A stretch of DNA of 38,751 nucleotides, from positions 1 to 38,751 of IMG/VR virus record IMGVR_UViG_3300017782_000065. One strand, written 5' to 3'. The notes below the pieces were generated by a model. That model saw nothing but the letters and a program-made list of their open reading frames with translations. It made no database searches and was not told where the DNA came from. Numbering within the stretch: the stretch's first letter is position 1; every line of letters begins with the position of its first letter. The translations under genes were made by a program, and so were the position numbers. Shown in pieces: positions 1 through 38,751 of the stretch. The DNA is from a virus.

Positions 1-2780
1 GTACGTTCACAGGCAACATCGACACGACCGGGAGCCTCACGTTTCTCAACAGCGGAACCCTGGATGGAGTGCTCAACGGGGCAGTGGATGTTGAAGACGG
101 CGACGTAATCATCAAGGACGTAGACGGTAAGTTCGTTGTGGACAGCGACTCAGTGTCGTCGTTCACCTTCGTCGGTTTCGACCCGGCGAATCCTGTGGAG
201 TTCACTGGTTCAGGATCGGTGATCATGATCCTTGACGGCCTTGTGCTAGACGGCACGCTGACCGTCCTTGGCACTGCCGACGTGACTGTCAATGGGTTCA
301 ACTCTGCACTCGCTGTGAATGCGACGCTCAACGCAGGAAGCGGATCCATCACGCTTGGTTCCGAAGTGAACCCACCGCTGGGCAACTTTGGTCTCTCCCT
401 CAGCGGCTCAGAACTCAATGTTTCTATCACGGGCGGCTCAGAAGGAAGCCCAAACCTAGCGTCACAGCTTGCTGACTCGATTCGATCGTACCAGGGGACC
501 GATCAAACCGAGATCCGTTCACGCGCATCGCGGAACGGAGCGTCAATGACCTTTTCTGCAATCCGACTGCAAGGCGCGGCGGGCTCATGGTTCAAGTGGG
601 ATGATGACAGCTCCGTCGCGCTGATTGACGACTTCCGGTGTACTCCAGCCGCAGAGTCCTCAGCCAACGCCAACGACGGAGCAGCCGTGATCTTTGGTCT
701 GAGGTGTGTTGTTGCGATGACTACCACGGTCCAGAGGAACGATGCCAATGTCTATTTGGCGAACAGCGGCGGGACCGCAATTTTCCTGCGCGACAACCTC
801 GGAGTCAATCCACTCATTACTAAAGCGAACTCCGCGCGGAACGACTACCCGACGTTGCACCGAAACGTCAACCCCGCTCGCATTACCCTTGAGGGACTGT
901 CCTACCGAGTGGTATCCGGGAGCACTTCGTCCCAGAAATGGTACTTTGGAAACAGTCGCAACATCGGCGGCCTTGACGCAGTGGATAACCTGCTGCTGTC
1001 AGGCGGCGGGGAGATATTTCAGACGTTCAACACTACCTACGAGACGCCCTCGATCCCCGCATTCAGGATAGATGGCGAGGCAACATCAAGTGTCGTTACC
1101 ATCAACAACGGATCGTTTGGCACTGACGGCGGCCCTTCCGATGGCTTCAATGGCAGCTTCAGAGGTGGGCGTTACTTCATCAACGACCCCGTTTTCCCGG
1201 TCAACCCGTGGACTGGAAACATCAGCAGCGGTTTCGACAACGGAGCCACTGCGTGTTTTGTTGTTCGATTCAGCAACAGCATCACCATCACGGACGGAGT
1301 AAATCCGATTTCTGGTGTGAGTGTAATGGTGCGCGGCTCGGTGAGGTCCGCTGGTGCAGGGTATGACTTGACACTGCTGACCGATCATCCGCAGGCAGAC
1401 GACTTGGCTGCGACGACGGGAGCCACCGGGCGAGTGGACAACATTGTGATCGACACCCTTCGCGCAAGAAACACCGCAGGGATTGGCAACACGAACGGCG
1501 CTCAGGAGTCTTTTCAATACACCGCGCAGGCTCGCAAGTACGAGCTGACCGCTGGGCGATACGTGTACGAAAACCGCAACTTTGGGTCAGGCGGCCTACT
1601 TTCGGGAGCGGATGATGTCTTTATCATGCTGCCCGATGAATCTCTCGGCGGCGTGTCTTTAGCGACGGCTGCCGCGTACACCACGATCGACACATCGTTG
1701 GAGTTCTACGCGAGGTCCAAGTACGAATGGGCCACAAATGACGATTTTCAGAATGACCTGTATGTGACTCTGTCGGGCACGTTGATTGACGCAGGAGCGT
1801 ATGATGTGACCATTGACGCTACAGCATCTGCCGCGTTCGACCTCACTGGGAACACGCTGACGATCAAGGCGTCCAACTACATAGGCGACATGGTGACGAC
1901 GGGCACCATCACGCTTATCAACGGCGCGACATTCACGGGCACCCGCACCGACCAGAACGGCACCGTCTTGCCTCTCCGCGATGTCTCGATCACTGGCCTT
2001 GCGGCTGGCTCGCGGGTCCGCGTCTACAACGCGACCACCGCCACGGAGGTAGTGAACCAGATCGTTGCGGGGACGACTTACACGGCGACCTATGCGGAGG
2101 GCACCGGCTACTCCATTGGCGACACGGTTCAAATCTTCGTCACGCAAAAGAACGGAGCCACCGCAAAGCTACCCCAGGACTCCACAGTCATCGCTGCGGC
2201 CACCGGATGGTCTCTCCTTGTCCAGCAGGAAGACGACGCCGTTTATAACGCTTTCGGACTCGACGGTTCGACGATCACGAAGTTCTCAGCGGACTACGCT
2301 AACGATCAAGTTGACGTTGTGGTTGCGGCCAACTTTGAGCTGAAGGAACTCTACTCGTGGTGGTGTGCAAACCTGACGACGGAGCAGGGGATCCGTGAGT
2401 TCTACGCGGGCCTGACCGCGATTGATGAGGGCAACTTCCGCGTCGAGTCGGATGTGCTCTCAATCTACTTGGACAACACGACGAATACCAACATCCGACA
2501 GCTCGACAACCGCCGCTTCTTCCGGGCCGATGGTGTGTACCCCGTGCTCGACCCCACGTCTGGCGGCGGGGGCATCGACGTTGTGTGGCGTAACACAATT
2601 CTGATCTCAACCGAAAATCAAGCTCTGTTGGAGGCTGCTGCAACGGAGGTTTCGGTGCAGGCAGTGCCCGCCGCTGTCGTTACGGCTCTCGGATCCCCCA
2701 TAGATGCGAACATCACCCAGGTAAACAGCGTTGATATTGATGGAGCCGGTACGGGGGCCGACCCGTTCGGGCCAGCCTAG
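1..2780 (+). CDS. Large tail fibre / adhesion protein, 5' end outside window
   Basis: The reading frame is open from the first base (first full codon at 3), so the true start lies upstream; 925 residues are visible. The protein is rich in Gly, Ser, Thr, Asn and Asp with short alternating strands, as expected of a beta-helical fibre. A motif of the type G-x-I/M-x-T-T-G-x-L/I-T occurs at the very start and again near 1871-1945, an internal repeat. It is followed by an Ig-like stretch (about 1970-2190) and a C-terminal region ending in DGAGTGADPFGPA, a tail seen in many phage fibre-like proteins. The two following genes look like further fibre or baseplate parts. A receptor-binding or decorating fibre is the likely role; the receptor is unknown. 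Family recognition is from memory of similar phage proteins, not a search. Confidence 0.7.
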   Translation, partial: TFTGNIDTTGSLTFLNSGTLDGVLNGAVDVEDGDVIIKDVDGKFVVDSDSVSSFTFVGFDPANPVEFTGSGSVIMILDGLVLDGTLTVLGTADVTVNGFNSALAVNATLNAGSGSITLGSEVNPPLGNFGLSLSGSELNVSITGGSEGSPNLASQLADSIRSYQGTDQTEIRSRASRNGASMTFSAIRLQGAAGSWFKWDDDSSVALIDDFRCTPAAESSANANDGAAVIFGLRCVVAMTTTVQRNDANVYLANSGGTAIFLRDNLGVNPLITKANSARNDYPTLHRNVNPARITLEGLSYRVVSGSTSSQKWYFGNSRNIGGLDAVDNLLLSGGGEIFQTFNTTYETPSIPAFRIDGEATSSVVTINNGSFGTDGGPSDGFNGSFRGGRYFINDPVFPVNPWTGNISSGFDNGATACFVVRFSNSITITDGVNPISGVSVMVRGSVRSAGAGYDLTLLTDHPQADDLAATTGATGRVDNIVIDTLRARNTAGIGNTNGAQESFQYTAQARKYELTAGRYVYENRNFGSGGLLSGADDVFIMLPDESLGGVSLATAAAYTTIDTSLEFYARSKYEWATNDDFQNDLYVTLSGTLIDAGAYDVTIDATASAAFDLTGNTLTIKASNYIGDMVTTGTITLINGATFTGTRTDQNGTVLPLRDVSITGLAAGSRVRVYNATTATEVVNQIVAGTTYTATYAEGTGYSIGDTVQIFVTQKNGATAKLPQDSTVIAAATGWSLLVQQEDDAVYNAFGLDGSTITKFSADYANDQVDVVVAANFELKELYSWWCANLTTEQGIREFYAGLTAIDEGNFRVESDVLSIYLDNTTNTNIRQLDNRRFFRADGVYPVLDPTSGGGGIDVVWRNTILISTENQALLEAAATEVSVQAVPAAVVTALGSPIDANITQVNSVDIDGAGTGADPFGPA

Positions 2781-2786
2781 TAAGTG

Positions 2787-3209
2787 ATGGTGGACGCATG
2801 GGGGGGAGCATGGGGTAGGGCGTGGGGCAGCGCCTGGGGTGTTCATGCGGACATAGACCTCTTGGGCACTAAGCAGACCAGGGTGTACCTACTGGCTGCA
2901 AAGTCCGCTCTTGCAATGTCGCTAGGCTCAAGAAAAGTACAGATTGCGCTTTTTGCCAGTTCAAGTGAAAAAATATATCTCGGGGCTAGTTCCAAGGAAG
3001 CCATTAGTCTTGGAGCGGTGAAGCGATCCAGTGCGGCTCTGCGGGCCGCAAGGACCGAGCTTGTGGTATCCTCTGGCTCAAAGGACAAACTTGCGGTACT
3101 TTCTGGCTCGAAAAACACTGAGGCAGCACTGGGATCTAGTTCGGACCCGCACCTGACCCTAAGTGCACATTCTAAAGAAGTCATCGACCTCGAAGCGACC
3201 AAGGCATAA
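2787..3209 (+). CDS. Small decapeptide-repeat protein with AWG-repeat N-terminus
   Basis: This encodes 140 residues from the ATG at 2787; a GTG directly before it at 2784 is an alternative. The first 18 residues hold a W-G-x-A pattern (Trp at 5, 9, 13 and 17). Residues 27-136 are eleven gap-free repeats of ten residues: position 1 is always Gly, Ala or Ser, position 3 always Lys, Arg or Ser, position 7 always a small or branched aliphatic residue, and position 9 is Leu in nine of eleven. This regularity suggests a repetitive beta fold such as a solenoid or thin fibre. The gene lies three bases after the fibre gene and overlaps the next gene by one base. It looks more A-rich than its neighbours. 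No catalytic motif is seen. A structural fibre, fibre tip or adhesion role is inferred from position. Confidence 0.75.
   Translation: MVDAWGGAWGRAWGSAWGVHADIDLLGTKQTRVYLLAAKSALAMSLGSRKVQIALFASSSEKIYLGASSKEAISLGAVKRSSAALRAARTELVVSSGSKDKLAVLSGSKNTEAALGSSSDPHLTLSAHSKEVIDLEATKA
2865..3194 (+). repeat. Eleven tandem 30-bp coding units (10-residue repeats)
   Basis: The DNA behind residues 27-136 of the small repeat protein has an exact 30-base period without insertions or deletions. Units have diverged at DNA level, but related segments such as the two TCTGGCTC copies near 3072 and 3102 still sit 30 bases apart. The pattern is conserved mostly at protein level. Confidence 0.8.
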
Positions 3210-3592
3210 TGGCAAAAACAGATCAAAACGCGACGGTATATCGGGGCAACCGCAAGGTTCTGCGCTATACCGTCACCGACGAAGACAACGGCGGTGCGGC
3301 ACTGGATATCACGACGTACACAATCCGCTGGGCCGCTACACGAACAGACACATCAGGCAATCCAATTGAGTCGGGCGCGGTCATTGACCTGAACACTACG
3401 GACGATCCGACCCAAGTGGTCAAGACTGCGCCTGCGAGTGGTGTCGTGGATGTGACGCTCGTGGAGGCGAACACCACAGAATTGACGCCGGGAACCTACT
3501 ACATTGAACTTGAGGGCGTAGACGCCAGTGCTCACAGCGAGGTCTTTGCTGTGGGCACGCTGATCATCGAACCCAACATCGACAATGCCTAG
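3209..3592 (+). CDS. Ig-like baseplate/fibre protein (BppU N-terminal-like)
   Basis: The product has 127 residues. The layout (YRGNRKVLRYTV near residue 11, an LDIT motif near 31, then alternating hydrophobic strands ending in VFAVGTLIIEP) resembles the Ig-like N-terminal domain of siphovirus upper baseplate proteins and similar small phage beta proteins. Its ATG overlaps the stop of the decapeptide-repeat gene by one base, which suggests coupled translation and a shared structure. It could be an adaptor anchoring the repeat protein or fibre to the virion. Fold assignment is by pattern only; the precise virion location is unknown. Confidence 0.5.
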   Translation: MAKTDQNATVYRGNRKVLRYTVTDEDNGGAALDITTYTIRWAATRTDTSGNPIESGAVIDLNTTDDPTQVVKTAPASGVVDVTLVEANTTELTPGTYYIELEGVDASAHSEVFAVGTLIIEPNIDNA

Positions 3593-4160
3593 TACGCCCA
3601 CAACCGGAACATCTGGCAACAGCTACGCGACTGTTGCGACAGCAAACACTTATCTGGACGACTCGATCCGCGCGGGTCTGAGTTGGAAAGCTGTCGATAA
3701 CGACACGAAGTCGCGGGCACTTATCACGGCAACTCGTTTGCTGGACAAGCAGTGCTTCATCGGCTCGAAGACAGAACCATCGCAAACGGTGGAGTGGCCT
3801 CGCACGGGAGTCGTAGACGCGGACGGTAACGCGCTAGATGACAGCACCGTCCCCACGGGGATCATCAACGGCTGCATCGAGCTGGCCTACGAGCTGTCGC
3901 AGAACTCCGAGTTGGAGACCTCGAAGAACACGGGCAGCAATGACAAGCGATATCGCGCTGGCAGTGTTGAGATCGAGTACTTTCGTCCTGGCGGTGTGCT
4001 AGGTACGGATGGAATCACGCGCTTTCCGGTGGTCGTGATGGAGTGGATCCGCGAGTACCTGTGCGGCAACTACGGTGGTGCGCCGTCTTCCTTCGGCACC
4101 TCGGATACGTCGCAGTTTGACAACTGCGACACTTACGAGCTGGAGGAGCCGCTTTCTTGA
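3585..4160 (+). CDS. Head completion / connector protein (DnaT-like, gp6-type)
   Basis: The product has 191 residues. It shows the features of the phage family often labelled putative DnaT-like: YATVATANTYLDD near the start, a helix with ALITATRLLDKQCF, a WPRTGV motif, VPTGIINGCIELAYELS, and a C-terminal helix before an acidic end. Members are head-tail connector or head completion proteins rather than proven DNA-binding proteins. It overlaps the upstream gene by eight bases and the next connector gene by one. It probably sits under the portal and joins head to tail. Unusually, it lies upstream of the capsid genes instead of after them. Confidence 0.6.
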   Translation: MPSTPTTGTSGNSYATVATANTYLDDSIRAGLSWKAVDNDTKSRALITATRLLDKQCFIGSKTEPSQTVEWPRTGVVDADGNALDDSTVPTGIINGCIELAYELSQNSELETSKNTGSNDKRYRAGSVEIEYFRPGGVLGTDGITRFPVVVMEWIREYLCGNYGGAPSSFGTSDTSQFDNCDTYELEEPLS

Positions 4161-4534
4161 TGGGTAACAATCTATTCGGAGCGCGCATTGCGGAGAAGGT
4201 AGGCAAAGCCTTAGGGCCGAGCTTGCTCCCGGTGCTGCTGAAGAAGTCTGTCGTGCGGCCTGTGGATCCCTCGGATCTGACGGGACCGCAGCCGTCGAGC
4301 ACGCGGTCGTACACTTGTCGCGGCATCCTTGACACCTACAAAACAAGCCGCACCTCGGGCACGGTGATTCAGCAGGGTTCGCGAGTCGTGCTGATCTTGG
4401 GCAGTACGCTTCCGAACAATATCGAGCCTGAGCCGGATGATCGAATCATGATCGAAGGCCAGACGTTTGAGATCGTGGGTCCTGTCGAGCGCGACCCCGA
4501 CGCGGCGACCTATACTGCTGCCGTGAGAGTCTGA
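4160..4534 (+). CDS. Probable head closure / head-tail joining protein
   Basis: This encodes 124 residues from the ATG at 4160, which overlaps the preceding stop codon (TGATG); a TTG one codon upstream is less likely. The C-terminal half contains strand-rich segments with RVVLILGSTLPNN, a DDRIMIEGQTFEIVGPV motif and a final strand, the usual pattern of head closure or stopper proteins in which the phrase about an operation on a measured parameter ends in IVGPV. It sits between a DnaT-like connector gene and the MuF-type gene. Its likely role is sealing the portal channel after packaging and offering the tail docking surface. This is inferred from pattern and place. Confidence 0.55.
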   Translation: MGNNLFGARIAEKVGKALGPSLLPVLLKKSVVRPVDPSDLTGPQPSSTRSYTCRGILDTYKTSRTSGTVIQQGSRVVLILGSTLPNNIEPEPDDRIMIEGQTFEIVGPVERDPDAATYTAAVRV

Positions 4535-5511
4535 TGCCTACGCAGGAAGACGACGAGAAAAGAATGGAGGCGCTCTTGGCGGGAGCGGCCTTCAGCTTTC
4601 GCCGTCAGTTTCTGGAGGCCGTCAAGCAGATCCGCGACAGCACGACGTTGGAGCAACTAGAAGAACTGCTGTCTACGCGGCAGTTCGACGAGGCGCTGGT
4701 CGCGGCTGAGATCGCCGCTGCCAGTCTTGGCAACGCAGCTTCCGCGTCGTTCTTGGCGTCGGCTGATGACACCATGCGGTACATCGGCAACTCTATCGAC
4801 GTGATCGTGAGCCTTGACCGCACGAACGGTCGCGCGGTCGAGATGATGCGGCACAACCAGCTTCGTCTGGTCAGAGAGTTTACGCGCGAGCAGCGGCTCG
4901 CCACGCGCTACGCGATGGTCGAGGGCATCGCGCAAGGACTGAACCCTCGGCAGCAGGCACTGCTGTTCCGACAGACCCTTGGGCTTACGCGCCGACAGGT
5001 GCAGGCGGTGCTCAACTACCGCCGACTTCTGGAGCAGGGAGATGCGGCTGCGCTTCAGCGAGCACTTCGTGATCGTCGTTTTGATCCTTCTGTCCGTGCT
5101 GCCGTCTCTGGCGAACGCCCTCTTACCGATGATCAGGTTGATCGGATGGTGGATCGTTATCGTGAGCGGTACATCCGCTACCGAAGCGAGGTAATCGCGC
5201 GTACCGAGGCTCTTCGATCGGTCCACGAGGGGGCGCAGGAGGCGTATCGTCAGGCCATCTCAGAGGGAGTGCTAAACGCGGACGAGCTGGTGCAGGAGTG
5301 GATCACAGCCACGGACGAGCGCGTCCGTAGTTCTCACGCCTTCATGCATGGGCAGCAGCGGCCCGTCGGTGAGCCGTTCTTGTCGGGCGCGGGCAATCAG
5401 ATCAAATATCCCGGCGACATCGACGCGCCGGGATCAGAGACCATCCAATGTCGTTGTGTTCTGACCACCCGATTTGCTATAGACGCCGTTCCGGCGAACC
5501 CTGATGAATGA
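4534..5511 (+). CDS. Minor head protein, Mu F / SPP1 gp7 type
   Basis: The product has 325 residues. The N-terminal 200 are helical. The C-terminal part (about 215-310) has the MuF signature: RTEALRSVHEGA, then WITATDERVRSSHAFMHGQ, then PF, YPGD and the closing QCRC motif. Proteins of this family bind the portal inside the procapsid and influence DNA exit or head assembly. The stop of the previous gene overlaps its ATG, and its own end overlaps the protease gene by eight bases, the classic MuF then protease order. No C-terminal toxin or effector domain is attached, since the protein stops soon after the MuF domain. Confidence 0.85.
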   Translation: MPTQEDDEKRMEALLAGAAFSFRRQFLEAVKQIRDSTTLEQLEELLSTRQFDEALVAAEIAAASLGNAASASFLASADDTMRYIGNSIDVIVSLDRTNGRAVEMMRHNQLRLVREFTREQRLATRYAMVEGIAQGLNPRQQALLFRQTLGLTRRQVQAVLNYRRLLEQGDAAALQRALRDRRFDPSVRAAVSGERPLTDDQVDRMVDRYRERYIRYRSEVIARTEALRSVHEGAQEAYRQAISEGVLNADELVQEWITATDERVRSSHAFMHGQQRPVGEPFLSGAGNQIKYPGDIDAPGSETIQCRCVLTTRFAIDAVPANPDE

Positions 5512-6352
5512 CGTAAGCAAAAAATCGTTCAAGCCCCCGAAGGGCGTCCAGAGCAACGCCAAGCGCGGCCTGGAGATGCGTGAGAGGTATGGTCGAGGCG
5601 GCCTCTCGACGCAAGAGGCGGGCCGTCAGGGCATCCGGTCGGGTGTGGCGCGGGCTCGTGATCTTGCGAATGGCAAGAGCCTGTCACTGGCGACCATCCG
5701 CCGGATGCGGGCATTCTTCGAGCGTCACGAGCGCAACAAGGACAGCCGCACGGAGTCTGGTGAGCCGGGAGCGGGAATGATCGCTTGGCTATTGTGGGGC
5801 GGCGATGCCGGTCGCCGTTGGGCAAACGGGGTGCTTCGTCGAGAAGGGGTGCTCAAGTCCGATGACGATATCTTTGGCAAGGATTGCGCTAACGAAGAAT
5901 CAGATTGGACAACCTTGGTGGAAGATGATAAGGTAGCAGCCACTGCTGATGAAATGACTGACTCATTTCAACTCAACTGCAAAGTCGCCAAGGTTCATGA
6001 AGAACTTGGCCTTGTCTTTGGCTGGGCTATTATCTGCAAAGAAATGGGTCAGCCGTACTTCGACCTTCAAGGTGATCACATCCCTGAACTGTCTATGCTC
6101 AAGGCGACAACGAAGTTTGCCAAAGGTGCGCGAGTCGCCAGGGAGATGCACGTCGCTGGTGATCGCGGTACTGTCGTCTTCATGCTTCCGTTTACCGAAG
6201 AGATTGCCAAGTCTCTCGGCATTCAAAACCCTGACCGCACGGGTCTGATCATCGGCATGGCCCCAGACTCTAGGATGCTTGAGAAGTTCAAGTCAGGCGA
6301 GCTTCAAGGCTTTAGTATTGGTGGCAAGCGAATCAAGGACACCCCTGCATGA
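5504..6352 (+). CDS. XkdF-like prohead protease with extra N-terminal domain
   Basis: The product has 282 residues in two parts. Residues 10-112 carry a small helical module with LEMRERYGRGG, GVARARDLANGKSLS, IRRMRAFFERH and IAWLLWGGDAGRRWAN, found in many phage proteins near prohead proteases. Residues 155-280 match the XkdF-like protease domain: FGWAIICKEMGQPYFDLQGD, REMH (His 216) and the closing GFSIGGKR (Ser 271), the likely His and Ser catalytic pair. The protease would cleave scaffold and capsid precursors during maturation. The usual C-terminal continuation with an EIS-VD-PA motif is absent here and appears at the start of the next gene, which overlaps by four bases (ATGA). Catalytic residue choice is by family logic. 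Confidence 0.7.
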   Translation: MNDVSKKSFKPPKGVQSNAKRGLEMRERYGRGGLSTQEAGRQGIRSGVARARDLANGKSLSLATIRRMRAFFERHERNKDSRTESGEPGAGMIAWLLWGGDAGRRWANGVLRREGVLKSDDDIFGKDCANEESDWTTLVEDDKVAATADEMTDSFQLNCKVAKVHEELGLVFGWAIICKEMGQPYFDLQGDHIPELSMLKATTKFAKGARVAREMHVAGDRGTVVFMLPFTEEIAKSLGIQNPDRTGLIIGMAPDSRMLEKFKSGELQGFSIGGKRIKDTPA

Positions 6353-7947
6353 CTAGACAGCGCATCATGGAGGAGTTTGAGCTGGAAGAGATCAGCGGTG
6401 TTGATTTCCCGGCTCAGGCTCACGCCAAGGTAACTATTCTCAAGCGTTACTTAGACGAGGAGGACGAGGAGAAGGGCTACGACTACAAGGCGGACGATCC
6501 TCCCGGTACAGGTCGTCGCGGAAGTGATCGCAACCCTGAAGGGTCTGCAAGCAGTTCGCGCGGCGGTATCTCAATTAGCGACTCCGTTGAGACGGCACTG
6601 AAGAACAAAGTCAGTGACCACAACGACGGCAGCGATCGAAAGGTCACGCTGGGGATGCTGAAGGCGGTCTACCGTCGAGGTGCGGGAGCGTACTCCACCA
6701 GCGCCCGTGCCACGTCGCGCAACCAGTGGGCGATGGCTCGCGTCAATGCCTTTCTGCATCTGGTGAAGACGGGCTCGCCCAAGAACTCCAAGTACACCAC
6801 GGATAATGACCTGCTGCCCAAAAGCCATCCTCGCGCCGCCAAGGGCGAGGAGACGATGAAGCGCCTTCCGGCTCCTCGCGACGGCGAGTCACGCAAGGAC
6901 TTCGTTAGCAGATTCATGGCTGACGAGGAGGCGCGTAAAGAGTTTCCCGACGCAGACCAAAGAACTGCGGTCGCTGATCAGCAGTTTCGTGCGGACAGCA
7001 CGGAGAAGCGATCGGCGTTCTATGTGCTCTCCGCTGTCAACGGTCATTCTCATCTCATCCAGATGGATGAAGAGGGTGGCCAAAGCTCTCACAACCAAGC
7101 CCACGATGATGAAATGGGTCACTGTCATCCGTGGGTTCTGAACGAAGACGGGAGTGTGACGATCGGCATGTCTGATGGGCACACTCACGAAGTACGTATG
7201 ACCCGATCGTCTGATTCTGATTCCGCCGGTTCTGATGCCGGTTCCAAAGGTCGAACTGAGGAAGAAACCATGACCAAACAAACCGAAACCGTCAACGAGC
7301 AGGCGGTCGATCAGCAGCTTGATGCCCTTCGGGCCGAGTTGCAGCTCGCCAAGGCGTACGGTCAACTGACTGACGCTCAGAAAGTGTTTGCCAGTGATCT
7401 GGCTGAGGGTGACGAGCGCGATGCGTTCGTCACCAAGTCCGATGACGAGCGCCAGCGTCTTGTCGAGAAGGCGCAGGAGGCCGATCCGGTCGCCTATGCC
7501 TGTATCGACGGCACGGAGATCCGCAAGAGCGCGGGCGATCTGGTGATCCGTCTTGCCAAGCAGGCCGACGAGGCAACTCGTGAGCTTGCTGTCGAGAAGG
7601 CCGCCCGTGCCGACGAACTGCTTGCCAAGCGTGCCGAGACAGAGCTGGGCAGCCTTCCTGGCGACGATGTTGCCAAGTCTGCGCTGCTTCGTGCGGTGGA
7701 CACCATCGCTGACGAGGCTGTTCGCAGCTCTGTGTGCGAGATCTTGAAGGCAGCCAACGAGCGCGGGAGTGCCGCTTTCAAGAGCCTGGGCACTGCTGCC
7801 AAGTCTGCCTCTGCGGTTGACGCGGAAACCAAGCTCGCCGATCTTGTCAGCAAGCGTGCTGAGGAGACTGGCGAAACTAGTGACAAAGCCCTCTTTGCGG
7901 TTCTGAGCACCGCCAAGGGTCGTTCTCTTTATGCTCAGACCCGCTGA
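6349..7947 (+). CDS. Multidomain capsid assembly / scaffold protein
   Basis: The product has 532 residues in clear segments. Residues 7-33 contain EEISGVDFPAQAHAKVTILKR, which normally ends XkdF-like proteases. Residues 74-157 hold a helical module (VETALKNKVSDHN, TLGMLKAVYRRGAGAYSTS, NQWAMARVNAFL, DNDLLP) common in phage proteins of this position. Residues 174-213 carry SRKDFVSRFMADEEARKEFPD, followed by a His-rich patch with three G-H-x-H motifs (232-235, 257-260, 277-280). From residue 308 the chain is long, charged and helical, typical of a scaffold. An internal ATG with a good ribosome binding site could make that part alone. The decoration and major capsid genes follow directly. Function is inferred from layout. 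Confidence 0.6.
   Translation: MTRQRIMEEFELEEISGVDFPAQAHAKVTILKRYLDEEDEEKGYDYKADDPPGTGRRGSDRNPEGSASSSRGGISISDSVETALKNKVSDHNDGSDRKVTLGMLKAVYRRGAGAYSTSARATSRNQWAMARVNAFLHLVKTGSPKNSKYTTDNDLLPKSHPRAAKGEETMKRLPAPRDGESRKDFVSRFMADEEARKEFPDADQRTAVADQQFRADSTEKRSAFYVLSAVNGHSHLIQMDEEGGQSSHNQAHDDEMGHCHPWVLNEDGSVTIGMSDGHTHEVRMTRSSDSDSAGSDAGSKGRTEEETMTKQTETVNEQAVDQQLDALRAELQLAKAYGQLTDAQKVFASDLAEGDERDAFVTKSDDERQRLVEKAQEADPVAYACIDGTEIRKSAGDLVIRLAKQADEATRELAVEKAARADELLAKRAETELGSLPGDDVAKSALLRAVDTIADEAVRSSVCEILKAANERGSAAFKSLGTAAKSASAVDAETKLADLVSKRAEETGETSDKALFAVLSTAKGRSLYAQTR
7258..7264 (+). promoter_or_regulatory. Shine-Dalgarno for the internal scaffold start
   Basis: GAGGAAG lies five bases before the internal ATG at 7270 inside the scaffold gene. 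The strength and spacing are those of a true start, not a chance methionine codon. Confidence 0.5.
7270..7947 (+). CDS. Nested scaffolding protein from an internal in-frame start (candidate)
   Basis: ATG at 7270 lies in frame with the 532-residue gene (codon 308) and is preceded by GAGGAAG at 7258-7264, five bases from the start, a better ribosome binding site than that of the parent gene. The 225-residue product would be almost entirely charged helix, with MTKQTETVNEQ at its start and Ala/Glu/Lys-rich heptad-like stretches, as scaffolding proteins are. This mirrors lambda, where the scaffold Nu3 is read from inside the protease gene C. Whether this start is used is not shown by sequence alone. 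Confidence 0.5.
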   Translation: MTKQTETVNEQAVDQQLDALRAELQLAKAYGQLTDAQKVFASDLAEGDERDAFVTKSDDERQRLVEKAQEADPVAYACIDGTEIRKSAGDLVIRLAKQADEATRELAVEKAARADELLAKRAETELGSLPGDDVAKSALLRAVDTIADEAVRSSVCEILKAANERGSAAFKSLGTAAKSASAVDAETKLADLVSKRAEETGETSDKALFAVLSTAKGRSLYAQTR

Positions 7948-7951
7948 TTCC

Positions 7952-7958
7952 AAGGAGG
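7952..7958 (+). promoter_or_regulatory. Strong Shine-Dalgarno before the decoration protein
   Basis: AAGGAGG, ten bases before the ATG at 7969, is close to a perfect anti-16S match. It fits a gene whose product is needed in hundreds of copies, and it shows that the host uses a standard Shine-Dalgarno system. Confidence 0.7.
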
Positions 7959-7968
7959 AACCAATCTC

Positions 7969-8346
7969 ATGGCTTCTATGAACAAAAAGCGGAGCTTTAC
8001 GTTTGAGGCGGGTGCTGACCTGTCTGCGGCGCAGTTCCGTCTCGTCAAACTATCGAGCGGTCAGGTTGTCCGACAAGACACCGCTGGCGGTTCGTGTGTT
8101 GGTGTCCTGATTACTCCCGCCGATGCCGCTGGCAAGGCTGTGGAGGTCGCTTCCGGCGACGGCCAGATCATCAAGATCGTGGCTGGAGCTGCGGTGGCTC
8201 AGGATGCCAAGGTCCAGTCCGACGCCCAAGGTCGCGCAATCACTGCGGCTTCTGGCGATCATGTCCAAGGCACTGCGCTCCAGGCGGCTTCCGCTGCTGG
8301 TGAGGTCATCGAAGTGCTGCTTCTCAGCGAGCATATCCTCGCCTGA
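7969..8346 (+). CDS. Capsid decoration / stabilisation protein (DUF2190-like)
   Basis: The product has 125 residues and consists of short strands rich in Gly, Ala, Val and Ser: KSFTFEAG-like opening, KLSSGQVVRQD, GVLITPADAAGKAVEVASG, IIKIVAGAAV, KVQSDAQGRAITA, then VIEVLLLS. This is the pattern of the small DUF2190-type beta proteins that lie just before the major capsid gene and decorate or cement the shell. A perfect ribosome binding site and its position support high expression. An identical layout is seen in many siphoviruses. The alternative start at the second Met (codon 4) is possible. Confidence 0.7.
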   Translation: MASMNKKRSFTFEAGADLSAAQFRLVKLSSGQVVRQDTAGGSCVGVLITPADAAGKAVEVASGDGQIIKIVAGAAVAQDAKVQSDAQGRAITAASGDHVQGTALQAASAAGEVIEVLLLSEHILA

Positions 8347-8364
8347 TCCTGGAGGTAGGATCCA

Positions 8365-9351
8365 ATGAAATTCAACCAGCCGGTCAAGAAGGCCCAACCG
8401 ACGCCTAGCGCGGTTCACGTCGATCGCACGCTTACCAACATGAGCGTGGCGGTCATGTCCGAAGAGGGCTTCATCGCTGATGCGGTGTTCCCCGCTATTC
8501 CGGTCAACAAGCAGTCCGACCTGTATCGGACATACGATCGCGGCTCGTTCCAGCGGGACGAGATGAACAAGCGCGCTCCGGGCGCTGAGTCGAGCACCAT
8601 CGGCTACAGCACTTCGACGACTCCGTACTTCGCCGATGTATATAGCCTCGCTGTGGACATCGATGAGCAGACGGAGGAGAATGCTGATGATGAGGTGGAT
8701 CTTGATCTTGAGGCCACCATGCTTCTGGCACAGGCAGCTCGCATCAACCGCGACCGCAACTGGGCCAGCACCTTCTTTGGCGCAAGCATCTGGACGGGCG
8801 AGGAGACGCTTTCTGGCAACGATCAGTTCAGCGACTACACCAACTCAGACCCGCTGGAGAAGATCGAAGAGAAGCGCGTGGATATGATGGAGCTGACGGG
8901 CTTTGCCCCGAACACCGTCGTCATGGGTCCGCGCGTGTGGCAGCAGCTCAAGAACCACCCGGACCTCGTTGACCGCCTCAATCGCGGTCAGACCAGCGGC
9001 CCGGTCAAGGTTTTGCAGCAGAACCTTGCCGAGCTGCTTGAGGTGGACCGCATCTTTGTTCCGTCCGCGATCTACAACGCGGCGGGCGAGCAGGCTACCG
9101 ACGACTTCGACTTCCTGTACGGGAAGAACCTGCTGATGATGCACGTTCCGGAGCGTCCGGGCCGCTACACCCCTGCGGCGGGCTATACCTTCGCGTGGCA
9201 GGGCTTCTCTGGTGCTTCGGCTGCTGGTACTCGCGTCAAGCGATTCGAGATGCCGCACACCTCGTCGCGCCGCATCGAGATCGAGTCGGCGTACGACCAG
9301 AAGGTCATCGCTCCTGAGCTTGGCTCGATCATCATCGACGCTGTTGCCTGA
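8365..9351 (+). CDS. Major capsid protein, HK97 fold (inferred)
   Basis: The product has 328 residues, a normal size for a coat protein without a delta domain. It opens with a typical ILTNMSVAVMSEEGFIAD-like segment (ADAVFPAIPVNKQSDLY follows), then the E-loop region with ERAPGAES-like sequence, a spine helix with LEATMLLAQAARINRDRNW, and the A-domain stretch ELTGFAPNTVVMGPRVWQQLKNHPDLVDRL. The C-terminus contains AGYTFAWQGF, SRRIEIESAYDQKVIAPELG and a final strand. GGAGG lies nine bases before the ATG. It follows scaffold and decoration genes, as expected. The next ATG overlaps its stop by one base. Confidence 0.85.
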   Translation: MKFNQPVKKAQPTPSAVHVDRTLTNMSVAVMSEEGFIADAVFPAIPVNKQSDLYRTYDRGSFQRDEMNKRAPGAESSTIGYSTSTTPYFADVYSLAVDIDEQTEENADDEVDLDLEATMLLAQAARINRDRNWASTFFGASIWTGEETLSGNDQFSDYTNSDPLEKIEEKRVDMMELTGFAPNTVVMGPRVWQQLKNHPDLVDRLNRGQTSGPVKVLQQNLAELLEVDRIFVPSAIYNAAGEQATDDFDFLYGKNLLMMHVPERPGRYTPAAGYTFAWQGFSGASAAGTRVKRFEMPHTSSRRIEIESAYDQKVIAPELGSIIIDAVA

Positions 9352-9635
9352 TGTCGGTTGCTGATCGCAGGGCGCCCTTCAAGGTGCGGACGTTTGCCGT
9401 CCTCTACCCCTTCCGCTACGGCGGTCGGCGGTACGAGGTCGGAGGTACGTTCGGCACGCGAGGGGACGTGCCTCGTCACCGTCTGGACAAGCTCTGGCGT
9501 GACGGCTGCATCGGCATGGCAGACGGCAGTTCTCCTGTCGTCGAAGAGCAGCCTGAAGAGCCTCCGGTGATCGAAGAGGTCATCGAGGAGCCCGTTGTCG
9601 AAGAGCCCCTCTTCGGAGAGGACTTGGAAGACTGA
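9351..9635 (+). CDS. Small conserved phage protein with acidic C-terminus
   Basis: The product has 94 residues. The first 60 form a basic, Arg- and Gly-rich part with VRTFAVLYPFRYGGRRYEVGGTF, and a run ending in LDKLWRDGCIGM; the last 35 are strongly acidic with repeated Glu-Glu-Pro/Val units. Small proteins of this kind with a GxRYxxGxxF core often lie between the capsid and connector genes. The role is not known; a head-associated or adaptor role is inferred only from place. It overlaps both neighbours by one base (TGATG at each end). Confidence 0.6.
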   Translation: MSVADRRAPFKVRTFAVLYPFRYGGRRYEVGGTFGTRGDVPRHRLDKLWRDGCIGMADGSSPVVEEQPEEPPVIEEVIEEPVVEEPLFGEDLED

Positions 9636-10036
9636 TGACTGACCGCTCAATCCGTGTCGTCGTGAGTGATCTCGATGCGTTCACAACGAAGTTCATCAAG
9701 CGCCTCGCGCTGAACATCAACGCTGAACTCATCAAGGCTACTCCCGTCGATACGGGCTGGGCGCGTGCCAACTGGGTGCCCAACATCGGCAGTCCTTTCG
9801 AGGGCACCGCAGGCACCAGGGCCGACGCCGAGGCAGGCGGTGTAGATACGGCTGCCCAGCAAGCGGGGCTTGCCGAAATCGCGACCACCTACAAAACAGG
9901 TCCGACTGTCCATCAAACGAACAACGTACCGTACATCGAACTACTGAACGCGGGCAGCTCCAAGCAAGCGCCTTCTGCTTTTGTTCAGTCGTCGATTTTC
10001 AAGGCGGTACGGCAAACGGTCTCGAATACCCGATGA
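9635..10036 (+). CDS. HK97 gp10-like neck / tail completion protein
   Basis: The product has 133 residues. Hallmarks are a basic helix (DLDAFTTKFIKRLALNINAELIKATPVDTGWARANW) in which VDTGxARxNW is the family signature, and a conserved end with VHQTNNVPYIELLNAGSSKQAPSAFVQSSI. Proteins of this type act at the head-tail joint or on the tail terminator side. It precedes the tail terminator gene with a four-base ATGA overlap, the standard order. Confidence 0.75.
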   Translation: MTDRSIRVVVSDLDAFTTKFIKRLALNINAELIKATPVDTGWARANWVPNIGSPFEGTAGTRADAEAGGVDTAAQQAGLAEIATTYKTGPTVHQTNNVPYIELLNAGSSKQAPSAFVQSSIFKAVRQTVSNTR

Positions 10037-10446
10037 CGCCCGACGAGCTGCGTAAGGCTGTGTATGACAGGTTCTATGCGAACTGGTCGTCCACGAGCTA
10101 CGTGCATTACGAGGGGCATCCGTTTACCGAGCCCGCGCCGGACGCGCAGTGGGTGCGTCTCAGCGTACAAAACACCGGAGGCGGTCAAACGACTCTCGGA
10201 GCGATAGGAAGTCGAAAGTACGAGCGTAATTTTTCCATCTTCGTCCAAGTGTTTGTGCCAGCAACGGGAGGCATGAAGACGGGGGCCGTACACGCGCAAA
10301 CAGCTCGCGCCATTTTTGAGGGGGTGCGTCTCAACGATGAGGCGTACCTCAACGACGGGCTGATCAACGAGCTGCCCGTTCGAGATGGTGAAAAGTCCCG
10401 TCAGATCAACGTCGAAGTTTTCGGTAAGTACCTGGAAACCAAGTAA
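10033..10446 (+). CDS. Tail terminator / tail completion protein (gpU-like)
   Basis: The product has 137 residues. The pattern (a helix RKAVYDRFYANW, then VHYEGHPF, QWVRLSVQNTGG, RKYERNFSIFVQVFVPATGG, a helix AQTARAIFEG, and short closing strands INVEVFGKYLE) is that of small tail terminators which cap the tail tube and bind the head connector. It lies between the gp10-like gene and the tail tube gene, as expected. Identification is by pattern and order. Confidence 0.65.
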   Translation: MTPDELRKAVYDRFYANWSSTSYVHYEGHPFTEPAPDAQWVRLSVQNTGGGQTTLGAIGSRKYERNFSIFVQVFVPATGGMKTGAVHAQTARAIFEGVRLNDEAYLNDGLINELPVRDGEKSRQINVEVFGKYLETK

Positions 10447-10463
10447 CAACTCGGAGCCCACAC

Positions 10464-11939
10464 ATGGCAATCGTAAAGACCAACAACATTTCTTTCGCGT
10501 ATGCGATTGAAGACTCGCTAAAGACGCTGCCGGGATCGCCGACATGGTACATCCTGGAGCCCAACGACATCACGACCTTCGGTGCGACCATCACCACCGT
10601 TGCTCGTGAGCCTATTTCCAAGGACCGTGGTCGCCGCAAAGGCACGGTAACGGACCTTGAGAGCGCGACCGAGTTTGAGCACGATCTCACCCTCGACGCT
10701 TTTATTGCGTTTGCCGAGGCGTTCGCGTTTGCCAACTTCAAGGGCGACACGATCGAAACTCCCACAAACGTAGCTGCTTCGACCGACACCTATACTGTTG
10801 GCTCAGGTCCGACTCTGGAAGCAAACCAGCTCGTCTTCGCGCGTGGCTTTGCCAACTCGGCGAACAACGGTATCCACGAAGTGGCGTCGGGCACTGCGAC
10901 GACTGTTGTGGTGACGAGTTCCCTCACGAACGAGACGCCGCCCGCCAACGCGCTATTGGAGACTGCTGGTCTTCGCTTCGAGACTGGCGAGCTGGCAATC
11001 AGCGTCAGCGCCGGGGTGGCTACGCTGACCTACTCGGCCAGCACCAGTTCGATCGGCGCACTCAGTGGCTACATCGAGGTGGGCCAAGTGATCCACGTTG
11101 GAGGTGTCACGTCTGGACGCCAGTTCAGCGCGGGTGCTGGGTACGGTCGAGTGACTGCGGTGGACAACACCACGATCACTCTTGACAAACTCGACAGCAA
11201 CCTTGCCACGGATCCCGGCACGGGTGAGACGGTGGATGTCCTTTTTGGACGGTTCCTCAAGAACGTCGATGTGGACGACGCGGACTTCCTAGAGCGGAGC
11301 TTCCAGTTCGAGGCCGCGTACCCGGACCTTGATAGCGTGGGCACCGACGAGTACGAATACTCTGTGGGCAACCGCGCCAACACGATGGCGATTGCACTGC
11401 CGCTTGCCGACAAGTCCACCGTGACCTTCGGCTTTGTGGGTGCCGACACTGAGACGCCTACGACTACGCGCAAGACGAACGCAGGCAGCGCCGTGGATCC
11501 GGTCCAGACGACCGCATTCAACACTTCGTCGGATATCGCTCGTCTTCGTCTGGTTCAGGACGCCACTGGCCTGACGACGTGCTTCAAAGACGTGACGCTG
11601 ACGCTGAACAACAACGTCACGCCCGAAAAGTGCTTGGGCACTCTGGGAGCCTTCGCTCTCAACACCGGCATCTTCCAGGTGGACTTGGAAGCGCAGGTTC
11701 TCTTCACCAACTCGGATGTCGTCACGGCGGTTCGCAACAACACCACGGTCACGATAGACTTCATCATTACCAACGACAACGGGGCTGTCGCCTTCGACAT
11801 CCCTTCGATGACCATCGGCGGCGGTGACAAAGAGTTTCCTGTGAACGAGTCGGTGCTGATCAACCTGAGCGGTCAAGCGTTCCAGGATCCCACATTTGGG
11901 ACCTCGATCGGGATCAGTCTGTTCCCGGTCGTTCCCTGA
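10464..11939 (+). CDS. Major tail tube protein
   Basis: The product has 491 residues. It opens with strands in NISFAYAIEDSLKTLPGSPTWYILEPND and the diagnostic AREPISKDRGRRKGTVTDLES, then EFEHDLTLDAFIAF, as in the larger phage tube proteins. A central insertion (about 95-260) contains Ig-like or beta-rich segments and probably decorates the tube surface. The C-terminal part has FKDVTLTLNNNVTPEKCLGTLGA and FQVDLEAQVLF, then strands that pack into the tube. It would polymerise around the tape measure. A long GC-rich hairpin follows the gene. Confidence 0.8.
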   Translation: MAIVKTNNISFAYAIEDSLKTLPGSPTWYILEPNDITTFGATITTVAREPISKDRGRRKGTVTDLESATEFEHDLTLDAFIAFAEAFAFANFKGDTIETPTNVAASTDTYTVGSGPTLEANQLVFARGFANSANNGIHEVASGTATTVVVTSSLTNETPPANALLETAGLRFETGELAISVSAGVATLTYSASTSSIGALSGYIEVGQVIHVGGVTSGRQFSAGAGYGRVTAVDNTTITLDKLDSNLATDPGTGETVDVLFGRFLKNVDVDDADFLERSFQFEAAYPDLDSVGTDEYEYSVGNRANTMAIALPLADKSTVTFGFVGADTETPTTTRKTNAGSAVDPVQTTAFNTSSDIARLRLVQDATGLTTCFKDVTLTLNNNVTPEKCLGTLGAFALNTGIFQVDLEAQVLFTNSDVVTAVRNNTTVTIDFIITNDNGAVAFDIPSMTIGGGDKEFPVNESVLINLSGQAFQDPTFGTSIGISLFPVVP

Positions 11940-11950
11940 TTTGCTAGTCT

Positions 11951-11979
11951 GAGGGGACGGGCCGCGAGTCCGTCCCCTC
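11951..11979 (+). terminator. Strong hairpin after the tail tube gene, without U-tract
   Basis: A perfect ten-base-pair stem (GAGGGGACGG at 11951-11960 with its complement at 11970-11979) encloses a nine-base loop in the 64-base gap after the tail tube gene. No run of T follows, so it is not a classical intrinsic terminator. It may act as a partial terminator, an RNA-stabilising 3' end for the abundant tube message, or a processing signal that lowers chaperone expression. Confidence 0.5.
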
Positions 11980-12003
11980 GAACACCATTACCCCAACCCC
12001 ACC

Positions 12004-12432
12004 ATGCAGTTCCGCAACTTCTCCGACTCCGAGCAAGTCACTCGGCAGTCTACGACACGATACGAGTTCTTTTCTCTGGAGTACGAGCTGGAAGACGGCT
12101 CGACCATGGTTCCGTGGGTGGAGGTTCGCCCCGTGGGCGAAATCAACCGCCCATACATCAACGCGGTCCTCGCCCAGCAGGCGCGGAATCGTCGGCGTCT
12201 GACGAAGGGCAAGATCGACGCCCGGATGCTTGAGGAGAACCGCGAGCAGGATCGCGAGCTGTACCCCAAGTACGTGATGACGGGCAACTGGGGCGGGTGG
12301 CTCGACGACGAAACGGGCGAGGAGGTGCCGTACTCGGAAGACGCCGCGCGTGAGCTGCTGACTCAGCTTCCGATCGACGAGTTTGACGAGCTTCGCGCCT
12401 TCTGCAACGAGCTGCACAACTTTCGATCCTGA
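12004..12432 (+). CDS. Tail assembly chaperone, upstream frame (lambda gpG analogue)
   Basis: The product has 142 residues. It lies between the tube and tape measure genes and overlaps the next reading frame, the position of lambda G. Its sequence begins with short strands (YEFFSLEYELEDGSTMVPWVEVRPVGE), followed by charged helices (RRRLTKGKIDARMLEEN) and an acidic end with LPIDEFDELRAFCNELHNF. Such proteins coat the tape measure before tube assembly. The leader CCCCAACCCCACC before the ATG has no Shine-Dalgarno, so expression may be low. Ribosomes that shift frame before the stop would make a longer fusion. Confidence 0.7.
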   Translation: MQFRNFSDSEQVTRQSTTRYEFFSLEYELEDGSTMVPWVEVRPVGEINRPYINAVLAQQARNRRRLTKGKIDARMLEENREQDRELYPKYVMTGNWGGWLDDETGEEVPYSEDAARELLTQLPIDEFDELRAFCNELHNFRS

Positions 12433-12871
12433 CGCCCTGGGGGCGGAAGACATCGAGGCAGTGCAAGAGCGCCTCGTGCAGTACCTTCGCTGGGAGCTGC
12501 GGTATCAGCGCGATGGGCACTCCATCGAAACGCTGCTAGATCGCGGAGTGGCCTACAGCAGTTTGCCAGAGTGGTATCGCGAAGAGCCAGAGCTGGAGAG
12601 CTGGGACCTGTTCTACCACAACGCTTTTTGGCGTCTCTCCACGGAGCGATCCGTGGGCTTCGCCATGGGTCCAATCCCGCATAGCAAGATCCTATCATAT
12701 GGCTATGACGCAGGACTCGACTCAAGTACAATGACGTTGTTCGAGGCGGTGGTTCGGCACATGGACTCTGCCTACGTCGAATGGTCGTCTGAACAGCAGA
12801 CGAAGGCCCGCAGAGCAAACTCCCAGCCCGAGATTCCGGTTGGCCGTAACAAGACCAAGAAGCCTAGATGA
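12362..12871 (+). CDS. Tail assembly chaperone, frameshift extension (lambda T analogue)
   Basis: This frame is open from 12362 to 12871 and overlaps the end of the first chaperone gene by about 70 bases. Its only start in the overlap is a TTG at 12383 without a good ribosome binding site, so the natural route is a ribosomal frameshift of +1 (or -2) from the upstream frame. The extension contains ALGAEDIEAVQERLVQYLRWEL, LPEWYREEPELESWDLFYHNAFW and a basic end RNKTKKPR. This is typical of second chaperone segments that bridge tape measure and tube. A fusion made by skipping base 12424 would have 288 residues. Confidence 0.7.
   Translation, partial: LSFRSTSLTSFAPSATSCTTFDPDALGAEDIEAVQERLVQYLRWELRYQRDGHSIETLLDRGVAYSSLPEWYREEPELESWDLFYHNAFWRLSTERSVGFAMGPIPHSKILSYGYDAGLDSSTMTLFEAVVRHMDSAYVEWSSEQQTKARRANSQPEIPVGRNKTKKPR
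12421..12432 (+). promoter_or_regulatory. Candidate programmed +1 frameshift site
   Basis: In the upstream frame the codons are TTT CGA TCC TGA. If the phenylalanine tRNA slips from TTT to TTC, it keeps perfect pairing, CGA (a codon slow in many bacteria) is displaced and translation enters the downstream frame as GAT CCT GAC. The site lies four codons before the stop. Another possibility is slippage at TCC TGA C, or a -2 shift farther upstream. Confidence 0.4.
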
Positions 12872-15800
12872 CTGACTTTCGCATCAACGTCATCATCGAC
12901 CCGAAAGGGGCCGCTGCGGGCACCAGGGTCGTCGAGCGCCAGCTTGGGCGTGTGGAGTCGAAGGCTAACAAGGTCCAGTCGGCACTTCGCAAGGCGTTTG
13001 CTGGGCTGTCGATCGCTTTTGCGGTCAAGGAGATCACGCAATTGGCAGATGCGTTCACGGATCTGCAAAACAGGCTCCGGTTGCTGGTGCCGGAAGAGGT
13101 TCTTCTTGTAAAGACGACGCGCGATCTGCTGAAGGTCGCCAGTGAGACTCGCACCGCCTTTGAGGGTACAGTGATCTTGTATCAGCGCCTCGGCCTCGCC
13201 ACGAGGGAGCTTGGCATCGACGGCGGTGACTTGGTCAGTATTGTCAAGTCGATCAACCAGGCACTTATCTTGTCGGGTGCGTCAGCGAAAGAGGCCAACA
13301 ACGGCCTGATCCAGCTTTCGCAGGGCATCGCGGCCAACCGTCTTGGCGGCGATGAGCTTCGTTCGACGCTTGAGCAGCTTCCTGCTGTTGCCGACGTGAT
13401 CGCCAAGCAACTAGGTATTACTCGTGGGGAGCTGCGGATTTTGGGCGCAGAGGGCAAGATCACGGGCGGCGTCATTATTGAAGCCTTCCGCAACGCGAAG
13501 GATGAGCTGGAAGAGCAATTTGGCAGGACTGTCCCCACGCTTTCGCAAAGTCTCACCGTTCTGAAAAACAACCTAACGGTCTTCTTCGGCGAGCTAAACA
13601 AAGGCACGGGCTTGCTTCAAGGCTTTGGAGCGGCTATCCGCTTTGTTGGCGAAAACGTTGACACGCTGGCGCGCAGCCTCGTGGTGCTGGGCAGCACGTT
13701 TGCTGCTCTTCGACTGGCTCCCACTGTTCAGGCGTTCTTTGAGCTACGGGCCGCTGTGAAGGCAGGCAGCGTAGTGATCCTTGGGTCGGCGGAAGCGGCT
13801 CGACAAAAGGCGATCTTCGATCGAGATCAGGCGACTGCTGCACTGACGGCTGCTGGTGCAGAAGTCGAGAAAACCAAGACAACCATCGCCAGTACCGAAG
13901 CTGATGTGGCAGCGTCTGCTGCCACTGCTCAACGACTGGCGGCGGAACAGGCCAAGTTGGACATTCAACTACTGGGCTCACAGGCAAACCTGCAAGCAGC
14001 CCAGACGGGCTTGGCGCAGGCGCAGGCAGAGCGGGCCAACATCGCGACCTCTGGCACGCTGGCAGACCTGCGAGAGCGTATTGCCGTCGCGGACGCGAGC
14101 GTTGCGTCAGCTCGCAGAGGTGTGCTGGTTGCCACAGAGCAGGCATCTGCCGCAGAGGCTCGTCTTGCTGCTGCAACAAGCGCGTCAGGGAAGGCAGCGG
14201 ATGCTGCTTTTGCAGCGGAGGCTCGGCTTGCCAAGGCGCATACGTCGGCTGCCGCCGCCGCCACGGCCCAGGCGAGTGCCGAAACGCGACTCGCCACTGC
14301 CACGACTGCCGTGAACGCTTCGGCCAACATCTTTACCAGGACGCTCGCCAAGGTCAGAGCGGCGGTGCTTGCAGTGAACGCAGCCATCGTCGCCAACCCG
14401 ATTGGTGCGATCGTGGTGGCGCTGACCGCCGCGATTTCAGCGCTAGTCGTTTTCCGCGACAGAATCAAAGTTGCAGGCGACGGCGTGACGACACTGGGCG
14501 ATCTCTTCCAAGCCGTGTTCGCAAAGATCAAAAAGGTCTTTACGTCCATCTTCGACGTGATCAAAGGGGTGTTTAGCAAATCGTTTGAGTTCGTAAGGTC
14601 TTTTGTCGGCGAGTTTGACCTTAGCTTCAAAGACGTGGTTAGTGCTGTTGCAAGCTACCTTGACACGCTGTACGGTACTTTCTTTGCGTTGTTCAGCTTC
14701 CTTGGCAGCCTTGTTGGGAACGTGCCCGGTGTGTTTGATAACGCTTTCCGAAAAGCTGTCAATGTCGTCATTGGTGCGCTTGAGGCGATCCCTCGCGTTC
14801 TTTTGGCGATCGTAAAGACGGCATCGGGGGTCCTAGGCGACTTTCTCAAGGGCGTGCTTATTGCCGTGACTAAGGGCAGCGAGGCGATTGACGCTTTGTT
14901 CGACAGAGACTTCAGCAAAGCCAAAAGATTTGCTTTGGAGGCGGGCAATGCGCTTGCGGAGGGTCTTGAAGAAGCCCAGGCCGATATTGGTGATCGGTTC
15001 GCAGATAGCTTGGAGGACAACTTTTTCAAAGGTATCGTCCCTCGTCTTGCAGAGCCTGCAAGCAAAACCTTTAGCGAGATTGCCAAAGAAGCAACAACTG
15101 CGTTTGGCAAGACGTTTGAGGAGTTCTCGTTCTTTGGTGACATTGTTGATGGAATCTTCGCGGATGCTAAAGAGATCGCAGATAGACGGCTCAAGGATCT
15201 AAAGCTGGACGAAGCGAACAAGGCGCGTGATGCAGCGGCAGCGGCGGCAGCGAAGCAGGCTACAGAGGTGAGCAAGGTCACGCAAGCTCTTCGAGATGAG
15301 CAAGCCGTCTTGGAGACGACGCTGGCGCAGGGCCGTGTCGAGGCGCAAATCAAACGCGAGATCCTGGCCCTCAACAATCAGTTGAGGGAATCAGGGCAGG
15401 GTTCGTTGACCCCCGAGCAAGAAAAAGAGATCGCGGGACTTGTCAGGCGCAACGATCTTCTCAGTGAGTTTATTCAGCTTCAAGAAGAACTGGTGGATCC
15501 GCAAGAGCAACTTATTGAAAGACAGCGGTTGCTTACTCTTGCCATGTTCAACGGGGCGATCACTCTTGAGCAGTACCTAGAAGGACTGAGAAGGGTCAAG
15601 CTCGAACAGGCCGAGATGGGCACTACGGTCGCTGATGGTCTGGTTACCGGGATGCAGAAGGTCTCGGAGACGCTGAATGACGTGGCCTCCCTCGCGCAAA
15701 ACGCTTTCGTCAATGCGTTTAGCGCAGCGGAAGATGCGCTAGTGTCCTTTGCTACGGGTGGCTCCGTGACCTTCAAAGAGTTCGCTGCGAGCCTGATCAA

Positions 15801-16245
15801 GGACATCGCCCGGCTCGTGGCGAGACTTCTTCTACTTCGGGCGATTCAAGCTGCCGCTGGACTCGGCGGCCCAGTCGGTAGCTTCTTCGGGGATCTGGCT
15901 ACCTTGGGTGCGCCTGACGCTGCCGCCACGGGTTCGGCGATGGCTGTCGCCAACAAGCCGTTCCTCGTGGGCGAGGAAGGACCGGAGTTGTTCACGCCGG
16001 GCCAGACGGGTAGTATCACACCGACCGACCAGACCATCGGTGCTCTGGCAAGCGCCAGCTCTGCTCAGGGGCAAGTCATCGTCGTCCAGGCCCCCGCGCC
16101 TGAAGTGAACGTCCAAGTGGTCAACGTCGATTCGCCCGACGCCGTTCGCAGCGCGATGGACACTGACGACGGCGCACAGGTCATCCTCAACCAGATCCGA
16201 CGAAACCGCTCCGCGATCAAGCAAGAACTAGGCGTACTGGGCTGA
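12868..16245 (+). CDS. Tape measure protein
   Basis: The product has 1125 residues, the longest complete protein here. Residues about 60-270 form the tape-measure N-terminal domain with NQALILSGASAKEANNGL, RLGGDELRSTLEQLPAVAD and GITRGELR. Residues about 300-490 are a long Ala-rich coiled coil. A hydrophobic stretch around 495-530 (AIVANPIGAIVVALTAAISALVVF) may insert in the host membrane at infection. Further helices follow, and the C-terminus carries the motif FLVGEEGPELFTPGQTGSI. Using the common rule of about 0.15 nm per residue, the tail would be near 170 nm. It overlaps the chaperone by four bases. Confidence 0.95.
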   Translation: MTDFRINVIIDPKGAAAGTRVVERQLGRVESKANKVQSALRKAFAGLSIAFAVKEITQLADAFTDLQNRLRLLVPEEVLLVKTTRDLLKVASETRTAFEGTVILYQRLGLATRELGIDGGDLVSIVKSINQALILSGASAKEANNGLIQLSQGIAANRLGGDELRSTLEQLPAVADVIAKQLGITRGELRILGAEGKITGGVIIEAFRNAKDELEEQFGRTVPTLSQSLTVLKNNLTVFFGELNKGTGLLQGFGAAIRFVGENVDTLARSLVVLGSTFAALRLAPTVQAFFELRAAVKAGSVVILGSAEAARQKAIFDRDQATAALTAAGAEVEKTKTTIASTEADVAASAATAQRLAAEQAKLDIQLLGSQANLQAAQTGLAQAQAERANIATSGTLADLRERIAVADASVASARRGVLVATEQASAAEARLAAATSASGKAADAAFAAEARLAKAHTSAAAAATAQASAETRLATATTAVNASANIFTRTLAKVRAAVLAVNAAIVANPIGAIVVALTAAISALVVFRDRIKVAGDGVTTLGDLFQAVFAKIKKVFTSIFDVIKGVFSKSFEFVRSFVGEFDLSFKDVVSAVASYLDTLYGTFFALFSFLGSLVGNVPGVFDNAFRKAVNVVIGALEAIPRVLLAIVKTASGVLGDFLKGVLIAVTKGSEAIDALFDRDFSKAKRFALEAGNALAEGLEEAQADIGDRFADSLEDNFFKGIVPRLAEPASKTFSEIAKEATTAFGKTFEEFSFFGDIVDGIFADAKEIADRRLKDLKLDEANKARDAAAAAAAKQATEVSKVTQALRDEQAVLETTLAQGRVEAQIKREILALNNQLRESGQGSLTPEQEKEIAGLVRRNDLLSEFIQLQEELVDPQEQLIERQRLLTLAMFNGAITLEQYLEGLRRVKLEQAEMGTTVADGLVTGMQKVSETLNDVASLAQNAFVNAFSAAEDALVSFATGGSVTFKEFAASLIKDIARLVARLLLLRAIQAAAGLGGPVGSFFGDLATLGAPDAAATGSAMAVANKPFLVGEEGPELFTPGQTGSITPTDQTIGALASASSAQGQVIVVQAPAPEVNVQVVNVDSPDAVRSAMDTDDGAQVILNQIRRNRSAIKQELGVLG

Positions 16246-16246
16246 C

Positions 16247-17629
16247 ATGGCACTATCACGAGGCACCTCGACCGACTACGACGACCTTCTCGACAAGCTC
16301 GACGAGTTCATTACCGCCGACCACGTAAAGAAGGCCCTGATCAACGCTGCCGGTTCGGGCTATGCGGAGAACGACATCCTGACCGTGGCGGGCGGGACTT
16401 CGACGAAAGCGGCGCGCATCCTCGTCACAGAAGTCGGCGACAGCGGCGACATCACAGAAGCTCGCATTTACGACAGCGGCGCGTACAGCGCCGATCCCAC
16501 GCTGACGGCAAACGCGGTGACGGGCGGCACCGGGTCCTCTGCTACCTTCGACCTGACGATGGAGGCGAGCAACTGGACGAAGAACTTGGACGACGCCACG
16601 CTCGACTCGTCTACGGAGCGCGTCGTATGGTGGGAGGAGACGACGACGGACACCTATGTTGGTGTACGGACATACTCCGCTGCTGATGGCATCAACACCG
16701 CCAAGAACTGGCTTCTTTTGGGTGCGACTAGCTACAGCCCTGGGCTCAACTGGTGGCAGCAGCCAGACACGAATCCGAATGCTGTTGATGCGAGCGACGG
16801 TTCGGTGGACACGACGCCTGCTGGAGTTGGACAGGGGGTCGTCGGCATGTATCTAAAAGGTAACGACGGCACGGACATCGACTACTGGTTCTTCGCGACC
16901 ACAAGACGGATTATTGTTGTAGCAAAACTTTACAACACGGTCACAACCAGTCCGCGCTACGCGACAGGGTATATGGGTCTGCTCAATCCCTTTGGCACTA
17001 GCGCCGAGTACCCGTATCCGCTTTACATTGCGGGCTCGATGTCGGACCCTGGAAAGGCATGGAATGCGAACGATCCCGCGTACCAGATGTCGGGCCTCAC
17101 GTCTGTCATCGGGCACGACGTTGGGTTTGGATCGGCTTTTGAGGCCCCGGCGTTCTATCGACACACTGACGGTTTTTGGAAAAACGTCCAAAATGTAATA
17201 TATGAAACAGGAAGCGGCAGTCGCAGCAATGACACAGTAAACGACTATGTGGTCTATCCCTGTGGTGCCCCAAATGTGAGCGCCGGACCGGACTCTGCTA
17301 TTGTCTCTACATCGACTACGCCTCTTTTGTGGTCAGACATGATCAACGGCAGGGCTAAAGGTTTTTCAGACAACCCGCTATACGCACTGTATCCAACGCC
17401 AGATTCTGGAGGCGAGAAGCGGGTTCTCGTGCCTGCGACGATCGTGCTGTCTTCTGGTGACGATGCTGGTGTTGTAGGTGAACTGGACGGCGTATATTGG
17501 GCCAGCGCCGTTGGGACAACGACGGTCACGTCAGAGGACACGCTTACGGACAGTGGCATAGTGTATCGAGCATTCCAGAACGGCACCTACATACTGTGGG
17601 ACGGCTATCAGTTTATCAGAGAGGATTGA
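16247..17629 (+). CDS. Tail-associated structural protein with beta module
   Basis: The product has 460 residues. After a short helix (DYDDLLDKLDEFITAD), residues 34-106 form a Gly/Thr-rich beta module with GYAENDILTVAGGTST and VTGGTGSSATFDLTM. The rest has WWEETTTDTYVGVRTYSA, WFFATTRRIIVVAKL, GYMGLLNPFGTSAEYPYPLYIAGS and a C-terminal YRAFQNGTYILWDGYQF, a pattern known from tail proteins of several siphoviruses. It lies directly after the tape measure gene. Its virion location, probably tail tip or tail fibre region, is not established. The next gene encodes a probably related protein. Confidence 0.6.
   Translation: MALSRGTSTDYDDLLDKLDEFITADHVKKALINAAGSGYAENDILTVAGGTSTKAARILVTEVGDSGDITEARIYDSGAYSADPTLTANAVTGGTGSSATFDLTMEASNWTKNLDDATLDSSTERVVWWEETTTDTYVGVRTYSAADGINTAKNWLLLGATSYSPGLNWWQQPDTNPNAVDASDGSVDTTPAGVGQGVVGMYLKGNDGTDIDYWFFATTRRIIVVAKLYNTVTTSPRYATGYMGLLNPFGTSAEYPYPLYIAGSMSDPGKAWNANDPAYQMSGLTSVIGHDVGFGSAFEAPAFYRHTDGFWKNVQNVIYETGSGSRSNDTVNDYVVYPCGAPNVSAGPDSAIVSTSTTPLLWSDMINGRAKGFSDNPLYALYPTPDSGGEKRVLVPATIVLSSGDDAGVVGELDGVYWASAVGTTTVTSEDTLTDSGIVYRAFQNGTYILWDGYQFIRED
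16346..16564 (+). repeat. Shared beta module, copy A (coding)
   Basis: Residues 34-106 of the 460-residue tail protein. The motif string G-Y-A-x-x-D-x-L-T-x-x-G-G-T-S-T, then a valine strand, then S-G-x-I, Y-S-A and T-G-G-x-G repeats in the same order in the gpJ-like protein. It is protein-level similarity, not DNA identity. Confidence 0.65.
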
Positions 17630-17632
17630 CAA

Positions 17633-18658
17633 ATGGCGGAAACAACAGGTAGTGCATTAGGTCTGGAAGATTTCTTTGGTCAATTGCTAACGTACGTTGG
17701 CAACTTGAGTGGCTGGACAGTTGACGAAACGATCACCACTGTTAGCAGTGGCCGTCAATGCGCCGTAAGCAAGGGTAATCTTTTTGTGCAATGGCGCTGG
17801 AATGCCGCCAGCCCCAATACTGTGGCGATGTATCAGTCCACAGGCTTTGCTTCGGCCACGCGAGCTGGGACGCAGGCGGGCGACTCAGGCAATGGCTATA
17901 ACGGCGGCACCTCGACAACGGAAACGAACCTGGCCTCTGAGCGGTGTATCGAGGAGATGGGCAACGCTGCTTTTCCCAGCTACTACTTCTACACGGACAG
18001 CAACGCCACCTATGTTCATGTGGTTGTTGAGATCACCGCAGGAGACTTCCGCCATTTTGGGTTTGGGAACATAGAAAAGTTTGGCGACTGGGGCACGGGC
18101 AGCGGTGGTGAGTACGTGTACGGCAATGCCGGGGTGAACCTGCCCACCCCTCATTTTCAATCGTCGGCTTCTTTTCTACTGGACGGCTTTCTTTCATCAA
18201 CGAGTCGTGTGCGAAAAGCTGCGACCATGCGCTTGTCTGGGTTGCCGGATCAGGGATCGGAAGTGTACGGCGTCGTTTGGGGGCGCCCCGGTTCAAATTC
18301 TAGCATCGGCACGAGCACGGATAGTGCCGGAAACGACAGGCTCGCTGTCCAAGGCGGCGCGCGGGGCGGGCCTCTCGCCGCTGGATTCGGTTGGGCACCT
18401 CCTGAATCGTCTACAGGGCTGTCTTTGTTTCAGCCTGTTGCGTGCTTCTACAAAAACTACGTTCCTACGGTAGATCGTATATACTTGCTGGGCTTCCAGC
18501 CGGATGTTCGATGTGTTCATCTCAAGTACCTAGCAGCAAAAGGTACCGTTTCGCTGGGAAGCCAAACATGGCGTGTGTTCCCGATGGTGCGGAGAGTGGA
18601 CGGTTCAGCAGCAGGCGATACTGGCTTCGCTGGAATCGCATATCTGACTAATTCCTGA
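17633..18658 (+). CDS. Tail-associated structural protein, probably related to its neighbour
   Basis: The product has 341 residues. It contains GNLSGWTVDETI, VSKGNLFVQWRWN, FPSYYFYTDSNATYVHVVVEITAGDFRHFGFGNIEKFGDW and a C-terminal SLGSQTWRVFPMVRR followed by GFAGIAYLTN. The general design (aromatic strand, hydrophobic VVV strand, G-F-G motif, closing segment with W/Y-R-x-F) parallels the preceding gene product, suggesting ancient duplication. No enzyme motif is seen. It is likely a virion protein near the tail tip. Its TGATG junction links it to the next tail gene. Confidence 0.6.
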   Translation: MAETTGSALGLEDFFGQLLTYVGNLSGWTVDETITTVSSGRQCAVSKGNLFVQWRWNAASPNTVAMYQSTGFASATRAGTQAGDSGNGYNGGTSTTETNLASERCIEEMGNAAFPSYYFYTDSNATYVHVVVEITAGDFRHFGFGNIEKFGDWGTGSGGEYVYGNAGVNLPTPHFQSSASFLLDGFLSSTSRVRKAATMRLSGLPDQGSEVYGVVWGRPGSNSSIGTSTDSAGNDRLAVQGGARGGPLAAGFGWAPPESSTGLSLFQPVACFYKNYVPTVDRIYLLGFQPDVRCVHLKYLAAKGTVSLGSQTWRVFPMVRRVDGSAAGDTGFAGIAYLTNS

Positions 18659-20403
18659 TGGCTAACTTTTTGGCGTCACGGGAACTCGGAACAGATGGTC
18701 CAGTTTCGTTTCCTGGTCGAATTGCTGCCCACTACGTGAAGCCTAGTCCCGCCGACCCCGGAATCGCAGACGGTCTTGAGATCAACGACGTTCCGCCGAC
18801 CTCGGCGGCATACGGTCAGTACACAAACCAACAACCCCCTGCGCCTCCGAACGAAGATTTCGCAGCCGAGCAAGGCGATAAAATGTCGCCTGCTTTTGAT
18901 TTCTTCGAGCGATTTCTGATTCAGCCTTCGTCTTTTGTGCTTGGCAATGTCGTAGCTACACAGCCGATCGCCATCACGCTTTACTCGGCGTATCGACGCG
19001 ATACGCACAACTGGGTATCGTTCGTAGATAGTGCGAACGCTGGTGTGTCTTTGATCAACCAGCCTACGCTACCGTTTGCGATGGGGCCGCAGACGACCAT
19101 TTCGGGCCTGACGCTACAGGTGCTCGCGACAGGGCCGCCTACGGTGAATTCGACGCTGGACTTCGTGTTCAGCACGATAACGCTCAGTCCCGTGATCTCC
19201 CTGAGCCGCGTGGTGCTCTGGACGCTTAGGCCCAATCTCCCATACCGAGAGCGGCTGTCGTTCAACACGCAGATCATTACGCACGCAGACGGCACGGAGC
19301 AGCGGATCGCTTTCCGGCCCAATCCTCGTCAGTCGTTTGACTGGGAGCACACGCTGGACGGCGGGTCAGAGCGAGCAGCGTTCCACAACCTGTTGTTCGA
19401 GTGGCAGTCGCGTGTCTACGGCATCCCGATGTACCACGAGGGAACTTGCACAACATCGGCGATCACTGCGGGCGACACGACAATCAACGTACGCTCCACC
19501 GAGTACGCCGACTATCGCGAAGGCGGCCTAGCGGTTATTTACGACACGGGATCTGGCACGACGGACGTGCTTGAGATCGCCACGAGTGGCATTACGTCAA
19601 CCACGATGACGTTCACGGCGGGCATCGTGAGTGCGTATGCACCGGGAGTGCTTGTAGCTCCGGTTCGCACAGCGCGCACTCGTCCGCAGATTTCCGGCAA
19701 TCGGTTTCCAACAGACGCGGCGACACTCAAGATGTCGTTTGAGGTGCTCGACAACGAGTCAGACATCGGCAGTACGTCGGCATGGACAAGCACGCACAAC
19801 TCAAAGATTGTCGTAGATGACGAGAACGCGGTGTCCGTGTCCATGCCCGAGCAATTCTTGCGGCCCATCGTAGTGCTGGACAATGACGTGGGCGTGCCCT
19901 TTTTTGAGTCGCCGCAGGACAAGGGCAAGAGAGGCAGTGTCAAGACGTTCTACGCCGCCTCTCCGCAGAAAGCCTGGGAAGTGCGGCAGCTCATCTACGC
20001 ACTGCGGGGGCGGCAGGTGTCCTTCTACTTGCCCACCTTCGGCAAGGACTTTACGCCTACCGGCCCGCTCACGGTGGGCGACACGGCATTGACTGTCGAG
20101 AACGTGGGCTACGCTCTGTACGTTGACGACCGGCGGCCTTACACAGTCGTCCGGGTCCATTTCACTGATCCCGCGACCAATCCACCATTGATTCGGACTA
20201 TCACGGCAAGCAGCGTGATCGACACGGCTACAGAAAGCCTCACGATAGACACGCCCTGGCCCGCCACCTATCAGGTCAGCGACGTGGAGCGCATTGAGTA
20301 CCTTGAGCTGGTTCGGCTAGACTCGGACGACATTCGCATTCGCCATGCGGAGGGCGACACCACCGTCCGCATCAGTTGCCCCGTAATCACAGTGTTTGAC
20401 TAA
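18658..20403 (+). CDS. Distal-tail-like structural protein
   Basis: The product has 581 residues and is almost wholly beta-rich. Recognisable stretches include NPRQSFDWEHTLDGGSERAAFHNLLFEWQSRVYGIPMYHE, repeated domain-like segments with AGDTTINVRSTEYADYREGG and VGDTALTVENVGYALYVDDRRP, each a small Ig or OB-like unit with a G-D-T motif, and FYAASPQKAWEVRQLIYALRGRQVSFYLPTF. Its position before the hub gene is where distal tail (Dit-like) proteins lie in gene transfer agent-like tail clusters. It would form the ring that joins tube and tip. Identification is by order and general pattern. Confidence 0.5.
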   Translation: MANFLASRELGTDGPVSFPGRIAAHYVKPSPADPGIADGLEINDVPPTSAAYGQYTNQQPPAPPNEDFAAEQGDKMSPAFDFFERFLIQPSSFVLGNVVATQPIAITLYSAYRRDTHNWVSFVDSANAGVSLINQPTLPFAMGPQTTISGLTLQVLATGPPTVNSTLDFVFSTITLSPVISLSRVVLWTLRPNLPYRERLSFNTQIITHADGTEQRIAFRPNPRQSFDWEHTLDGGSERAAFHNLLFEWQSRVYGIPMYHEGTCTTSAITAGDTTINVRSTEYADYREGGLAVIYDTGSGTTDVLEIATSGITSTTMTFTAGIVSAYAPGVLVAPVRTARTRPQISGNRFPTDAATLKMSFEVLDNESDIGSTSAWTSTHNSKIVVDDENAVSVSMPEQFLRPIVVLDNDVGVPFFESPQDKGKRGSVKTFYAASPQKAWEVRQLIYALRGRQVSFYLPTFGKDFTPTGPLTVGDTALTVENVGYALYVDDRRPYTVVRVHFTDPATNPPLIRTITASSVIDTATESLTIDTPWPATYQVSDVERIEYLELVRLDSDDIRIRHAEGDTTVRISCPVITVFD

Positions 20404-21248
20404 TGACCTACGATACGTACGCATCTTCAGTCGAAAGCAACCGTCCGGTTGAGCTGTACGTGTTCACACAGGGCGCGGACGAGTTTCTGTATACCGACCA
20501 GCCCGCCGATGTGGTGCTGTCCGGCCTGACCTACAGTGCTGAAGCCATCTCCCGTGGGCGACTGGAAGAGACTCGCGACTCGGCGGTCACCAATCAGGTC
20601 GAGATCACGATGCCATCGTCCAACTCGTTCGTGTCGCGCTTCAAGGAGTACACACCCGCCTCGCGAGCCACCATCAGTATTCGGCGCTATCAGCGAGCAG
20701 ATACCTCTGTCGAGGTGGTTACCGTCTTCGAGGGACTGGTGGCGTCTGTTCGCTTCAAGGAGGAAGGTCGCGTCGCCGTGGCAAAGTGCGTTCCTGTGGT
20801 GCAGGCGGAATCACGCCCGATTCCCCGGCAAAGCTACCAGAACGCCTGCAACCACGTCCTTGGTGATTCACTGTGCAAGGTTGATCTGACAGACGCTCGC
20901 TGGCGGCTGGCGGCCACTGTAACGGCATTTGATAGTGCCACGAACACGGCAACGGTTGCAGGAGCATCTTCGTTTGGATCGGACTGGTGGGTCGGAGGAG
21001 TGATGGAGGTGGGTGGTGGAGACGATCATCGCTTGATCCTTTCCCAGAGCGGCGACGACGTGACGTTGTTGCTGCCTTTCCCGGAGACCATTGTGGGCTC
21101 GACCGTGGTGCTCTTGGCGGGCTGCGATCACAGCATTACGACCTGCGACACAAAGTTCAACACACCCGAAGACACGCTGAGTAACGTCATCAACTACGGC
21201 GGCTTTGCTTTCGTTCCGAACAAAAATCCATTCGAGACGGGCCTGTAA
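20403..21248 (+). CDS. Tail hub protein, DUF2163 / lambda gpL-like, probable Fe-S protein
   Basis: The product has 281 residues. Regions YVFTQGADEFLYTDQPADVVLSGLTYSAEAISRG, GLVASVRFKEEGRVAVAKCVPV and the end ITTCDTKFNTPEDTLSNVINYGGFAFVPNKNPF match the phage and gene transfer agent hub family (BR0599/DUF2163 type). Four cysteines lie in two pairs, Cys149-x8-Cys158 and Cys241-x6-Cys248, in the positions that bind an iron-sulfur cluster in related hubs. The hub sits at the tail end and connects to the tip protein encoded next. Overlaps of one base with both neighbours show a coupled operon. Confidence 0.7.
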   Translation: MTYDTYASSVESNRPVELYVFTQGADEFLYTDQPADVVLSGLTYSAEAISRGRLEETRDSAVTNQVEITMPSSNSFVSRFKEYTPASRATISIRRYQRADTSVEVVTVFEGLVASVRFKEEGRVAVAKCVPVVQAESRPIPRQSYQNACNHVLGDSLCKVDLTDARWRLAATVTAFDSATNTATVAGASSFGSDWWVGGVMEVGGGDDHRLILSQSGDDVTLLLPFPETIVGSTVVLLAGCDHSITTCDTKFNTPEDTLSNVINYGGFAFVPNKNPFETGL

Positions 21249-24200
21249 TGAAGTTGATGAAGCCTCGCAGGGCGTCCTCGACCAGGGCAGGGTTCTTGGA
21301 CCTGCTGCTTGCGTACGTCCTACTGACTCTTATCTCGGAGCTTCTTAGGCCGAAGCCTCGGCTGGAGGACGCAAAAGCTGCGGGCCTCGATGACTTCAAG
21401 TTTCCCACGGCAACAGAAGGACGAAGTATCCCGCTGGTATGGGGCACCGTTCGTCTCAAGGGTCCGAACGTCGTTTGGTACGGCGACTTGGAACAGGTGG
21501 CCGTCAAGAAAAAGGTGAAGACCGGACTCATCTCAAGTGAGACAGTCATCACCGCGTACAACTACTACGTCGGCATTCAGTTCGCGCTTTGTCGTGGCCC
21601 TGCTGTTTCCCTTCTTCGCGTATGGGTGGGCGACGATGAGGTCTACGATACGGAGGTGACGCACCTTGAGGCGTTCCTGATTGACAAGCCTGAGCTTTTC
21701 GGCGGCAACGAACTGGGCAACGGGGGCTTCGTCGGCGGCTTTCAGTTCTTTGCTGGTGAAGAAGACCAGCCGCCGTCTGGCTACCTTGGCGTCAATGGTG
21801 TCGATAGCGTAGGTATCGCCGCCCAGGGAGAGGGCTACGCGGTAGGTGACGTGCTAACCTTTGTGGGCGGCACGTCAACGGCGGACGCGACGGTCGTTGT
21901 CACGAAGGTTACTTCGTACTACACGGGAACAACACCGCCGCTCACGCTCGTTAGTGGCGTCATTGACGAGATTCAGTTGCTGGACCCTGGCGACTACAGC
22001 GCCTTTCCGTCCAGCCCGGTGTCGCCGACAGGGGGTGGCGGAACCGGAGCGGCTATTTCGTTTTCGACAGGCAGCGGTCAGCAGCTTGTTGGTAACAACA
22101 ACCGGACCCCTGCGTACTGCGGTTTGAGCTACGTCGTGGGCCGGGCCTACGTCGGCAACTCGACCTCGATCAAGCCTGTTGCATGGGAAGTGCGTCGAAT
22201 CCCCAACGGCCTTGGCCTGTCAACTGCGGAAGCAGAGCTGAACGGCGGCAACGATGCGAACCCGATGAACGTCATCTATGAGGTTCTGACGGACACCACG
22301 TTTGGACTGGGCATTGCCACAGCGAAGATTGACACCACGAGTTTCACGTCGGCGGCGGCAACGCTCGCCACTGAGAACAACGGCATGTCGTTCTCACAGG
22401 ATGCCAAGAAGCAGGCGTTTGAGATTCTGAATCTGGCGCAGCAACAGATTGACGGGGTGCTCTACTACGACTACGCCGACAACAAGTACAAGATCAAGCT
22501 CATCCGAGCCGACTACACGGCGAGCACGATCGACGAGATCAACGAAAGCAACTCTTCGTTGCTCGACTTCGACCGTGGTTCTTGGGAAGGCACCACAAAC
22601 TTTGTCGATGCCAAATACACCAGTCGCGACAAGGACTACCAAGACACATCGGCGGTCGCCCAGGATTCGGCGAACATCCGAATCCAAGATAACGTAGTCA
22701 TATCGGGCACGCGAAACTATCCGGCCTGCAAGGACGACGATCTTGCCAGCGTGCTGGCGTGGCGTGACCTTCGAGTGTTGAGCTATCCGCTCGTACGCGC
22801 GACGGTTCGCGTCGATCAGGAGTTCTGGAACGTCAAGCCCGGAGAGCCGCTGGCGCTGACGAGCAGTGCTTTGGGCATTACCCGACTCCCGATGCGTGTC
22901 ATCAAGATCGACTATGGCGATCCGACCGACAACGCAGTCAAGTTGTCGCTGGTGCAGGACGTGTTCTACTTCGCAGTGGGCTCGTTCGCGCCCACGGGCG
23001 ATACGGGCTGGGAACCGCCGTCTGACACGCTGATTCCCTTCCCCACGGGCCAGCAACTAGCCTTCGAGCAGCCGCGAGCCTTTGCCCACCGCGACCCAGA
23101 GGCCGCGACTTCTGAAGATCCCCGCATCTATACGACTGCGCGAAAGCAGGGTGCCGAGCTGCTATATCGAATCCACGCCAAGCTACAGTCTGATTCGACG
23201 TATGCCGAGTTTGGCGACAGCTTCGGCTTCATGAGGATCGGAGAGCTGACATCCGCGCTGGGCACGACGGGCACCACTCCGATCGCGTCGGTTGGTGTCA
23301 CTGCATCTCCCGACGCCCAGCAAACGATTCGATCGCTGTTCGACACCAACCCGCCCATAACCGCGCTGGGCACTGATCTGGCGGGACTCGTGTTGGTTGG
23401 AAACGAGTTCATGCTAGTACAAGACGCCTCCAACTCAGGTCTCAATGTGACGTTTGAGAACGTCTACAGAGGTGTACTGGACAGCACGCGAGAAGAACAC
23501 GCCGCAGGGGCAGATGTGTATTGCCTTGTGGGGGGTGGTCTGGGAACTGGGCCGTTCAACGAGACGGATGCGCTTGATGTCAAGCTCCAGCCTAGGTCCA
23601 GTCTTGCCACGCTCGATCTTACGTCTGTCGCGGCGATATCACTCACGATGGACAAGCGCGCCCGCCGCCCCTACCCCGTGGGCGAACTGAGCCTGGACGG
23701 CTCTGCGTGGACCAGCACGGTGTCCCTAGAAGCTCTGGGCGGCTCTGCGGAGGCCACGGGGTTCGAGGTGTCCTGGGTGCGCCGAGACTACAGGACGGCA
23801 GACGGCGGCAACGAGATCGCTGCTTTGAGCACTGACGCCTCTAGCCTCTTCTCCGATTTCCCTGCCGCCAACGGCACCGAGTACGAGGTGCAAGTCTGGA
23901 ACGACCCCGACGGGACGCCCGTGCAGCTCTTGACGTTCAGCAGTTTGTCCGGCACGTCGCAGGATGCGTTACGATTGTCCATTCTAAAAGAGACGGACGG
24001 CGACTTGCCTACTCGTATGCGGGTGGTCGTCCAAACGTCGCACACGGACGACTCTCAGGTGCTCACGTCACGGTACAATGCCCAGCACGACTTTGACGTG
24101 ACATCGGCCCTGTCTGGGTACTTTGAGTTCACGGCGTTGGACACCAATGACGTATCAGCCAGCTATACCGCCAACGCTTCAGGCAGCCATTCGTTCTTTC

Positions 24201-24421
24201 TGTCTAGCTCGTTCACCACAGGTGACGTGGAGCGACGAGTGAACGGGGGCGCTTGGACGACGCTGATTCCGGCGGGCAACACAGCAGGGTCTATCACAGG
24301 CGTAGCTGTTTCCGACACGATCGAGGTGAGGCACACCTCGACGGACGCCAGTGCTTTGAAGCAACTGACAATGAACGCGCCTGGAGCCGGGACTGACGGG
24401 TTTGCCGTCCTATTCACCTAA
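21248..24421 (+). CDS. Tail tip attachment protein, gpJ-like
   Basis: The product has 1057 residues. The N-terminus has a hydrophobic segment (about 15-33, FLDLLLAYVLLTLISELL) followed by ATEGRSIPLVWGTVRLKGPNVVWYGD, a standard start for gpJ-type proteins. The core has RTPAYCGLSYVVGRAYVGNS, PVAWEVRRIPNGLG, NPMNVIYEVLTDTTFGLG and FEILNLAQQQIDGVLYYDYADNKYKIKLIR, as in phage tip proteins. Residues 184-275 form a beta module also found in the 460-residue tail protein. The C-terminal third has fibronectin-like repeats and a Ser-rich end that probably bind the host. The stop lies two bases before the next start. Confidence 0.8.
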   Translation: MKLMKPRRASSTRAGFLDLLLAYVLLTLISELLRPKPRLEDAKAAGLDDFKFPTATEGRSIPLVWGTVRLKGPNVVWYGDLEQVAVKKKVKTGLISSETVITAYNYYVGIQFALCRGPAVSLLRVWVGDDEVYDTEVTHLEAFLIDKPELFGGNELGNGGFVGGFQFFAGEEDQPPSGYLGVNGVDSVGIAAQGEGYAVGDVLTFVGGTSTADATVVVTKVTSYYTGTTPPLTLVSGVIDEIQLLDPGDYSAFPSSPVSPTGGGGTGAAISFSTGSGQQLVGNNNRTPAYCGLSYVVGRAYVGNSTSIKPVAWEVRRIPNGLGLSTAEAELNGGNDANPMNVIYEVLTDTTFGLGIATAKIDTTSFTSAAATLATENNGMSFSQDAKKQAFEILNLAQQQIDGVLYYDYADNKYKIKLIRADYTASTIDEINESNSSLLDFDRGSWEGTTNFVDAKYTSRDKDYQDTSAVAQDSANIRIQDNVVISGTRNYPACKDDDLASVLAWRDLRVLSYPLVRATVRVDQEFWNVKPGEPLALTSSALGITRLPMRVIKIDYGDPTDNAVKLSLVQDVFYFAVGSFAPTGDTGWEPPSDTLIPFPTGQQLAFEQPRAFAHRDPEAATSEDPRIYTTARKQGAELLYRIHAKLQSDSTYAEFGDSFGFMRIGELTSALGTTGTTPIASVGVTASPDAQQTIRSLFDTNPPITALGTDLAGLVLVGNEFMLVQDASNSGLNVTFENVYRGVLDSTREEHAAGADVYCLVGGGLGTGPFNETDALDVKLQPRSSLATLDLTSVAAISLTMDKRARRPYPVGELSLDGSAWTSTVSLEALGGSAEATGFEVSWVRRDYRTADGGNEIAALSTDASSLFSDFPAANGTEYEVQVWNDPDGTPVQLLTFSSLSGTSQDALRLSILKETDGDLPTRMRVVVQTSHTDDSQVLTSRYNAQHDFDVTSALSGYFEFTALDTNDVSASYTANASGSHSFFLSSSFTTGDVERRVNGGAWTTLIPAGNTAGSITGVAVSDTIEVRHTSTDASALKQLTMNAPGAGTDGFAVLFT
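21797..22072 (+). repeat. Shared beta module, copy B (coding)
   Basis: Residues 184-275 of the gpJ-like protein. It matches copy A, with about 14 extra residues after the VTKV strand, and appears inserted between the GGFQFFAGE and RTPAYCGLSYVVG core blocks of the tip protein. Confidence 0.65.
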
Positions 24422-24423
24422 GC

Positions 24424-24720
24424 ATGACCGAACGAGACGAGATCAAAAGGATTGTCAAGAACGCACTTGCGGAGGACAACGTGCTTTCGCGTGATGACGT
24501 GACGGATGTAGTACGCGAGGCAGTCCATGAAACACTGCTCACGCTAGGTGTGGACGCGGCCCAGCCGCTCAGTGTTCAGCAGGACATGCACTTCGTTCGT
24601 GAGCTGCGCGTAGCCTCTGAGCGCATCCAGAGCCGTGGGCTACTGGTGCTCGTCGCGGTCGCCGTTACAGGCTTCGCTGGCGCTCTGTGGGTCGGGATCA
24701 AAGCCGCGATTACTTCATAA
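24424..24720 (+). CDS. Small membrane protein with one C-terminal transmembrane helix
   Basis: The product has 98 residues. The first 70 are charged and helical (EIKRIVKNALAEDN, DVVREAVHETLLTLGVD, LSVQQDMHFVRELRVASERIQS); residues about 73-95 form one hydrophobic helix (LLVLVAVAVTGFAGALWVGIKAAI). Similar small proteins occur after tail genes in many phages and have been given only domain-of-unknown-function names. It is the last gene before a strong terminator, a spot often used by holin or spanin genes, but no endolysin is adjacent. A holin-like or lysis-regulating role is a guess. Confidence 0.65.
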   Translation: MTERDEIKRIVKNALAEDNVLSRDDVTDVVREAVHETLLTLGVDAAQPLSVQQDMHFVRELRVASERIQSRGLLVLVAVAVTGFAGALWVGIKAAITS

Positions 24721-24769
24721 TCAGGTGGCCTGGACCGCCGTGATGGGGTAGCATGGCTCTGGGTCACCG

Positions 24770-24798
24770 CCCGGACCTTTCTGGGGTCCGGGTTTTTT
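24770..24798 (+). terminator. Intrinsic terminator at the end of the tail operon
   Basis: Stem CCCGGACC (24770-24777) pairs perfectly with its complement (24785-24792) around a seven-base loop and is followed by six T residues (24793-24798). It lies in the 99-base gap between the tail and replication blocks, so it should end the late structural transcript. The 50 bases before it show no gene. Confidence 0.9.
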
Positions 24799-24819
24799 CT
24801 AGCTAAAAGTTCTGACAGC

Positions 24820-26280
24820 GTGAAGTTCAAGACCACCCCCTACGCACACCAGCTCGACGAGTACCGTCATTCCTGCGAACTAGAGTCCCGTGGGCTCTTC
24901 TGGGAGATGGGGTGCGGCAAGACCAAGCCGTGCATCGACACCGCCGCGCACCTCTACGAGAAGGGCGCAATCCGTGGGCTCCTCGTCCTTGCGCCCAACG
25001 GCGTCCACCGCAACTGGGTGGTGGACGAGCTACCGACGCACATGCCCGACGAGGTTGCGTCCCAGATGCGCGTCATGCACTGGATGACCTCGAAGGCGGG
25101 CAACAAGGCCCACGCCGACGAGGCCGCAGCCGTGCTCGCCCACGATGGGCTCTCCGTGGTGTGCATGTCGTACAACGGCATCATGACGGACAAGGGCGCG
25201 AAGTTCATCAAGCGGTTCGTCGATGACCGCCAGTGCATGGGCGTGCTGGACGAGTCGCCCTACATCAAGTCGCCGGGCGCGAAGCGCACGAAGCGGATCT
25301 TGGCGCTGGCGAAGTACCTGCCCTACCGACGCATCCTCACGGGCACGGTCGTCGATGACAAGCCGTTCGATGTCTACACCCAGATCAAGTGGCTGGACGA
25401 GAGCGCCTGGAACAGCGTCGGCTGCGGCGACTACTCGGCGTTCAAGGCCACGTTCGGCGTCTGGCAGACCCGCCAACTGGGCAACGGGAGGCAGTTCCCC
25501 GAGCTGATTCGCTTCCGTAACCTCCCGATGCTGAACGAGGTTGTGACGAAGTACGGGTCTCGGCTTCTGAAAGAAAATGTACTGGACCTGCCTCCGAAGC
25601 TATACTCGAAACGCTACTTTGAGTTGACCCCCGCCCAGTGGCGGGCCTACACTGACCTGCGCGACGAGATGCTGACCTGGATCGACGGTCAGCCGATCAC
25701 CGCCGCGCTCGCGATCACCATGCGCCTTCGCCTCCAGCAAGTCACGTCGGGCTACCTGCCCACCGAAGACCCAGACACGGACGAGCAGCAGCTTGTCCCG
25801 TTGGGCGACAAGAACCCACGGATCGACGCCCTGCTTGACGTGATCAGCGAGGCGGACGGCCAGCAAGTGATCGTCTGGGCGAAGTACCGCTACGACATCG
25901 ACCACATCCTCGCGGCACTCCGCGAGGCCAAGATTGACGCCGTTCGCTACGACGGGCAATGCACTGAGTCCGAAGCGGGCGAAGCGGTCGATGCCTTCAA
26001 GGCTGGAGATGCGCGCGTCTTCGTCGCCAACCCAGCCAAGGGCGCGGAGGGCATCACGCTCACCTGCGCGAAGACCGTCGTGTACTTCAACAACAGCTAC
26101 AAACTCTCGAAGCGCCTTCAGTCCGAGGACCGCGCTCACCGCATTGGGCAGGAGCACGCCGTCCAGATCATCGACCTCTGTGCCCAGGACACGGTGGACG
26201 ATCAGATCATCAACGCACTGCGAACCAAATACGAGATGGCAGCCACCGTCCAGGGCGATGAGCTGCGAAACTGGATTTGA
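24820..26280 (+). CDS. SNF2-like / superfamily 2 helicase
   Basis: The product has 486 residues from a GTG start. Domain 1 has Walker A WEMGCGKT (residues 28-35), motif Ia LVLAPNGVHRNW (55-66), motif II DESP in place of DEAH (144-147) and motif III LTGT (173-176). Domain 2 carries VIVWAKYRYDI, RVFVANPAKGAEGITLTCA and motif VI QSEDRAHRIGQ (434-444), the SNF2 signature. It is shorter than cellular remodellers and like the compact phage versions. It probably moves on double-stranded DNA to remodel forks or remove bound proteins, or supports recombination. It is the first gene after the terminator and leads the replication block. Confidence 0.85.
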   Translation: MKFKTTPYAHQLDEYRHSCELESRGLFWEMGCGKTKPCIDTAAHLYEKGAIRGLLVLAPNGVHRNWVVDELPTHMPDEVASQMRVMHWMTSKAGNKAHADEAAAVLAHDGLSVVCMSYNGIMTDKGAKFIKRFVDDRQCMGVLDESPYIKSPGAKRTKRILALAKYLPYRRILTGTVVDDKPFDVYTQIKWLDESAWNSVGCGDYSAFKATFGVWQTRQLGNGRQFPELIRFRNLPMLNEVVTKYGSRLLKENVLDLPPKLYSKRYFELTPAQWRAYTDLRDEMLTWIDGQPITAALAITMRLRLQQVTSGYLPTEDPDTDEQQLVPLGDKNPRIDALLDVISEADGQQVIVWAKYRYDIDHILAALREAKIDAVRYDGQCTESEAGEAVDAFKAGDARVFVANPAKGAEGITLTCAKTVVYFNNSYKLSKRLQSEDRAHRIGQEHAVQIIDLCAQDTVDDQIINALRTKYEMAATVQGDELRNWI

Positions 26281-26281
26281 C

Positions 26282-26833
26282 ATGATTCACAACTACTCCG
26301 ACTACAGCGACGGGCCTACCGTCGATCAACTTGGCAAGATCACCGATGCGGTAGATGCCTACCTCGACGCCCAAGTGGACGCCGCGAAGGCCGAGGCCGA
26401 ATACAAGGAGCGCATGAAGCGCGTTCGCCACTACGAGGAGCACCTGATCCCCGAGGCCATGCGCGAGGCTGGGATGGCCGAGTTCACCACCACGTCGGGC
26501 TACAAGGTGAAGATCAAATCCGACGTGCGAGCCTCGATCCCCAAAGCTCGCGAGAGCGAGGCGTTCCGGTGGCTGGAGGGCAACGGCCAAGGCGGCCTGA
26601 TCAAGCGCACGGTCGAGGTTGCCTTCGCTATGGGCGAGGATGACAAGGCCCAGCAGCTCATGGAGGAGCTGCAAGCACAAGACATGAGCGTGGGCGCTCG
26701 CCGCAAGGTAGAGTCCAGCTCTCTGCGGGCGCTGCTGCGGCGGCTGCTTGCCGACCCGAGCAACCGGGTCCCGATGGACATCTTCGGCGCGTCTACCTAC
26801 GACAAGGCCGAGGTGAAGTCACCGAAGAAGTGA
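26282..26833 (+). CDS. Conserved phage protein in replication block
   Basis: The product has 183 residues from the ATG at 26282; longer frames upstream lie inside the helicase gene. Residues 20-60 are a charged helix (DAAKAEAEYKERMKRVRHYEEHLIPEAMREAG), followed by FTTTSGYKVKIKSDVRASIPK, FRWLEGNGQGGLIKRTVEVAF and a C-terminal ALLRRLLAD and PMDIFGAS. This layout is known from uncharacterised phage proteins lying beside replication genes. It may be a replication accessory or nucleic-acid-binding factor. No catalytic motif is visible. It overlaps the helicase stop region and is followed by a 57-base gap. Confidence 0.65.
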   Translation: MIHNYSDYSDGPTVDQLGKITDAVDAYLDAQVDAAKAEAEYKERMKRVRHYEEHLIPEAMREAGMAEFTTTSGYKVKIKSDVRASIPKARESEAFRWLEGNGQGGLIKRTVEVAFAMGEDDKAQQLMEELQAQDMSVGARRKVESSSLRALLRRLLADPSNRVPMDIFGASTYDKAEVKSPKK

Positions 26834-26890
26834 CGCGGCTCACCGCACCGCCAGCCGTAAAAGTGGGCGCTGCATAACCCTGATTTTGAC

Positions 26891-27727
26891 ATGACACCCA
26901 AAAAAACTGCTGCGACCAAGGCGGTCGCCACTTCCTCTTCCACTGGCGCCATGGTGATGCCGTTTGACTTCGGCGAGATGGCTGGGGAGGGTATGGAGAA
27001 CATGACCGCAGCCGATCAGGCTGTGCCGTTTATCCGCATCCTTCAGGCGCTTTCCCCTGAGGTCGCAAAGAAGGACAGCAAGATCCCCGGCGCGGAGCCG
27101 GGACTCATGCTCGACACTGTGACCCGCGAGCTGCACGAGGACATCGTGATCGTTCCGTGCATCACCGAGCACCTGTACGTCGAGTGGCGTCCTCGCAGCC
27201 AAGGCGGCGGCTTGGTCGGTCGCCGTGGGCTTCACGACCCCGTGGTTGCCCAGTGCAAGAAGAACGAGAAGGGCCGTCTCATTACCCCCGAAGGGCATGA
27301 GCTGGTTGAGACGTTCTACCTCGCGTGCATGACGCTCGCAAACGCGGACGACACGGTGCCCGCTGGCTTCGCCATGCTTGCGTTTACCTCGTCGGGCATC
27401 CAGCCCTACAAGAAGTCGATTGGTGAGCTGCGGAAGTTCCCCGATGCTCCGCTGTTCGCTCACCGGCTGCGCGTCAGCACCGATGAGCAGTCCAACAGCG
27501 AAGGCACTTGGTACAACTGGGTGCTGCGCCCAGTCAACCAGCCCGAAGGCGATCCGGTCTTCCGCAACGGTGTGCTGCCGTCGCTGATTGACCCGGATGG
27601 ACCGCAGGCGGCTCTGCTCGACGCGGCACGGAACTTCAAGTCTGACGTGATGGCGGGTTCTGCAAACATCGCCTACGACTCGCAGGACGACGGCGCAACG
27701 GTCCGCAGCGACGACACTGTTTTCTGA
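26891..27727 (+). CDS. Conserved phage protein, possible ssDNA-binding-like factor
   Basis: The product has 278 residues. After a low-complexity Lys/Ala/Thr start come PFIRILQALSPEVAK, GLMLDTVTRELHEDIVIVPCITEHLYVEWRPRSQGGGLVG, ETFYLACMTLAN and a Asp-rich end (SQDDGATVRSDDTVF). A central fold of short strands with an acidic C-terminal tail is reminiscent of T7 gp2.5-like ssDNA-binding proteins, but the similarity is only of general design. The same type of protein is found between helicase and polymerase genes in other phages. The gene has no clear Shine-Dalgarno. Confidence 0.6.
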   Translation: MTPKKTAATKAVATSSSTGAMVMPFDFGEMAGEGMENMTAADQAVPFIRILQALSPEVAKKDSKIPGAEPGLMLDTVTRELHEDIVIVPCITEHLYVEWRPRSQGGGLVGRRGLHDPVVAQCKKNEKGRLITPEGHELVETFYLACMTLANADDTVPAGFAMLAFTSSGIQPYKKSIGELRKFPDAPLFAHRLRVSTDEQSNSEGTWYNWVLRPVNQPEGDPVFRNGVLPSLIDPDGPQAALLDAARNFKSDVMAGSANIAYDSQDDGATVRSDDTVF

Positions 27728-27741
27728 GACTACGTTTCCAA

Positions 27742-27774
27742 GCTGCTAGGCAGCCGAGGGGGTGAGAGGCCCCC
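27742..27774 (+). other. Two tandem short hairpins in intergenic gap
   Basis: In the 75-base gap before the Dda-like helicase gene lie two inverted repeats: GCTGC/GCAGC (27742-27754, three-base loop) and GGGGG/CCCCC (27758-27774, seven-base loop). No T-run follows. They may pause RNA polymerase or set mRNA stability; function is not shown. Confidence 0.35.
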
Positions 27775-27802
27775 GCCCACTTCGTTTCTCATTGGTGTAT
27801 AG

Positions 27803-29002
27803 ATGACACATTCTTGGTCGCCCCGACAAGAACAGGCCATCCAAGGAGTCCGCTCGTGGCTTCAAGATGGTGATCAACAGGTCTTTCGCCTCTTCGGCTA
27901 CGCCGGTACAGGCAAAACGACGCTTGCCCAGCACCTCGTTTCAGAGGTATCTGGGCCAGTCCTATTTGGCGCATACACGGGCAAGGCCGCGCTCGTCTTG
28001 CAGTCCAAGGGGTGCGCCAACGCGATGACCATCCACCAGATGATCTACCTGCCGCGTGAGCGCAGCCAGGAGCGTCTGGCACAGCTCCAGGCCGACCTGA
28101 ACGCGGAACAGGACGCCGACAGGAGGCGCGAGATTGCTGTCGAACTGGCCGAGGAGAAGGACAACCTCAAGCGGCCCACGTTCACGCGCAACCTAGAGTC
28201 TCCCGTGCTCCACGCCAGCCTCGTCGTGCTCGATGAGGTGTCGATGGTCGGCAGGCAGATCGCCGAGGATCTGCTGGAGTACGGCACGCGCATCCTCGCG
28301 CTGGGCGATCCCGCCCAGCTTCCCCCAGTCAAGGATGGCGGGTACTTCACCGACGCGCAGCCCGACATCATGCTGACGGAGATTCACCGGCAGGCAGAGG
28401 GCAGCCCCATCGTCAGCATGGCAACCTCCGTACGGAACGGCGAGCGCATCGCCTATGGCAGCTACGGCGACTCCAGGGTCGTAGAGAAGGGAACCCTGGG
28501 CATCGAGGAGCTGGCGGCTCACGACCAGATCATCGTTGGGCGCAACGCCACGCGGCGCACGATCAACCACTTGATTCGCAAGACTGTCAAGGGCTTTGCA
28601 TCTGGGCTGCCGGTGGCGGGCGACAAGCTGGTCTGCCTTCGCAACAATCGCAACAGCGGACTTTTGAACGGCTCACAATGGATCGTGGACGACTGCGAGA
28701 TTCTGGATGACGACCGGATCAAGCTGTGGGTGCGGTCGTTCGACAGCGCTGATCCATACACCTTCGATGTGGTAGCCTTTCGGCACTACTTCGAGGACCG
28801 GCAGGACGAGATCCCGTTCTATGAGATGCAGGAAGCCGAACATTTTGACTTTGGCTACGCCGTCACCTGTCACAAGGCCCAGGGGTCTCAGTGGGGCAAG
28901 GTGGCGATTGTCAACGAGTCGCACTGCTTCCGCGAACAGTCGTCGAAGTGGCTGTATACGGCTATTACTCGCGCCGCCGAGCGCCTGACCTTGATTCAAT
29001 GA
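27803..29002 (+). CDS. Dda / RecD2-like superfamily 1B helicase
   Basis: The product has 399 residues. Walker A is FGYAGTGKTT (31-40), motif II LDEVSMVG (143-150), motif III LALGDPAQLPPV (165-176), and the C-terminal motifs are VTCHKAQGSQWGKVAIV and YTAITRAAERLTLI. Length and motifs match phage Dda and the core of RecD2, 5'-to-3' helicases. A charged coiled coil (about 85-125) fills the space between motifs I and II. It probably unwinds DNA at replication origins or helps displace proteins. It overlaps the next gene by four bases. Confidence 0.85.
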   Translation: MTHSWSPRQEQAIQGVRSWLQDGDQQVFRLFGYAGTGKTTLAQHLVSEVSGPVLFGAYTGKAALVLQSKGCANAMTIHQMIYLPRERSQERLAQLQADLNAEQDADRRREIAVELAEEKDNLKRPTFTRNLESPVLHASLVVLDEVSMVGRQIAEDLLEYGTRILALGDPAQLPPVKDGGYFTDAQPDIMLTEIHRQAEGSPIVSMATSVRNGERIAYGSYGDSRVVEKGTLGIEELAAHDQIIVGRNATRRTINHLIRKTVKGFASGLPVAGDKLVCLRNNRNSGLLNGSQWIVDDCEILDDDRIKLWVRSFDSADPYTFDVVAFRHYFEDRQDEIPFYEMQEAEHFDFGYAVTCHKAQGSQWGKVAIVNESHCFREQSSKWLYTAITRAAERLTLIQ

Positions 29003-29241
29003 GCAAGCCTGAACTGAAAGTTGTCCTGGGTCGTTCGCCCATGGATACGAAGGTGCTTTACGGCAGCGTTGACCTTACCCAGGCGCTCTGTATCAGAAGC
29101 ATCTATGTCCAACCCGTCTGTGCTGACCAACAGGACACCACGAAGGTCACTATGACCATTACGCCCGGTGTCGTCGAGATCGACACCGACCACCCGCAGC
29201 TCGTCATCGACGGGCATACATTCAACCTCATCCCCGAGTAA
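28999..29241 (+). CDS. Small protein of unknown function
   Basis: The product has 80 residues from the ATG at 28999 in an ATGA overlap with the helicase stop. It has several hydrophobic strands (KVVLGRSP, SVDLTQALCIRSIYVQPV, KVTMTITPGVVEIDTDHPQLVIDGHTF). It may be a small beta protein. I do not recognise it. It lies directly before the ribonucleotide reductase gene and could be cotranslated with it. Confidence 0.5.
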   Translation: MSKPELKVVLGRSPMDTKVLYGSVDLTQALCIRSIYVQPVCADQQDTTKVTMTITPGVVEIDTDHPQLVIDGHTFNLIPE

Positions 29242-29251
29242 CCCTGATCCA

Positions 29252-30955
29252 ATGACCGAAGGCCCGCAAACACCGTTCGCTGAGAACCTCCACGCCGACA
29301 AGTACCGTACTCCAGGGGAGAGCTTTCGCGAGTACGCCAACCGTGTTGCTGCTGCGCTCACGGATGGGGAGGACTTCCATGCGTTCCGGGATATCCTCAT
29401 CAGCCAGCGGTTTCTTCCCGGTGGGCGCATCCAAAGCGCGGTTGGCTCCAGTCGCGATACCACGCCCTACAACTGCTACGTCTCTGGCACGATCGAGGAC
29501 TCACTGACGGACGGCCAAGGGTCGATCATGTCGCGTGCGAAGCAGGCCGCTCGCACGATGCAGATGGGCGGTGGCATCGGCTACGACTTCTCGACGCTTC
29601 GCCCTCGTGGTTCCGAGATCCGCAAGCTGGGCTCGCGATCCTCTGGGCCGATCAGCTTCATGGGGATCTACAACGCCATCTGTCAGACCATCGCCTCGGC
29701 GGGCCATCGCCGTGGTGCCCAGATGGGTGTGATGCGCGTTGACCACCCGGATATCGAGGAGTTCATCCACGCCAAGCAGAACACGGGCGCGCTGACTGGC
29801 TTCAACGTCAGCGTCGGCGTGACCGACGAGTTCATGCTCGCGGTCGAGAGCGACTCGGAGTTCGCGCTGCGTTTCGGCGGGCAGGTATACCGCACCGTCC
29901 GCGCTCGCGCGCTCTGGGACAAGATCATGCGCTCGACGTGGGATTGGGCCGAGCCCGGCGTGCTGTTCATCGACCGCATCAACGAGATGAACAACCTTCG
30001 CTATTGCGAGGACATCGCTGCCACTAACCCGTGCGGAGAGCAGCCGCTTCCGCCGTTTGGCGCGTGCCTTCTGGGCAGCTTCAACATGACGAAGTACGTC
30101 GTGAAGAATCACGACACCTCCTACAGCGACGGGCCTACCGTTGCGTTTGACTACCCTGGGTTCGTCAAGGACATCGCGCCTGTCGTCGCGGCGATGGATC
30201 GTGTGATTGACGTGGCCCGCTACCCGCTGTACGAGCAGGAGAAGGAGGCCAAGAGCAAGCGCCGCATGGGCTTGGGCGTCACGGGCATGGCGAACGCGAT
30301 CGAGGCGCTAGGCCATGAGTACGGAACGCCTAAGTATCTTGAAGAGCAGCGCAAGCTGCTGACCATCCTTCGTGACGAGGCGTACCGGGCGTCGGCGCTG
30401 CTTGCGGAGGAGCGCGGCGCGTTCCCCGAGTTTGTCGCGGAAAGCTACCTCGACGGCGAGTTTATCAAAACACTGCCCGAGGACATTCGTGAACTTATCC
30501 GCGCGCACGGCATCCGCAACTCGCACCTGATCTCGATTGCGCCCACGGGCACCATTTCGCTGACAGCAGATAACGTCTCGTCGGGCATCGAGCCTGTCTT
30601 TGCGCTGTCCGTTGAGCGCACCGTCCAGGAGTTCGACGGCGCGGTCAATCTGACGATCGAGGACTACGGCTACAAGTTCCTCGGCGTCACGGGCAAGACG
30701 GCGGACAAGGTGACTGCCCAAGAGCACGTTGACGTGCTGTGCTGTGCTCAGGAGTTTGTCGATTCGGCGGTCTCAAAAACCTGCAACGTACCACCGTACA
30801 TGCCATGGGAAGACTTCAAAAAGCTGTACGTACGCGCTTGGCAAGGTGGGGCAAAAGGCTGCACGACCTTCAATCCCGGAGGCAAGCGCATGGGGATTCT
30901 AAAGTCCAAAGAGGAAGAAAAGGTGTCGTGCCAGATCACGGGAGAGTGCGAATGA
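29252..30955 (+). CDS. nrdJ: Class II (B12-dependent) ribonucleotide reductase
   Basis: The product has 567 residues. The radical-site motif NPCGEQPLPPFGACLLGS (259-276) gives Asn259, Cys261, Glu263 and the paired Cys272; the other Cys of the active-site pair is Cys75 in YNCYV. Gly-rich HRRGAQMGVMRVDHPDIEEFI and APTGTISLTADNVSSGIEP are also typical. No partner small subunit gene or glycyl radical motif is present, consistent with an adenosylcobalamin enzyme. The C-terminus has Cys560 and Cys566, likely the redox relay. It converts ribonucleoside triphosphates (or diphosphates) into deoxyribonucleotides without oxygen. Residues 291-297 repeat a short sequence found in the 183-residue gene. Its end overlaps the HD gene by four bases. 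Confidence 0.9.
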   Translation: MTEGPQTPFAENLHADKYRTPGESFREYANRVAAALTDGEDFHAFRDILISQRFLPGGRIQSAVGSSRDTTPYNCYVSGTIEDSLTDGQGSIMSRAKQAARTMQMGGGIGYDFSTLRPRGSEIRKLGSRSSGPISFMGIYNAICQTIASAGHRRGAQMGVMRVDHPDIEEFIHAKQNTGALTGFNVSVGVTDEFMLAVESDSEFALRFGGQVYRTVRARALWDKIMRSTWDWAEPGVLFIDRINEMNNLRYCEDIAATNPCGEQPLPPFGACLLGSFNMTKYVVKNHDTSYSDGPTVAFDYPGFVKDIAPVVAAMDRVIDVARYPLYEQEKEAKSKRRMGLGVTGMANAIEALGHEYGTPKYLEEQRKLLTILRDEAYRASALLAEERGAFPEFVAESYLDGEFIKTLPEDIRELIRAHGIRNSHLISIAPTGTISLTADNVSSGIEPVFALSVERTVQEFDGAVNLTIEDYGYKFLGVTGKTADKVTAQEHVDVLCCAQEFVDSAVSKTCNVPPYMPWEDFKKLYVRAWQGGAKGCTTFNPGGKRMGILKSKEEEKVSCQITGECE

Positions 30956-31476
30956 CGGAGGTTACCCCGATGTCTACACTTGTTCAGAGGTTGCGTGAGG
31001 CGTCTAAAGTAGAGCGGTCGCACACGATGCCGCATCACGGCAGCTATACGGTGGGTCAGCATTCGTTCGACATGCTAACTCTTCTGGTCGCGCTATATCC
31101 CGACTGCTCGAAAGAGCTAATGGTCGCGGTAATGTATCACGACCTAGCGGAGCGATGGACAGGAGACATTCCGCAGCCCGCCAAACTGTCGGACGGAGAG
31201 TTCGGAAAGCGATTGGCACAAGTCGAGGCTCGCGTCTCGAAGCGTTTGGGCTGGACTGTGCAGCTCGACGAGCGAGATCGATTCTGGCTGATGGGCCTTG
31301 ATGCCGTCGAGTACCACCTTTGGGCGAAGGAGCAGATTGCCATGGGCAACCAGAACGCCCAGACAGCTCTCGCGAAGACGATTGTGTGGCTCCAGAACAA
31401 CCGCATCCCGATTGAGCTTGCGGATTTCGTGAACGAACACGTTTGGACGCGCACCCCTGACGAGTTTCCCTCCTGA
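30952..31476 (+). CDS. HD-domain phosphohydrolase (YfbR-like nucleotidase family)
   Basis: The product has 174 residues from the ATG at 30952 (ATGA overlap with the reductase stop, GGGAGAG upstream). Candidate metal ligands are His37 (VGQHSFDM), His63-Asp64 (MYHDLAERWTGD) and Asp117 (GLDAVEYHLWAKEQ), the set used by YfbR-like 5'-deoxynucleotidases and by phage DatZ dATP hydrolases. RSHTMPHHGSYT precedes the first ligand; Arg22 is at the place of the YfbR phosphate-binding Arg, but the adjoining Trp is Ser23. It probably removes phosphate from a deoxynucleotide. Its place between reductase and polymerase genes fits dNTP pool control. Substrate cannot be read from sequence. Confidence 0.8.
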   Translation: MTEVTPMSTLVQRLREASKVERSHTMPHHGSYTVGQHSFDMLTLLVALYPDCSKELMVAVMYHDLAERWTGDIPQPAKLSDGEFGKRLAQVEARVSKRLGWTVQLDERDRFWLMGLDAVEYHLWAKEQIAMGNQNAQTALAKTIVWLQNNRIPIELADFVNEHVWTRTPDEFPS

Positions 31477-33476
31477 TGGTTCAGTTGCCCCTTTACCTCC
31501 CGAACTCGAATTGGACGCCACCTAGCCTTTCCGATCTCCCCTCGTGGCAGGGGGCCATGCGCGTTGCCGTCGATATCGAGACGTGTGACCCCGATCTCAA
31601 GAAGACCGGGATCGGGGTCCGTCGTCGTGGTTTTGTCACGGGCATCTCGTTCGCGATGCAGTACCCAGAAGACACGCGAGCTGATCTGGAGCACGCACCC
31701 GCGTACTACCTGCCGATCGCTCATCAGGGCGGGGACAATCTCGATGCCGCGCATGTCATCCAGTACCTCAAGGATCAGGCGGCGGTGTTCCGTGGCGACA
31801 TCGTAGGCGCAAACTTGCAGTACGATCTCGACTACCTCACCGAGCTGGGCATCGTCTTCGAGCCGCGCTTCTTTCGCGACGTGCAGATCGCGGAGCCGCT
31901 GCTCGACGAGCTTCAGCGCAGCTACTCGCTGAACAACGTGGCGAAATACAACGGCTTCCCCGGCAAGGATGAGACGCATCTCCAGGCAGCCGCCAAGATG
32001 TTCAACGTCGATCCGAAAGCCGAGATGTGGAAGCTCCCGGCCCGCCACGTTGGTCCGTACGCGGAAATGGATGCGAGGCTCCCGCTCCAGCTCATCAACG
32101 TGCAGGAGAAGCGCATCGAGGCCGAGGACGCCGCTGACCCGCACGGGCCGCGCCTGTGGGACCTGTACGACCTCGAAAGCCGCTGTCTTCCCGCGCTACT
32201 GTCGATGCGCCGACGCGGCGTGAAGATCGACTTGAGCAAACTCGATCTCGTCGAGGCCCGTGCCCTTCGCGAAGAGGAAGACTCGCTGGCCGAGTTCTCG
32301 CGCCTGACGGGACATCGCGTCACGGTGGAGGATATCAACAGGTCGTCGGTCATCGGCCCTGCGCTCGAATCCGCCGTCGGTACGCTGCCCAGGACGAAGA
32401 CGGGTCAGGTCGAGCTGAAGAGTGCCACGCTGCAAAGCCTTCAGCACCCGGCAGCCGATGCGCTGATTGCGGCCAAGAAATACAACAAGGTACGTACGAC
32501 CTTCGTGGAGTCGATCCGCAAGCATCAGGTCAACGGGCGCATTCACACGACGTTCCATCAGCTTCGTAGCACCCCGGACGGCAGCGGCGATGCGAAGGGC
32601 ACGGCTTCTGGGCGGCTGTCGAGTTCCGACCCGAACGTCCAGAACCAGCCTGCTCGCGATCCTGTCCTTGGGCCGCTGTGGCGTTCGATCTACCTGCCCG
32701 ACGAGGGCGGTGAGTGGGCGTGTCTTGACTTCTCGCAGCAGGAGCCCAGGTGGCTGGTTCACTTTGCGGAGATGGCGAACTGTCGAGGAGCCCGCGAGGC
32801 GGCGGAACGCTACCGCCACGACCCGAAGACGGACAACCACGACATGATGACCATCCTGATCCACGGTCAAGATCAGTGGGACTCGTGGAGTCCCAAGGAG
32901 CGCAAGCAGCACCGAGGCAACGCCAAGACCATCTACCTTGGGCTCTGCTACTCGATGGGCGGCGGCAAACTGTGCAAGTCTCTGGGCCTGCCGACCGAGT
33001 GGCGGCAGACGCGGGACGGGCGGCAGTACGAGGGCGCTGGTCCCGAGGGGCAGCAGCTCCTCGACACCTTCGACTCAAAGGTGCCCTTCATCCGTGACCT
33101 GTCGCGTCGTGCAGAGAACGTCGCCAAGGAGCGCGGCTACATTCGTACTGTTTTGGGCCGTCGCTGCCACTTTCCGGCTGCCGCTTCGGGGGTAATGAGA
33201 CGGCCCTTCTCGGAGGGGTCGGGCTTCGACGGGACGCACAAGGCGCTGAACCGTCTGATCCAGGGCTCGTCGGCAGACCAGACGAAGAAGGCGATGGTGC
33301 TGGCTCATGAGGCGGGCATCGACTTGCAGCTCCAGGTCCATGACGAACTGGACCTGACCATTTACAGCCGGGACGAGGCGGAACACCTCGCCCAGATCAT
33401 GCGGACGTGCGTACCCTGCAACGTGCCGCACCGTGTTGACATCGAAGTTGGCCCTAACTGGGGAGACATCAAATGA
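31476..33476 (+). CDS. DNA polymerase, family A (with 3'-5' exonuclease)
   Basis: The product has 666 residues. The exonuclease domain has VAVDIETCD (Asp33, Glu35), VGANLQYDLDYL (Asn113, Asp117) and YAEMDARL (Tyr195, Asp199), so proofreading looks intact. The polymerase domain has motif A LDFSQQEPR (Asp428), motif B RGNAKTIYLGLCYSMG (Arg480, Lys484) and motif C LQVHDELD (Asp623). The residue aligned with E. coli Phe762 is Leu488. There is no 5' nuclease domain, as usual in phages. It would replicate the phage genome with the primase-helicase encoded downstream. TGATG and ATGA junctions tie it to its neighbours. Confidence 0.95.
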   Translation: MVQLPLYLPNSNWTPPSLSDLPSWQGAMRVAVDIETCDPDLKKTGIGVRRRGFVTGISFAMQYPEDTRADLEHAPAYYLPIAHQGGDNLDAAHVIQYLKDQAAVFRGDIVGANLQYDLDYLTELGIVFEPRFFRDVQIAEPLLDELQRSYSLNNVAKYNGFPGKDETHLQAAAKMFNVDPKAEMWKLPARHVGPYAEMDARLPLQLINVQEKRIEAEDAADPHGPRLWDLYDLESRCLPALLSMRRRGVKIDLSKLDLVEARALREEEDSLAEFSRLTGHRVTVEDINRSSVIGPALESAVGTLPRTKTGQVELKSATLQSLQHPAADALIAAKKYNKVRTTFVESIRKHQVNGRIHTTFHQLRSTPDGSGDAKGTASGRLSSSDPNVQNQPARDPVLGPLWRSIYLPDEGGEWACLDFSQQEPRWLVHFAEMANCRGAREAAERYRHDPKTDNHDMMTILIHGQDQWDSWSPKERKQHRGNAKTIYLGLCYSMGGGKLCKSLGLPTEWRQTRDGRQYEGAGPEGQQLLDTFDSKVPFIRDLSRRAENVAKERGYIRTVLGRRCHFPAAASGVMRRPFSEGSGFDGTHKALNRLIQGSSADQTKKAMVLAHEAGIDLQLQVHDELDLTIYSRDEAEHLAQIMRTCVPCNVPHRVDIEVGPNWGDIK

Positions 33477-33949
33477 TCCTGTCGGGACAGAGCATCCGAA
33501 AGCGCGGCATTTTCACGCCGTTCAACGAACGCACCCATCACAACGGGATGTCGTATGGACTCTCGATGGCCGGATACGACGTGCGCGTCGCCTTGGACGG
33601 GCTCGAAGACAAGATCACGCTGTATCCGGGCGACTTCATCTTGGCCGTGACCAAGGAGCACTTCGATATGCCCAGCGATGTGCTGGGCATTGTCCACGAC
33701 AAGAGCACCTGGGCGCGGCAGGGCATCGCCGTGCAGAACACGGTGATCGAGCCCGGCTGGAAGGGCTATCTCACGCTAGAGCTCACCAATCACGGCGCAG
33801 AGGCCATCGTGCTTGCATCGGGCGACCCTATCGCGCAGATTGTTTGTCATCAGCTCGATGAACCCGCCGAGCAGCCGTACGACGGCAAGTACCAAAACCA
33901 AGAAGACACCCCGCAAGAAGCGAGGTTCGAGCACACAAACGGAGAATGA
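33473..33949 (+). CDS. dcd: dCTP deaminase / dUTPase-family protein
   Basis: The product has 158 residues. GYDVRVAL, DVLGIVHDKSTWARQGIAVQNTVIEPGWKGYLTLELTN and the end GKYQNQED match the deaminase family; Glu103 in LTLELTN and the S-x-x-A-R region (Arg82) correspond to the catalytic and substrate-binding residues. It converts dCTP to dUTP (or directly to dUMP) and so feeds thymidylate synthesis. No thymidylate synthase or separate dUTPase is in the window. It overlaps the polymerase gene by four bases. The gene symbol names the family; bifunctional versus single activity is not resolved. Confidence 0.8.
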   Translation: MILSGQSIRKRGIFTPFNERTHHNGMSYGLSMAGYDVRVALDGLEDKITLYPGDFILAVTKEHFDMPSDVLGIVHDKSTWARQGIAVQNTVIEPGWKGYLTLELTNHGAEAIVLASGDPIAQIVCHQLDEPAEQPYDGKYQNQEDTPQEARFEHTNGE

Positions 33950-34371
33950 GCGAATCCGCGATGAGGGGGAAGGTCGTCAAGGCCCTCAGGAACCTTGACG
34001 GCTTTGCCGTCGAGAACCCCTGTCTTCCCGGCACGCCAGACCTCAATTATATTGACGGATGGGTCGAGCTGAAGTGGCTGCCGCGCTGGCCCGCGCAAGA
34101 GCGATCCAAAGTTGCAGTTCCACACTTTACTCCACAACAGCGATTGTTTTTGAACGAGCGATGGCGAAAGGGAGGTGCCGTTTTCTTGTTATTGCAAGTA
34201 CGAACTAATTGGCTACTGTTCAGAGGCCCTGTTGCTGCGGAGCACCTTGGGCGCGTACCCCGGCATGAGCTGGAACGTGTCGCCTGCGCTACGTGGCACA
34301 CCCATGTCAACATGAAACGTGAACTTGGTGCGGCTCTTCGGCGGCACGCACCACGCCCCAGCACCGAATGA
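33946..34371 (+). CDS. PD-(D/E)xK nuclease (VRR-NUC / Holliday-resolvase-like)
   Basis: The product has 141 residues. The motif NPCLPGTPDLNYIDGWVELKW gives the catalytic Pro31-Asp32, Glu41 and Lys43 of the PD-(D/E)xK fold. It is followed by FTPQQRLFLNERWRKGGAVFLLLQV, the usual third element. Small phage proteins of this kind cut branched DNA, ss/ds junctions or act in recombination and packaging. It lies between dCTP deaminase and primase-helicase genes with four-base overlaps on both sides. The last 25 residues are basic. Confidence 0.75.
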   Translation: MSESAMRGKVVKALRNLDGFAVENPCLPGTPDLNYIDGWVELKWLPRWPAQERSKVAVPHFTPQQRLFLNERWRKGGAVFLLLQVRTNWLLFRGPVAAEHLGRVPRHELERVACATWHTHVNMKRELGAALRRHAPRPSTE

Positions 34372-36728
34372 ATCCCAACTACCGCGAATCCGTCTCCTTC
34401 CTGCAAGCCTTTCGCCCTACGGGGTACTGGGTCCTTACCGCGATCAAGCCCGACAAAAAGGGTATCGAGACGCGCTCCTTCGCGACCGCTGAGGAGCAAG
34501 AGGCGCTTGCTTGGCTAGGTGCCAAGGGAGTGGATCACAACATCTACTTCAGCGTCAACCCGACGCTGAAGCCTGTGCGTAAGAAGGCCGAGCGCGAGGA
34601 CATCGCCGCGCTGGCCTTTCTGCACGTTGACATCGACCCGCGCCCAGGGCAAGAACTGGAAGCCGAGAGGGCGCGGGCGCTTGATCTGCTGACGCAGCGG
34701 CTTCCCGAGTCTGTGCCGCCCCCGACGTGGGTGATCGACAGCGGCGGCGGCTATCATGCCTACTGGACGCTGGACGAGCCGCTGTCGATCCATGGCGACT
34801 CCTCAAAGTACGAGGAGGCCAAGCGATACAATCAGCAGCTTGAGATCCTTTTCGACGGCGATGCGTGCCACAACGTGGACCGCATCATGCGGCTGCCGGG
34901 TACGATCAATCGCCCAGACGCGAACAAGATCGCGAAGGGCCGCAGCGCCCGTCTTGCGGCAGTCGTCGCCCACGAGGGCGAGAGGGTCTACCCACTGTCG
35001 GCGTTTACTCCTGCGCCGCTCGTGCAGTCCAGCAGCGACTTGGGCTTTCAGGGCAACCTCGTCCAGATTCAGAGCGAGAACGTCCAGCGCCTGGAGCACG
35101 TCGATGATCTGGGCGACAACGTACCGGAGCAGTGCAAGCAGATCATCGTGCAGGGCGATGATCCCGATGATCCGCAACGCTTCCCGTCGCGTTCCGAGGC
35201 CGTGTTCTACGTCTGCTGCGCGCTCGTGCGCGCGGGCGTAGACGACGCCGTAATCTACTCCGTATTGACGGATCCGAAGTTTGCCATCGCGGAGTCGATC
35301 ATTGAGCAAGGCCGTCGCGCAGAACGGTACGCTTTGCGGCAGATCGAGCGCGCCAAGGAAGAGGCGATCGACCCATGGCTCCGTAAGATCAACGAGCGGC
35401 ACGCGGTCATCGGCGACATCGGCGGCAAATGCCGCATCATCAGCGAGACATTCGACGACGGGATGCGCCGATCGGTGCTGTCGTACCAGACGTTTGAGGA
35501 CTTCAAGAACCGCTACTCGAACGTACTTATCCCAATGGGCGACGACAAGGAGATGCCGCTTGGGCTCTGGTGGATTCGCCACGGGCAGCGGCGGCAGTAC
35601 GATCGCGTGGTGTTCGTGCCCGGACACGATGTGGCCGACGCCTTCAACCTGTGGAAAGGTTTTTCCGTCGAGGCTCGCCCAGGAGCGTGCGAGAAGTTCC
35701 TCGACCACTGCCGCCGCAACATTTGCTCTGGAAACGAGGATGTGTATCGCTACCTCGTGGGCTGGATGGCGACCGCTGTGCAGCACCCGGATCGCCAGGG
35801 CCACGTCGCTGTTGTGCTCAAAGGCAAGAAGGGCGCGGGCAAGGGCAAGTTCGCGAACACCTTTGGGCGGCTGTTCGGCAGGCACTACCTCCAGGTCGTG
35901 GACGCCAAGCACCTCGTCGGCAGCTTCAACTCTCATTTGCGGGACTGCTCGATCCTGTTCGCCGACGAGGCGTTTTACGCGGGCGACAAGAAGCACGAGT
36001 CGATCCTCAAGAGCCTCATCACCGAGGACACGCTGATGATCGAGGGCAAGGGGGTCAACGCCATCACGGCTCGCAACTACCTGCACATCATCATGGCCTC
36101 GAACGAGGAGTGGGTCGTGCCCGCCGGGACGGACGAGCGCCGCTTCCTCATGCTGGAGGTGGGCGACGAGAACCTACAGGACCGGGCCTTCTTCTCCGCG
36201 ATCGACGAGGAGATGAAGAACGGCGGCCAGGAGGCGCTGCTCCACTACCTGCTGCATGTGGACCTCAAGGGCTTCGATGTCCGAGCCGTGCCCCACACGG
36301 ACGCTCTGCGCCAGCAGCAGGTCCACTCGATGAGTCCAGAGGAGCAGTGGTGGTACGCCAAACTGCTGGACGGGGAGCTGTTTCCTGGCGAGGACTGGCC
36401 TCCCTACGTCGTATGCTCAAACCTCGCGTACGATTTTGTGCAGTACCTGAGGACGTACAACATCCACTACCGCTCAGGCGCGACCAAGTTGGGCCAGGCG
36501 CTGAAGCGACTGCTGCCCAACGGGGTGAACCGTGTTCAGCTTGGGCGGCAGATGATGGTGATCACGGAGACAGGAGATCAGCGCACGATTGATCGACCGC
36601 GTGCCTACAGGCTGCCCACTCTGGAGGAGTCGCGGGCGCACTTCGACACTAACTTCGGCGGGCCGCACAACTGGCACATCAACCTTGAAACCATCAACCA
36701 AGACCCAATTCACTATGAACCCTTTTAG
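34368..36728 (+). CDS. Primase-helicase fusion (AEP-like primase, D5-type helicase)
   Basis: The product has 786 residues. The N-terminal part has the archaeo-eukaryotic primase signature: FLHVDIDPR (Asp88, Asp90), SGGGYHAYW (125-133, His130) and DRIMRLPGTINR (171-182). The C-terminal part is a superfamily 3 helicase with Walker A LKGKKGAGKGKF (484-495), a SILFADEAFYAG Walker B region and IIMASNEEWVVPAG sensor motif. Such fusions prime and unwind DNA, so the phage carries its own primase and replicative helicase beside a family A polymerase. A winged-helix-like end follows. It overlaps the next gene by 14 bases. Confidence 0.85.
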   Translation: MNPNYRESVSFLQAFRPTGYWVLTAIKPDKKGIETRSFATAEEQEALAWLGAKGVDHNIYFSVNPTLKPVRKKAEREDIAALAFLHVDIDPRPGQELEAERARALDLLTQRLPESVPPPTWVIDSGGGYHAYWTLDEPLSIHGDSSKYEEAKRYNQQLEILFDGDACHNVDRIMRLPGTINRPDANKIAKGRSARLAAVVAHEGERVYPLSAFTPAPLVQSSSDLGFQGNLVQIQSENVQRLEHVDDLGDNVPEQCKQIIVQGDDPDDPQRFPSRSEAVFYVCCALVRAGVDDAVIYSVLTDPKFAIAESIIEQGRRAERYALRQIERAKEEAIDPWLRKINERHAVIGDIGGKCRIISETFDDGMRRSVLSYQTFEDFKNRYSNVLIPMGDDKEMPLGLWWIRHGQRRQYDRVVFVPGHDVADAFNLWKGFSVEARPGACEKFLDHCRRNICSGNEDVYRYLVGWMATAVQHPDRQGHVAVVLKGKKGAGKGKFANTFGRLFGRHYLQVVDAKHLVGSFNSHLRDCSILFADEAFYAGDKKHESILKSLITEDTLMIEGKGVNAITARNYLHIIMASNEEWVVPAGTDERRFLMLEVGDENLQDRAFFSAIDEEMKNGGQEALLHYLLHVDLKGFDVRAVPHTDALRQQQVHSMSPEEQWWYAKLLDGELFPGEDWPPYVVCSNLAYDFVQYLRTYNIHYRSGATKLGQALKRLLPNGVNRVQLGRQMMVITETGDQRTIDRPRAYRLPTLEESRAHFDTNFGGPHNWHINLETINQDPIHYEPF

Positions 36729-37206
36729 TCCCGCGCTGGGCGACGTTCTGATCTGTCCAACTGTGTCGTCGCACAAAGGCACAGTACGTCCCGAAGAACT
36801 GAACAGCAGTCTCGTGATGATCTACCTCGGCACCGTAGTTAGCGACACAGACCCGGATGTGACTGGCCGGATGCGGCGGCTGGGCTGGTCACGAACGGTC
36901 GTGTATGAAGTGCAGCTAGGCTTCGGCACCAGCGACGATGACGCATGGCTGCACCGCTGGAACTACGAAGCCGAGACGCCGAAGGAGGCCGCACTCGCGG
37001 CGATCCGTTATGCGCGCGTGGTCTTCGGGGCGGCGCTGGCTGCGGATCCTGAGAGCAAGCTGCTGAGTCTTGTTGTCCGCGCGGTCGGGCTCGGGTCGAT
37101 CGACGACAACGGTAAGCCGCTTCATGCGGAAGGCCCCGCGATTGTCGAATGGAGTCACCAAGCGTGCTCGTTCGATGCGCTCAAGGAGAAGGTCGAAGAA
37201 CTGTGA
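36715..37206 (+). CDS. Protein of unknown function
   Basis: The product has 163 residues from the ATG at 36715. Segments LVMIYLGTVVSDTDP, RTVVYEVQLGFG and EAALAAIRYARVVFGAALAA suggest mixed strands and a helix. A C-terminal charged helix (FDALKEKVEEL) ends it. No motif is recognised. It overlaps both the primase-helicase gene and the HTH gene, so it is probably cotranslated with them. Confidence 0.6.
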   Translation: MNPFSPALGDVLICPTVSSHKGTVRPEELNSSLVMIYLGTVVSDTDPDVTGRMRRLGWSRTVVYEVQLGFGTSDDDAWLHRWNYEAETPKEAALAAIRYARVVFGAALAADPESKLLSLVVRAVGLGSIDDNGKPLHAEGPAIVEWSHQACSFDALKEKVEEL

Positions 37207-37601
37207 CTTACAAGCTGACGCAAGAACAAGTGCAGCAGTTGAAGCTGCTGTACGGCAGACGGAGCAACCGCGAACTAGCGCGTCACTTTGGGGTCGCCAC
37301 TTCGCACATTGAGGACATGGCTCGCTCGCTCGCGCTGGGCAAGGACAAGGCGACCTTCCGTGGCGTGCGGATGCCGCGCTGGACCCGAGAACAGCTTGAT
37401 GTGCTAGTCAGGCTGTACCCAGAGACGGACAACCTGGAGATCGCTCGACGGGTCGGGCGCACGGTCAAGAGCGTGTCATCGAAGGCGCATCAACTGAAGC
37501 TGAAGAAGTCCGTCGATCGACTGGAGCGGATGGGGCGGCAGAACGTGGCTCGTCGAGCTGGTCGGGGAGAGGACGGCAAAAAAGTTCAAAATGACCATTG
37601 A
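37203..37601 (+). CDS. DNA-binding protein with two helix-turn-helix units
   Basis: The product has 132 residues from a GTG start at 37203 in a GTGA overlap, with AGAAGG upstream. Residues 6-45 (LTQEQVQQLKLLYGRRSNRELARHFGVATSHIEDMARSL) and 59-100 (WTREQLDVLVRLYPETDNLEIARRVGRTVKSVSSKAHQL) are two similar Myb/SANT-like or HTH units. The second has the typical Trp and a basic recognition helix. The last 30 residues are basic. It may regulate phage genes or organise DNA. No operator can be read. Confidence 0.75.
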   Translation: MTYKLTQEQVQQLKLLYGRRSNRELARHFGVATSHIEDMARSLALGKDKATFRGVRMPRWTREQLDVLVRLYPETDNLEIARRVGRTVKSVSSKAHQLKLKKSVDRLERMGRQNVARRAGRGEDGKKVQNDH

Positions 37602-37627
37602 CTCCTGCCGAGAGGGGGCTACCTTGT

Positions 37628-37948
37628 GTGCATCGCCTTTCTCTGACACACAAAGCCATGCTGCTCGACAACGGAACCTTCTGCATCTCGTCCGCCCGCC
37701 TCGTCCGCTCCACTGAGCGCGCGATGCTGGTCGCGGCCACGGTCGTCTACCCTGATCCGGTTGTCGGTGGCCCAGTCTCCTACGTCGAGATCGAGCGCGA
37801 GGTCTGGATCCCGATTTCCAAGATCGAGGAGCGCGAAGACCGTGAGGACGGCACCATGATGCTGGTGGTTCCGGGCTGGCTGGCTCGCGACCGCGAACTC
37901 TACTGTGACGGCTACGGCGGGCGATTCGATATCGTCTGGACGGCCTGA
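37628..37948 (+). CDS. Small protein of unknown function
   Basis: About 106 residues from a GTG at 37628, chosen because AGAGGGGGC at 37611-37619 lies about nine bases upstream. A TTG at 37598 overlapping the previous stop and an ATG at 37658 are alternatives. The chain has short strands: MLLDNGTFCISSARLV, ERAMLVAATVVYPD, REVWIPISKIEERED and a final CDGYGGRFDIVWTA. No family is recognised. It lies between an HTH gene and a putative metallopeptidase gene. Confidence 0.5.
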   Translation: MHRLSLTHKAMLLDNGTFCISSARLVRSTERAMLVAATVVYPDPVVGGPVSYVEIEREVWIPISKIEEREDREDGTMMLVVPGWLARDRELYCDGYGGRFDIVWTA

Positions 37949-37981
37949 TCGTTTCTCTGAAACCCCAACCGAAGCTCTGAC

Positions 37982-38566
37982 ATGTCTACAGTCTCTCACA
38001 CCTTCAAGGGCAAGAAGTACCAGATCCCCACGCGGGACAACCGCAGGCAGAAGTGCTACGACGGAGAGCGCGAAGCCTTCGGATCTGACTTCCGTCTCCT
38101 AATTGACGGCGGTCGCTTCGAGTCAGCGTGTGCGTTCGCTCACAAGGTCGTCAACTCGAAGACGTGGCTTCGGCTGCGCGAGCAACACGGCCATCGTGAC
38201 CGCGACGGTCATTGCCCGATCCAGCGGTACGGCTTGATCATCAAAGACGGTCGCGGCACGCGCATCGCACGGGGCGGCTACGGTACGATCAACCTGCCCC
38301 GCTGGGCGCGGTCGAAGCCCATCATCCTGCACGAGCTGGCCCACAATCTTGCGGGCGCGAGGGCGCGACACCACTGGCCGTTCAACCGAGCGTACATCGA
38401 CCTGGTGGCCGTGTTCATCGGCAAGGAGGAAGCCAAGCGTTTGGAGAAGTGCTTGAAGGAGGCGGGCTGCAAGACACGGCCTCCGAGGCAGATGAGTCCT
38501 GAGACCCTGGCGAAGCTCAGGGAGCGCGGTAAGCAGCTTGCCGCCGCACGGCACAAGAAAAGTTGA
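37982..38566 (+). CDS. Putative zinc metallopeptidase (HELAH)
   Basis: The product has 194 residues. ILHELAHNLAGARARHHWPFNRAYIDLVAVFIG gives the HExxH motif His117-Glu118-His121, with His130 or His131 as a possible third ligand. A family of small mycobacterial and phage metallohydrolases (TIGR04338-like) has the same HELAH, downstream His and DLV order. The first 110 residues have basic and Cys-containing segments; the last 40 are a basic helix. Its substrate is unknown; roles in host takeover, virion processing or lysis are possible. The ATG lies after a short gap without a Shine-Dalgarno. Confidence 0.65.
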   Translation: MSTVSHTFKGKKYQIPTRDNRRQKCYDGEREAFGSDFRLLIDGGRFESACAFAHKVVNSKTWLRLREQHGHRDRDGHCPIQRYGLIIKDGRGTRIARGGYGTINLPRWARSKPIILHELAHNLAGARARHHWPFNRAYIDLVAVFIGKEEAKRLEKCLKEAGCKTRPPRQMSPETLAKLRERGKQLAAARHKKS

Positions 38567-38591
38567 CTAACGACGTAGCAAAACGTACTTT
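38563..38591 (+). promoter_or_regulatory. Possible sigma70-like promoter
   Basis: TTGACT (38563-38568) and TACTTT (38586-38591) are separated by 17 bases in the gap before the last gene. The -35 matches consensus at five of six positions, the -10 at three of six. It is weak support alone. Confidence 0.3.
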
Positions 38592-38611
38592 GGAAGCCCA
38601 AGAGAAACCCT

Positions 38612-38751
38612 ATGACTGACCCCGACAAAACCCTCGAACAGCTCAAGGCCGAACTGGATGCCGCCTTCCTCGCCGCCTACGCCGCCTGCGACGCAGCCTG
38701 TGACGCCGCCAAAGCCGCCTACTACGCCGCCCTCAAAGCGCAGGAGAAGAC
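38612..38751 (+). CDS. Alanine-rich protein, 3' end outside window
   Basis: 46 codons are visible from the ATG at 38612 and the frame is open at the window end. The sequence begins MTDPDKTLEQLKAELDAAF and continues in Ala-rich units with Tyr, Cys and Asp (AAYAACDAACDAAKAAYYAALKAQEK), a long amphipathic helix. Ala-rich proteins of this type occur in many phages and bacteria; no function is known. Confidence 0.6.
   Translation, partial: MTDPDKTLEQLKAELDAAFLAAYAACDAACDAAKAAYYAALKAQEK

Follow-up and report, generated by a model that had tools for sequence, protein, structure and literature searches.

A tail chaperone pair with a displaced second frame

How does a phage produce the second half of its tail assembly chaperone when the frame encoding that half lies +1, and not -1, relative to the first? 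Tail chaperone frameshifting is among the most widespread recoding events and is mostly of the -1 kind, and an earlier note on the locus studied here had rightly pointed out that its downstream frame is +1 (or -2) relative to the upstream one. The locus belongs to a viral stretch of 38,751 nt (IMGVR_UViG_3300017782_000065; this whole stretch is hereafter called the window) that carries a tailed-phage structural module around the G/T pair (Table 1). Two ORFs are found between the tail tube and tape measure genes, their G and T domains are homologous to known tail chaperones (phrog_313, phrog_3817, PF23812), and the T frame, which opens after a TGA (12359-12361), overlaps the end of G without a conserved start of its own, as in lambda-type pairs. 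We take the two genes for the tail chaperone pair of a tailed phage, probably of the G/GT kind. The part that such a pair would play, i.e., the G/GT ratio in tail assembly, is already known biology.

Table 1 Features of the G/T locus and of the structural module around it (positions in the window)
Feature	Position	Strand	Evidence or remark
Major capsid protein	8365-9351		
Neck/tail completion protein	9635-10036		
Tail terminator	10033-10446		
Tail tube protein, directly 5' of G	10464-11939	+	PF18906 Phage_tube_2 (E 3.1e-27); phrog_290
G-type tail assembly chaperone ORF, 142 aa, zero frame, stop TGA 12430-12432	12004-12432	+	phrog_313 (E 2.7e-9); between tail tube and tape measure genes by match of neighbours to families
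T-type tail assembly chaperone frame, +1/-2 relative to G	12362-12871	+	phrog_3817, tail chaperonin (E 8.9e-23); Pfam PF23812 Phage_TAC_18 (E 4.4e-11)
G/T frame overlap	12362-12432	+	71 nt in the window, 38 nt in L001-L004
Run of 33 nt with no difference between the window, L116 (contig of L003) and L118 (contig of L002)	12402-12434	+	three-way alignment
TTT CGA, proposed site of the +1 slip (Phe tRNA in the P site would move from TTT to TTC, with CGA in the A site)	12421-12426	+	re-pairing test
TCC TGA C around the zero-frame stop; antizyme-like UCC_UGA, a rival or helper of the proposed site	12427-12433	+	partial re-pairing only
Tape measure protein, directly 3' of the T frame	12868-16245	+	phrog_3336 (E 6.4e-114); PF20155 TMP_3

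Outside this module, positions 24820-36728 of the window hold a replication and nucleotide block (SNF2-type helicase, Dda-like helicase, ribonucleotide reductase large subunit, HD-domain YfbR-like nucleotidase, DNA polymerase A and DUF5906/RepB-like primase), and two adjacent genes at 25934-27727 match the Pfam families Pam3 gp33-like (PF23984) and Pam3 gp34-like (PF23977). The start called for the first of these two ORFs is a TTG that lies within the helicase gene, and an ATG near 26283, just past the helicase stop, looks like the true one. An open frame of 925 aa (3-2780) runs off the start of the window and has no PHROG or Pfam match at 1e-3. No phage-borne tRNAs and no Rfam matches were found.

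Relatives of the pair

Four viral contigs (L001-L004) carry relatives of G (87-92% protein identity) and, on the same contigs, of T (78-86%). They represent two further distinct sequences, both of which keep the +1/-2 relation, and the evidence on this clade comprises three distinct sequences, i.e., that of the window and these two. Given that both ORFs match tail-chaperone families in those very frames and that the arrangement is kept in four other contigs, it is not a product of chance. In the relatives, the T frame opens only 35 nt upstream of the G stop codon (the overlap in Table 1 includes the stop), thus the shift must fall within the last dozen G codons. The earlier note had regarded an overlap of about 70 bases as bounding the site well; the length is right for the window, but the bound was understated, as the relatives set a tighter one.

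No further members of the clade came up when the G protein, the T protein, the two wide alignments, a 3-row G alignment or a 16-mer served as the query. The 16-mer retrieved 18 stretches, four of them known clade contigs (L001, L116-L118), and the other 14 (L112-L115, L119-L128) had no chaperone match. Searches of other collections returned a single relative among genomes (L129, of the -1 kind), a single distant protein match among plasmids, to the T part, and no DNA-level match among phages.

A candidate slip site at the end of G

In the window, G ends with CAC AAC TTT CGA TCC TGA, followed by C. Every zero-frame codon of the overlap was examined for +1 and -2 re-pairing in the three distinct sequences, and complete +1 re-pairing was found for TTT to TTC only, in all three. 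This bears out the earlier suggestion that TTT C would allow the Phe tRNA to slip with full pairing; the TTT (12421-12423) had been placed four codons before the stop and is in fact the third. The sequence has the marks of the UUU_CGN class, i.e., UUU_C with CGN in the A site, inside the overlap and ahead of a downstream +1 frame, and not those of the -1 X_XXY_YYZ class, as T is +1/-2 and no such heptamer is present in the overlap of the three clade sequences. We consider it probable that programmed +1 frameshifting at UUU_CGA, like that of influenza PA-X, gives rise to a G-T fusion. Most ribosomes would terminate at the TGA at 12430 and release G; in a minority, the Phe tRNA on UUU (12421) would occupy the P site with CGA waiting in the A site, move one base forward from UUU to UUC, and decoding would go on in the +1 frame into the fusion. 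By analogy with lambda gpG and gpGT, G and GT could then cover the tape measure protein and bring in the subunits of the tail tube.

The phenylalanine of the candidate slip site belongs to a conserved NF with which the G domain closes. At this position, 83 of 90 -1 homologues have F, encoded by TTT in 15, by TTT followed by C in 2 and by TTT followed by CG in 1. The earlier note had proposed comparing the site in relatives, and TTT CGA is present in all three clade sequences together with the +1 relation. Over an alignment of ca. 10.4 kb, DNA identity is 75% between the window and each of the two relatives and 73% between the relatives, and the identical stretch at the site (Table 1) ranks fourth in length among 1,967 runs shared unchanged by all three; two of the three longer ones are in the major capsid gene and one is at 7462 in the ORF 6349-7947. 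Among the three sequences, 87 sites vary in the first 133 codons of G, whereas the last 10, which include AAC TTT CGA TCC TGA, are invariant. If the residues of CNELHNFRS are taken as identical, the probability that all nine codons are identical too is 0.007, as the product of codon identity rates from elsewhere in the aligned genes; the slip site was named before this test, but the exact stretch was picked after viewing the alignment, thus the value provides moderate support.

In-frame TTT CGA occurs once among the 12,322 codons of 34 window ORFs, at this very site, and given that ca. 1.6 occurrences are expected from codon frequencies (176 TTT; CGA 9.3 per thousand), its uniqueness alone says little. 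A rare A-site codon was considered as a stimulator and rejected, since CGA, which makes up 14.6% of the Arg codons, is not rare in this phage, and a pause at CGA is therefore an assumption of the model. In E. coli, a frameshifting error on argI mRNA is reportedly a +1 shift at a UUU. Some support for an upstream UUU promoting +1 shifts in E. coli is also described in PMC9458425.

Inspection of the three sequences revealed no Shine-Dalgarno-like element next to the slip site, and their downstream folds were not clearly stronger than those of shuffles (z of -0.47, -1.56 and -0.93, for pseudoknot-free folds), with one compensatory pair among 34. An upstream fold in L003 (z -2.32) was rejected as a stimulator, as it is not common to the other two sequences (1.64 and -1.02). 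A possible hairpin (GAGGCGGUC...GAGCCGCCUC in L001) lies ca. 25 nt 3' of the G stop, at 12454-12476 in the window; the three sequences show one compensatory pair in it, and it is weaker in the window.

Other routes to the T product

The modelled fusion is 288 aa long, and its junction is the HNFDPDALG (HNF from G, DPDALG from T) that the earlier note had correctly anticipated for a slip at TTT C. It matches phrog_8233 with 56.6 bits across the junction (residues 103-277 to profile positions 91-263, with near-equal spacing), compared with 14 and 39.2 bits for the halves alone. Should T be translated separately instead, by an internal start or by termination-reinitiation and with no fusion made, the GTG at +46 past the G stop would be a candidate, as it is present in all three sequences and is the only start shared before the conserved T core; moreover, Shine-Dalgarno motifs are weak throughout this phage, so that an absent one is not decisive. 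However, no T-frame ATG, GTG or TTG before +46 is common to the three sequences, the first of any kind appearing only at +46 in L001 and at +43 in L003, and separate initiation is disfavored on this ground. The linker codons upstream of the GTG are also conserved as protein in the clade (EDIEAVQ), and 9 of the 16 variable sites in this linker are third T-frame positions, a mild signal suggesting that the T frame is translated there as well. Homologues at the same locus carry -1 heptamers, and a separate T would leave the invariant last 10 codons of G without explanation. We find this route improbable. A slip at the end of G on UCC_UGA is another candidate: UCC stands directly before UGA, as at the common antizyme-type +1 site (PMC10885494), TCC TGA is kept in all three clade sequences, and as there are only three sequences, identical there, conservation does not separate UUU_C from UCC_U. 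UCC_UGA is a live rival or a helper of UUU_CGA, but a move from UCC to CCU leaves a first-position mismatch, the PA-X experiments described in PMC3498833 argued against UCC_U slippage, and antizyme is described as having a downstream pseudoknot (PMC10885494), whereas no strong downstream fold was found here among pseudoknot-free ones; that this site acts in place of UUU_CGA appears unlikely, if less so than a separately made T.

A -2 slip would lead to the same frame, and phage Mu is described as decoding its chaperone in this way (PMC5009743), but in all three sequences every codon of the overlap falls short of complete -2 re-pairing, which makes such a slip very improbable here. The linker residues of the -1 homologues were tried as an arbiter between NF-DPD and NF-RSD and proved too variable. 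Single-base errors are, in general, frequent in draft viral contigs, and an assembly or sequencing indel might disguise a -1 or in-frame arrangement as +1. This would, however, have to hold both for the window and for four contigs that bear four different IMG sample numbers, i.e., for three distinct sequences at ca. 73-75% DNA identity, all of which also lack the -1 heptamer, and we give it hardly any credence. The reading that we favor is the +1 slip of the Phe tRNA at UUU_CGA.

Direction of the shift across the family

Profiles of G and T (7 rows each) were run on the fetched loci, i.e., viral contigs, phages and one genome contig, the phage records being 14 fetched from among those that match G (88 records) or T (225 records). 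The 16-mer loci L112-L128 (of which L116-L118 are re-fetched clade contigs) had been left out beforehand, L022 and L136 were dropped for having no G match, and identical G-T regions were counted once, giving 95 distinct regions. A -1 shift is needed in 92 of them, in line with the earlier statement that most tail chaperone shifts are -1, and a +1/-2 shift in three, which are the clade of the window only. An X_XXY_YYZ heptamer in frame with G is present within the overlap of 90 of the 92 -1 regions, and in 85 of these 90 the heptamer closest to the stop is AAAAAAC or GGGAAAC. The position differs too: the -1 homologues slip beside the T domain, mostly ca. 10-20 codons after NF, whereas the candidate site of the clade is at NF and its linker lies in the T frame.

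Two -1 homologues (L068 and L074) have no such heptamer in the overlap and may use another kind of slip site. In the records of RDJL Phi 2 (L006), RDJL Phi 1 (L130) and Erythrobacter phage ZS04 (L137), only the G chaperone is annotated, and the T frame before the tape measure gene has no gene of its own.

The fused proteins were placed in a tree of 93 rows, 89 of them different (L068 and L074, which have no heptamer, were left out), in which the three +1 rows form one clade (100/100). The neighbours of this clade are the -1 rows L013, L017-L019, L040, L049 and L050, with a weak wider grouping (82/69) and a long clade branch (1.14), in an unrooted tree whose bootstrap had not settled. A single change of direction is the simplest reading, and the 92 of 95 regions, along with the -1 rows surrounding the clade, suggest -1 as the ancestral state. 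We lean towards a reversal of frameshift direction within one gene family, in which the heptamer was lost and a +1 site of the UUU_CGN class at NF came to the rescue. The lineage would descend from relatives with a -1 slip at AAAAAAC or GGGAAAC, and an indel would have shifted the T frame relative to G.

What is new here is the apparent reversal of direction within one homologous family, together with a candidate UUU_CGN-type site in a phage. If true, the conserved trait would be the G:GT ratio and not the mechanism, and a direction-switched clade among -1 homologues would be a natural experiment in which the product ratio was kept and the mechanism let go. A phage UUU_CGA site would extend the class from viruses of eukaryotes to bacterial ribosomes and could also serve as a learning case for frameshift-prediction tools; PRFect, as described, accepts its +1 'three' and 'four' motifs only if the A-site codon of the +1 frame is the more common of the two.

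Comparison with known systems

Tailed phages are described as using -1, -2 or +1 shifts for the tail chaperone gene, with -2 in Mu and very likely +1 in HSTV-2 (PMC5009743; the latter also in PMC8211752). Our literature search, which took in few subscription papers and did not extend to the 2004 survey by Xu, Hendrix and Duda that founded the field, found no phage chaperone site of the UUU_CGN type. This +1 class was proposed from influenza PA-X and from viruses of insects and plants, and the use of similar motifs elsewhere was left open there (PMC3498833, Firth et al. 2012).

The pair in the window resembles lambda gpG/gpGT and the -1 chaperones of siphophages in its position before the tape measure gene, in its G and T domains and in the short product with a trans-frame fusion (PMC5009743), the fusion being predicted here, and its homologues have AAAAAAC or GGGAAAC, the latter as predicted for KL1 (PMC3483164). 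It differs from them in being +1, in lacking the heptamer and in a putative junction that falls at the closing NF of the G domain and not next to T. With HSTV-2 and Mu, compared by description, it shares the frame relation and the role of the gene (PMC5009743), although Mu uses -2. Shifts to +1 near a stop codon are also described for phage tail genes in SPP1 gp17.1* (PMC6316719), the lactococcal 936 phages (PMC4759559) and the tail shaft of Listeria PSA, A118 and A500; these have a proline CCC directly before the stop (CCC_UAA, CCC_UGA or CCC_UAG) and concern tube proteins, not chaperones. Ornithine decarboxylase antizyme shares the UCC_UGA at the end of G, but no strong downstream structure was found in the window, which has a better candidate slip site two codons upstream. 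The candidate site itself resembles UCC_UUU_CGU of influenza A PA-X, as described in PMC3498833: in both, the P site holds UUU_C, a CGN codon is in the A site, and the Phe tRNA can re-pair in full. Unlike PA-X, the site in the window would act in a phage and on a bacterial ribosome, with CGA in place of CGU, AAC in place of UCC in the E site and a stop codon two codons later.
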